The notes beneath the pieces are model-generated. The model did no database searches. It was not told the origin of the DNA and worked only from the letters and a program-made list of their open reading frames with translations. From the NCBI RefSeq assembly GCF_963678975.1, contig NC_089272.1:62136574-62200573 (forward strand): DNA of 64,000 nt. Reading direction: 5' to 3'. Positions 1-64,000 of this stretch are shown here, in pieces. The translations under genes were made by a program, and so were the position numbers. Within the stretch, counting starts at the first letter, position 1, and each line of letters opens with the position of its first letter. The DNA is from Dysidea avara (Eukaryota; Porifera; Demospongiae; Dictyoceratida; Dysideidae).

Positions 1-59
1 CAAGTAGCTGCTATACAATTATGTATGGCAGAAGTCTGAGATTTTCTTTTGCAATGTAG

Positions 60-3000
60 GCCCATGTGAAGTGGTATTTGAAGGCATTCTGTGTTGGCAC
101 GGATGGCCAGCCAGCAAGACTGGTAGTGTTCGAGAATTCCAAACATGCCAGTAAGGGAAAACCTGTAATACGAGTCATACAGTTATCTGATGTTAAGAGC
201 ATATCATCCTCCAATATCAACAAACATCAGAAGAAGCTAATTGTTATTGTGGTCTGCAATGGAGATGACTTTCTGTTTCATGTCAAGTCAGAGGATGATC
301 ATGCAAAGTGGCTTGGATATTGTAATGTGTTGTATACCTTGCCAAACTATGTTATCCCTGAGATACCAAAACGTAACCTTATTTCAAGAGAATGTACCAA
401 CAAATACACCGATCCCTGCAAGTTTGGTGCTGGTAAGTACATAAATTATGCACAATTGAAAAGGGCCACATAAACTAATAATCTCTGCCCGCATTGCTGT
501 TTTCTGTATCAATGATAATTCCATTACTGGTAGAGTCATGGGAGTTATCAATTTAGTTTTTAATAATGAAAACTCACCTACCGTCATTGGTATATTGAGC
601 ATTGGTATAAATGAGAAATTATAAAAATCTATTTAATGTAGTCTTTTCTCTGAGCGGTATAGGCCTGAGGACAGAGAACTTAGAAACTAAAAACAGATAA
701 TATTGTGTTCAGTATAATGCACGACACCTCAATGGCCTGCTATAATAATATTGTTAGTGCATTAGTAGATCAATGGTGCTAGTACTGTATAGTAGCTAAA
801 CTATAAGTGTTTGCAGTGTAAGTAGCAGATTTTATCACAATTCCATTATTATAATAATTATCAGTGTGCTTGTGGGAGTATCAGATATCATAATATTTTT
901 ATGTATACCTGTAGGTATGTATGTAAGATGTTGAGAAAGCATTGTTTGCAGCAGAACATTGCATTAAGTTCAGTTATGATAGACTTATTATTCTTATAGT
1001 CCACATATTTGTCGTTTACTTGATCAATGAGGGAGTAGCATCCATCCTTGGTTTATCTGGACTCCACATCATCACCATTAAGGAGAGTGATCGCACCTTT
1101 AATGTCTATGCTTATCATACAGAGAAGCATCTTGTAGCTTGGGACCATGACAAGATACGACGATCTGGTTGCGTTGAATCGTTGGTGTTCATAGAGCCCG
1201 GAAGAAAGTGTCATGGAGGACCAGGACTATTGTTGATGTACTGCTCATCCCCTAGCAAACTTAGAAAATGTCTCCATAAGTAAGATTTCCCCAATTAAAT
1301 TGTTATTTATGTGTAACTAAAACTATTTGAATAATTGAGCATTGTGATATTCCCCTTTGTTTGTGTGTGGGATAGTGCTTCAGATGCACATTTTAAATTA
1401 AAACTTGTGGTTTGTGGAATGAGTATTTGTGTAAATTCCATGTATATAAGGCTTCATTCTTACCTTTTTTAGTTTTATTTGGAACAGTTCCACAGCTTTC
1501 ACATCAGCAGAGTCCGTGTCTGTTGATCCTGAAGTTAGTAGTCCCTATCTCACAAGTAGTGACAGTCGCCAGTTGGTCCATACTACATCAACTGTACCTC
1601 CGACAGCAAGTCAAGGCTGGTACATGCCACCATCTACAAAACCAAAGGGAATTCCTACCAGTTGTATCCATACAGACAAAATCACTCCTAGTATAGATAA
1701 TTCAGTGTGTTCTTCAAGCATCTCTCAACTGCATTCTCCTTCATGCAAAAAACTTTTTGCACCTAATCATGATAGTTTTAACAATCAAGCAGAATTTCGT
1801 TTACGATCTGAGGTGATATCAAAATCACAAATCAGTACATACAGACAGTCAGAGAGCTTTAGCAAACTAAAGAGTAAGAAACTGAACAGCAGAAGTCATG
1901 TCACTCAGCCACCTCAAAATGCTGGTGGTACAGACACACAGGAACCACCACCTCTTCCACCTAAGCCAAAGAAACTTTCTTCAACTGCTAGTGTGGCTCC
2001 ACCATCAATGACTGATAGAACTACTAGTTGCGACAATTCTTGCTCCTCTTTGACAAGTGTGTACCAACATACCAGCTGTTCTCAAAGTAAATTGCTTTCA
2101 AAGAGGTCAGTTTAGCTTTTGTTCCCTGATGCAGTACAGCTTTAATCCAGCGTCGCTCGAACAAGTTGCTCGCGATTAAATATCTTGCTAATTAAGGGGT
2201 GTAGCTACTATTTTCCTCACGAGTCTTCATCCCTCGAGTCTTAAGATGAAGATTCATGAGTGAAACAGCTGCCACGCTCCTTAATTAGCGAGTTATTTAA
2301 TGGCGAGCAATTTGCTCAAGCGACATTGGATTAAAGCTGTACCGTATGTTTTACTATTGCTTTATCTTGTTATAGCCCTCGTTCCCAATCCAGTGTCTCA
2401 CAGGCTAGTTTGAAGGAGTCAGTTGAAGAAAGGCTACTTCAGGAATGTGCAGTAATAATCACAAGAAAGCTTGATATTAGTAATATTCTATCCCATTTAT
2501 TGCAATGTGGTCTCCTAACACGCAAAGATCAACAGTTTTTACTTAACCAGATGCGTACCGATGATGACAAAGTGTACTACCTGCTGTATAATTTGCCACG
2601 TAAAGCTGATGGATGGTTTGATAGGTTTTTGGAGTGCCTACGTGATTCACAGGAGGGTACCGGGCACAAGGATATTGCTGATACTCTTGAGGCTAAATTA
2701 AAAGAGGCTAGACATCAAAGCACTTTGAACATCCCAGCAACTGTACCGATACCAGTTTCTAGTGACACAGATGAAGTATGTTTAAATTTACAGCACACTT
2801 TGTTATGCATTATCATTTTTACAGCCTTATCCTGTGTTTATTGAGTCTCAAAGTAACGATACTGTTGACATCGTGCAAGTGCTGTCATCAGATTCTGTTG
2901 AGTCTTTGATATCAAAAGCTCGTGACAAATTCAGTGAGTTAGATTTATTGGAATGTTAGTGATATTACTACAATGTGTGTTTCAGATATTAGCTCAACTG

Positions 3001-3104
3001 AAGCATTGAGAGTGGAATTAAAAGAATCTCCATTGCATCATGAGAAGTCTGTAGGAGAGTCACGTATCCACAGATATAGCTATATCGTTGTCCATAAGCT
3101 GTAA
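60..3104 (+). CDS. A1: DOK-like adaptor, PH-PTB-linker-CARD-C-terminal domain (5' partial)
   Basis: Exons 60-432, 1000-1279, 1473-2105, 2376-2775, 2825-2933 and 2986-3104 (stop TAA) join in frame with GT-AG introns; the first exon lies left of the window. Exon 60-432 gives a PH domain (AHVKWYLKAFC through the conserved EDDHAKW tryptophan). Exon 1000-1279 gives an IRS/DOK-type PTB domain with the pocket motifs KIRRSG and EPGRKCHGGPG. Exon 1473-2105 is a Ser/Thr/Pro-rich linker with EPPPLPPKPKK, a likely SH3 ligand. Exon 2376-2775 is a CARD (LDISNILSHL, LLTRKD, LPRKADGWFDRFLECL). The last two exons add about 75 residues ending RIHRYSYIVVHKL, possibly ubiquitin-like. In known families PH+PTB marks DOK/IRS docking proteins at receptor kinases, and CARDs polymerise in innate immune signalling; the combined role here is inferred. 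No frame break was found in the visible part. Confidence 0.9.
2132..2344. mobile_element. Small inverted-repeat transposon (MITE) in A1 intron
   Basis: The ends are inverted copies, GTACAGCTTTAATCC at the left and GGATTAAAGCTGTAC at the right, and the inner arms (GCTAATTAAGG against CCTTAATTAGCGAG) pair further. The equivalent intron of A2 (28073-28127) lacks it and is only 55 bases long, so the insertion postdates the duplication or was lost from the other copy. No transposase is present and the target duplication is not clear. Confidence 0.85.
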
Positions 3105-3676
3105 AATGCTGGTCATTTATGGCTTCCCATTATATTTAAATTGTCTTCTTTTGCTTACTGTTTTAATTGCATAGCAGCTGATCTGTATCACTTTGCAAGC
3201 TGTGTATTTTGATTTTTCATCATCATTACTAAATAAATCATTGTACATTTTGTATTGTCATTGTAGCTATTAATTCATGGATTTTGTGTGGTTTGATGCC
3301 AGTGTTTTAACACACTTTGTATAAACTCTTTGTTCATCACTGTAATTTCCACTGTAGATTTTAAGAGACGTGCATCTAAACAATGTTTCGCCTCGCCAAT
3401 TTGGCCTGACTTGGGCGGGCGGTGCTGAAACCTCATTCTACGTAGCTATATATGCGGTGGGAAATTACCTGGGAATTCGAAACCATGTAAGGCACATGAC
3501 GAGTTAGGTAATACCGGAAGTCTTGTTGTCACACGTTATTCTCATGTTTTCAGTGTAACCTGACACGTTATTTCTAAAAACAACTAGGCGTCTGTGAGTG
3601 ACGTCTTGTGTATGCAGCTACTTCGTGCAATTTCGTCTTGAAGGTCCAGCTCTTGAGCGGACGAGTAATCATCAAC
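3105..3676. other. A1-B1 spacer with polyadenylation signal and B1 5' region
   Basis: AATAAA at 3232-3237, about 130 bases after the A1 stop, is the likely polyadenylation signal; the right copy has lost the exact hexamer at this place. From about 3360 a more GC-rich stretch, conserved in the right copy (29110-29428), precedes the B1 start and is the best candidate for the B promoter and 5' untranslated region. No TATA box is obvious. Confidence 0.5.
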
Positions 3677-6600
3677 ATGGAGGAACTACAAATGAAAGTG
3701 CTTCAAATCTGTTCCCCAGCCATTAAGGACATGTTAGATATCAGCGCTATCGTGCCCCACCTGAATGCTAACAATCTACTGACGAAGGACAATGTTAAGA
3801 TGTTAACGAACATGTCGAAGACTCAACAAGAGAAAACTGAATACCTTGTTTATATACTACCAAGGAAGAATAATGGATGGTTTGAGAAGTTTCTTCAATG
3901 TTTAGAGCAATCAGCTGAAGTTGCTGGACATACAGAGTTAGTGAAGGAGCTAACAGTCACACTGGATGATATGAAACAGATAAACAATTCAAAACAAAGT
4001 ATAGCTGGAGAGTGTGCAGCAGCTAATGAAGTAGCTGTGCCATATGGGAGTGGCCGAGAAGAGGTAGGTACAACATGTATTACAAACATTAAGGCTTGGT
4101 GTTTGCATCACAACACATGCCATACAGAACTATTACTGTACAGCCATATAGCCTATGGGCATGACATAGTTTTCATGTAGATATTAGTAGCAGGTGGCTG
4201 CTGGCTGACAAGCAGTTACAATTTTCAAGGGTTGTACCTTGTATAGCATCTGTATAGTATGTATAGTAGCTGTATAGTATAGTATGTGAATGTTTAACTA
4301 CAGTACATACATACGTACACTATAACTGTTATTAGTTGCATGGTAAATTTTATTAATATTATAGTATACCCATACATAGTGGTCATACCTTAGTTGTGAT
4401 TAATTGGTTAAATAGATAACTAACCATCTGATTAACCTAGTGAACTAATTATAAACTCCAGTAGTCTTGAACTATGTGGTGTGTTGCTTGTTTGAGAGGG
4501 TCAGTGATAATGGAGCTATATTAATGGTGGTTGTCCTGTAGCTAAAGTTGAAATTATCACTAGTAGACATTTATCATCTTATATCACAACTTGTTTTTAC
4601 CAAAGCATACAGGTAGTTTCTACAAGAATGGTGACATCAAGTGCTCCTATAGAAAACAGTTTAGATCACTAATTTGACATCATCTTGTTGACACAAAATG
4701 TTTTATATGCTAAATTGGTGTAAACAAGAGAACACTGTTATTCAATACTTATGATCCCTATATGCCTTTAAAAATTCAGCACCATGCACGGGTGTCTAAG
4801 TCTAGTAATCGCATGCTGCATTAATGTGCATGAGTACTGCTGGAATAGTGCACTGTATAATGTATGTTGTGGTGGTTGTGTTACAGATATGATATGCTAT
4901 CTTCTGTGATTGGTTTAAGTAGTAGTTATCATGCCATCGGATGTTTGATATTAAAATGCTATGATATACTCGATTTTCTAATGAATGCTGGCTACATAGT
5001 GTAACTGTATAACTATTATTAATTATTATAAAGCTTGCCATACACCTATTTGTTTTACAGTGCACGAATAAGTATATTGTATTGTAAACATGGTTTTCCA
5101 GAATTCTAGTTTGGAATTCTATGCCAATTAGTTTTACATAATAGTGTTCTTGTGAGCAAAGTTGGTTCTGGCACAATATATGCTCTAAACCATCTACTTG
5201 GTTATCGTGGTTTGTCAGAATTGTAGAAATTGATTCTTGCATTTCGATTATAGAACATTGCTGTATTACTGGTGGATGGCATACAGGAGGAGGAACCAAT
5301 TTTGAAATAGTAACTGTTGATTGTAATGCTCATCCCAAGCAAACCTGTGACATGCTTACACTGCAATAGATAAGTTGTAGCACATGAACATGAAATCCGT
5401 TAGTAAGTTGAGTAATCATACCACTCAGAATTCGTTATCACTGCCCAAGCACAACTAATAAATGGCCCTTGCATATGCAAATCCTATTGGTGTAGATGCA
5501 TATAATTTTATTAAAAAGTGCTATGAAAGAACAATTTTGATGTTGTGCTACTTCTAAAAACCAGGTGTCCATGCAGCTAACTAACTCATCTGGAATTAAC
5601 CAACTATGTATTTTACTGATTTAGCCAATAGGTTTTTGGTTTTGCAATAGCTAATACATAATTAATTTACTGTAATTTTGGATTCTTCAATGACGCTGCT
5701 ATGGAAGCGCTTGTTAAACAAAATGCTTTTAACAACATATTACGCACATGAGTATCTTCTAAACTGTTTTATGTTTTGACTATCATGTTTTTCCACAAAT
5801 TCTCTTGACAAAGCCTCAAAGCTGCTCTTAATTTTTGTTTATGTACATAAGGGTCACGCCCCCTTTCCAACTCGAAGGGATAGACTATTCCTGGTAGTCT
5901 ACGATGCCTGCACTGTTCTTTTTCAGTTGTTAAACACTTGTAAAACTCAAAGGGAAAGTAATTCATAAAGTCTGAGGAGAGTCGCCACACACGTATTTCA
6001 GACTGCTGAAAAGAAACCACCTCAGAGCAAAAGTTTACCTGTGTGGTAGTTTAATACAGACTTCATTTTGCTTTTATTTCTTACGTGCAAGCTGCTTTTA
6101 CCATTAATTTGATGATTTTTTTCACATGGGTGCGTACAGACAAACATAGGTAGGTACGCACACATACACACACACACACTTTTCCAAAAACAATTTCAGT
6201 AAACCAGGTGAGCCCCCACAGCCGGCCTTCGGCCAGCTGTGGGGGCTCACCTGGTTTAAAAAGTGCAGCAATCATGAGATACTACATAATTATCATGATC
6301 TGCAGAGTTAGGTAAAGAAAGTATAATGGCATAAATTTTGGCTAAACAAGAAAAGTTGGGTAACAGTGGGTCTCTGGTCTACTGTATATGTCAACCGAAT
6401 AGCCCACAATGTTGCCAGAAACCAGCCTAGAATTGAGTATTAAAGGAGTAAGTATGAACATTAGAATTAGGAAACAAAAAACACCAGTGCAATAGTCGTG
6501 TTTCAGGTTTTTGTTTTTGGCTTTAGAACTTTATCATTATTTTTCTGTATTTAAAGTATAACTTCAATTTGTTAGACAGTCAGTCTAATATTTATACCAC

Positions 6601-6719
6601 TTCATTTATTTTACAGATATATACCATATTAGTGGAATCACATGAAAGTGATCACACCATCACTGTTAAATCATCAGAATGTGTTAGTACATTATTGGAT
6701 AGAATCCGTGAACAACAAG
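3677..6719 (+). CDS. B1: small CARD protein, downstream partner of A1
   Basis: Exon 3677-4063 opens with ATGGAGGAACTAC and encodes 129 residues: a CARD (MLDISAIVPHL, LLTKDN, LPRKNNGWFEKFLQCL) and a polar tail ending GSGREE, then donor GTAGGT. The second exon, 6617-6719, continues in phase 0 (IYTILVESHESDHTI... to DRIREQQ) and is homologous to the 109-nt exon that follows the CARD in A1 (VFIESQSNDTV...). Both leave phase 1. The protein therefore looks like the 3' half of an A gene without PH and PTB. The final exon is uncertain; a candidate is at 7727-7776. It could act as a CARD-only partner, adaptor or decoy for A proteins; that is inference. The first intron (4064-6616) is 2.5 kb and also conserved in B2. 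Confidence 0.8.
5769..6020 (-). other. Antisense open frame in the B1 intron, also in copy 2
   Basis: An 83-codon frame contains VSFQQSEIRVWRLSSDF and RHRRLPGI(V/A)YPFELERG, also open in the right copy (31764-31949). It matches no family I recognise. It may be a fossil exon, part of an old repeat, or chance. The shared duplication alone could explain its presence in both copies. Confidence 0.2.
6201..6257. repeat. Perfect 22-bp-arm hairpin
   Basis: AAACCAGGTGAGCCCCCACA at the left pairs with TGTGGGGGCTCACCTGGTTT at the right; with one more G-C and C-G pair the arms reach 22 bp, around a 13-base loop that itself can pair (CGGCC/GGCC). It lies in the long B1 intron. The right copy has the site interrupted by an element at about 32166-32732 and its arms are degraded. 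Confidence 0.8.
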
Positions 6720-7093
6720 GTAAACAATTGTTGTGTGTATTGTATACTAGTGTGAAGGAAAATTAGAAATTTTACATTAATTTTGTCAATGAGTAGGATC
6801 ATAGAAATAAAAACAATGAAACAATGGAGATCACTTTTACACCTGCAGTGTCTAGTGGACATTCTTTGGTAAACTATTTCTAATATTTCCTTACAGTTGT
6901 TTGTTTTCTTTTTTGTAACATGATTTATGACTGGTAAACCAATCAAATGAACAGAGAAATGAATGGGTCCAATACATTAAATGGGTCCAACACATTATAA
7001 GAATCAATTAAGTGACTGAATGTGTACCCTGACCATCAATTACTGAAAAGCAATGTGGCCATTCTGCTTTGTTGTCAACTATATTCTTGGTCA

Positions 7094-7420
7094 TAGGCGT
7101 AGCAACCGGGGGGCAACGAGGGCTGGTGCCCCCCTTGCGATTTCTGATTATAAATGGCAAAAAGATTGAGATACTCTAATAGAGCAGTGAATTACTCTAA
7201 TAAAGCAGTCACAGTATTCCGAAAAGCACTGTAGCAAACTATGAAGTTGTAAACAAGGATTTTTTATGCGCTTTGTCAGTGATACAATGTATACTTGGTA
7301 GAAAGCAGCTATTTATTGTTAGCAGGTATTGACCATTTTTATTTATTATTATTTTGCTCTTCACACCATGCCTATAGAGCCCCCCTACCTAAAAAAATAT
7401 CTTGCTACTCCTTATGTTCC
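7094..7420. mobile_element. Non-autonomous element with TAGGCGTAGCAA ends
   Basis: TAGGCGTAGCAACC at 7094 is mirrored by CTTGCTACTCCTTATG near 7402-7417; in the right copy (33836-34153) the far end reads TTGCTACGCCCATG, a closer inverted match. Inside are two copies of the CTCTAATAGAG-type motif (7171-7210). Because it is in both copies it predates the segmental duplication. Confidence 0.6.
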
Positions 7421-7726
7421 CAGTTATAAAGTGTTACAAATGAAGAACAGTTAAATACAATCAATCCAGTCAATTATATGACTGAATGCATACCGAGACT
7501 ATCAGTAGATCATTTGCACGTAAGGAATATGGTGGTTAAATAATTACAATTGTACAACATTCAGTGTCCTTTAAAATGTTGAAGCCTATGATGGTGAGGT
7601 AAAAAACTTTCATGGGAACTTGAGCTATCATATTAAAGATGAAATTTTAATCTTCAGGATGATAATAATTTGTGAAAATTTGTAAATTTGATCACTGCAC
7701 AAGACTCTAATAACTTTTTTTTTCAG

Positions 7727-7776
7727 CAAGTGGAAAGTTTACGTGTGAGGAAAATAATTTTACCGCTATGACATGA
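7727..7776 (+). other. Candidate last exon of B1
   Basis: A pyrimidine run ending CAG at 7726 precedes a short frame. Splicing from 6719 (phase 1) at this CAG gives ASGKFTCEENNFTAMT and a stop at 7774-7776. Using the AAG four bases later gives VESLRVRKIILPL and a stop at 7769-7771, which resembles STEALRVELKESPL of the A1 last exon. An alternative acceptor at 7658 would stop almost at once. The segment is absent from the right copy. Confidence 0.3.
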
Positions 7777-8825
7777 ATACATTGGCTTTTGTGAAACTGG
7801 TCTATTTGAAAAGTGCACGATGTGGCCATTCCAGTTTGTTTTCAATATTATGTTCTACCCATTGTACAGCATTACAAGCAAAGAACAGTCAAGAAGTGTC
7901 TCTGCAATCACTCCTCTCACTATCATTAAAATACCTTCTCCTATGATACATACGTACCTCCAGCTCTACACAAGACATGCCTCTTTACCAACCACAGCAA
8001 GTATCATGGATAAACCTTCTTCTTCCGTTGTGTCCCACTTTATTCTACTACCACATAAGTGTTGATTTGGAACAATGCATCGTGACTTCGGTGCAATTTC
8101 CATGCAGTTATTGTACCTGATGAGTGAGAAAATACTCCCATACTATTTAGAGTTAGGTGACAGCTGATTCATAACATCATCCTGTTATTTCCTATGTTTG
8201 CCAATCCTCCTAATTGCATTAAAGCTGACCTATCCAAAACAACTTCATTTGACAAATTCTTGAGCTAAAGCAATGTTAAACAGAAAAGAAATCAGGCCTG
8301 TAGTGTTAACTGTAGTCAAGTTACTGTATGCTTGGCTAACAGAATCACAGGTAGTAGAAAATTCAGGAATCCCATAGATGGGTTTGAGATCACTCTAAAA
8401 GACATTTCTGGGCTTGGTTGTGCCTAACCAATGAAGGAAAATTGAAGCTGGTTTTTGGGTGATACTTTTTGGAACAAAGACCAAACTTCCACTATCCCTA
8501 CTTTACGTACCACCACGCTGTATGATATTCACTACCAGGATATGTTTATGTGAAGAGTATATTTGTACTGTAGCAATATTATGTGGTGTTCCATAGATAT
8601 TGTTCATCCCATCAAGATCAATGTGATGGCTGGAGCAAACAGACTGCATGTACGCCATAATAGGCATTAACAGTGACTGTCACGTTTAGTACTACAATAC
8701 TAGCTGACTATCATTTTTTTGTACGTTTTTTTATATGGTATACTTTTTAGTATGAATATAATATGCAATATGTATATGCAATCCCACATTTTACATATAA
8801 GAGAAGGTTTACTCATGTCTTTGAA

Positions 8826-10249
8826 GAAAGTTTTGGTGTATTGTACACAATGTAACTGCATGTCAATACACATCATTGCATGGCTTCTGTCAAGCATGTG
8901 ATTGCTGTACATCTAGCTTGTAAACTTTAAAAGCCACAGGAGAAATTTTACTGCATACAATCTCCTACAGATTTTAAAAAGCCAGATACAATAACTGCAA
9001 AATAGATTCAAATGGCTTAATAATTATTATGTGCTAATATAATGCCAATACACTTGATGTTATTGCCCTTTTAGTAATGGATGTTTGTACTGGCTTGCAT
9101 TGTTCTGGTGTAGGTTTGGCTTGTTTGATTTTATCCATGATAACTTGCTGCTACTGCTTATGCTTGTACATGTGTAGGAACAGTGCCTTATAACTCTGCC
9201 TTATATTGTGTGCATATGGTCATGTTAAGTTCCTTATGTACCACTCTACTTCCATAAGCTATAAATTATTCATCAGCATACATATAGTGGGCTGGGAACT
9301 AATAGATTAGATTTCAAACTAGTGCTCATCTTGCATAAGTTAAGCAAAGGAAGTTTCAGATATTAGCTAAGTTCCTTGAATACATGCCTAGACTCTGCTG
9401 TTAGAGGACAGGCGTTACCGTACGTAGCTAGATATAGAGCTGAAACATGACCAGTACAAATATTTGGATACTTGTTACATTGGTGTGTAATCATGGTATT
9501 TATTCTGGCTTCATCTGATCATGATTTGTAAACACTCCACCCTTAGTCCTGCAGCCCTCAGGTATCATGTTTGCTACAAAGCCTCATGGGTATGTTATGT
9601 TATCGCTATTACACTGCATGCTTGCTTCTGCTGGCAGAACGGGCTAAAGAGTTAAGAAGTGGAGCTATGTGTAGTTTTTGAAGCTTAATGTACAAATAAA
9701 GGATGCTATTCTGGGGGTAGGCCTGTGTCAAATACGCCAGCATAATTATTTATACAAAGCATAAAAGACTGGAGTGCTATGCCAGCATAATGCTAGCATA
9801 TTAGGTGGACAAAACTATGGAGCTTGATTCCATGAAAATAGATCAATACTCCCTAATAGAGTAGTTAGTGGAAACTGCAATAGAGCACTAAAATGTATTG
9901 TACGTAGCTTCTTAGATCAATACTCTCTAATAGAACAGTCATTTTGTAGTGAAATACTCTAATAGAGCATTCACTGATTAAAATGTTCCAAGATAATTGT
10001 AAGAAATGTTACTAGCTAAACTATGAGTATAATGCAAGCATAATGGGAACACTGAAGAGCATATAATAGGTGAAAATTGGGGGAAATTCCTGAAAGCAGT
10101 TTGGTGAGTATATTTGACTCAGGCCTATCTGGGGTCTGGAATTGTGCCCCCGCATCTTAAACATGATTTTACTCTAAGTAACTTAAAAAATAAATTAATA
10201 AAATTTGGCGGTTCTATAGTTGCATAACTGTGCTGAGTTGTCAGTCAGT
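8826..10249. other. Gene-poor stretch with one small transposon
   Basis: No convincing coding exon was seen. At 9717-10131 the ends TAGGCCTGTGTCAAATA and TATTTGACTCAGGCCTATC are inverted copies, marking a non-autonomous element that contains three CTCTAATAGAG-type motifs (9847-9866, 9921-9940, 9954-9970). The rest is AT-rich sequence without recognisable content. Confidence 0.5.
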
Positions 10250-11038
10250 TCAGGCCTTTGGTGAATCACTACAACAGATCCCTGAGTCAAGAGATCTTGT
10301 GTAATCATCAGTAGAAGTGTGATCATAGAGAAATCTGTAACAGAGATGAATGTAATACATGATGGATTCTTGATATTTGCTCACTTGTGAAGGTGCTGAC
10401 TGACTTCTGAAGTTGAGGAGTTGGGACAGTACATCCACAACAGTACCCCAAGTGAACAACCGCTACATATACCAAGCAGCCATTATGACCACAAATCCTC
10501 AGTTGACTCTTATTCCAAGTGTGTAGACATTTTTCAGTACAGATATTGAGTACTCTGAAGTAGGAAGTAACTTGGTCTTTAGTGCTGAAATCAATAATAT
10601 ATGCAGTCCTTGAAATTCATGGTCATGACCAACTCCAGTGTCTACTATGAACACTACCCAAATGTTTGCTAGTAGATAAGGGCATGCATGATGACCATTA
10701 AATTTTTCAAATATTTCTCCACTTACCATTGTCTTCATACTTGTTGGCAAACTTATATTAATGGGTATATTTTGGCTTTTCGAATTTGGGAATGGAGTAG
10801 TTGGGAATTGAAGCAATACTCCATCCATATTTTCTTTACTGTCTGCATAGAAGGATAACACCTTTCCTTCATATTTCATAGTGATACTGTCCTTTGGGTA
10901 TGCTTAAACATAGTCCACTTTTGCAAATGAAATTTCTAACAAGCTGGCTACAGACTTTACATCTTTACACAGATCCAATTTTGCTGGCTCATTTTCCACA
11001 CCACCACATGTGGCCTTTAAACACCATTGCCTGTAACC
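10250..11038 (-). pseudogene. D': decayed PH-PTB gene related to D
   Basis: Read on the minus strand, GYRQWCLKATCGGVENEPAKL (from about 11038, after TAG) matches GHYRRRYLTAKCGDVEHKPA of the PH exon of D; further pieces KYEGKVLSFYADS, LANIWVVFIVDTGVGHD and LLNFRSQS match D exons 2 and 3 in order. The frame is broken several times, the PH-PTB intron border is not intact, and no linker or CARD was found downstream. It is a partial, dead copy of the D type and lies on the same strand as D, 9 kb away. Confidence 0.75.
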
Positions 11039-12360
11039 CTAGTAATGTATAAATGCAATCTGGCTTGATAAAAGAGTTACATAATACAGTATGAAAACTT
11101 GGTGACAGTAGTATTAATGCTTTATGACATGAATTGTAATTCTCTTGCATGTCTGACACAAAAATGAACTCAGAATAATTATGTGGCTGAAATATCTTTA
11201 ACATGTATGCTGGCAGCTCATTGTTTGGGACCACAGTGCGCACTGTACTTGGTATTATTGAAAGGCTTTCAAGTATTCATCTAATATAAATACTATTGAT
11301 GTTTATCCCACATAAGCAAATGAATTAATGGATTTATAAGCCGGCATGCATTATAAAAATAAAGCATGATGCAACACATGTTCATGCAATTGTTTATTTT
11401 AGCAGTTAGCTACCACAAAAGTGACAAACTAGCTATTATATTTAGCCACCTCAGTGCAGGAATGTGGTTCTGAAAAGTAGGGGGTTCACAGTTTCTTGAA
11501 ACTAGTCAGTTTTTTTAAATCAAAAGTGAGAAGATTGACATAAGCTAAAAGAACAGTCAGGTAATCCCAAGCCAATATTCGTGGGAAAAATCAAACTAAC
11601 CCTACCAGTAGATAACTACACTATCATACTTGCATGGTATTAACCCTCAGCATTACTCAAGGCTGGTTTCTGGCCTTGTGAAGGACCTAACTTGGCAATA
11701 ATCAGTGGTTTACTGTTGGATGGCCTGATGCATCTCTTGTGTGAATTTTATACCTGTGCTGTCCCTGGCAAGTAATACTGACTTGAAATTTTAAAACCAT
11801 TCATCTCTCAAAAGTTCTAATGAGAAATTGGATTGTTTTTCCAAAATTCAGTTATTGTCATTGAAAGTTCGTGTATAATATAGCATTCCATGGCTATTAA
11901 CCATGTGACAGTCTCACGATCATTTCCTTGTGGTCACTACCAGTAATGTAGCTAACCTTTTCAGTGTAGTTTTGTTTCATGTGATTAAAAGTAACACATT
12001 TTTGCCCCGTTAATTGGACCTAAATTATTTTGATTCTCCTTCGTGTGTTATGTTATTTACTTGTTATATTCATTTATGGTGTGACATTGTATGGTATAGC
12101 CACTTATGTGATTATGATGAAATAAATCACTGTGATAATGGAACTTTACTTGTACTTGTAGTAGGCTTTTTGTGTTTGTTTTCTGGTTCCCTTTGAAGGT
12201 TTAATTTACTACACATTTATGCATGGGCTATGCTATTGTAACTCCACCTGAAATTGTGCATGGGTTTATGCTGCATTACTGGAATGGTATACAGTATCCT
12301 ATAAAATAGTATTTTTAAAACAAAATTAATTTAAGAAATGAAGTAGGGATCTATGCAGCA
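11039..12360. other. No recognisable gene
   Basis: AT-rich sequence with scattered short frames and no family resemblance, splice pattern or clear repeat structure that I can support. Confidence 0.4.
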
Positions 12361-12527
12361 AAAAGTAGTGAAACAAGAAATGAATGATGGCATTACAGCA
12401 TAGCTCAGTGGGAACTCCCTACTTTGGCATTAAACAAAATAATAATAATAGCTAATGTACCAAAGTAGGGACTTTCCCACTGAGCTATATTGTAATACCA
12501 TCATTCATCTCTTGTTTCACTACTTTT
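12361..12527. mobile_element. Hairpin MITE flanked by a 46-bp direct repeat
   Basis: The arms (AGTAGTGAAACAAGAAATGA... and ...TCATCTCTTGTTTCACTACT) pair over about 65 bases, including the internal CTCAGTGGGAA/TTCCCACTGAG. The flanks 12248-12293 and 12528-12573 are imperfect direct repeats (CATGGGTNTATNCTNCATTACTGGAATGGTATA). These are much longer than a target duplication, so the insertion may sit between tandem copies of a host repeat. Confidence 0.75.
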
Positions 12528-12573
12528 CTGAAATTACATGGGTGTATACTCCATTACTGGAATGGTATATTCA

Positions 12574-13456
12574 CTGCACTATCTGATAAAAAAATATTGA
12601 TTGTGTATATGTATATAGGCAATTACAATACAATTGACTCCACAAGTTAACAACAGATACAAATTAATAATATTAAGTAACCCTTGAAAATATAACCACA
12701 GCCAAAGCACTTGTCCACCTCACAAAAATGTTGTTGTATACATATTACATGCAGTTACAAGATGTCTGATCTTACTATAGCTACAGTGTAGGCAGGTGAG
12801 GCAGCTGTCTCATCAAAATTATTGGTGATTGAACTAAGATTAGTCTGAGAAGCATTTGATGTTTCTAGATGGTTGTAGATACATTTAAACCTTGTTAAAC
12901 CTTGCATTAACAAAGTTATAGCAATTGATTTAGTCCAAAATACTGTATACATTCCATCCCTAGGGCATGCAGCTTCAAGGGGTTTTTGAGGTTGAGAGTA
13001 GTAGTGTAAATGTCGAGATCCCTAAAGTAGTCACCCTAATACAACAGTCAAGTACATTTTAGCATAAGTAAAACTGTTTTTGATATATATTGCTGAAACC
13101 ATTCTGGAATCCAGCCTCTGGTCAGATTATTCAACCCAGGGAGCATACCCCATAGATTGACATATTTTACATGCTATATAGTGTGATTACTTATGTCTTC
13201 TGTACATTATGTACATAGTAGCCCTGCCATCACAAGAATACGTATATCTGGCCTTAAACCAGTGATCATAATTCCTGAAGCTGCCCATACATTCATACAG
13301 TAGTTTCTAACAACAAAAGTTGACACTTTCATTTAAAAAAATTAACCTGGCTGTTAATCAATACTGTGTGTGTATGTATTTTTAACCTTTTTGGATTTGT
13401 TCCCTTCATTAGAAGGGCCACATGATCATTTTATGGCAGTGGTACAGAGGAGGAGG

Positions 13457-13458
<2 letters not shown>
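12574..13458. other. No recognisable gene
   Basis: AT-rich intergenic sequence; no exon, RNA gene or clear mobile element seen. Confidence 0.4.

Positions 13459-13546
<88 letters not shown>
13459..13546 (+). repeat. (GT)n microsatellite
   Basis: An almost uninterrupted GT run of about 85 bases, preceded by a short GGA repeat (AGGAGGAGGA). Confidence 0.97.
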
Positions 13547-13548
<2 letters not shown>

Positions 13549-13817
13549 GTGCTTGCATTGTTAATGTTGAGCTGCAATAACATAAACCTATTCTACATTA
13601 TGGGAAGAGTATATAATGATCTAGATTCTTTATGATAACATGAGAATAGTTTGTTGCAAGGTGTGGTGCTCTATCCTGAAATAAAGCTAATTAATGCATT
13701 CTATGCAGTTGATATTAATTAAAATTGCTTCCAGATTGAAACATGTGACAAGTAATGTTCAAAAATTTTCTGGGGGCATTTCCCTAGTATCCCCTAGCTG
13801 GAACATGCAACATTCAT

Positions 13818-14851
13818 ATGTGACTGGGTCTGCGAAAATAGGGCATGTGGGCACATAAAATTTGCCTAGTTTTTCAAGCTTTTGTGGCTCATAAGCAGGG
13901 GTGTAGCCAGGATTTTTTTAAGGGGGGTTCCAGCACCAGCATTGAGTTACCAGAAGCAGCGCCCCCAGCCACTGAGAGACTTTCAAAATTTTAATGAATC
14001 AAAACTCAGCAGATTGCTATATTTTATGCAAAAAGTACATTAATTATGATGCATATAAGTGCCCCACGATGAAGATAGTGGAACCAGACAGCATAACACA
14101 TAGAGACACATACTAGTAATCTGTAAGTGATAGTTATCTCACTGTGGTATATAAGAGCCATGAATCCACTGGTACAAATGGAATGACTTACAATCAAACA
14201 ATATAACTATACAAATATATGCATAGCATATATTCATTTTGCATAACATGCACAAGTGATAAATTACTGGAGCTCTATATCTTTAAACACTGCACACCAA
14301 AGCTATAGCAGTATAAGGTCATGCTAAGTTTTGTATTTAATGTTAGAATGTCTGAAAAACTTCATATGGACATTACATGCATGTTCTATATTAGAGTATA
14401 CCTGACTGCTCTATTAGAGTATATACCTGACTGCTCTATTAGAGTATGTCGATCTTTTAAACAAGTTTTGAAGAGGCCTAGGGCTCATGTTACCTCTGTA
14501 AATCCTTCCCGAGAGATGAATGCAAGCTTTATCAATTGTTGTGCTGTGCTATATTATACTCACTCATTTTGTCCTGCCACACTAAATGGTGTGTTAGGAT
14601 CCTGCTTGCAGAAGTCTAAATTTTACAGGGGGGTTCCTGAACCCCCCGGAACCCCCCTCCCTACGCCCCTGATAAGTTTTGATACAATTATGCTATGGCC
14701 ATGCAACTTTCAGCACATATTATCCATTTAATTGGCGATATAACACAAGTTATAAAATGCAGATATTTTACTCCAATACTGAGATATGACCTGCTGTGTG
14801 ATGGGGTGCAGTTTGTGCCCACATGCCATATTTTCGCAGGCCCGTTCACAT
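13818..14851. mobile_element. Inverted-repeat transposon with GTGACTGGGTCTGCG-type ends, carrying a nested element
   Basis: The left end TGTGACTGGGTCTGCGAAAA is mirrored by TTTTCGCAGGCCCGTTCACA at the right, and inner bases (GGGCATGTGGGCAC against GTGCCCACATGCC) extend the TIR to about 35 bp. A related shorter element is at 24522-24772. About three quarters of the interior is a later insertion (13896-14671). No transposase frame was found. Confidence 0.8.
13896..14671. mobile_element. Nested element with CAGGGG ends and 5-bp target duplication
   Basis: It starts CAGGGGTGTAGCCAGGA and ends CCCTACGCCCCTG, with ATAAG duplicated on both sides (13891-13895 and 14672-14676). Two close copies of the CTCTATTAGAG motif lie at 14404-14447. 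It shares terminal bases with the elements at 58652-59099 and about 32166-32732. Non-autonomous. Confidence 0.8.
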
Positions 14852-14944
14852 ATACTAAAGTACATGCTTCATTTCATGGTCTATACCAACACAAGTTTGC
14901 AAGGTCTGCCTCACCTATTTAAATTTCTAGTTACGTGTTTGTAC

Positions 14945-15300
14945 TGTATAAACATATCTAATCCAAAACAGCCAAGCTGTAAAAAAAGAGTGCGCCCCCC
15001 AAAAAGGCTATGGTGAAAAAAGATGTGAAATCCAAGGAGGCGGCCAAGGAATGGCTGTGATGGTAGGTTAATGGTAAAAAATTTAATAACAACAATTCAA
15101 GTGAATTTTGGTGCCGCTTGGTCTTGGCACAAAATTCCCCTGAATCAATGTTGTTATTAAAAATTTCACCATTAACCTACCATCACAGCCATTTCTTGGC
15201 CGCCACCTTGGATTTCACATCTTTTTTCACCATAGCCTTTTTGGGGGCCGCACTCTTTTTTTACAGCTTGGCTGTTTTGGATTAGATTTCACTTCTTTTT
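14945..15300. mobile_element. Large palindrome of a composite element family
   Basis: CCAAAACAGCCAAGCTGTAA at about 14957 pairs with TTACAGCTTGGCTGTTTTGG at about 15279, and inner arms pair through GATGTGAAATCCAAGG, ATGGCTGTGATGGTAGGTTA and TTAATAACAACA. The hairpin is about 340 bases in all. The same palindrome recurs, diverged, at about 57385-57685. In both places a GTAGCTGAACTCTCTACA tandem array lies beside it, in opposite orientations, so palindrome and array belong to one mobile unit. Confidence 0.8.
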
Positions 15301-15354
15301 GTATTTGTATACCCCAAAATAGGCCGGCTTTGAGGTTTTTTTAACGTATCTTTG

Positions 15355-16215
15355 GTCACTATAGTTTGTAGCTGAATTCTCTACATGGTGGTTTCTTTGT
15401 AACTGAACTATCTACAAGGTGACTTCTTCTAGCTGATCTTTCTATAGGGTGATTTGTTTGTAACTGAACTCTCTACAAGAAAACTTCAAACTGATCTCTG
15501 AACAGGGTGAATTGTTTGTAGCTGAACTCTCTACAAGGTAACTTCTTCCAGCTGATGTCTCTACAAGGTCACTAGTTTGTAGCTGAACTCTCTACATGGT
15601 GGTTTCTTTGTAACTGAACTCCCTACAAGGTGACTTCTTCTAGCTGAACTCTCTACATGATGGTTTCTTTGTAGCTGAACTCTCTACAAGGTAACTTCTT
15701 CTAGCTGATCTCTCTACAGGGCAATTTGTTTGTAGCTGAACTCTCACATGATTGTTTCTTTGTAGCTGAACTCTCTACAAGGTGATTTCTTCTAGCTGAT
15801 CTTTCTACAGGGTGATTTGGTTGTAGCTGCACTCTCTACAAGGAAACTTCTTCTAGCTGATCTCTCTACAGGGAGATTTGTTTGTAGCTGAACTCTCTAC
15901 AGGTGATTTGTTTGCGGCTGAATTCTCTACATGATAGTTTCTTTGTAGCTGAACTCTCTACAAGGTAACTTCTTCTAGCTGATCTCTCTACAGAGCGATT
16001 TGTTTGTAGCTGAACTCTCTACATGGTGGTTTCTTTGTAGCTGAACTCTACAAGGTGATTTCTTCTAGCTGAACTATCTCTTTCCGTAGTTGAACTCCCT
16101 ACAAGGTAACTTCTTCTAGCTGATCTCTCTACAAGGTGAATAATTTGTAGCTGAACTCTCTACAGGGTGATTTGTTTGTAGCTGATCTCTATACAGGTTA
16201 CTTGTTTCTAACTGA
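15355..16215 (+). repeat. Tandem array, GTAGCTGAACTCTCTACA unit
   Basis: About 18-20 imperfect repeats of some 45 bases: TTGTAGCTGAACTCTCTACA followed by (A/T)GGTGRYTT and CTTCTAGCTGATCTCTCTAC. Units alternate between GAACTC and GATCTC forms, suggesting a higher-order unit of about 90 bases. The reverse complement of the same unit forms the array at 55085-57190. Confidence 0.9.
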
Positions 16216-16223
16216 TCTCTTCA

Positions 16224-16314
16224 CAGTGTTGGGAGTAACGCGTTACGTAATATTATTACATTTGTGGTAACTAAGTAATATAACGAAATACGCTATAAAA
16301 ACGAGTAATATAAC
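16224..16314 (+). mobile_element. hAT left-end fragment
   Basis: CAGTGTTGGGAGTAACGCGT and the following ATATTATTAC...GTAATATAACG stretch match the left end of the hAT element at 61864. The matching right end (CCCAACACTG) was not found here, so this is a truncated copy or one cut by the long-TIR element that follows directly. Confidence 0.75.
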
Positions 16315-18756
16315 GGTGGGGTCTATTCTACGGAACGGAACGGAACAGAATGATGGACTAAACTACGGAACGGAATGCTTTCTCAAATTGAAGCTTGCAG
16401 CTTACCATTGCTGTACAAGTTATCGGTGGCACTTCCAGCTGGTAAACAAACGTACCCCAAGAAAGATAAAACGAACTTAAGGATCGATTGTGGGTTCTTG
16501 TTGTTTATCTTCGGATGTATCAAGTAGGGAACTTAATGCATGACTTGTTTTTGCTAATATGTGAGTTATTTTTGCTTACTTTGACTTTAGAATGTACAAT
16601 CTGGGGCTCAGCCTTTCTAATAGGCATAAATCCGGCAGTATGTAGCTACACTACAAAGGAAACAAGTATGGTGACAAGCTGAATCCACTCTGTCAAGCTA
16701 AACAGAATCTAAAGGAATTTTGTGCAGTGTGTGAGGAGCAAACATTCAGATACCTCAAGGAGGCTATATTGTGTGAACATCAATGATTCATTAACAGAAT
16801 AGTGGACTACATAATGTCAGATATCTTAGCCTGAGTAGTGAGTTGAATCCAGGATGGGGTCTATTTTACAGAATGGAATGTTTTCTGAATCAAAACTTAC
16901 AGCTTGTCTAGCTGCTATCATTGCTGAAGTTGCATTCATCAGTGGAACTTCCAGGAAATGGAATAGGATAATAATAAAATATTAATAGCTGTTTCATGCA
17001 GTGCATTGTTCTATTACCTGATATATCAAGCAGGTCTCTTCAATTCATTTATGCATGACCAAGGCAAGTTTTGTTACTATACAATACAGTAGCTGATTGG
17101 ATGTCAGTTGCTTCTGGTGATCTTGACAAGATAAATAGTTTAGAAGACCACTCAATTTCTTCAGTTTCAGAGCGTAATATCCACAGAGAAATTAACTAGA
17201 AAGTACAGGAAAAGTCTAGGTGATCATGACTTTATTCAGTCTAACAAACAGAATAATTATATGGTTGATTGAGTGAGGTATCACTTGCAGAATGTTCAGA
17301 CAACCAGCGATGAGATGCATGCATGGATTCATTGAATTTTTGTTACAGTTGGAGACATTAAATATCCAAAAGCAAACTGACTGTATAATATTAATTCACT
17401 TTCTTTATATTTTCTCAATTTTGAGCCTGTATACAAATAATTAAATTTTTCTCAGTCCTAGAATAAGATGGGAGAGAAAATTTATCTTTGTTTACAACTT
17501 CAAAGGAAATGAAGAATAAAATTAGTAAATTACAGATTTAAATACTAAATATGAATTAGAGCCTTTAGATAATTATTGTTCCAAAGCAAAATTGTAGATG
17601 GAAAAAAACAAGGGCTGGTGAGATCTTGGTTATTTAATGACAGCGGTTGGAGATTAAAAGGGTAGTAACTTCTGGTTCTTGAATATGTTGCAAAGTGGAG
17701 GTACAAATCAAAATGGGATTTCAATTTCATTATGAAAAATTTGTATACTTAAATAATCTAGCATTACTGTATTCATTTGTCCTCCACTTAAATATGCTAC
17801 AACAGTGTTGGTACATTGGCAGTCTACCTTGAAATCTCAACTCTAGAGTAGATCCAACACAGAGCAGCCCACACTGTAACATATACATGTGATCCCACTG
17901 TAATTTCATGGACCATACAGCTGGACTGGGAATCACTTGAAAATAGATGAACAAATTTAACCTGTTTTGTTTGAAGTGAAGCATGTGAAATGTTACACTT
18001 AAGAAATCCTAGGATTCGTGGTATGTAATTAATGTGAGTGTTCCATTTCCGGTCTGACTAGATACATTGAAATTACACACACATCTTGGTCCAAATCGCA
18101 TTTGCCTGGTGGCTATGGGCATGGTTTCACATGCATAGCTAGGCTTATAATTGAGATTTGGTTGATCTTGGAGTTTTGGCATTTGGCCTGATTCAAGGCT
18201 AGCAGTCAGACACATCCTTGAATTTGTGCAATAGAAAAAATCAGTTCACTATTGAATACAGCATTAGTCCACTGCACCGGCTGTTAATAACTCCATGCAT
18301 ACAATTCAGTGATGTTCGCAGAATATAGCCACTTTGGGATCTGCCAATATTTGCTCCTCTCACACTGCACAAAATTCTTCAAGTTTTAATTCAGCTGGCT
18401 CTTTCCTGTTACCAGTGTCTTCCTACTTGCTTTATTTGTACACTGACATATGACTTGGAAAGCCGGCTCAGACTGTTTTCTAAAGTCAAAATGAGCAAAC
18501 CAGCTCACATAAAGTGCCCTTCTTGGTATATCCGTAGATGAACCAAGGATGAACATCACTGATACAGCTCATCCCACAATTAATACTTCGTTACTAATGA
18601 CAACCAACAAGAACCCACAATCGATCCTTTATCTTATGTTTAATCACCCACTGGAGGTGCCACTGATAACTCGTAAGGGCAGTTTCAGCAATGGTAAGTT
18701 GCAAGCTTCAATTTGAGAAAGCGTTCCGTTCTGTGGTTTAGTCCATCATTCCTATT
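16315..18756. mobile_element. Transposon with long (about 170 bp) inverted repeats
   Basis: The left arm (about 16320-16505: ACTAAACTACGGAACGGAAT, AATTGAAGCTTGCAGCTTAC, GGATCGATTGTGGGTTCTTG) is matched in reverse complement at about 18605-18756 (CAAGAACCCACAATCGATCC, GTAAGTTGCAAGCTTCAATT, GTTCCGTTCTGTGGTTTAGT). A partial internal repeat of the left arm lies at 16856-16970. No transposase of known family was recognised inside; the middle is AT-rich with no long frame. Confidence 0.75.
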
Positions 18757-18759
18757 CAC

Positions 18760-19270
18760 CCACCAAGTTTCAGCTTCTTCCCATACGCGGTTTACCCTGT
18801 AGGTGTGACAACATATTGGTGTTATTTATCGTGAATAATCGCTCATAACTCTTTGCCTGTTTATGGTTTTCCAGCCAAAGTTGGTACAGAGATGTGCCGT
18901 TATACCCCCTTCTGTGTGCCAAATTTCAAGGCAATCGGATAAGGTGTTCGCGTTTTATAGCAGTTTTTGTAAGTGTGCGAAAAGAGGAAGAAGAATAAGA
19001 AGAAAAAAAAACCAAGAAACTAAGCCAATTTTTGAAGTCGCATATCTCGGGAACGCCTGAAGCGATTTCGCTCAAATTTGGAATGTGGAGTACTGAAGTT
19101 GGAGGGAGTGTCCACAGCAAAAATCGTCTTGTTTCATCAAGGCAGCACAGAGCTACGGAGGTGCAAAAATTGCGTTTTCTTTCTTCCTGTCAATATATTC
19201 ACGGGTGTTGCGCGCCGGCTTCTTGGGCCGCACGACACACTACCGTGTATCTTGATATGATTTCATTGTA
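18760..19270 (+). repeat. Unclassified GC-richer repeat-like island
   Basis: Composition and codon-like texture differ from the surroundings and two overlapping plus-strand frames stay open (18863-19060 and 19032-19271). It contains a purine-rich run (AAAGAGGAAGAAGAATAAGA) and ends near GGGCCGCACGACACACTACC. I suspect a dispersed repeat or transposon 3' part, but no second copy is in the window. Confidence 0.35.
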
Positions 19271-20291
19271 ACAATTTTTCACTAACCATACAACCACAAG
19301 TACACGTATGCATATTCTGTATTATAGTAGGCATTCCAGACTGATCTTAAAATTTTGGAAAAACAGGCTTTTTATATGCTCAATAGATAGAGTATTGATT
19401 GCTGATCTCAGAAATATATAGTTTGTTGGGTTGGAATTAGCTACTTTGGCATGTACAGTGCTTAAAAACTGAAAAAATGTACATTTTTTCTCCAGGGTTC
19501 CCCATACATTTTACAGGGGAAAATGGCACAATTGAATCAGGAAGCCATCTGGCAATCTGGACTATCTTGAAACTGCAGTTGCTTCTAGCTGCAAGTTTGT
19601 ACATGTAATGAGAGTAACTTCAGGTCTTATTGGATCTCAGCGATCTTTGTATGCTTTGTGGTGAGCAAATATGTTTCACCTACTGCACACTTCTCAATAC
19701 AATGGTGTATGCCCATAGGCAAGTGGCTATCTCAAGTTGGTAAAAACATCAAGTTAACAACTTATAAAGGTAAACAACTAAAGTGGAGGTGCCACAATGA
19801 TGCAACAATACCTAAGGTGGAGTTGTGGTTTCAATTATGGCATTGTTATGCCGACTTTGAAGTGGTTTATACTTTTGAGCTGATATGACACAACCATCAG
19901 AAATTTGCTCTGGAGCTGAAAATCGCTAACCCGAGCGAAGTAACTACGCACTTTAAAGTAAGCACCAGTGACTACCTTCCACCCGACCGTACGTTTTTTA
20001 AAGTTTTAAAGTATTCTACATACATTACAAGGCTTGAAAAGATTACAAAACAACACAAAACTTACTAATATGTAACGCGCACGATAAAACTAAGATTTTC
20101 ATGATGATCAGCGTGTGGACAAACTCCACAGCGATTTTCACCCTCATTGGAGCTCGGACGACGGAGCAATCCCAAGTTAAACACGAGTTGTCATTTTGTG
20201 CCAGGGTTCTATTGGGGAATATACGGAGAATTTTTTTATTAAAAAATCTCGGATACTGGAATGCCTAATTATAGATATGTACATACAAGAA
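19271..20291. other. No recognisable gene
   Basis: AT-rich sequence. GAAAATCGCT at 19918 and AGCGATTTTC at about 20130 are inverted copies and may mark a degraded element. Nothing else is supportable. Confidence 0.35.
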
Positions 20292-22818
20292 TTATATATT
20301 AGGTAACTTGTAATCAGTATAGTCTTCTTCACTTAGTATGTCATATGTGATAGACAAAGCCTGTTTAATATCAACATGTCCAGTACCACAGGTTGATTTG
20401 TCTAAACAGTCCAGAAACTTATCAAACCAACCATAAGATTTCTTAGGTAACACATGTATAAGGTAATTAATTTTCTCAGATTGTATCCGTGTAATATTCA
20501 TAAGTAAATCTCTATCATCAACTGTTAGCAGCTCATTGGCATCCAGGTGGGGTAAAATGGCATCAACATCTAATTTCTCTCTCAACAGGAGATGGTTTTT
20601 CACTAGAGTTCTTTTTTGCCTGTTTTCTTTCTCTTGTCTTCTTATACAAGCCACATCATATGATTGCAACAAGTGATATGTTGATCTGTGAAATGATAAA
20701 TGTAGGTATAATATTATATTATGTACATGCATGTTGAGCTGAGCCCTCAAAAACGTTTAATAACTATAGTTGTACTCAAGGATGAAATTCCACAAGTGAA
20801 ACCTGGCTTATTTAATAGTATACTGCTTGACCTAAATTTGAAATCCTGTTATTCAAATATCTAACACTTCGATTCATGTTTACAACTAATCAAAGGTTTT
20901 GTTATAATTTCCTGTAGAGAAGCCATAAAGTGATGGTCTGTTGGTGTCGTTTACAAAATTTGTTGTGGGGCCAAACCACATCTCACTTTTACTGTCATCT
21001 CTAAAAATCATTTACTGCAGATGAAGCTCTTTCTTTGAGAAAACATACATTTCTTGTTTAGCTGCACTGTTTTCTCAGGGCTCAGCTCAATGTCCTGTAG
21101 TAATATGGTTAGGTATGAACAAATCTATTTCCCTAGACTACTTCTATTTGCCTACTGTGGTAAGCCATGATGCTTGTAGTTACACTGTATAAACTCAATA
21201 CATTAACCATTATGTTTTTCTAATAAACTAAATTGGATAGTATTCATTTTAGCTTGTGAAGATTGTTTAAAAGTATTATCATTATCTGTTCATGATCCTG
21301 CACTGGTACTGCCTATTATGTTAACATCATGTTTAATGTTTCAGGCGCCTATTGTTAGGACAGCATAATTGACAGACACTTAGATAATTACCTACCAGTT
21401 TTACTAGTCCTAAAATCCCCCTACATTATACCTACCATCCCATGAGAGGTCAGGAATGTTTGGTTACCAGTATAAATATACCTAAATATTCTGTGTTTTG
21501 ATAAGTATCATAAATAAATTCATTGTATTGCAGTCATGTGCACATTACAAACCTGACATCACACTCTTCTTCAGACATCTCGTATTGTCTTGTTAAGGTT
21601 GGAGGTAGTGATGAATGAGCAGATACATCATCAATATGAGAAATATGTCAGAACATTTTGTTTAATGAGTTAGGACTTAATTGACAACTCCTTTTATAAT
21701 GCTGCACTTCTGGAGACACTGAGGCATTTATGGATGAAATAAGCATTCCCCTTTTCTGAAATACTTCTTGATGTTGTGCTACCAGTACAGTTACTATGGT
21801 TTGGGTGAAAGTCATCACTGTGGCCACACATGTCATCATCTAGTGACAGTGACCTGTGTAACTGATGATGTAGTGACTTCTTGTGGTTATCAACAGATGG
21901 CCAAGGGCAAGAGGTTACATAATTGTGCTGAGTCTTCTTTTAAAAAATCTGAGGCATTACTATGTATTCCAGAGTCAATAGAAGTTGTAAGGCTGCAGTC
22001 GATTTTAGATGCTTGGTATTTGCCGTAGATAAATCTACATATTTACAGTAGATAAGTACCAAACATATACTCACATGCACATTATAAATTCTTACCTATG
22101 CAGATGCTCACTCATTTCTGAGGTATCTGAATTGGGACAGTGCATCCACAACAATCCCATACGAACTCCTCCCAGGTATACTAAAGAATCATTTTGTCCA
22201 CAAATTGTTAGCTGACTTTTATGCCAGGTGTGCAGGCACTTGCCAGTGTGCACATCGTGAATATTAAAAGTATCTTCCCTATCTGGTATAGTACTGTGTC
22301 CATTACAGACAGCAATAATGTGCAGTCCTTGACAATCAAGATCATGACCAACTCCATTGTTGAGTATGAACGCTATCCATATGTTTGCTAGGAAAAAACA
22401 ACACAAACATTATAGTACAGTATTTACCACTACAGATACTAAACTTACTAGCATTGAGCTGTCCAGCATCTTTATACTTCTTTTCAAACTCCTTTACAAT
22501 TCTGTTGTTCTTTTGTTTATAGTTTGGCTCTTCTGGTATGGAATAGTTTGGAATTGCATTAAGCAGATTACAATACTTGATCCACTTTTCATGATCTTTA
22601 ATAGATTCTGCATAAAAAGACAATTCCTTTCCGTCATATGATATTTCAATAATCTCCTTTGTATCTTTCATTTTGTAACTAAAATGGTTCATTTTGGCAA
22701 AAGATACTGTAAATGCCTTTGAATCGTCCTTAGCTGTTGGTTCAGAGAAACATAGGCTAGCTGGCTTATGTTCCACGTCACCACATTTTGCTGTTAAGTA
22801 CCTTCTCCTGTAGTGTCC
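20292..22818 (-). CDS. D: divergent PH-PTB-linker-CARD gene, possibly decaying
   Basis: Minus-strand exons 22818-22449 (PH: GHYRRRYLTAKC to ESIKDHEKWIKYC), 22387-22096 (PTB), a linker region 22034-21553 and a CARD exon 20685-20292 (KLDVDAILPHL, LLTVDD, LPKKSYGWFDKFLDCL) follow the exon order and phases of the A genes (1, 2, 2). The PTB has LTICG where A has IRRSG, and the GRKCHGGPG loop is shortened, so the phosphotyrosine pocket is probably lost. The CARD exon ends in its own stop, without the C-terminal segment. In the linker the frame closes at 21892-21890; two other frames then carry protein-like sequence (PSVDNHKKSL, later DDVSAHSSLPPTL). This means unplaced introns or two frameshifts. 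A first exon was not identified; the hAT at 22982-23897 lies upstream. Gene or young pseudogene: undecided. Confidence 0.7.
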
Positions 22819-22981
22819 CTACAATGTAATACCCATAGAAACCAGGCATTTCTTTCAATATCAGGTGTACATATATGCATACTCTCTGTAATGTGTGTTG
22901 TGTGTACATGTAGTGTATACGGTATATGTGTGTGTATTGTTCTTTGGTGTGAGTGTAGTGTGCGTGTGTGTGTATGCGTAT

Positions 22982-23897
22982 CAGGCTTGTTGTAATTACC
23001 CACCGAAAGTAATCAGTACAATTACAATTACTTTTTTAAGCCAATCTAATGATTACAATTACAATTACTATAGTACGTAAAATAATGATTAATAATTACA
23101 ATTACTTTTCAATTACTACTGTACATTGCATGGGGTAGCGTGATCATAGAGTACTAGTAAGTGTCTATTTTTAGTCATAGGACAAACTGGATTAGTTTGC
23201 AATTAGCTATAGTTATAGCAATTTATGTCACACGTATTATCTTTTGTTTTGTCTGAGTGGAATTGTTTTCATGCTACTTACACAATTCTCAGCATTAATC
23301 TTAAGGTATATTAACTGTTCAAACTTTTTGGGTAATAGTCTACATCCATTTGGTCTGAGAACATTGCCACTATGACTGAATACACACACTTGGTGCAGAT
23401 GTTGCTGAAACTCTCAGCATATTCTTTGCTATTGTACTTAAAATTGGGGTATTTATTTGCTTTTATCTTCCAAAATTTTACAGGGCTTTCATCCTTTGTA
23501 AACTCTGTGTCATCTAGATACGTATAAATTCTTTTTCTACTATTGAACATTATGTACCCCATGGGTATTCCATACTGTACATAAAATGTTAAACTATGTG
23601 GTCAACAACTACATGTCTATAATTTCAATAATTTACTGTAGCTACATGGGTAACATGTCATACACATGGGATTGTGTACATAGTCACTAGTCAAGTTATG
23701 GGATAGTACTTTTATCTAGCTTAACTTTGATTCCTTGCACTTAATTACATAATGATTATTGACTAAACAGCTAATTACAATTACAATTACCATTATTTTT
23801 ATGCTCAGTGAGCAATTACAATTACAATTACAATTACTTGAAAATTGCTAATGATTAGTAATTAATTACAATTACGATTACAATTACAACAAGCCTG
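22982..23897. mobile_element. hAT transposon with transposase relic and 8-bp target duplication
   Basis: The ends CAGGCTTGTTGTAATTAC and ATTACAACAAGCCTG are inverted repeats, flanked by exact ATGCGTAT duplications (22974-22981 and 23898-23905). Subterminal AATTAC repeats occur at both ends. On the minus strand 23311-23562 encodes ESPVKFWKIKANKYPNFKYN and SNICTKCVYSVIVAMFS, resembling the hAT C-terminal dimerisation region. The coding part is incomplete, so it cannot move by itself. Confidence 0.88.
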
Positions 23898-23947
23898 ATG
23901 CGTATGCATACGTATGTATATAGTATATATTATATAGTGTGCATTTT

Positions 23948-23962
23948 GTTTGTGTGTGTGTG

Positions 23963-24034
<72 letters not shown>

Positions 24035-24065
24035 TGGGTGCGTGGGTGTGGGTGTGGGTGTGGGG

Positions 24066-24096
<31 letters not shown>
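23948..24096 (+). repeat. Compound GT/CGTG microsatellite
   Basis: (GT)n passes into about 18 units of GCGT, then GGGTGT and (GT)n again. Open frames here in several phases are products of the repeat. Confidence 0.97.
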
Positions 24097-24097
<1 letters not shown>

Positions 24098-24401
24098 ACC
24101 TATAAAAACAATACATAATGATAAAATTAATGTGCAACATGAAAGCTGTGACAACCTTTAATGTACCAAATTATCAGTACAATGTAGCTATTAAATTCAT
24201 CAAACAATGCAGAGATCATACTTTTATATTTTGTAGTCATAATACTTATTTGACAAACATAGATAGCGCACCTTGACACCAATCTTAACATATACCCATC
24301 CATTAAACACTGGTCGTCCTGCCATAGTCTGTCACTTGGAATGTATACTCTATTTGAAGGATATACATATGACATTCTTTTATTGGAACTGATAATGAAT
24401 C

Positions 24402-24506
24402 ATGGTTTGTCCACACCATATATGCATAAGATATTCATTGATGACTTGTGATCATGGTTTGTCCACACCATGTATGCATCATAAGATATTCATTGATGAC
24501 TTGTGA
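24402..24506 (+). repeat. Two-copy direct repeat of about 52-55 bp
   Basis: ATCATGGTTTGTCCACACCA...GATATTCATTGATGACTTGTG occurs twice in tandem (24402-24450 and 24452-24506). The second copy has a few extra bases (CATCATAAG). Confidence 0.85.
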
Positions 24507-24521
24507 ATATGTGAATAGGCC

Positions 24522-24772
24522 TGCAAACATAGGGCATGTGGGCACAAACTATACATCCTGTCACTCTACAGGGCATGTCTCAGTACTGGAACAGAATATT
24601 TGCATTCTGTAACTTACATCACAAAGTGCTTACTAAGAGCTGAAAATTGCCTTTTCATAACATATTGGTACAAAAAGTTATAGCTAGCTAAGTGATGAAA
24701 GTTTGAAAAAGTAGACAAAAACCATGTGCCCCCCCCCCCCATGTACTATTTTTGTAGGCCTGGTCACATATG
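24522..24772. mobile_element. Small relative of the 13818 element
   Basis: AGGCCTGCAAACATAGGGCATGTGGGC at the left is mirrored by GTACTATTTTTGTAGGCCTG at the right, beside a C13-14 run. End bases resemble those of the element at 13818-14851. Confidence 0.55.
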
Positions 24773-25802
24773 CTCATGAGCAAGGACCTGCATGGGCATG
24801 CCAAGGGAGTGGTGGGCTAAACACTTCCGACAAATGGCTTGGTTAAAAAGAAAGGCAGTGTGCCAAAAAAAAAAAAAAAACTGCCATTAGCTATGGCTAT
24901 ATAAAAAAAAAAACTGCCATTGTATAGCTATATAGCTATACGTTTGATGTGATGAAGTCAGAACTAGCTAGCTATGCAGAGATTTTTTGACAAATCACAA
25001 ATGTAATCTCACAGCTATGACATACCGATCTACAGTAGTTTACATTCACGAATGATGATTGCCTCAAGGGTCACAAGATCCGCTGCTGTTGCGCTCACCA
25101 TAGACTACACTAGTAAGCTGGGTGAGCAATATACTGGCTAATCCACGTCCTAATTTAAGTCTACCAAAGTGCACGTGTCGCTGGCTATACTGCTACAAGA
25201 GGTCACTACGCGCGTCTCGCGTTTTAGTAGGTCTTAGCTAAGGCTTTGCGTGATGGAAGCGGCATTATATGTGATATAAATGAACCAATGATTTCATTAC
25301 TGTGTTATGAACTGGTTCATGACCTTTAGCTATTAGTTAATCTGTTCAGTTTGCTACAAGGTTACCGAAGGTTACTCCGCATAGTTTTGCGCGCCCGACT
25401 GCGAGACTGCGCGCATAACTATTTTCTTAGATCGCTGTTCATCATACAACTGCGTTGTCGACCTTAACCTTTCCTTACTTGAGTGCAAGAATTTATGATT
25501 AGCTAAACGATACGTAAGGACAAATTCCCTTGGACTTTCCCTTGGACTTTCCCTATACGTCATTTAAGTATAAGGGTAATTTTTCTGAGCCCTGATTCGG
25601 CATGAATCATGGCTATCGTGATAAGATCGATGTTTAATTTGTATTAAGTCAGCTGTTCGTTGCAATGATGCGTGATTGATAATTGTTTCACACTTTTGCT
25701 ACACGTCTAACGGTGAGTGAATGATTTCATAGATTAACTAACTATATATATTTACACCATACACGTGTCGGTCTAAAATTATGTTTTCTGTTGTCGTTAA
25801 CG
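24773..25802. other. Upstream region of A2; no gene recognised
   Basis: It holds two A-runs followed by CTGCCATT, and from about 25050 a somewhat GC-richer stretch (25370-25460: GCGCGCCCGACTGCGAGACT) that may be part of the A2 promoter. No TATA box or exon can be supported. Confidence 0.35.
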
Positions 25803-25858
25803 TGTACATGTGTTCGCGTGTGTACATGTGTTCGCGTGTGTACATGTGTTCGCGTGTG
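25803..25858 (+). repeat. 18-bp tandem repeat just upstream of A2
   Basis: TGTACATGTGTTCGCGTG is repeated three times, ending about 30 bases before the A2 start codon, so it probably lies in the promoter or 5' untranslated region. Confidence 0.9.
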
Positions 25859-25887
25859 TTTGCAAATAGGGGCTGTTTGTGGGAGTG

Positions 25888-28858
25888 ATGGCGGGGTGTC
25901 CAGTTGTCGCGATGTCACCTCGAGCTCGACCTGCAGTTCACGAAGGTGTGGTGTATGTGATTGACAAGCAAGACCAAGGGGTAAGTACTAGCTGCAGTAG
26001 TATCATTGTAGCTATTTAGTCATACAGCTATGGCAGAACTCTGATTTGAAGACAGTTTTTTTTTGTCACATGTTATAGGCCCATGTGAAGTGGTACTTGA
26101 AGGCATACTGTATTGGTGCAGATGGCCAGCCAGCAAGACTGGTAATGTTCGAGAATCCCAAACATGCCAACAAGGGAAAACCTGTAATACGAGTCATACA
26201 ATTCTCCAATGTGAAGAGCATATCATCATCTGACATCAACAAACATCATAAGAAGCTAATTGTTCTAGTTGTCTGTAATGAAGATGACTTTCTGTTCTAT
26301 GTTAAATCAGAGGACGACCATGCGAAGTGGTTTGGATATTGCAATGTGTTGTTTACAATGCCAATGTATGTCATCCCTGAGATACCAAAACGTAATCTGG
26401 TTTCAAGAGAATGTACCAACAAATACAGCGATCCCAGCAAGTTTGGTGCTGGTAGGTACATATTATTATAATTATCTTAATTTTAATCCCTGCCTGCATT
26501 GTTGATTTACTTACCGCATCAATGATTTTGATACCGTTACTAGTAAAGGAATGTGAATTACTGTATCAATTCTGTTTAAAAATTAAAGGAAAACTCTTGA
26601 GTCACCTACCCTCATGCATTGTTATTTTGAACATTGGTATACATGAGAAACAATAAAAAATATGGCCTTTTCTATGCAGATTTTTTTTCTGCGCAGTACA
26701 GGCAGTAAGTTGCAGATTCTGAAAATCACAATTCCATTATCAATGTACTTGTGGGAGTATGATACGGATTCGGTTTACATAATATATTGTATGTATGTAT
26801 GTAAGATGTTGCATATTGCATTGTACAATATTAGCAGAGCATTGTATTAAGTTCAGTTATGACAGACTTATTATTCTTATAGCCCACATATTTGTTGTTT
26901 ACTTGATCAATGAGGGAGTAGCATCCATCCTTGGTTTATCTGGACTCCACATCATCACTATTAAAGAGAGTGATCGCACCTTTAATGTCTATGCTTATCA
27001 TACAGAGAAGCATCTTGTAGCTTGGGACCATGACAAGATACGACGATCTGGTTGCATTGAATCATTAGTGTTCATAGAGCCTGGAAGAAAATGTCACGGA
27101 GGACCAGGACTATTGTTGATGTACTGCTCATCCCCTAGTAAACTTAGAGAATGTCTCCATAAGTAAGTCATGGCTATATAATCATTCATCTATTTGTAAC
27201 TTTGAAGCTCTTGGGTGGCCTAAACTGTTTTGAATGATTTGCTGACATTTGCATTGTGATATTCCCCTTTGTGTGGTTACATGTGTGTGGGATAGTGCTT
27301 TTCAGATACAAAGTGTTATTTAAAATTTATATTAAAACACTTGTGGTGTGTGAAATGTGCATTTGTGTAAGTTTTCTATACATTCCATGCACATAAGGCT
27401 TCATCTAATTATTACTTAATCTTTTTTCAGTTTTATTCATGCTGGCTGGAACAGTTCCACAACCTTCACATCAGCAGAGTCTGTGTCTGTTGATCCTGAT
27501 GTTAGTAGTACATATCTCACAAGTGGTGACAGTCGCCAATTGGTCCGTACTGATCAAACTGTACCTCCGACAGCAAGCCAAGGCTGGTACATGCCACCAT
27601 CTACAAAACCAAAGGGAATTCCTACCAGTTGTGTCCATACAGACAAAATCACTCCTAGTATAGATAATTCAGTGTGTTCTTCAAGCAACTCCCAGCCACC
27701 TTCTCCTTCATGTGAAAAACTTTCTGCACCTAATCATGATAGCTTTAGCAATCAAGCAGAATTTCGTTTACGATCTGAGGTGATATCAAAATCACAAATC
27801 ACTACATACAGACAGTCAGAGAGCTTTAGCAAACTAAAGAGTAAGAAACTGAATGGCAGAAGTCATGTCACTCAGCCATCTCAAAATGCTGGTGGTACAG
27901 AAACACAGGAACCACCACCTCTTCCACCAAAGCCAAAGAAATTTCCTTCAAGTGCTAGTGTGGCTCCACCATCAATGACTGATAGAACTACTAGTTATGA
28001 CAGTTCTTGCTCCTCCTTGACAAGTGTGTATGAACATACCAACTGCTCTCAAAGTAAATTGCTTCCAAACAGGTCAGTTTAGTTTTTATTTCCTGATGTG
28101 TTTTACTATTGCTTTATCTTGTTATAGCCCTCATTCCCAATCCAGTGGCTCACAGGCTAGTTTGAAGGAGTCAGTTGAAGAAAGACTACTTCAGGAATGT
28201 GCAGTAATAATTACAAGAAAGCTTGATATTAGTACTATTCTATCCCATTTATTGCAATGTGGTCTCCTAACACGCAAAGATCAACAGTTTTTACTTAACC
28301 AGATGCGTACCGATGATGACAAAGTGTACTACTTGCTGTATAATTTGCCACGCAAAGCTGATGGATGGTTTGACAGGTTTTTGGAGTGCCTACGTGATTC
28401 ACAGGAGGGTACTGGGCACAAAGATATTGCTGATACTCTTGAGGCTAAATTAAAAGAGGCTAGACATCAAAGCTCTTTGAATATCCCAACAACTGTACCG
28501 ATACCAGTTACTAGTGACACAGATGAAGTATGTTTAAATTCACAGCACACATTAATATGTATTTATCAATTTTACAGCCTTATCCTGTGTTTGTTGAGTC
28601 TCAAAGTAACGATACTGTTGACATTGTGCAAGTGCTGCCATCAGATTCTGTTGAGTCTTTGATATCTAAAGCTCGTGACAAATTCAGTGAGTTAGATTTA
28701 CAGTAAATGTTAGTGATATCACTACAATGTGTGTTTCAGATATTAGCTCAACTGAAGCATTGAGAGTGGAATTAAAAGAATCTCCATTGCATCTTGAGAA
28801 GTCTGTAGGAGAGTCACGTATCCACAGATATAGCTATATCGTTGTCCACAAGCTGTAA
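25888..28858 (+). CDS. A2: complete DOK-like PH-PTB-linker-CARD adaptor
   Basis: Seven exons (25888-25980, 26079-26451, 26883-27162, 27431-28072, 28128-28527, 28578-28686, 28740-28858) give 671 codons plus TAA, all GT-AG. The start is ATGGCGGGGTGTCC; exon 1 encodes MAGCPVVAMSPRARPAVHEG and VVYVIDKQDQG, the first PH strand. PH covers about residues 18-130, PTB about 156-250 (KIRRSGC and EPGRKCHGGPG retained), a Ser/Pro linker about 250-470 with EPPPLPPKPKK, CARD about 480-575, and a C-terminal possible ubiquitin-like segment about 597-671 (VFVESQSNDTVDIVQ... RYSYIVVHKL). Compared with A1 it has three extra linker residues (HAG). In its PH exon 20 of 124 codons are replaced, against 3 of 93 in the PTB exon. 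The role as a membrane/phosphotyrosine-to-CARD adaptor is inferred. Confidence 0.93.
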
Positions 28859-29428
28859 AATGCTGGTCATTTATGGCTTCCCATTATATTTAAATTGTCT
28901 TCTTTTGCTTACCATTTTAATTGCATAGCAGCTGATCTGTATCACTTTACAAGCTGTATATTTTGATTTTTCATCATCGTAACTAAATTATAAATCATTG
29001 TACATTATTTTTGTATTGTAATTGTAGCTATTAACTTATGGATTTTGTGTGGTTTGATGCCAGAATTTTAACACACTTTGTATAAACTTTGTTCACTACT
29101 GTAATTTACACTGTAGGTTTTAAGAAACGTGCAGCTAAACAATGTTTCGCCTCGCCAATTTGGCCTGACTTGTGCGGGCGGCGCTGAAACCTTATCCTAC
29201 GTAACTATAGACTCTATATGCGGTGGGAAATTACCTGGGAATTCGAAACCATATAAGGCACATGACGAGTAGGCAATACCGGAAGTCTTCTTGTCACACG
29301 TTATTCTCGTGTTTTCAGTGTAACCTGACATGCTTTTTCGAAAAGCAACTAGCTAGGCGTCTGTGAGTGACGTCTTGTGTATGCAGCTACTTCGTGCAGT
29401 TTCGTCTTGAAGGTAATCCGTGATCAAC

Positions 29429-32400
29429 ATGGAGGAACTACAAATGAAAGTGCTTCAAATCTGTTCCCCAGCCATTAAGGACATGCTAGATATCAGTGCT
29501 ATCGTGCCTCACCTGAATGCTAACAATCTACTGACGAAGGATAATGTTAAGATGTTAACGAACATGTCGAAGACTCAACAAGAGAAAACTGAATACCTTG
29601 TTTATATACTACCAAGGAAGAATAACGGATGGTTTGAGAAGTTTCTTCAGTGTTTAGAGCAGTCAGCTGAAGTTGCTGGACATACAGAGTTAGTGAAGGA
29701 GCTAACAGTCACACTGGATGATATGAAACAGATAAACAATTCAAAACAAAGTTTAGCTGGAGAGTGTGCAGCAGCTAATGAAGTAGCTATGCCACATGGG
29801 AGTGGCAGAGAAGAGGTACGTACAACATGTATTACAAACATTAAGGCTTGGTGTTTGCATCACAACACATACCATACAGAACTATTACTACAGCCATATA
29901 GCCTATGGGCATGACATAGTTTTCATGTAGATATTAGTAGCAGGTGGCTGCTGGCTGGCAAGCAGTTACAATTTTCAAGGGTTGTACCTTGTATAGTATG
30001 TATAGTAGCTGTATAGTATAGTATGTGAATTGTTAACTACGTAGCTACATCAATGTAGCTACAGTACATACGTACACTACAGCTGTTATTAGTTGCATGG
30101 TAAATATTATTACATAGTAGTCATACCTTAGTTGTGATTAATTGGTTAAATAGATAACTAACCATCTGATTAACCTAGTGAACTAAATTATAAACTCCAG
30201 TGGTCTTGAACTATGTGGTGTGTTGCTTGTTTGAGGGTCAGTGATAATGGAGCTATGTTAATGGTGGTTGTCCTGTAGCTAAAGTTGAAATTACCACTAG
30301 TAGACATTTATCACCTTATATCACAACTTATTTTTACCGAAGCATACAGGTAGTTTCTACAAAATTAGTGACATCATGTGCTCCTGTAGTAAACAGTTTA
30401 GATCACTATTGTGACATCATCTTGTTGACACAAAATGTTTTATATGCTAAATCGGCATAAACAAGAGTACAATGTCATTCAATACTTATGATCTCTTTAT
30501 GTCTTTAAAAATTTAGCACCGTGCAGGATATCTAAGTCTAGTAATCGCATGCTGCATTAATGTGCGTGCGTCCTGCTGGAATATGCACTGTATAATGTAT
30601 GTTGTGGTGGTTGTGTTACAGATGTGATATGCTATCTTCTGTGATTGTAGTACATGGTGGCTTAAGTAGTAGTCATCATGCCATTGGATGCTTGATATTA
30701 AAATGCTATGCTATTCTAGTTTGGAATTCTATGCCAATTAGTTTTACATAATAGTGTTCTTGTGAGCAAAGTTGGTTTTGGCACAATATATGCTCTAAAC
30801 CATCTACTTGGTTATTGTGGTTTGTCAGAATTGTAGGAATTGATTCTTGCATTTCGATTATAGAACATTGCTGTATTACTGGTGGACGACACACAGGAGG
30901 AAGAACCTTAATTTGAAATAGTAACTGGTGATTGTGTAATGCTCATCCAAAGCAAACCTGTGACATGCTTACACTGCAATAGATAAGTTGTACACACATT
31001 CTGAAGATTTGAGAAGAAATGTTGTGCCAGACCAAGGATGAGACCCAGTAATTCACTGTACTTTGTAACTTGTATATGTTTGCTATCATGGTGCTTATTG
31101 AATAATACACGCCAATTCTGAAAAGTGGGTCTGGACTGGACAACATAGCATAGATTACTTGTTTTATTTGATACAAACATATTTGGCTATAGTGCTATGC
31201 AAGTCTTTCTTTTGATTACACAGCTATTTGCTTCAGTGACGTGGTTGTTACAGGTGGTATTTACATAATAAAGCGCTAGAACAAACAGCTAGCACAAACA
31301 GCTCAACATGCATACCCCAGGACATGAAATCCGTTAGTAAGTTGAGTAATCATACCACTCAGAATTCGTTATCACCGCCCTTGTTGGTTGGAAACATAAA
31401 TAACAAATGGCCTTGCATATGCAAATCCTTTTGGTGTAGATACATATAATTTTTATCAAAAGTGCTATGAAAGAGAACAATTTTGATGTTGTGCTACTTC
31501 AGGTGCCCATGCAGCTAACTAACTCATCTGGAATTAACCAACTATGTAATTTATCAATAGGTTTTTGGTTTTGCTATAACTAGTACATAATTATTTTATT
31601 GTAATTTTGGATTCTTCAATGACGCTGCTATGGAAGCGCTTGTTAAACAAAACGCTTTTAGCAACATATTATGCACAGAAGTATCTTTTAAACTGTTTTA
31701 TATTTTGACTATCGTGTTTTTCCACAAATTCTCTTGACAAAGCCTCAAAGCTGCTCTTAACTTTCATTCACATACGTAGGGGTCATGCCCCCTTTCCAAC
31801 TCGAAGGGATAGGCTATTCCTGGTAGTCTACGATGCCTGCACTGTTCTTTTTCAGTTGTTAAATGCCTGTAAAACTCAAAGGGAAGGTAATTCATAAAGT
31901 CTGAGGAGAGTCGCCACACACGTATTTCAGACTGCTGAAAAGAAACCACCTCAGAGCAAAAGTTTACCTGTGTGGTAGTTTAATACAGACTTCATTTCAC
32001 TTTTATTTCTTACGTGCAAGCTGCTTTTACCATTTGATGATTTTTTCACATGGGTGCGTACAGACAAACATAGGTAGATACACTGTAGGTAGGTACACAC
32101 ACAAACACACACATACACACACACACACCCACACTTTTCCAAAAACAATTCCAGTAAACCAAGCAAGGGCGGCCCCAGGAATTTTGGTGACTGGTTTCCA
32201 AACTTTTGCTATACACTAATTTAAATCTAGGGGGTATGGGGGCAAGATTTTCCAGAAATTGTGTAATTTGAAACTGAATCTAGTAGCAATATTGACAGTT
32301 TAAAATAGAATTATGTTGGGTATAATGTAGGCTGCTTAATTGTGCTTTCTTCTGGTATAATATCAGGTGCAGACTAAAGAGTTAAGGGAAAGAGTAAATT

Positions 32401-33484
32401 TGACATTTGAAGCATACAACAGACATGGATGTTGTTCTGGGGGTCTTGTGGCATGCTCCCAGGAAGATTTTCAGATTTTAACACTCTGTTATTAGATTTT
32501 GGACTATTTTTTACTGTGTTAGCACAGGTAAATATACTAGCTAGCTAGCTACTTACAGTTCTTAAGAGAAATACAAAATGTGGCTGTTCTATTGGAGTGG
32601 TAGACTGCTCTATTAGAGTATTTCGATCTGAACTTTTGTACCATTACAAATCACTGTAAAATATGATTTTGATCACCTGAATACTCTTGACCAGTTTCTG
32701 GAAACCTCAGAAACCCCCCTAGATCCGCCCCTACCAGGTATGCACCCACAGCCGGCCTTTGGGGGCTTGCCTGGTTTAAAAAGTACAGTAATCATGAGAT
32801 ACGACATAATTATATCATGATCTGTAGAGTTAGGTAAAGAAAGCATAATGGTATAATTATGGCTAAACAAGAAAAGTTGGGTAACAATGGGTCCCTGTAT
32901 GCCAACCGAATAGCCCACAATGTTGCCAGAAACCAGCCATTAAACCTAGAATTGAATATCAAAGGAGCAAGTACGAACAGCGGAATTAGGAAACAAAAAC
33001 ACCAGTGAAGTAGTCAACTTCAGTGCACTGTTTGTACCTACCTATAGTAAAGATGGGTATATACTGAGCTATCTTTCATACTACGGTCAACTGCACTTTA
33101 TATCAAGCTTTGTACCCAAGCCTAAGGAAAAGTAGGTGAGGAGAAACAATGGCACTTCCTCTTCCCCAGAGGATGGCTCTTGCCCCTCCTATGTTCTGCA
33201 GCTAAACTATTGCTTAATTGTGGTCGATGTTGGCAGTTATCACCAACTGTAACATGTTTGTCAGATTTGTTTCAGGTTTTTGTTTTTGGCTTTAGAACTT
33301 TTCTGTATTTAAAGTATAGCTTCAATTAGTTAGACAGTCAGTTTAATACTTATACCACTTCATTCTTCATTTATTTTACAGATATACACCATATTAGTGG
33401 AATCACATGAAAGTGATCACACCATCACTGTTAAATCATCAGAATGTGTTAGTACATTATTGGATAGAATCCGTGAACAACAAA
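29429..33484 (+). CDS. B2: small CARD protein, downstream partner of A2
   Basis: Exon 29429-29815 (129 codons from ATGGAGGAACTAC, donor GTACGT) and exon 33382-33484 mirror B1 exactly in length and phase. The CARD differs from B1 at only a few tail residues (SLAGEC for SIAGEC, MPHGSGREEV for VPYGSGREEV). The second exon ends CAACAAA then GTAAAC, where B1 has CAACAAG. The region corresponding to the candidate last exon of B1 is gone, replaced by the element at 34383, so the 3' end of B2 must differ or the gene is damaged. It starts 571 bases after the A2 stop. Confidence 0.78.
32166..32732. mobile_element. Element with AGGGGCGG-type ends inserted into copy 2
   Basis: AGGGCGGCCCCAGGAATTTT at the left is mirrored by AACCCCCCTAGATCCGCCCC at the right. 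The left copy of the duplication (near 6203) lacks it and shows the empty site AAACCAGGTGAG. Flanks ACCAAGCA and ACCAGGTA may be a mutated 8-bp target duplication. It carries a CTCTATTAGAG motif at 32603-32620. Confidence 0.75.
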
Positions 33485-33835
33485 GTAAACAACTGTTGTG
33501 TGTATTGTATACTAGTGTGAAGGAAAATTAGAAATTTTACATTAATTTTGTCAATGAGTAGGATCACAGAAATAAAAACAATGAAACAATGGAGATCACT
33601 TCTACACCTGCAGTGTCTAGTAGACATTCTTTGGTAAACTATTTCTAATACTTCCTTACAGTTGTTTGTTTTCTTTTTGTAACATGATTTATGACTGGTA
33701 AACCAATCAAATGAACAGAGGAAAGAATGGCTCCAAAGCATTTATAAGAATCATTTAAGTGACTGAATGTGTGCCATCAATTACTGAAAAGCAATGCGGC
33801 CATTCTACTTTGTTGTCAACTATGTTTTCGGTAAT

Positions 33836-34153
33836 AGGTATAGCAACCCAGGGGGCAAAGGGGGCTGGAGCCCCCCTTGCGATTTTCTGATTGTAAATTG
33901 CAAAAGGATCAAGATACCCCAATAGAGCAGTAAATTACTCCAATAAAGCAATCACAGTATTCAGAGAAGCAGTGTAGCAAACTATGAAGTTGTAAATAAG
34001 GAATTTTATGTGCTTTGTCAGTGATAAAATGTATACTTGGTAGAGGGCAGCTATTTTTAGCAGGTATTGACCTTTTTATTTATTTATTATTATTTTGCTC
34101 TTCAACACCATGCCTAGAGCTCCCCTATCTAAAATATCTTGCTACGCCCATGT
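33836..34153. mobile_element. Right-copy counterpart of the TAGGCGTAGCAA element
   Basis: Begins TAGGTATAGCAACC and ends TTGCTACGCCCATG; it is the duplicate of 7094-7420 and also holds two ACTC(C/T)AATA(G/A)AGCA motifs. Confidence 0.6.
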
Positions 34154-34382
34154 TCCCGGTTATAAAATGTTACAAATGAAGAACAGTGCAGTGCAATCAA
34201 TTCAGTCAATTATATGTCTGAATGCATACCCTGACTATCAATAGACCATTTGCACATAAGGAGTAAGGAATGTGGTGGTTAAATAATTGCGATTGTACAA
34301 CATCCAGTGTCCTTTAAAATGTTGAACCCTATGAGAATGGGAACTTGAACTATCATTAAAGATGAAATTGTAATCTTCAGGA

Positions 34383-35025
34383 TGACCTAATTTTAGAAAA
34401 CCGTCAATATACGCACATTTATCAAAACTTGTTTTATTGGTTCTTTGTTGTCTACAGGGACAGAGGAATGGATTGGCTAAGTTTCAGCTTCATAAGATAA
34501 GCAGTGTGGGAAATACAGCAGTAGACACCCGGACGAGTGAATAAATCAATATGTACAGAAGACATCAAGAAAATAATCTACAGGTGCTTACATAAACCAT
34601 CATAACTTACTGATACAATGGCGTATGGAGTTGAATCTTTGCTCATTGTATTCGCCATGAATTTGTGCATCCACCAAGGTATAGTTTTTGCCAAAGATAT
34701 TCTTCTGTGATCCGGAAGGAAGGCAAATTCATTGAAGAAAAATCGTCATAGATTGTTTTGTCACTGCAACGTAAACAAACATCTGTAACTCAGACACCCA
34801 CCTGTGTATGAAGATGCAACACGGATTTTTGAACTCCCTATGAATAGGGGAACACGATGATACCCAGGATTTATCCACTGGAGTGTCAATTCACCAACCA
34901 GCAAGGCGATGCAAACTTGCGTAAATTTTTTTCTGAAGCTTGAATTTTTTACACATTGTTTTTGAATGTGCTTTATTACAAAAGTACTGTTGTGCGTATA
35001 TTGACGGTTTTCTGAAATTAGGTCA
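34383..35025. mobile_element. Inverted-repeat transposon replacing the B2 3' region
   Basis: Left TIR TGACCTAATTTTAGAAAACC followed by GTCAATATACGCAC, and right TIR GTGCGTATATTGAC followed by GGTTTTCTGAAATTAGGTCA, are 34 bp with one mismatch. The outer bases recall the element at 61077-61320. No transposase frame is present. The insertion sits where 876 bases of the left copy are missing, so a deletion accompanied or followed it. Confidence 0.88.
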
Positions 35026-35300
35026 CATATAGTTTATGTGAATAGTATATTTGTACTGTAGCAATATTATGTGGTGTTCCATAGATATTGTTCATCCCAT
35101 CAAGATCAATGTGATGGCTGGAGCAAACAGACTGCATGTACGCCATAATAGGCATTAACAGTGACTGTCTCATTTACTACTAGAATACTATCATTTTTTG
35201 TACGTTTTTATATGGTACACTTTTTAGTATGAATATAATATGCAATATGTATATGCAATTCTACATTTTACATATAAGAGAATGTTTACTCATGTCTTTT

Positions 35301-36749
35301 GCACTTACGATTCATTTTGCAATGTCCTTACAGTACCGTGAGTAGTACTATCAAATAACTGCTACATGTAGGGTAAATTGATAATAGCAATCACTTGTAT
35401 TATATGTTGTATTTAGTCTTATAATTTGGATGGACAGATCAACTATAGTAGAGCAGTGACAGCATTTCTAAAGACAGCAAAGAGCTAAATGTACATATGC
35501 ATACATACATTGACACAAGCAGACTTGTATTGCTGTGTTTTGTCTTATAATTTGGATGAGCAGGTCAGCCTCAATAGTAGCTTACGTACCTATTTTTTTT
35601 TACATATTATTAGTGTGGCCATATTCACGCAGAGTAAAGATTTACACATAACATAATTAAAGTGCGAATACAGCATAATTCATATACAAATACTGACTGT
35701 ATTTATTCCGTCTATGTTATGGTGTTGGAACTAATAGTCCAAAAATTCTACCTAGGCTCAAGCAAAAATAGACCACAGCCCTAAATAGTGAATAACATTA
35801 GAGTCATTTATCGGATTTGAGGTTCGTTTTGTCTCGTTATAGGGAGTTTTTTAAATTAGTTGTTCCGATACTGAATAAATACGGGTTAGAATATGTAGTA
35901 TTGGAACACTATTTTTGCTGTGCGAAGATGCCTTATAATTTCATGATCAGAAGATTAAATGTAATGCATTTATTACATATGCATATATACACACGTATGT
36001 ATATTATGCCTGTATATGTAAGTATAAATGCCAATATAACCTACAATAATGCTTCATGAGAATCTTTTTCACATGCCTAACAAGTAAAGGTCAGTTTCTT
36101 TCTTCTGCATATAATCACACCTGATCAGAAAACCAAAATGAGAATAAGAAAGTCCATGTTCATAGGTGTACAGTAATGGTTCACACCACACACTACAGCT
36201 CCAGTACTAAATTGTGTATGCATTTACTTTATGTACATGTGTTAATGTGTATAGCTTTGTAATGGTTAAAATTCCTCATTAGTTACAGTACCAGATCATA
36301 GATATGACATTGTGTACATTCTAAATGATTATTCGGATATTCAGTTATTCAATTGGCTTGACATAATTATATTATTCAATCGATTAACACACCATTTGAA
36401 TATTTGTTAGCACTTTAGTGGCTGTGATCAGATGGATGAAGAAGTTTGAGATTGTAAACAAAGTAACATATCCATATTAGAGTGAAAAATTCTATTTTAA
36501 AAATAGACCTCAGGCAGTCAGATCATACCATACTGCTCAACAAAGAATTCAGTGCTTATTCATGCTTAAAGAATAATCAAATAATTGGTCGTTTTCAACG
36601 CTTTGTTCACAACTATTCAAACAGTAAAAATTGCTATTTGTTCCAGCACTACTCTGTACCTGTTGTGATGTGGACATTCCAGTATAAGGTCTACCTACAA
36701 ATAAGCACTGTATAAATATACATAAACCAGTAGGACTAGTATAGTACTG
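35301..36749. other. No recognisable gene
   Basis: AT-rich sequence with ATGTATAT-type runs. Only short frames, none with recognisable domains. Confidence 0.4.
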
Positions 36750-37810
36750 TAGTTATTGTGTACTGTTCACTACAGTCTATATACAGTACTGGTGGTGTTG
36801 GTAGTGTATTAGCAGTGATCCTCACTAAGGGCTATGGTACTGGTGGTGTTGGTAGTGTATTAGCAGTGATCCTCACTAAGGGCTATGGTACTGGTGATGT
36901 TGGTAGTGTATTAGCAGTGATCCTCACTAAGGGCTATGGTACTGGTGATGTTGGTAGTGTATTAGCAGTGATCCTCACTAAGGGCTATGGTACTGGTGGT
37001 GTTGGTAGTGTATTAGCAGTGATCCTCACTAAGGGCTATGGTGCTGGTGGTGTTGGTAGTGTATTAGCAGTGATCCTCACTAAGGGCTATTGGACCAGTG
37101 TTAAGATTATTACCTCTAGCCATATTATGTGTAATTATTCTTGCAAGTAGAGGTAAGTGTTTGCTAGTTGCCTTTCAAGCTCATCACAAAGCAAGAAACA
37201 CTAAATATTTCACCATATAGCAGGTTATCAGCGAGTGACACAGCCATCATAAGTCTTCCAATGTCAGTACCATATTTTACTTACAGATTGCTTTTCACCA
37301 TTACACAGTGTATGGGGATAGCAGTTAATTGTTTGTCAGTTACGTTGCATGTATTTGTAAACGTCAGCAGAAATATGTACTGCATATGAACTCATACTGA
37401 TACACAGACAACTTTGGACCACACACAACCCCATCAGTGTTTACTGTGAAATGTGATTGGTAGTATTGTTGTTTTCTCAGTCCATTTCCAAGAATTTCTC
37501 TCTGACAGATACATGCTAACCATAAGAGCTACTAAGTATACTCATGTACCCATTGTGGGATGGATCTGATTGCTACAGTACAGTACTAGTTACCATGAGA
37601 GTTGAGTGAAAGCATTACAAGTGATATAGAAGCTAGAATAAATAATATATGTGGGTCTTTATTATCGTTTTCTAGTGGATCTCTGTTGACTGGAGCTAGT
37701 AATATATACTGTACTTGTAATGTGTTTCTAATCACCTTGTAACACAGAATTCTTTGCATGTTTACTTAGTTCTTTGTGTTATCACTGATTGTTGTTAATA
37801 AATAAAGGGG
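36750..37810 (+). pseudogene. Decayed copy of the fibrinogen-like gene
   Basis: The start (GTGTACTGTTCACTA, then GTTGGTAGTGTATTAGCAGTGATCCTCACTAAGG) matches 43812-43880, and the end (CATTGTGGGATGGATCTGATTGCTACAG... AGTGATATAGAAGCTAGAATA and GTTTCTAATCACCTTG) matches 44680-44890. Most of the middle, with both cysteine-rich blocks, is missing or unrecognisable. AATAAA near 37799 may be the old polyadenylation signal. The signal-peptide region is expanded into tandem repeats. Confidence 0.82.
36785..37090 (+). repeat. Six-unit, 51-bp in-frame minisatellite
   Basis: Exactly six 51-bp units keep one frame open (unit YGTGGVGSVLAVILTKG, with D or A variants). The unit derives from the segment that in the 43834 gene encodes the N-terminal hydrophobic stretch. 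Units are nearly identical, so the expansion is recent or homogenised. Confidence 0.95.
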
Positions 37811-39615
37811 TACAGCAGAATACCTCACAGAATACACAGTAATGGGATAGTCATATGTACAGTGCCAGTTACCTGTCTAACTAATGAAATTCATACAACT
37901 GCTAATCAATATTTATATGATACAGTAATGCTGATTCTTTATGCAGCCCCTCGATTTTGTACTGCCCATGTAGGCCACTAATTGTACGTTACCGTTCAAA
38001 ATACGTAAGTCCATAATTACCTCTATGCCAACATACCAATGGCACCCAAATACAAATTGTAGCTTGTTACATCACTTTGTGTGAATGCAATAACTGTTTG
38101 GAGTTAAAACATTTTAGAACAGAAGTCTTGCGAATCAGTGAAGGATATAAAAATTAAGAATACAGATCTCTCAATAAGGTTATGTACATCAAGTAAACAA
38201 ATCCCTATTTCTATTCTGCTGATAGGGACTTGTGGGTTTATGCAATGTAACCACAATCCTTATTGATTTACTCCAGTAATCCTTCTTGCTTTTCATGGAT
38301 TCTTCAACTGCATGTTGCAAGTTGTATATCTAAGAGGTAGTATATAAATGCATTGGTACACCCCCTGTATTAGTGCTGAAAGGATTATTCGGTTATTTGA
38401 CCATTCGGTCAGTATGACACTATTCAGTTCGTTACCACACTATTCAAATAATCGTTAGCACTTTGTACACTGTATTCAGATGGAAAAGCCAGCCTTGAAA
38501 CTTAAGATTGTGAATGAAGTGATGTGTCTATGCTGTAAAAATTCTATTTTAGAGAAGATAGAAATAGCCTTTAGGCTTTACCTTGCTCCCTCACAAAAGG
38601 TTTCAGTACTTATTCAATAGAAGTATAAGCTTAAAGAATAATCGAATATTCGGTCATTTTGTTCACAACTATTCGAATAGTAAAAATTGCTATTCGTTTC
38701 AGCACTAATTGGTATCCAGCAAGTTCTGGTCTATATAAGTATGAGGGCTGTTTACACAATGTGGCCATTAGACAACTATAATTCAAAACAGCAATAAACA
38801 AGACCAATACTCCACACAACTTTAGGCTTGTGTAAAAAGGAAATGGTCAATATATTATTATCCCAAGCTGGACAGTGGACACCTACAGTAAGTGCACTAC
38901 TTTGGATGGCTTTAGACATATAGGTTATGTCAAACACATTATTATAAGTTGTAAAAATGCTTCATATTAATTAGTTCCCATTGTTTTCTACATGACTGTT
39001 GGTGTAGTTGCTAGGTGATAAGGTTGGTTTATGAATAATTTTCAAGTTGGGAATGGCTTGCATAATTGCACAAGTTGGACAGGAAAAGTTAAACAAACAT
39101 TAAAAATGTCCTTTTGATATCCTGTGGTTAGAATGATGACCATTTTCAACGTTACTTTTACTTACTGTAGTCTACCACGTTGTCTTAGTGTGGCCAGTGG
39201 TTAGGTAGAGTTACATGATGTCCTATCTGGTGTGTGTACATAATTTTATGTTATGCTGCAGTGCTCTAAATTCAACTTATTATTCAAAAATAATTTTGCC
39301 TTAGTTTCCATGTTGTGATCAAACTTGTATTTTATGACAACGACTGTGGGCTTATGAGCAATTGCTTGTCAGAAGCAGTCATATTATTTAGCTAGAAGTA
39401 AATATGACTGTTAGAGTTACCTGACTGACAATCTCTAACCTGACTCTGTTCTTATTTTATTTTTTAACTACTGCCCATGCAGGCTGTATGTAGGTAGTCA
39501 CATGTGTTAGAGGACTCACATGTATTAATTTAATTTCTGTTGTACAAAATTGTCATCATCTCATCATTGATGGTTTTCTCTCTATGATGATTACTTTAAC
39601 AATGTAATCAGCTAT

Positions 39616-40071
39616 AGTGTTGCACCGATAACCAAATTAGCTGATTATTTCGATAACCGATATTAAGCAACAGAATTAGCTGATACCGATAACCAATCTT
39701 ATTTATACTAATAATACTCATTCTCATCACTATTAAATCACTCATATACATGAATGCTCATGGCTTCCCCATAGGAAATTTATGGTGAAAAATCTTTTGT
39801 CAGCCATAAATATTGTCAGACATTTGAAAAAAAAGATAATTATTGATATTTTAGCAGGTCAAGCAGTACTACAAATCACCAAGAATTTCTGTAATTCCAT
39901 TCTTGACATTTTTGAGGGTTCAGCTCAACATGCACATACTATATAGTACGTTACATGAGTATAACAGTATCAACAAGTACATGGCTCTCTACATAATGAT
40001 TAATTTTATGACACATTTAGTCTTTAATATATTGTAGCTAGCTAACAAGTATTGAAAGGAAGCTATATACA
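39616..40071. other. Repeat-like sequence without gene
   Basis: TGTTGCACCGATAACC at 39621 and ATACCGATAACC at 39684 resemble ends of the hAT family seen at 50505-51171. The second end is not clear. The remainder is AT-rich. Confidence 0.35.
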
Positions 40072-40269
40072 CAGTGCTCTCTCAATTATCCAACCCCTAG
40101 GGACCAAAACATTGTGAGATAATTAAAAAGTTCAGATAATCAAAGTGTATTCATTTATACAGAGCCCTGTTCAACTACTCTAATAGAACATACATCTTTG
40201 ACAAAATACCCAAATAGGACAGTCATTTCTACTGTTTGGATAACCAAAGTGTTGAAGGAGCACTGTATT
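40072..40269. mobile_element. Pogo/Tigger-like MITE
   Basis: ACAGTGCTCTCTCAATTATC at the left and GATAACCAAAGTGTTGAAGG...AGCACTGTAT at the right are imperfect inverted repeats of the pattern known from pogo-type elements. It contains a CTCTAATAGA motif near 40178. No transposase. Confidence 0.6.
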
Positions 40270-40319
40270 AACTTGAACTTGTATTAGTGTTTTCAATTAA
40301 CCTAAATGGCTGCTATTTG

Positions 40320-40560
40320 CTTTTTATTGTAAAAATTTGCTCAAGCGAAGATGTACAGCACTGCAAGATTCTACTAACAATCGTGCTGAAATTCCATACC
40401 ATATAAAGTACCCTACCATCAACAATACTATCAATGAGAAGCCACCTCCACTGCAAACTGATCCAACTGTCCTGAAAGTCTTTAAATTACCCAGCACCAT
40501 GATTGACTGTGACACTTCACTTTAGTAGTATAGTTAAACATTTGTTCAACAGATTTCTAA
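40320..40560 (+). other. Short unidentified frame
   Basis: 40337-40525 encodes a 62-residue frame including RRCTALQDSTNNRAEIPYH. It has no recognisable domain or splice context. It may be a transposon remnant. Confidence 0.2.
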
Positions 40561-40685
40561 GGACTTCCAGGAGAGATTTTGGCATACCGGCTGTGCGTGA
40601 GATCATAGACATTTACATGTAAATTATGCTAATGTATACTGCATGGTTTTGTTCTGTATATATACTAGACTGAGTACAGTGAAGA

Positions 40686-40890
40686 AAGTAAGACCTCGAT
40701 TATCTGAAGTGACTGTTCTATTAGAGTATTTCGTTATTGAGTGAACGTTCTATTAGAGTAAGTGTATGTTCTGTTAGTGCAGTTGAATAGAACTCTGAAT
40801 GGGCTCATATAAATTCTGATAACTTATCTGAACACTTTTATGATTTAACTGGCGTGCAGGTGTTCAGATATTGGAGATCCTACTGTAGTA
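40686..40890. mobile_element. Pogo-like MITE
   Basis: GTAAGACCTCGATTATCTGA at the left and TTCAGATATTGGAGATCCTAC at the right are imperfect inverted ends. Two TTCTATTAGAGTA motifs lie inside (40711-40760). Confidence 0.5.
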
Positions 40891-41655
40891 GTATAATGTG
40901 AACAAGTCAAATGAATTAATGACAAACATTAATGGCTAACAGCTATTTCTCCCCTTCAAGATATCATAGATGCTTGCAGCTAGGTCCTTTATGATATCCT
41001 AAAACCCAAAGACATGCATTATTACATTTTGTCTTTGTGTTACAATTTACAGATTGCAAAAATTCTATTGTGGTTGACCTGTTTTGGAATGTGGTATAGT
41101 TTGTGCTTACACATTGATGTTGTACAAGGGCCTCTACTTCACTAGAACTACTCATGACAACCAATAAGTAATAGAGCAACCAAAGTATTAAACCTGAACA
41201 ATTACCTTACACTAAAGGATAAATCCATCATGGAATATATAGTCTACCCAGTATGGGATTTGTATTGACATCTAGCTTCTCGATTGATTACTCCAGTCTA
41301 TATTGTTCTCTCTTAATATACTGCTACATTACAACAGCATTGACAATCAAGGATAACACTGCATGACTATTTTACACTACTGATTTCCTTTCCTTCACAC
41401 TATCAAAGAACTCAATTTCACACAATACAGCACCATCCAAATCATTTCATCCTGCCTTTTTTCCAATGTTGAAAAAATGATATGTATTGAGTACTTATGT
41501 ACATATATAAATCACAATTGTTGTATATAGTTAGTTAACATAATATGTACATAGTATAAGATTGCACCATTAGGGTTTTAGCCCCCTGGGAAAAACCAGC
41601 TGAGCTAACTGCCCAACATCTAATCTTAAATCTTACATCGTGAATGTAATAGATA
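40891..41655. other. No recognisable gene
   Basis: AT-rich intergenic sequence; nothing supportable. Confidence 0.4.
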
Positions 41656-42283
41656 GTGTTGTTTTAGTTAACTATAACTAAAACTAAAAGTACTTTTAGT
41701 AATTATAACTAAAACTAAATCTAAAACTAAAAAACAACAGAATAATTTACCAAAACTAAATCTAAAACTAAAAAGAATTGAAAAAGATAACTAAACCAAC
41801 AGATTTTCTTATGCACAACTAAAACTATAACTAAAACTAAAAAGTTAAAACGACACAGACAATTAACCATACTAAATCTATAACTAAAATGAACCAAGAA
41901 GAATTACTATAACTAAAACTAAAAAACTAGCTATGACTATAACTAAAACTAAAACTAAAACTCCTCACTAAAACAATACCATGTTGCTCAGACCACTGTA
42001 CGTATAAGTTAACATATGTTCTACAGGTGGAACGAAATACAGAATGACATTCTATATATTGCTGTACATGTACTTAGCATCCAAACATCAATAACTAAAT
42101 GGTGGCTTAGTTAACTATAACTAAAAGATCTTCACAGATTAACTAAAACTAAAACAACACAGAGAATATAACCATAACTAAATCAATAACTAAAAGGAAA
42201 TAAGAAAGATTACTATAACTAAAACTAAAATTATTGACGAAACTGGCCATGACTATAAAAGTCCTTACTAAAACAACACTGTC
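41656..42283. mobile_element. Element built of AACTAAAACTAAAA repeats
   Basis: It begins AGTGTTGTTTTAGTTAACT and ends ACTAAAACAACACT, an inverted pair, and most of the interior is degenerate ACTAAAACTAAAA/ACTATAACTAAA repeats. Terminal form and subterminal repeats fit a non-autonomous hAT, but no clear 8-bp duplication was found. Confidence 0.55.
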
Positions 42284-43800
42284 ACTAGTAATTGAGCATG
42301 TATGACAAGAGAGGTGATCACAGAGTATCTGCACTTCACAAGTGCTTTCCTTGACTTTGTAATACAAATTACAGAATGTGGAATTATATCATTATTCTAT
42401 TGTGGTTGACTGGTTATAGGATGTGGTTTAGTTTGTACTCACATGTCCAGTCTTTGCAGGCTCTGTCACATTTAATTGTAAGCGGTACTAACAGGGGCTT
42501 CAGTAAATCATAAGGATGGAATAATGGGTTGTTGGGGTGTTGTGATATTACTATCCACAACAGACAGAGTGAAACAACATGGTCATATAGTACACGTTCT
42601 TAGCATCTTCTGCATGTAGTTGTGGGTAGAATCTACTCATAATGCGAACAGATTATTTTCGTGCCTGCATTTTGGAGATGTTCATGCTAAAAAAAACATA
42701 GCACTAACCCATTGTCATATTAGCTGACCCAAGGGAAAAACCAGTTAATTGAATGGAGTAAACTATATATAGCTATACTATCCACAAATGGGAGATGGAC
42801 CACCTCTTTACAAAGACCACACCTAGGTTGGCTCAAAAAAAACTAGGCACTTAAGGTTATCTCTTTAGTGAGACTCTATACTGTACAGTAGGAGACTGCA
42901 TGAGGACTTATCTAGTGTACTACAGTTCACTTGCATGGACAAAGCTCTGTACAACCACTACATTTTGTATGACACATTGTTGGTGCACTGTACATGTAAC
43001 ATGGTGTAATCTCATGATTTCAGTGAAGTGTAAACCAATTATGTGAGATGACACTGACCTCATTATGATGTCAAAAAGTATACCATAGATTACCTGGAAC
43101 CAACATAGTTGACATCAGCACTGCAATTAAACTGTCTTGTCCATAAGGTCATAAATTTCACCTTAGCTATGTTTGGGACCTGGTGATGTCATGATGTACG
43201 TATATGTGTTTAGGACCTAAGTAAATGCTTGACAGATTCATTGTTACATGTGGTCAGGTGATCTTTGTACAGAGATGGCCTTTGTAACCAGGTGGTCTTG
43301 AAGAGGTGACAACTAAATGAATAGCATGGAGTTTTAACCATTCACATTCTACACTCTTCATCCTCCATTTTCACTATTGCTTAGATGAGTGGAATCAGTA
43401 AACACATGTATGAATTTCATTTTCATATGAAGTCATTGTACCCTTTACCTGAACAAGGAGGGACTGTACTAATGTCTTGTCAAAAGTCACACTTTGGTAT
43501 ACAGATAAGGCTCAGTTCTGCACTGAAGTACTAGTAGCACTGTGCTTTAAAACACAACAAAAGTCCAAGCATGCATGTGCAAGGCACACACAAAGTGCTC
43601 AAATAGCTATCACCTTCAAATAACCTTTTAACTTATGTGTTAAAATTAATGTTGCTGAGCTAATAAGATATTCATAGTTTCTCTAACAAGTTCCCTATAC
43701 ATTAATTAAAAGTACAAAGTACAATTAGTATAGACTGGTGGGAAACGTGCAGTTGTATAATATAATTGAAGTGTCTTGTACTGTCAATACCACTTTATGC
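42284..43800. other. No recognisable gene
   Basis: AT-rich sequence upstream of the fibrinogen-like gene. No promoter element or upstream exon could be assigned. Confidence 0.4.
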
Positions 43801-43833
43801 TGCAGTTATAGTGTGTACTGTTCACTATTTGTG

Positions 43834-44859
43834 ATGATGTTGGTAGTTTATTACATTATAACAATGATCCTCACTAAGGAACTGGTGATGGCTACTGACC
43901 AGTGTAGTAAATACCGCTTTAAATCACCATTCTATCCTGGAGATTCTTGTGAGATGATCTATAGCAGCAATCCAGAGAGTCGCGACAGATCAGGATATTA
44001 CTGGATCACTGTTGGGCCCACCAGGGTATATTGTGGAATGGCTTATACTGGATCATCTTGTGTGGACATCTACAACAATAATCCTGAAACTGGTGACAAG
44101 TCAGGATATTATCGTATTAATGACACTCAATGGACATATTGTAACATGACTGAGATAGCAAGTGCTATTGCTGTTGGTGACATTATCTTCACATGTGCTG
44201 GCATGGGCGGACAATGGAAAAGAATAGTCAACATTGATATCAGTGCAGGCAATGATTGTCCCAGTGGATGGCGTCAAGAGACTTATTCTGATGTTAGTTT
44301 CTGTCGTGTGGTCAGTGATGATTGGCGTACTTGCTCTTCTGCCAACTTCTCCACGAATGGAACAAGTTACCAGAGGGTGTGTGGTAGAGCAAGGGGATAT
44401 CAGAAGGGAGAAACAGATAGCTTTAATGCATATCATAATCAAGGTCAAACAATTGATGGCTACTATGCTGATGGACTATTAATAACCTATGGAAATCCTC
44501 GTCAGCACATCTGGACCTATGTCTCTGGTGTGTTTGATGATAACGGAGCACGTTGTTGTAACTGTCCATGTTCTGTTGGTGGAGGACTGGCCCCTCCCTC
44601 CTTTGTGGGCACTAACTATTACTGCGAATCAGGAGCTATTACCACTTACAACATTTCAACCTATTACTTCAATGACCCATTGTGGGACAGATCTGATTGT
44701 TACAGTAGTACCAACTGTTGCACCAACCCTACTCAACCATGGTTCTACCGACAATTGAGTGAGAGCACTACTAGTGATATAGAAGCTAGAATATGTAGAC
44801 AGAGTGCTTTTGCAAATGGATCTCCTTTGATTGATCAACTGGAACTCTACATTCAGTAG
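43834..44859 (+). CDS. Fibrinogen-like, cysteine-rich secreted or surface protein
   Basis: One open frame of 341 codons from ATG at 43834 (a second ATG follows at 43837). The frame extends upstream to a GTG at 43738, so a spliced upstream exon is possible. The N-terminus MMLVVYYIITMILTKELVMA is hydrophobic, fitting a signal peptide or anchor. Two tandem blocks follow: DSCEMIYSSNPESRDRSGYY...VYCGM and SSCVDIYNNNPETGDKSGYY...TYCNM. These resemble the N-terminal subdomain of fibrinogen-related domains. The last 200 residues are rich in cysteine and tryptophan (DCPSGWRQ, CCNCPCSVGG, DPLWDRSDCYS, TTSDIEARICRQS, ELYIQ), a region I associate with uncharacterised sponge and cnidarian proteins. Recognition or adhesion is plausible but unproven. 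A decayed copy lies 7 kb upstream. Confidence 0.8.
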   Translation: MMLVVYYIITMILTKELVMATDQCSKYRFKSPFYPGDSCEMIYSSNPESRDRSGYYWITVGPTRVYCGMAYTGSSCVDIYNNNPETGDKSGYYRINDTQWTYCNMTEIASAIAVGDIIFTCAGMGGQWKRIVNIDISAGNDCPSGWRQETYSDVSFCRVVSDDWRTCSSANFSTNGTSYQRVCGRARGYQKGETDSFNAYHNQGQTIDGYYADGLLITYGNPRQHIWTYVSGVFDDNGARCCNCPCSVGGGLAPPSFVGTNYYCESGAITTYNISTYYFNDPLWDRSDCYSSTNCCTNPTQPWFYRQLSESTTSDIEARICRQSAFANGSPLIDQLELYIQ

Positions 44860-44969
44860 CATAATTATACTATATGTTTCTAATCACTTGAAACACAGAA
44901 TTCTTTGTGTGTGTTAGTTCTTTGTTCTATTGTTGTTATTAATATTAATATGTTTGGATACAGTAATTA

Positions 44970-45485
44970 CAGTATACCGTACGGAGGGAAACTTTGGAGG
45001 AAAAATTTGGCGAATCAAGCAAAATATCACTGTTGGCGAAATAAAATTTGGCGAATTGTTAGCAGAGCGCACGCCCTATTTAATTAATTAGATTACTAAT
45101 TATTGTCTGAAGCGAGAACTGGGAGTGTCACGCCTCTTCAGCGGGAGTCATCAATAACTAAATATATAGACAGTAGATCTACACCCTCAGGAAGAGTGAA
45201 TATTGTACTTAATATGGTAGGACTCGCTACTTGTCACACCCATTTCGAGGTAGGTTTGAGGATACCATGTGTACAGTAGCTAGCTACCTAGTAAGGTAGT
45301 CGAGGTAGGCTTGGCTCTTGCGTGATTCCTGGCACAGTAGCCTTTGGTGGAGTAGAAAATTGATTAGTTCGAGGCTTGGTTTGCTATTTTCTTGACCAGC
45401 AAAACATTTGGATGGGAAAATTTGGCGAATTCGTGGTCATTCGCCAAATTTTAACGGCGCCAAAGTTTCCCTCCATACGGTACTC
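44970..45485. mobile_element. Tc1/mariner-like MITE
   Basis: TACCGTACGGAGGGAAACTT at the left and AAGTTTCCCTCCATACGGTA at the right are inverted ends beginning and ending with TA. Inner AATTTGGCGAAT repeats occur near both ends. No transposase frame. Confidence 0.8.
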
Positions 45486-46890
45486 TGCAGAACAGACTAA
45501 TGGGACAGAGTACAGTGTTGGTTGCCTGTCTAACTAATGAAATTCATACAACTGCAAATCAATATTCATGATACAGCAATGCTGACAATAAGCTTTCTTT
45601 ATTAGCCACCAGACTTTGTACTGCACACCTAGACCACTAATTGCAGCTACTGTTCAAAACAAGTGAACATACCAATGGTCACCCACATACACGTTACATC
45701 ATATTGTGGTAATGCAATAACTGTTTGGAGTTTAAAAACATTTTAGAGCAAAAGACATGTGAGTCAGCTATGGACATAAAAATTAAGAATATAGATCACT
45801 GGAGTAACTCAATAAGGATAATTACATCAAGTAAACAAATCCCTACTTCTCTTCTGCTGATGGGGATGGTTTAATTATTCAATGTAACTGCAATCCTTTA
45901 TTGACTTACTCCAGTGAACCCTTCTTGCTTTTAGTGGATTCTTCAGCGGTCTCTATTCTTTTTAAATATTGTATGTCTAGTTTATTTTACTTCAGTTTTT
46001 CAAAATCCACTTATGGATTAACTTGTTGGATATATAGTTTAGTTTCTACATGCAGTATTATAGTTACACAAGATGCTATACAGTAGCTACCCCATACCAG
46101 GTATGTAATTCTGATCAGCGCATGACCACATGTCAGTCGAGCAGGCATGAACAAATGATTATGCATTCATTATCACAAACACATTTATATATAAGAAGAA
46201 TAAGGACAGTGACTAATGTATGTGTACTCCTATACAGGAGTGATTTGCTGGAAGACCAGAGACCAAACTATCTGTAGAGGCTGTTAAAAATCTCATCTAC
46301 ATATTACTCACAATACCAAGCTGTAAGTTGTATAAAATATTGGTCTAAGAGCCGGCAATACCAGTATATAAATATGCATTGGTATCCAGTAAGTTCTGGC
46401 CTATATAAGCATGAGGGCTGTTTATACAACGTGACCAGTAGACAACCATAATTCAACGCAGCAATAAACAAGACCAATACTCTACACAACTTTAGGCTTG
46501 TATAAAAGAAATGGTTTATATTTATCAATATATTATTATCCCAAGCTGGACACCTATTGTAAGTGCACCACCTTGGATGGCTTTCCATGTGAATCACAAT
46601 GGGGCAGCTAATATAGATATGTTTTTAGTTTCTGATAATCATCCTGGGCTTATGAGCAATTGCTCGTCAGAAGCAGTCATATTTAGCTAGAATTACCCAA
46701 CTGACAACCTCTAACCTGAATGTTCTTATTCTATTTTTATAACTACTGCCCATGCAGGCTGTATATGTAGTCACATGTGTTTGGAGGACTCACGTGCATA
46801 AATTTAATTTAATTTCTGTTGTACAAAATTGTCATCATCTCATCATTGATGGTTTTCTCTCTATGATGATTACTTTAGCAGTGTAACCAG

Positions 46891-48449
46891 ATGTGAGTAT
46901 GATTACATAGTATTTTGAAAAACATTAATTAAAATATTATGATTGCTTTAAAATCTATAATCAATTGTACGTAATAGGTTATGATTATTACCCCACTGAG
47001 CCCACGTTGGTTAGGTTAGTTGTTCTGATCAAAAACGTACAATGCCTTATGCCATGAAAACGTATCTTTTAGTGCAGAATATATTCCACCCTTTATAAAT
47101 GTTATCCTGTACCAAATTAAGTGACAACTTTCATTACCTTTTAATACGGCAGGCAGATGAATGAAGTAAAATGTGTGTGGGTGAAATCCGAATACAAAAC
47201 AAATAACAGTCAGCAATTAATTAGACAATTATTATGAAGAAAAGTCATTGTTGGTGTCTAATTTGTCGTACATGAAGTCTGTTTGCTCCAGCCACCAACT
47301 TTATCTTGATTGGGTGAGCAATATCTGTAGAACACAACATAATACACATTAAAAGAGTTACATTATACCATGCAATAGTACAAGGGGTATACTTAAATTT
47401 CCCATTCTTCTTTATGGCAATTCTTTATACATTCAACTATTATTCCCTATTGTTCCTAGAATAATTGCAGTAGTGGAGCAATTACAACTTTCTGCATGCA
47501 GCTGAAATTGAACTGTTAGCAAGCCGAGGGGTAGGTAATGACCTGTACCATTCAACGAACTATGCATGGAGATACACACATCACATAGACTTCAATATTA
47601 CTAGATGTGTTTTGTACATTAATCCTCTTACAAGATACTCCAATAGAGCAGTCAAGTCAGTATCTCAAGTAGAGGATTCATACAATTATAAAATTATATA
47701 TTTAAGTATGAGCTTTCATTGCTATTCTGCAGTTTTTAGTCATGCATGGGAATAGATAGACCTCCTATATGCTCCCTCTGTAGATCCTTCCATTGGATCC
47801 ACAAACTTGAATTGGGGATCCTTCTCTTCTCTGGAGCTACAATGTAGCAGTGTGACGTCCTGCCATGTCTACTAGGTTACTACAAGTATACGGGTATTTA
47901 CTCTACAGTATTTATGGAGAACACTACGGCAATTATGATACCATGATGATACTATTTTCAAGAACTTTTGATGGTACTGGCATCAGAATATCGCGGTTTG
48001 ACGATATAACCGAGATACCACCCACCCCTATCACAGTGTCTAGTCTTGCATAGCTAGACCAGATTTCCTCCATCACGGATTCACAGTATCTATTATGAAA
48101 TTAAAGTGCCTTTTCTGAAAAAGGGTCAACTGACTGGTTAACATTGGCCACACATACTGCATGATGAGCACACTTGTTCATTATACCATCCAATAAGTTC
48201 AGAAATAACTGCTTCAATAAAGCAACAGCTCTCAACCAACAGATTCCGTGCTTCATGTGGCATATGAAGACAAACATTAATATTAATATTTGTGTCCAGT
48301 TGAGTAAAAGTTTTGCACATTCCTTGAATTCATTTTAAAAGAGAAATACACTACATAATGAGCTATTCAGGTTCCAAACTGCTAATTAGAGCGGGCCAAA
48401 TCGATTGCTGGATCATGCAAATTCCCTTTTATTGCTTCTCTGGATCATG
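46891..48449. other. No recognisable gene
   Basis: AT-rich sequence. A single ACTCCAATAGAGCAGTCA motif is at 47636-47653. No exon or element with defined ends seen. Confidence 0.4.
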
Positions 48450-49025
48450 AAGGTTTGGGTCTTCCTGGCCAAAATAAATCTCCTAAAAACCAGCTTCACA
48501 ATACCATCCTGGCGCCTTGGCAGTATTGGTAAGGTATAACCAAGCCCAAAAGTGCCTTCAGTATGACCCTAAATACTTCCAATAGATTGTTACAATTTTT
48601 TTGCTTGTCTGCCTGCCTTCAGGCAAGTATAACTCTAAGGCTATGGCCTTGATTTTTTCACTGTTTGATGTCACGTCATCCCAAGACATGCCTTTTGGCA
48701 TACTGCAGTACATACAATACACACATCATGTACTTACCTTTGCCCTCCTTTGTGTCCCATTTCTTTTACCCAAGGTGTCAATTCGCAGTAGCACAATGCA
48801 TAGTATGTTTGTAAACGGGAATTGTTCATATTTTATGTGGTGCCTGGATTGATTGCATAGGTGCTTCTTTTACTGTTCTTAGTTTGTAACACTGTATAAT
48901 GGGCTGAACATATGCAGCTGAAAGCAAAGCGTAAAGACCACTTCAATATTGTGTCAGTAACTGATAGCTGCAGTGTGCTTTAGACGAAAACGATAACTCT
49001 GGTGCCATCCTTTTCACCAGTAATA
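48450..49025 (+). repeat. Dispersed repeat family R, copy 1
   Basis: Aligns with 54160-55040 through GGCAGTATTGGT, AACCAAGCCCAAAAGTGC, GGAATTGTTC/GAAATTGTTC, TTGATTGCA and GGGCTGAACAT/AGGCTGAACAT. Neither copy shows inverted ends or a recognisable reading frame. Family unknown. Confidence 0.75.
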
Positions 49026-50504
49026 ATAATGTTACAAAAAATATAGACAAACAGATATAAAGAAAAAATCAGGACTTTTAAGTTTGATTAGGGATCATAA
49101 TACTGGAAACAAGGGAGGTCGCCTACACCTACAGATATACTCAGAACTCATGTGCTATGAATATGAAACAAAGTTTTTTGTCTTACTCTCCATAATATAG
49201 ATTATATTGATTTACACTATAGTTTTGAAGCAATTAAAACATGCATAAATTTTTATCAAACACTTTCACATCTCAGATCAATGGAGCCGCCCGGGCTACA
49301 TTTTGTGTGTAGCCCAGCTAGCCAGACTACATACAAATGTAGCCGGGCTACGACTGGGCAGTGATTATATAGACGTTGAGGCCGAAATTGATTGTGGGGA
49401 TCAATACGTGATTAGGATGCACAACTTGGATTTCGCTATGAAAACCACTCAGACGGAGAGCGTTTTGTTATCCTCGCAATCCTACGAGTTGAAAAACGTT
49501 GGGCTAAGGCGAAAACTAGTGCTATAACTTATTCATCAATCGTTTCCACATGTTTACGAATATGGACACGCCCCCATCATGACGCTATCACTCTGCATGG
49601 AGTAACCACTCTACAAGCAAGCTTACCTGTCTAGGTCTTTAGTGAACTGCATACTTTTTCTATAAACGATTCAATAGCACTGATTAAAACATTAAACTTG
49701 TGTAACGGAAATTCTCCGTGATATCTCTAGCATATGTCAGTTTATCATAACTGAATGTAACCAGAACGTACTAGCTGCTGACCCATAATCGACAATTTTA
49801 GGTATGCATATATAATACATCCAGTGGCTGCACTTGTATTGGCTTGGGTGATTGATTGCCCTGTACAGGCTATCAGCCTAATAAGTGTTACATATTAGCT
49901 GTAACACGGGGCATATATATCAGGCAAAGCCCTCATGCCCGTGTTACAACTATTACATGTAGAACATGTAAATTTTACCTAGTGCAAATAAAACTCTGTG
50001 AAAACAACTGGTTTTCATTTAGCCAGTCACATTTCCAAGAATTCTTTAATACCCAATGTGGCCTGAGGTGTGAAGAACAAGTGGCCTGTGGTAAGCAGTC
50101 CAAGACCTAAGGCCTTTTTGGAGTGGCTAGCTAGGTGCTAGATGCTTAGGCACTGAACATCTCTGCAAAGTATGCAGTTATGCTTAGTATTATCTACAGT
50201 GTCCAAGGTTATAATTATATAGGTTAACAAAGTTTGAGTTCCTTATGGTAAACAGTTTTGGATTTACAGTGCATGATGCTACTCAGCTAGTAAGAAATGT
50301 CTTTTTTGCAAGATACATGTAAAATCATGCTAGATCTCGCAAGACGACAAACTTGCTAGAATGTCAAGCTTATAATTCTTGCTAATCATTGTTAACTTGC
50401 AAGAGTTTAATCAACTCTAAGATTGATTGCAAGGTACACACTACTTGTAAAAATATAAACTTTTTGCAAGTACAAAATATGTGTTCTGCAAACAGTATTG
50501 GTAT
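49026..50504. other. Repeat-like sequence with one short frame
   Basis: 49303-49527 is open (DYIDVEAEIDCGDQYVIRMH) but matches no family I know and starts with GTG inside a GGGCTACA-rich repeat. At 49896-49945 GTAACACGGGGCATATATAT and ATGCCCGTGTTAC form an inverted pair, suggesting a small element. No gene can be supported. Confidence 0.35.
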
Positions 50505-51171
50505 TAGAGGTGTACCGATAATCGGATCGGCTATAATATCGGCCACCGATATGGTAATTTTTACCAATATCGGTATCGGTACAGAACAGCAGGAGGACCG
50601 ATATCGCTACCGATATTTATACACTAGCAATAGTTTGTACATAAACGGATTGTGCATTTGTTTTCTACATTATTCATGTGGCTCTTTAGTGCCAGTGGCT
50701 TATTATTCACTCTGAAACAAGTGCTACGCTACGAGAAGCCATATAAAAACACGCGATTCTACTGTCTGTTGCTGGAAAGCTTATCACAGTATTTATAAAT
50801 GAAGCAGTTATAGAGTACCTTGTAATAAAAGGAAGGGTCACAGGATAACCAAGGAAACTTGCTGTACCAGCTTTCTCACAAACCATTAGAATGTAGAGTA
50901 ATGCAGAAATATCCATATAAGGCTTCATGGGAGTATACATAAAAATGTTTGTGGGTGCCTAATTGTCTGGATTGCACAATAGAAACCCAAGCTGTATACC
51001 ACCACAGGCAGAGTATAGCAATGAATACATGCACATGTTGTTGTAGGGTAGGTAAATGTACACTTTTAACTATAATGCAAATATCGGATCAATTATCGGT
51101 TATCGGCTTCATTTGGTGACATCAATATCGGATATCGGTACATGCAAAAAAACCACATCGGTACACCTCTA
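50505..51171. mobile_element. Non-autonomous hAT with 8-bp target duplication
   Basis: TAGAGGTGTACCGATAATCGG-like left end and CATCGGTACACCTCTA right end, flanked by exact ATTGGTAT (50497-50504 and 51172-51179). ATCGGTATCGG-type repeats fill the subterminal parts. The interior has no transposase frame. Confidence 0.9.
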
Positions 51172-51185
51172 ATTGGTATATGTGA

Positions 51186-51335
51186 TAGGATGGATGGCTG
51201 TGGTATTCGGGATTAATAGTGTAAGCATTGTAAATAGGAAGGAGTAAAATAGTGCGAGACAAAGCTGAGCACTATTTCCTTCCTGTATACAATGCGAGAA
51301 CTATTAATCCAGAATACCACAGCCATCCGTCCTAT
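51186..51335. mobile_element. Hairpin MITE
   Basis: TAGGATGGATGGCTGTGGTA...GGATTAATAGT pairs with ACTATTAATCC...TACCACAGCCATCCGTCCTA around a centre near 51265; inner GGAAGGA/TCCTTCC also pair. It lies seven bases beyond the hAT target site. No coding content. Confidence 0.8.
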
Positions 51336-51769
51336 TGCAAATTAATCCGACAACCATAGCAACTGTTACTAGTCAACAGAAATTCAAAAATAACCACTGC
51401 AAAAGACTAATCACACTTAGCAACTGTTGCTATGGTCTCAAAGTGACTTTACCTTAGCAACAGCTACTTAGCAACTGTTGCTAAGCAACCACATTGTTGC
51501 TATACTGTGGGGTATCTATCACTATGGTAACACTAGTTGTCAAGTCGGACATTACTTCTAATAGAAACACACCACACTGTTTTAGCCAATCAAATTAGTA
51601 TTACAGGTTTTAGTTAAGGGACCTTGACAAACAAGTGTAATAGTAATTCTATTGGCTAATCGCTTGACATATTTCAAAATAATACATCAAGGTGATATTG
51701 AGAGTGTTATACTGTAACACATTCACTTGTTGGATTAAATACTTCAATGCACACTGCTACTATCTGGTT

Positions 51770-52460
51770 TGCCTACACAGTGCGTTTGTGGTAAGGGATT
51801 CTCTGTGGACCATGCTATGAATTGTCCCACTGGTAGTTATCTCACCCTTAGACATAATGAATTAAGGAACTTTACTGCTGATGCCCTATCAGAAGTGTAT
51901 TCTGGTGTGTGTGTGTGTGTGTGGAACTTTCATTACAGACCCTTTCAGGTGAAACACTCACATACTCAACTGCAATTGCTGAGGATGGGGCTCGTTTGGA
52001 CGTCTCAGCTGATGGGTTCTGGGGTGGTCAACACCAGAGGACTTTTTTTGATGTCAAGGTTTTCAACCCAACTGCTTCATCATACTGCACCACTCCAGTG
52101 TCTTCACTGTATCGGCGATTTGAGAAGGAGAAATGCAGAAAATATGAGCAAAGGATCAGAGAAGTTGAGATGGGCTCTTTTGTACCACCATTAGTGTTTT
52201 CCACATTTGGTGGAATGAGTGAATGTACTAATGTTGTTTACAAACGTCTGGCCTATTTGCTATCTTTGAAAAGGGGTGTTCCTTACAGTAGTGTTATGGC
52301 CTGGCTACTCTGTCGCCTTAGTTTTTTGCTGCTGCGTTCAGCAATTGCCTGTCTCAGGGGAGCATGCTCCCACAGTGGCTGCCCGGCCAGCCATAGGGCT
52401 CTTGACCTTGCTCTGATAGAAGGTCAGGTGCCTTTCCCTTAATCCAATAAATTTTTTAGT
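51770..52460 (+). mobile_element. LINE 3' fragment with restriction-like endonuclease motif
   Basis: Frame one (from about 51769) has the zinc-finger-like CVCGKGFSVDHAMNC. After a TG microsatellite near 51905-51923 the second frame carries GARLDVSADGFWGG and RTFFDVKVFNP, in which D...DVK fits a PD-(D/E)XK-type nuclease, then FEKEKCRKYEQRIREVE and AWLLCRLSFLLLRSAI. This order (CCHC then nuclease at the C-terminus) is known from R2-like non-LTR retrotransposons. AATAAA lies just after the stop (52446). The reverse transcriptase part is missing, so the copy is 5'-truncated. Expansion of the TG run explains the frame change. Confidence 0.72.
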
Positions 52461-53276
52461 CTTTCTTTTGGCTAGCACTTCAACATCTAGTGCTAGGGGT
52501 GGTGGCAAGGGGTGCTGGATACCTCAGAGAAAAAAAATTAGATTAAACACTACGTATCTCAATGAAATTATGCATATTTGTTGTACAGAGTGCAACAAAA
52601 AACATTTTTGGCAGAAATAGCAGAGTATAGAAAAAAAAATTTCCTAACACGACACAATGACTGCTCTATTAGAGTATTTTAATGTTCTATTAGGGCTTTT
52701 GTTAGTTTACTCCTACAAATAATATCAGCAAGATCTCATGCACTACCAGTAGGCTTAACACATCCTTTTAGTTAAATGAGAAGAGCTACACCCTCTTCCA
52801 TCAATTATTCTCTTTGATACCTATTTTGCTTACAAGCATCCCTATAATTCTGGAGTTAACCTAGCAATTGGAGATATATAATTCTCAAAAGTATACCAGC
52901 ATATTAGGTGCAGGTCTAAGAGTTGGAAAACAGTCAAATAACTTGCCCTTGACATGGATACTTACTGATAGACAGATCATTGAAAACTGTAGTGATTTTA
53001 GTACTCCAGACAAACGCTTCAAGGAAGATGAACAGAAAGTAAAACATTTTCCACAAAAATACAGCATTGGCAGAGCGCTTGTCTCAAGACTAATACAGCA
53101 CTCGGCTTCAAAAAATGTTGTATTAGTCTCTTGACATGCCCCCTTGCATTGTATACATTTGTTTTAAGTAATAACTGCAGTGCATATGTGAGCAGAATGC
53201 ACAGGCTGACCTTCTACCTAACAGTGATGATCAAAGTGTGTGCAACACGTACACAATACATGCAACAATCACTTAC
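52461..53276. other. No clear gene; possible B3 3' region
   Basis: The B3 last exon would be expected here on the minus strand but could not be assigned. CAAGACTAATACAGCA and TGTTGTATTAGTCTCTTG at 53085-53134 form a hairpin. CTCTATTAGAG motif at 52658-52678. Confidence 0.35.
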
Positions 53277-56200
53277 CTAGTTGTTCACGAATTCTGTCCA
53301 ATAATGTGCTAACACATTCTGATGATTTAACAGTAATGGTGTGATCACTTTCATGTGATTCCACAAATATAGTGTATATCTGCAAGACAACAAGTAGGAG
53401 AATATGCGCTACTTTCCTACAAAAGAAAATTGTAGGGAAGTGTACTACTCAAACAATCCCCCCCCCCCCCCCCCCCCCCCCCTTATGAAAAATGAACAGC
53501 TACTGATAGAAGATCATACAGTATGATAGTACAGTATATTATGTGACTGGATCTGGGTAAATTGGTCTTATTGCCCATGTCAGCAGATTCAATTTTTCAC
53601 CAAGAACACAAAGGTACATCAATATCTAATTTTCACAATCAAAATCAGCTAAACGTTAGTGGTCTGCTTTTACTGGCTGCTTTTCCCAAGCCCAGTGGCA
53701 ATCCATACGTGCAGTATGGGGCCTTAAAAGAGCTCCAGTCAGCCTGGGGATGGCTGTATGTAGCTGTACAGCTCTGTGATGTTGAATAAAGACTTGTGCT
53801 GCAAACTTTCTTCCATTTAAGCCAGTTTTGAGATCTGAAGAGCCCATAACTTGGCCTAATTCATCCCTACACCTTCCTTTTCAACTTTTTAATACAGCCT
53901 CTTGCCCTCCTTCCGGGCCCTTACCTCCCTCCTCTTTTGGAGCTCACCTGATACAGGTTTAAAAATTATCTAAAATGGTGGGAAACTTAGCTGTTGGTTA
54001 CTTGCACAGTGGATGCTCTGGAAGGTAAGGAATTGGTACAAAACGTGTGAAAATTTGGTACACATAGCTTCAACCATTGGCGAGCTACCAACACACTAAA
54101 TACTTAAAAATGGCATTTCTTGATAGACAATAAGACCGGTTTTCCCAGACTGGGTCACATATTAGGTATCATAAAGGTCTGGCCAAAAATATTACCTAAA
54201 CACCAGCCTCACAATACCTTCATGGTGACTTGGCAGTATTGGTGAGGCATAACCAAGCCCAAAAGTGCTTTCAATATGACCTGAAACACTTTCAAAAAGT
54301 TGCTACAAAAATATTTTCAGAAATTTTTTTTATTCAGGAGAATTTTCCACTGACTGACTGACTGAGTGATGTGAGTAACTTGATAATAGCTACGGCTACG
54401 GGCTCGATTTTTCGCTGTTCAACGTTGCTTTAGCCAAACAGTAGTGCTAGGCAATATCACGATATTATCGTATATCAGGATATTTATTTCTGATGTTGTC
54501 TTCAAATTGCAATATTGTAGTATTTCAGTAATTTTCTGTACTTAGTGTAATTCTACATATTTATGCAATTCTTTGATGAAAGTACTAGTCATATCCAAAA
54601 AAGTGCTGGTTATATATCTCTTAGAAAATTTTTTGCTATACCACCTAAGTATGGATACCATGATATTTAGTAATATCGTGATGTTTCAAGCGGTGATATA
54701 TCACTGGTAGGAAATTGTGATATCGCCCAGCTCTACCCGACAGGTGCCTTTTAGCATATTGTAGTAGCATGCTTCATGTCCCATTTATCTTTGCAGACAT
54801 TGCAAGATGTTGATTTACAGTAGCACCACATGATGGCTTCCCTTTGCTTGATGGAAATTGTTCGAGTTTTCTGTTGTGACTGGGTTGATTGCAGAGGTCC
54901 TCCTAGTGTTCTTCGTTTGTAGTGCTATGTAACAGGCTGAACATAATCGAAAATGAAGCATAATGGCCACTTAACAATTTCAGTATTTGATAGTTGGGGC
55001 ACATGTTCAGACAAAAACAATAAGCCTGGTACCATTCTATCCATTCTAATACGGTATGCATGGTTCAACTGTCATAATAATGTTACAAAAAAAACTAATT
55101 CAGTTACAAACAAGTCACCCTCTAGAGAGTTCAACTACAAACAAGTCATACTGAAGAAATTTCAGCAGCAAACAAGTCACCCTAGCCTGTAGAGAGTTTA
55201 GCTACAAACAAATCACCCTGTGGAGAGTTCAGCTACAAACAGGTAGGGACCCACCTATTACGTTCAAAATTTTACCAATTATGCTATGCTGCACTGCATG
55301 CTCAAAATTTTTGCCTATTACACTCAAATTACGCTTAAGCTTTATGTCTCATTTCCCATGTTTTGCTAATAAATTTGCAGTTATGGGCATATAATAAGTG
55401 GCTGAAGCACATCTTTGCTCTTCAAAATGTATGTGATAGAAAAGATTGATATACTCTAATAGAACAGTCAGCTGCCTGATTGTTCTATTAGAGTATATCG
55501 ATCTTTTTTCTGATATGTATTTTAACCATCAAGGATTTGTAGTATGGCTCAAATATTCTTCCTATTATGCTAGCATTATGCTCAATGCTTTCAGGCATCT
55601 ATTATGCTTATAATTATGCCAGAATAATTAGCGGGTTCTACATTTTTGCTGTAAAATAATTTTTGTATGCAAAAATTGAACAAAAATTTCTTGCTATTTT
55701 TTGTACAAAATTTTAGAAAGATATAGAGATATATACTCCATTCACATACAGTGTAAATTATACAAAAATATTTTTAAATGAAAGTTTTTTACGAAAATAA
55801 AGCAAATTAAGCACCAGCTTATTATGCTGTTCATTTTACTTCAATCCCACTGAATTTCTACATCAAAGTAAAAAGCTGGAAGTATACTGTAGACTCCGGT
55901 TATTAGGTGCACATGGTTATTAAGAGCATATTTCCTGTTAAGCGCATATGGTAGACTTGTGCTAGACACCTGTTTGTTAAGCGCATATGATTGAAATCGT
56001 CTCTGCAACCTCGTACTACATAGAATTGCAGCAAAAAATTGTCAGAGTGAATCAGACATGTCATAGCACACTCGATGCCTCACCAGGCTTGTGTCTAGCA
56101 GATACTGCCATCTGTAATAACGATAGCTGTAGCTACCTGACTTCTAAGGATTTCCTTTTCCACGACTGAAGCAATTTATTTACTGGTGTTCAAATCGCTT

Positions 56201-59200
56201 CCCTCCTAGCAGAAATTCCTTACCGTAATTTATAAGCACATGCGCTTAACAAGCATAGTAAATTTCACAAATAATTCCTCCAAAAATTATAAGCACATGT
56301 GCCTAATAACCAGAGTCTATGGTATGGTAGCTAAACCCCAGCGCATATAAGACAACATATATTTGCACATTCAGTTCAGAAGCCTTACACATTATAATAC
56401 TACATATTCAGCAAAAATTAAAGCCTAAAACTACAAGTTCAGCAAAAATGAAGCCACACACAACTTACAAGCTTATTTGGCCGTATTAACACTTGTTTGC
56501 AACTTGACTGCTTCAAAGTCCCCTCCCCCCCCCCCCCCCCCCAGTTGTAGGATATCTAGTTATCCTACTCATGGTGGGGTTTACTTATAACATATTGTGC
56601 TATGCTGCAGTGCTCAAAAAGTTTACCTATTCTGCTCACAATTCTGCTCAAATTTTCCTGTAGAGAGTTCAACTGCAAACAGATTTCCATTTGGAATATT
56701 CAGCCACAAACAAGTCACCCTGTGGAGAGTTCAGCTACAAAAACCACCCAGTAGAGTGTTCAGCTACCAACAAGGCACCATGTAGAAAGTTCAGATACAA
56801 ACTAATCACCCTGTGGACAAGTCACCCTGAAGAAGATTTCAACTACAACAAAGTCACACTTTAGATAGTTCAGTTACAAGCAAGAGAGACCATTAATCAC
56901 CCTGTGGAGAGTTCAGTATTAAACAAGTGACCCTGTAGAGAGTTTAGCTACAAACATTAGAGTAGAATTCAGGTGCAAAAAACCACCCAGTAGAATGTTC
57001 AGCTACGAAAAGTCCCCCTGTAGAGAGTTCAGCTACAAGCACCCTGTGGAGCGTTCAGCTATAAACAAGTCCCCTTGTAGATAGTTCAGCTACAAAAAGT
57101 CATTCTGAAGAGAGTCCAGCTACATTAGAAGTCACTCTGTTGCAAGTTCAGCTAGATACAAGTTACCTTGCAGAGATTTCTGCTACAAGTGATAATTTTC
57201 ATACAATATTAATTTTGTAAACAAAATGCATCATTATAATAAAGTATCCAGAGAATTCAGGTCTTGATGTCTTCCTCCTTTCTGCAGCAAAGAAAAAGAC
57301 ATGTAAAAGAAACTCCAAAGCTGGCCTCAGGCTGGCTTTGGAGTATACAAATATATAAAGAAGTGATATCTATACAAAAGCAGCCAAGCTGTGAAAAAAG
57401 GGTGTTCAGGCCAGGGTGAGAAAAGATGTGAAATCAAAGGTGGTGGCCAAGAAATGACTGTGATGGTAGGTTAATGGTAAAAATTTTAATAACGACAATT
57501 TAGGCAAATCTGGTGTTGATTCCTAGGCAACACAAATTCACCTGAATTGTCATTAATAAAGTTTTTTGCCATTAACCTACCGTCACAGTCATTTCTTTGC
57601 TGCCACCTTGATTTTGCATCTTTTCACACCCTGGATTTTTTGGGACTGCACCCTTTTTCACAGCTTGGCTGTTTTTGTATAGACAGAATGTTCTAGAACA
57701 ATCTAGAACTTCTATTGGTAGAACTTTGCTTACTTCAATATTTGGTAATATTATTGTACATGCATGGTAAGTGCACATTTACAATACCAGGGCTATAGAA
57801 CAGTAGAGCGGTGCAGCATCACTCTACTTTACTCAAAATTCTTTTGATGTGATACAAAATGTATATAATTAACAAATTGACTTTGATGGTGGTAGCAATT
57901 TGACAGCTTTACCGCTGTACTTCATTTTTCTGGGGAAAGGTCTGAATACTAGACTGATAACTTTTTTATACCAGTAAACTATGGCAAAGTGAATATTGTT
58001 TACAGTGTAGTGAGTTTTGTCCAACAGATGTGATCTATACAGCTAAAATATGCTATGCTCGAAAATAATTTGTCAGTCCAATGCTTGCTGTAGAAAATAA
58101 CTGATGGAAAGTTTGACAGGGACCTAACGTAAGAATAGATCTACTTGTAGGCACATACGTACTATAAACTATTTTGTGCATGTACATGGACTTGAAAAAA
58201 TTTTCAAACATTGAAAAAGAAGAATAGAAATTGTGAATTGTGATCATGAAAAAAAACCTATTAGGGATGAATAAGGGATTGCTGAGGTGGTATTGTAAAC
58301 TGCAAATTTCTTATTATTTTTTATTCTTCTATCAAGGAAAGTGCACATTATCACCTTGGCGATCTCTTCTCATCCCTATTACTTCTTCTTTATTCACAAT
58401 CACAGCTAGCAATTCCCCTTGTTCTTGTTCAAATTTAGAATTATTTGTTCCCTAGTAGGAATAATAATTTTCCAGTATGTATATTTAAAGAAAGGGCATC
58501 ATACTTAGACTGGTTGCACCTCTGCCTGGCCATTCCCCAACCCATATGTATAACCTACCACTTGCATACTTATGAATTATACCTGTTCCTATCTATTCAT
58601 ATTCTAGTGACTATTTATTGTACCAGGAGGTGACATCTCTGTGTCTATTCACAGGGGCGGGTCCAGGAGCTGGCAAGGGGAGGGGCACAAACAGGGTAAG
58701 TTATAGGTAGTTGGGAGAACCAGATTCCCTAGTTCAGTGCTACATTTTTGAAGCAGCAAATAACCACCTCTTAGTAGTGTCTCACTGTTGATTTTTGCCA
58801 TTTTGGCCATCAAGGCTCTGAATGTCTTAAACAACAGCAACACGATAATTATTTTTAGAGGCGCTTAGAACGGACCAAGGTGCTGGGTGACAATCTTACA
58901 GTTAGTTTAACTTTCGTTCGCTTTGGTTTCAGGTGAATTTGTAGTAAAATGTGCATATTTTCATAAGCTGATCTTGGCCTGACAAAGTTTAGAAGCTATT
59001 TTAATCAGAAGCATGGCTGCCTCCTCCACAAGGTGTGTGTGTGTGTGTGTGTGGGGGGGGGGCATTTTGCCCAAATGCCCCATCCTGGATCCGCCATTGA
59101 TTCACATGAAGAAAGAAGAGAGCGATCATAAAACATAATGAAATATATAAGCAATAATACTTAAATTGCACAAATTAATAACATAAAAATTACTACATGT

Positions 59201-60214
59201 ACTGTACAACATATTTTGCCTTATATGGTCATTATACAGGCCTGTAGTTACACAGTATACACAAAGACCTATACAAGCTATTCATGTGTATAGTTTCAGA
59301 TATACATTTAGTTTATATTAAGGCACAACTCTGAACAAGACACTTAGCTATTCACAGGCTGGGGGAATGCAAAACACGAATGGTCTAATAGATAACAAAC
59401 TATGTGGCTATAGTAAGAAAATGCCGATATCAAGGAGGGTCTTAAATTCACTGTCAGCTACAATTCTGAGAGGCCATGCATTTAGGCCAAGCAAACTTAA
59501 TTACTTGTTTCTCATCCACAAAAATTCGGTTGCAGGAGGTCATTTTTCATTATTCATTAAATACTCCAAATCAAGCGAACTAGTACTTATGATTTAGTAC
59601 CGTTTATGAGGTACAACCGTGCTGTAAAATTATAGTCAGCCTTCTTAGCATCAAAATACGTGTGCAGGTGATCAAAAGCAGCAGAAATGAAATTAGAGGT
59701 GGGGTGTGGGCAGGGATGAGAAATAATTAATCAAGTTTGTCTGGCCTTAATTTGTGTCACACTGATGGATGCCGCCCATCATGTCATAGACAAAATTAAA
59801 TTTCAAACATTTATATGCATGTTGTACCTCTTCTCGGCCACTCCCACATGGCATAGCTACTTCATTAGCAGCTGCACACTCTCCAGCTATACTTTGTTTT
59901 GAATTGTTTATCTGTTTCATATCATCCAGTGTGACTGTTAGCTCCTTTACTAACTCTGTATGTCCAGCAACTTCAGCTGATTGCTCTAAACATTGAAGAA
60001 ACTTCTCAAACCATCCATTATTCTTCCTTGGTAGTATATAAACAAGGTATTCAGTTTTCTCTTGTTGAGTCTTCGACATGTTCATTAACATTTTAACATT
60101 ATCCTTCGTCAATAGATTGCTGGCATTCAGGTGAGGCACGACAGCACTGATATCCAGCATGTCCTTAATGGCTGGGGAACAGATTTGAAGTACCTTCTTT
60201 TGCAGTTCCTCCAT
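53277..60214 (-). CDS. B3: small CARD protein, downstream partner of A3
   Basis: Minus-strand exon 60214-59828 (129 codons from ATGGAGGAACTGC, donor GTACAA) and exon 53379-53277 (IYTIFVESHESDHTI... IREQL, donor GTAAGT) have the same lengths and phases as B1 and B2. The CARD exon differs from B1 at only about six of 129 residues. The intron is 6.4 kb because it has taken in the tandem array, palindrome and several transposons. The last exon is not identified. B3 starts 455 bases after the A3 stop on the same strand, keeping the A-B order in an inverted unit. Confidence 0.78.
53459..53482 (+). repeat. Poly-C run
   Basis: An uninterrupted run of more than 20 C. Similar runs are at 24730-24743 and 56521-56542. 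Confidence 0.95.
53483..54159. other. B3 intron, no recognisable element
   Basis: A 75-codon plus-strand frame (53562-53789) shows no family resemblance. Sequence near 54110-54170 (GACTGGGTCACATA) may be the end of another element. Confidence 0.35.
54160..55045 (+). repeat. Dispersed repeat family R, copy 2, with nested hAT-like element
   Basis: Second copy of the repeat at 48450-49025. At 54443-54737 it is interrupted by a small element with inverted ends GTAGTGCTAGGCAATATCAC and GTGATATCGCCCAGCTCTAC. Flanks CCAAACAG and CCCGACAG may be a mutated 8-bp target duplication, which suits a non-autonomous hAT. Confidence 0.75.
55085..57190 (-). repeat. Tandem array, reverse orientation, interrupted by insertions
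   Basis: Units TGTAGAGAGTTCAGCTACAA with ACAAGTCACCC occur at 55085-55245 and 56655-57190. They are the reverse complement of the 15355-16215 units. The array is split by 55246-56654, which holds ATTATGC-rich repeat sequence (with paired CTCTAATAGA motifs at 55450-55498), a MITE and a poly-C run. Confidence 0.85.
55882..56330. mobile_element. Pogo/Tigger-like MITE within the array
   Basis: TATACTGTAGACTCCGGTTA and, at the other end, TAACCAGAGTCTATGGTA are inverted copies, extended inward by TTAGGTGCACATGG against GCACATGTGCCTAA. Several GCGCATATG repeats inside. No transposase. Confidence 0.7.
57295..57690. mobile_element. Palindrome of the composite family, second copy
   Basis: GCAGCCAAGCTGTGAAAAAA pairs with TTTTTCACAGCTTGGCTG, and ATGACTGTGATGGTAGGTTA with TAACCTACCGTCACAGTCAT. 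It matches the palindrome at 14945-15300. The short GC-rich part AAAGCTGGCCTCAGGCTGGCTTT lies between palindrome and array, as CCGGCTTTGAGG does in the other copy. Confidence 0.8.
57691..58651. other. B3 intron, no recognisable element
   Basis: AT-rich sequence; short frames at 58053-58633 have no family resemblance. Confidence 0.4.
58652..59099. mobile_element. CAGGGGCGG element with 5-bp target duplication
   Basis: Begins CAGGGGCGGGTCCAGGAG and ends CCTGGATCCGCCATTG, flanked by ATTCA on both sides (58647-58651 and 59100-59104). A (GT)n-G(n) tract is near the right end. Non-autonomous. Confidence 0.8.
59100..59827. other. B3 intron, no recognisable element
   Basis: A 76-codon plus-strand frame at 59367-59597 has no recognisable domain. 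Otherwise AT-rich. Confidence 0.35.
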
Positions 60215-61076
60215 AATTGTCTCGCAGGACGGGCACTCGATTGCGTGCCTAAGTCGTCACGACCGACAAACTAAATTTGGAAATGCTACTACTCGTCTAC
60301 TACAGAACGACCAAAGTATATGACCGTATGAATCTGATTCTGTGATTCAAAGAAAAACGGCCTTTTTGAACTGGGACTCGTTTCGTCACGGCAAACCCAC
60401 AATCTCGTGGCGTGGTCAAATGGCGCCAACATGCATGGGGCGCACGCAAGTAACAGGGATTTCCCAGGAAAAGTCCCCGCAGAACTACATGCTGAGTAAT
60501 GCGTTATGCTAGCTACACCACTGATCATGATTGGAAAAGCTAGATTAAATCATTAAAGAATCTCACGATTTCATGTCATAAAAATGACAGCATAAAACAA
60601 AGGTAGCAAGCAGCATGAAGGAGAAGGAAAAGAAATAATTATGATGTGGGTACACAGTAGTTTCTGTTTCATGTATCTGTCAGCACACGGACAGTGATAT
60701 AGCTATATCTGAAGATTCTTGATTCTCTTACGGACTTCTCGTGACACAATGGGAAATCCATCATCTCTATCTTCAGTCTCTTGGAGGGACTGAAATCTAT
60801 TTACAGAAAAGTTGAAATATTTCAAGTCAACCAAACATAACTCACTAAATTGCTTGCGAATCCTGGCTATTAATGACTCCACCGTTTCTGAAGGAAGTAC
60901 TTGCAATATGCCCACAGTGTCACTGCATTGTGAGTCAATGAAGACAAGGAATGACTGTAGAAGGAGCAATGAAACACAATTAGTCAGTTTACACAGCACA
61001 GAAAAACATTTGTCTCACAAAAACTGTTTATATTATGCATCAGTAGTATTGACAGCTATAACTTGCCAAGGGTATA

Positions 61077-61320
61077 TGTGACCGAATTTTGGAAAATCAC
61101 CCATATGGGTGCATTTGACATCTAAAATATTTAATGATTAAATCACAAACTTTATAGTGCAAATCTGCTTGTTGATGGTTTTAAGCCATTCTCAATACTT
61201 TAAATTACAAGAAAATTCTTGAAATATTTTCAAAACTGTGCCCTGCTCTTATTAGCAACCCACTAAATGTAATTATTCCATGCTCACCCATATGGGTGAT
61301 TTTCCAAAATTCAGTCACAC
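61077..61320. mobile_element. MITE in the A3 intron, TIR with internal palindrome
   Basis: GTGACCGAATTTTGGAAAAT then CACCCATATGGGTG at the left, CACCCATATGGGTG then ATTTTCCAAAATTCAGTCAC at the right. Flanking TA dinucleotides fit a Tc1/mariner-type target. Outer TIR bases recall the element at 34383-35025. Confidence 0.82.
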
Positions 61321-61863
61321 ATAGCTAAGTATTAACATTATCGTCTGTATGTACCATTTTATCTCCTCTTTGCAATCTAACAGGTATCTACTCAGACTAC
61401 TCTTGGGTCATTGCTATAAAACTAAAAACTGTTTCTCTGGTTGTCACTCTCAAAATCATAATTATTTGAGATTAGGTATTACTATGTATTTACCACATGT
61501 GCAAATTAACAAATGGATTCACACACATCATGAGTCAATCTACAAAGTTAGGTTTGTAGACTTGGATGGGTGTGGAAGACCCCTTTTAGAAATCCTGTGA
61601 CCAGTATTATGAAGGAATACAAACATGCATACCTTGTCTGTGTCACTAGACACTTGCACCGGAACAGTCAAAAGACTATTGTCGTTCGGACCACTTTTAT
61701 CTTTAACCCCTTGTAATTTAGTTGCTTCAAGAGTCTTTGCAATGTCCTTGTGTCCAGTACCTTCCTCTGAGTCATGCAGACATTCTAAGAAACTCTCAAA
61801 CCATCCCTCAGCTTTTCTTGGTAGTTTGTAAAGTAGATACTGAACTTTGTCATGATCAGTCTG

Positions 61864-63340
61864 CAGTGTTGGGAGTAACGCGTTACTTGGGAGTAACGCG
61901 TTACTTATGTAACGCGTTACATAATATTATTACTTTTGTGGTAGCTAACAAAGTAATATAACGAAATACGCTATAAAAACAGGTAATATAATGCAAGTTA
62001 GGCCCCTATTCGTTGATTATTAGTTTCTCATCCACCGCCCGCATCCTTCTTAAGCTACCGCATGGTAAGCCATTATTTACTCTGTGCATGCTCAGAAGAA
62101 CATGTGATGCCAAACTCTTATAATTTTTTTGTTGATGAATGCTACAATGCGCTATATATCGCCAGGAGAACTGTTGTTTTCCTTAGCAAATTGCTGCAGT
62201 GCCAGTTGCAATCGTGTTCTATCGACTTCGCTTTCAGTTGTCTGTCGAAAAACAGTTGGCGATCACGAAAAGTAGATTCAGCTGGTGAAGGAAATGTTTG
62301 TAATTTGGACAAGGTCTGTACATCAGTGTGAAAATAATGGCATAATGGTAATACCCTCCCGCCCGCATCATAATAATTAGAAAGGCTGGATGAGAAACTA
62401 ATAATCACCAAATAGGGGCCTTACTTAACTTACAAATGATGGAGGTTAATAGCTTAACTGTGGTTAGCACAAAAAGAATCATGCACACCTCCAGCCAGTT
62501 ACGCACGTGATGCAGAAGGCGCCATTTGTTGGCCCGTGTGATCGAACTCAACTCGTCGTGCGTAAAAGTGCCCCACCACTCCCAATCCCGTTCTACGAAT
62601 TCCACCACATACTCCCTTACTCCTAATAAACAAGGAATAAGGTGAAAGGTCAGATCCTTCTCCACAGCACGGGCTATGGAACTCTCGTCCAGATAGGCTC
62701 GAGTTAGCTGCAGGGGCCAAAAATCCTACATCGAGCCATACAGATTACAACAAAGGCTCGAAAACGCAATAGCAGCTACGTGCTTGTCACCCACCTGCGC
62801 TGAGAGGGGATCACGTGCACCTGATCTCGTGATTAAATAACCTGACCACTTGCCAAAAATTATAGTTAATGGTGATACCACCAGCATCTACTAAATGTAA
62901 TTCGATGAATACTTAATACCACCAACAACCACAATACTAATAACACGTTACATAAGTAATATAGTTACTGTAACGAATCTAATATTACGTAATATTATTA
63001 CTACAAGTAACGAAGTTACTAGTCTCATTAGTAACGCCTAGCCACAACGAAGTAACGAGGCCTACTGAATGAAGCTTATTCACCAGCTTCTTACTTATAA
63101 CCAAGATTTGCATATTGTCCAACAGCGCAATCATGTCACGTGATAAGGTGGTAGTTTCACACGTGACAGCTTAAGGCTGTGGACACAAAGTAACATAATA
63201 TGTAATATTATTATAGTTACTTTATTTTATGGGTAATATGTAACTGTAACTAAATAGTTCAGTTGCAAGTAATATGTAATATGTAACTAGTTACTTTTAT
63301 AAAGTAACTTGCCCAATACAAAGTAACTTGCCCAACACTG
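61864..63340. mobile_element. hAT transposon inside the A3 CARD exon
   Basis: Starts CAGTGTTGGGAGTAACGCGT and ends AAGTAACTTGCCCAACACTG, with a perfect 8-bp target duplication TCAGTCTG (61856-61863 and 63341-63348). Subterminal GTAACGCGTTAC and GTAATATTATTAC repeats are typical of the family. No intact transposase frame is visible; about 440 bases of the interior are a nested element (61995-62431). Exact flanks suggest a young insertion. Confidence 0.93.
61995..62431. mobile_element. MITE nested in the hAT element
   Basis: AAGTTAGGCCCCTATT...GATTATTAGTTTCTCATCC at the left and GGATGAGAAACTAATAATC...AATAGGGGCCTTACTTAACTT at the right are inverted repeats of about 40 bp. No transposase. Confidence 0.8.
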
Positions 63341-64000
63341 TCAGTCTGAGACTTGTTGAGTAAGAACTGGTGGTCTTTTCGTGTAAGGAGATTGTGGGAA
63401 TAAAGTTGAGGTGTGATAGTATCAATGTCTAGTTTGCTGATAATTGTTTGAGCACACTCTTTTAACACATCACTTGCCTCCATCTTTTTCTTAGAAGCAG
63501 TCTGTGAATTACTAGTACTGGGCAGTGAATGACGGCTAGGAAGAGTTTATAATGGTAACACATTATAAACTCTTGCTGCTAGGATGAGGTAAAATACATG
63601 ACAATAATACACATACCTGTACTATTTCCACACACATTCATCACTGCATGTTGTCTACGTTATATCCTTACCTCTTTGGTGGTAATGGTTGGGTACGCTG
63701 ATAGACACTTGTCACAGAAGACTCTGAACTTGTAAAAGCAACTACTCTATCTTGTGGAGACAGGTTGGTGTTTAACGAGAATTTCTTTGGCTTGGGTGGA
63801 AGAGGCGGAGGTTCTTGTGAGTCTGTAGTTTCTGTGCCAGCAGCATCCTGAGTTTGCTGACTCAATTTCCTATTTTTTAGTTTGCTATAGCTTTCAGACT
63901 GCTTGAATGTACCGCCTTCTGATTTTGATATAACCTCAGATCGTAAACGAAATCCAGGTGTATTGTGTGAAGGTCTTCCGTACAAAAGTTCAGAACCATT

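Follow-up and report, generated by a model that had tools for sequence, protein, structure and literature searches.

Docking proteins of the DOK and IRS families share with the sponge A genes analysed here an IRS-type PTB domain with two pocket arginines 15 residues apart and, as far as predicted, a preceding PH-like domain and a C-terminal region containing proline and tyrosine motifs. IRS proteins are not known to have a CARD or a ubiquitin-like end, FRS2 and FRS3, which share the IRS-type PTB with A (sequence matches at E about 0.01), are not known to have a CARD, and none of CARD9/CARMA, RAIDD, BCL10 and RIP2, which have the CARD in common with A (the structural model used here, that of the B2 CARD, agrees with the Apaf-1 CARD), is known to carry a PH-PTB unit. 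DOK1-7 differ from A in the absence of both the CARD and the ubiquitin-like end, as given in one figure legend (PMC7550416, Figure 2), and FRS2 is described as having a myristoylation site in place of the DOK/IRS PH domain (PMC7260276). Mammalian Dok-3 is reported to bind Card9 as well as PP1 (PMC7550416, PMC10383035), its PH and PTB domains contacting the coiled coil of Card9 and not the Card9 CARD (PMC10383035). This pair resembles A in that a PH-PTB adaptor is joined with a CARD protein, but the two are separate proteins acting in trans through a PH/PTB-coiled coil contact. The NLRC receptors of Dysidea avara itself also contain a CARD, but in a CARD-NACHT-LRR arrangement, and the word phosphotyrosine is absent from the main text of the paper describing them (PMC12909245). 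No account of a PH-PTB-CARD architecture was found among the matches listed in open-licence PMC papers, in agreement with the initial annotation of the locus, which knew of no described protein joining PH and PTB to a CARD.

The window, that is, the whole stretch of 64,000 nucleotides that was analysed, contains three A genes, of which A2 extends on the plus strand from a start codon at 25888 to a stop codon at 28858. Its seven exons encode 671 amino acids with GT-AG borders throughout and no internal stop in the splice model, in the order PH-like domain, IRS/DOK-type PTB, SH3-type proline motif, CARD and ubiquitin-like end. Exon 1 (25888..25980) provides the start codon and the N-terminus of the PH-like domain, and exon 2 (26079..26451) encodes the PH-like domain. 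Exon 3 (26883..27162) encodes the PTB with both pocket arginines (WDHDKIRRSGCIESLVFIEPGR), exon 4 (27431..28072) a linker with PPPLPPKPKK and YMPP, exon 5 (28128..28527) the CARD, and exons 6 (28578..28686) and 7 (28740..28858) the first and second halves of the ubiquitin-like region, the latter with the stop codon. The proline motif of the linker (PxxPx[KR]), which recurs in A1 and A3, is presumably of SH3 type, and we take the tyrosine/YxN motifs of the family to be of SH2 type. No kinase, death, NACHT or LRR match was obtained for A2 in a Pfam search with E up to 1.

The 671-residue architecture proposed in the initial annotation was thus supported by splicing, and the profile HMM search it had suggested placed the A2 CARD above the Pfam cut-off (32.8 bits, E 6.9e-8; cut-off 23.9), but the PTB (20.0 bits; cut-off 22) and the PH (20.1 bits, E 9.4e-4; cut-off 25.1) below theirs. 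The PH of A1 reached 23.2 bits (E 1e-4) and no copy tested passed the PH cut-off in Pfam. IRS-PTB was likewise below the cut-off in A1, and a paralogous exon (L017/L033) scored 26.8 against 22. A three-row PH-PTB profile aligned with the IRS-1 PH-PTB structure (1qqg) across the two domains in their proper order (E 1.8e-6), although its PH portion by itself scored a weak 8.8 bits, and a 13-row PTB profile matched the IRS-1 PTB at E 2e-8 to 4e-8. Both pocket arginines are present in nine of the 13 aligned PTB rows, A1 and A2 among them, and one or both are missing from the other four, as well as from the copies at 62265260 and 62279854 outside this alignment. In Foldseek, DOK1/DOK5 PTB chains occupied ranks one to seven for a PTB model of middling confidence (pLDDT 66; best E 1.5e-3, TM about 0.5, rmsd 6-7). 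As judged from these profiles, the A family carries an IRS-type PTB, with two pocket arginines in most of the aligned copies.

The CARD fold is supported in A1, A2, B1, B2 and C2 by Pfam scores above the CARD cut-off, and the AF2 model of B2 matches Apaf-1 CARD chains (TM by target 0.78-0.84; best E 5.1e-3, none at or below 0.001). The ubiquitin-like end is matched by single ubiquitins and their variants at E 0.04 or worse, and linear ubiquitin fusions score better because their repeats add up; its match to Pfam Rad60-SLD (0.017) is below the cut-off.

A1 (60..3104, plus strand) comprises exons 60-432, 1000-1279, 1473-2105, 2376-2775, 2825-2933 and 2986-3104, giving 637 amino acids in the window, and its first exon, homologous to exon 1 of A2, is located just before the window start. 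It has the same splice borders as A2 and no stop, and the pattern W....[LIV]R..G........E.GR was found only in A1 and A2 when all six frames of the window were examined. With dN/dS values of 0.264 overall, 0.058 for the PTB exon, 0.20 for the CARD and 0.48 for the linker, the A1-A2 pair is, on this estimate, under purifying selection. A3 (60678..64000, minus strand) comprises the linker, a CARD split in two and ubiquitin-like exons, its PH and PTB lying outside the window, and appears to be broken in the frames of the PH and PTB and in the CARD. A 1477-bp element (61864..63340, minus strand), which we take to be hAT-like, splits the CARD exon, with CAGTGTTGGG at both ends and an 8-bp target duplication (CAGACTGA). 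The A2-A3 comparison gives dS values of 0.67 for the linker and of 1.2-2.8 for the CARD and second ubiquitin-like exon, and despite this divergence the linker-CARD junction retains its phase (2) and splice sites in all three A genes. Two further PH-PTB copies are present in the window. C2 (20295..22820, minus strand) is diverged and has the same order as A2 (PH-like 22809-22450, PTB 22385-22098, CARD 20630-20298); the frames of its linker region are broken, its PTB keeps the second pocket arginine and has lost the first, and Pfam returned no match for its PH or PTB. The other is a relic on the minus strand (10437..11029) with weak PH-PTB similarity (tblastn E 0.019 and 0.001) and broken frames, in which a CARD was looked for and not found.

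Each A gene is followed on the same strand by a B gene, as originally noted, with 572 (A1), 570 (A2) and 463 (A3) bases between the A stop and the B start. The description of B as CARD-only had to be abandoned: B2 consists of exon 1 (29429..29815, plus strand; CARD, Pfam E 8e-10, and a conserved GECAAANEV segment), exon 2 (33382..33484), which encodes half a ubiquitin-like segment and resembles exon 6 of A2, and exon 3 (35085..35158), which encodes a 24-residue tail and the stop, and the spliced product is 100% identical to an NCBI protein of D. avara (P0001). The corresponding exons of B1 (plus strand) are at 3677..4063 (CARD), from 6617 and from 8597, and those of B3 (minus strand) at 59828..60214 (CARD), 53379-53281 and near 47324. 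Only three close B copies (95-100% identical; next match 43%) exist genome-wide, all of them beside A1-A3, and 13 further PTB loci have a CARD and no B, so that the pairing is not general. A1B1 and A2B2 represent a single duplicated block, with aligned pieces of 79-95% DNA identity. The reading of the repeated pairing as a sign of a dedicated module is not supported.

The A family is multi-copy and extends beyond the window. In the chromosome-scale D. avara genome, 19 loci resemble the A2 PTB exon, 15 of them in a cluster of about 0.4 Mb, and 16 of the 19 are followed by a CARD on the same strand no more than 5 kb away, compared to one with a CARD upstream and none on the opposite strand. On contig C1, 14 of 15 PTB loci have the CARD, versus a mean of 1.84 and a maximum of 8 in 20,000 random placements, a control that ignores the shared descent of tandem copies; two of the 16 PTB-CARD loci do not belong to the cluster and are found on contig C8. 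Beyond the window, two diverged copies (PTB 62% and 58% identical to A2) keep phases 1-2-2-0, open reading frames and clean splice borders, and one of them has an extra linker intron and a full ubiquitin-like end. In one paralog gene model both IRS-PTB (22.7) and CARD (26.7) pass the Pfam cut-offs, in a second both are below, and neither has a Pfam PH match. YxN motifs in the linker number two in paralog L035 and none in A2 or L017. A PH-PTB copy on contig C3 carries six such motifs in the tail (5000 shuffles gave a mean of 0.9 and a maximum of 6), and a search of the 5 kb around it gave no CARD match; its features fit those expected of the ancestral docking protein.

Based on these sequence features, we consider it fairly probable that in A a docking protein of DOK/IRS type has been extended, within one gene, by a CARD and a ubiquitin-like end, and that A acts as a putative CARD scaffold at the membrane. 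The Dok-3/Card9 pair offers a precedent in trans; the sub-threshold PH and PTB scores of A2, the pocket arginines missing from some copies and the contact of Dok-3 with the Card9 coiled coil instead of its CARD weigh against this reading. No match to A was found among proteins of 369-1174 amino acids (8000 + 241 candidates scored) in a database that does contain D. avara B2, so that A does not appear in public annotation as one protein of about that length. This, together with CARD-ubiquitin-like genes without a PTB, namely B and a 9.9-kb locus with a CARD at contig C1:62094399, a ubiquitin-like exon at 62097063 and no PTB found, and with Met codons 5′ of the A2 CARD in the intron frame, would suit two adjacent genes, one PH-PTB and one CARD-ubiquitin-like, that are not spliced together. 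However, A1 has no Met between its CARD exon and the preceding in-frame stop, the intron ahead of the A2 CARD exon, in which the first Met is residue 59, is 55 bp long and leaves scant space for a separate promoter, and the phase-2 linker-CARD junction and its splice sites are conserved in A1, A2, A3 and the two diverged copies, making separate genes highly improbable. We give scarcely more credence to a decaying or neutral cluster in which the domain order has no present function: A3, the relic, the 62491130 locus and the PTB copy at 62127873 are broken, as are the linker frames of C2, but the low A1-A2 dN/dS, above all in the PTB, the two diverged copies, in which frames are open and splice borders clean, and the PTB-CARD loci on a second contig argue against it.

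A more serious alternative, although still rather unlikely, is that A serves as a brake, keeping CARD partners at the membrane or recruiting phosphatases, with its own CARD as a decoy that caps filaments. Dok-3 is reported to recruit PP1 and to hold Card9 inactive (PMC7550416, PMC10383035), and the proline and tyrosine motifs of the A linker are compatible with the recruitment of SH3/SH2 proteins; yet a Dok-3-like mechanism needs no fused CARD, and the A1-A2 comparison shows purifying selection on this domain. We infer the binding partners of A, the direction of its effect, activating or restraining, and its biological setting. In the favoured scaffold reading, the PH-like domain would anchor A at phosphoinositide membranes and the PTB would bind an activated receptor or kinase through its NPxY-type tail, phosphorylated on tyrosine; the linker, with its proline motif and, in some copies, tyrosines, may recruit SH3/SH2 adaptors. 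Crowding at the membrane would then allow the CARD to nucleate CARD assembly with B or other CARD proteins, and the ubiquitin-like end may bring in partners of the ubiquitin pathway.

From the domains, a link from phosphotyrosine or the membrane to CARD assembly may be inferred, and the presence in one family of a docking half, predicted to bind membrane and phosphotyrosine, and a CARD, the domain through which inflammasome-type complexes self-assemble, suggests that receptor signalling may feed directly into such assembly. Accounts of CARD assembly in animals generally name nucleotide, nucleic acid or coiled-coil switches as the trigger; if the scaffold reading is true, a phosphotyrosine reader hard-wired to a CARD would add a further route into this process, found in an animal of an early-branching lineage, and A would unite in one protein what mammals connect in trans through Dok-3 and Card9. 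The CARD-less relative in the same genome makes the origin of the fusion open to study. More tentatively, it is possible that this expanded and diversifying sponge family provides membrane-tethered, phosphotyrosine-gated CARD seeds, each PTB reading a different receptor tail and launching CARD assembly in one molecule, in which case A would be a one-protein counterpart of the vertebrate receptor, docking protein and CARD adaptor.

The gene A2, one of three copies (A1, A2 and A3) with a PH-like region, an IRS/DOK-type PTB, a linker, a CARD and a ubiquitin-like end, has seven exons between 25888 and 28858, all with GT-AG borders and with zero internal stops, and its product of 671 aa is complete, as the initial annotation had proposed. 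The PH-like, PTB, linker and CARD exons of A are predicted from their sequence to be one gene, not two. In both A1 and A2, the CARD exon has no Met before residue 59, which lies within the CARD; when the frame is read upstream of this exon, a stop is reached before any Met in A1, and Met codons are present in the intron frame in A2. A phase 2 linker-CARD junction and conserved splice sites are common to A1, A2 and A3, even though synonymous divergence between A2 and A3 amounts to 0.67 for the linker and to 1.2-2.8 for the CARD and second ubiquitin-like exon. Six downstream exons of A1, equivalent to those of A2, give 637 aa, and a first exon resembling that of A2 was found directly left of the window. 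Two diverged copies outside the window, with PTBs 62% and 58% identical to that of A2, show splice phases 1-2-2-0, one of them having an extra linker intron and a complete ubiquitin-like end. No protein record of A as a single molecule was found.

The domains previously assigned to A2 fared unequally in Pfam: the CARD exceeded the cut-off (6.9e-8), and the IRS-PTB (7.2e-4) and PH (9.4e-4) fell under it, both being supported by more sensitive tests. A three-row PH-PTB profile of the window matched 1qqg, a crystal structure of the IRS-1 PH-PTB, at 1.8e-6, the two domains aligning in the right order and PH contributing just 8.8 bits, and a 13-row PTB profile matched the IRS-1 PTB at 2e-8 to 4e-8. 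Structure prediction gave a PTB model of pLDDT 66, for which Foldseek placed DOK1 and DOK5 PTB chains at ranks 1-7 (E 1.5e-3 to 9.5e-3; TM ~0.5, rmsd 6-7). The Dok homology motif, given as WPxxxLRxxGxDxxxFxFExGR in the description used here (PMC7550416), has the A2 counterpart WDHDKIRRSGCIESLVFIEPGR, identical at 6 of 11 fixed places, including the first arginine and final GR, with 3 more conservative. Searched in six frames, a pattern from these places matched only A1 and A2 within the window. Both arginines that we take to line the pocket are present in 9 of the 13 aligned PTB rows, and two copies outside this alignment (62265260 and 62279854) are without them. The diverged copy with the complete ubiquitin-like end passes Pfam for IRS-PTB (22.7 vs 22) and CARD (26.7 vs 23.9), and neither domain reaches its cut-off in the other; in both, PH was absent by Pfam and was found by tblastn with the A2 PH exon (35% and 38% identical). 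Exons 6 and 7 of A encode ~75 residues resembling ubiquitin-like folds, with E of 0.04 or worse against single ubiquitins and variants, better scores against linear ubiquitin fusions because their repeats add up, and Rad60-SLD (0.017, under the cut-off) as the best Pfam match; with moderate confidence, this end is predicted to be ubiquitin-like.

In the 551-Mb assembly (108 contigs), where the window is C1:62136574-62200573 on a contig of 65,135,833 bases, the A2 CARD exon had 81 matches and the A2 PTB exon 20, or 19 loci once two A3 pieces were joined, 15 of them on contig C1 between 62.13 and 62.55 Mb. A same-strand CARD lies within 5 kb downstream at 16 of the 19 (two of the 16 on contig C8), upstream at one and on the opposite strand at none. 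On contig C1, 14 of 15 PTB loci have a CARD downstream, compared with 1.84 on average and at most 8 when loci were placed at random 20,000 times; the PTB copies share descent, so this test shows order, not independent origins. One locus found only by tblastn (L015) raises the count to 17 of 20, and PH, PTB and CARD in this order were all found at 13 of the 20, including the broken A3. Across the whole genome in six frames, at least 127 CARD matches were obtained at exon level with 150 of 331 candidates scored; the published annotation is described as having 39 CARD genes (PMC12909245). At L012 (C1:62094399-62097173), a CARD is followed by a ubiquitin-like exon, and PTB was not found within this 9.9-kb locus.

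The CARD genes adjoining A1, A2 and A3, namely B1, B2 and B3, had been called CARD-only, and their repeated pairing with A had been taken as suggesting a dedicated module; the first claim did not hold, and the second was not supported. The B2 exons (29429-29815, 33382-33484 and 35085-35158, plus strand) splice to 187 aa identical to NCBI protein P0001 of Dysidea avara, and B exon 2 is similar to A exon 6. The CARD itself was upheld by structure prediction: the AlphaFold model of P0001 has pLDDT 82-93 across the first 100 residues, the remainder being mostly of low confidence, and for its CARD, chains of the Apaf-1 CARD were matched with an E of 5.1e-3 at best and a TM by target of 0.78-0.84. 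In the CARD tree, B and two relatives form a supported group (96/92). The GEC[AS]AANEV segment after the CARD is common to all 24 aligned rows matched by B (P0001-P0024), and across these rows its longer form, GEC[AS]AANEV...GREE, belongs to the best-conserved stretches of B. Close B copies are only B1, B2 and B3 genome-wide (95-100% identical; next match 43%), located only beside A1, A2 and A3, and A1B1 and A2B2 represent a single duplicated block; therefore, the pairing is not independent evidence of a module. Since B3 exon 1 (59828-60214) is 95% identical to B2 exon 1 (that of B1 being 3677-4063) and similarity in the B3 upstream and intron flanks is not above shuffles, the sequences point to B having been homogenised, by gene conversion limited to exons, or being under unusually strong constraint. 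A2 and A3 are far more diverged than B2 and B3 in exon 1.

The A3 CARD exon carries a 1477-bp element, presumably hAT-like, whose ends match and which has an 8-bp target duplication, and the A3 PH and PTB match only as pieces in different frames, one containing a stop. Among further PH-PTB copies in the window, copy C1 is a weak relic, and in copy C2 the frames of the PH-like region, PTB and CARD are preserved, with no clear frame for the linker region. The window also contains a cysteine-rich, single-exon open frame of 376 aa (43729-44856), a tandem repeat of ~51 bases within an open frame (36786-37090), and related repeat arrays on opposite strands (14954-16229 and 56649-57683).

Judging from its domain families, A would bind membrane lipid through its PH, phosphotyrosine tails through its PTB, SH3 domains through PxxPx[KR] and CARD partners through its CARD. 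The linker stretch PPPLPPKPKK reported initially for A2 was recovered and is also present in the A3 linker; PxxPx[KR], an SH3 class II motif, occurs once each in the linkers of A1, A2 and two family loci outside the window (L017 and L035). The effect of A in the sponge could go in either direction, so the main rival is that A may act as a brake. This would parallel mammalian Dok-3, which has been shown to bind Card9 and PP1 and to restrain Card9; in that pair, the contact is PH/PTB with a coiled coil, not the CARD (PMC7550416, PMC10383035).

Three PTB loci are without a CARD: a broken copy (62491130), a copy with a 425-aa open frame and no PH or IRS match in Pfam (C7:5790930), and the PH-PTB copy at C3:20313540 (L032, C3:20312040-20315315), with no CARD match within 5 kb. 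The last combines a PH-like exon with a PTB in which both arginines are present and a tail of ~390 aa bearing six YxN motifs, compared with 0.9 expected and a maximum of 6 in 5000 shuffles. YxN and YxxP are read as tyrosine motifs. By its sequence, this copy looks like a plain docking protein of the sponge, and it may plausibly give a picture of the ancestor of the A family.
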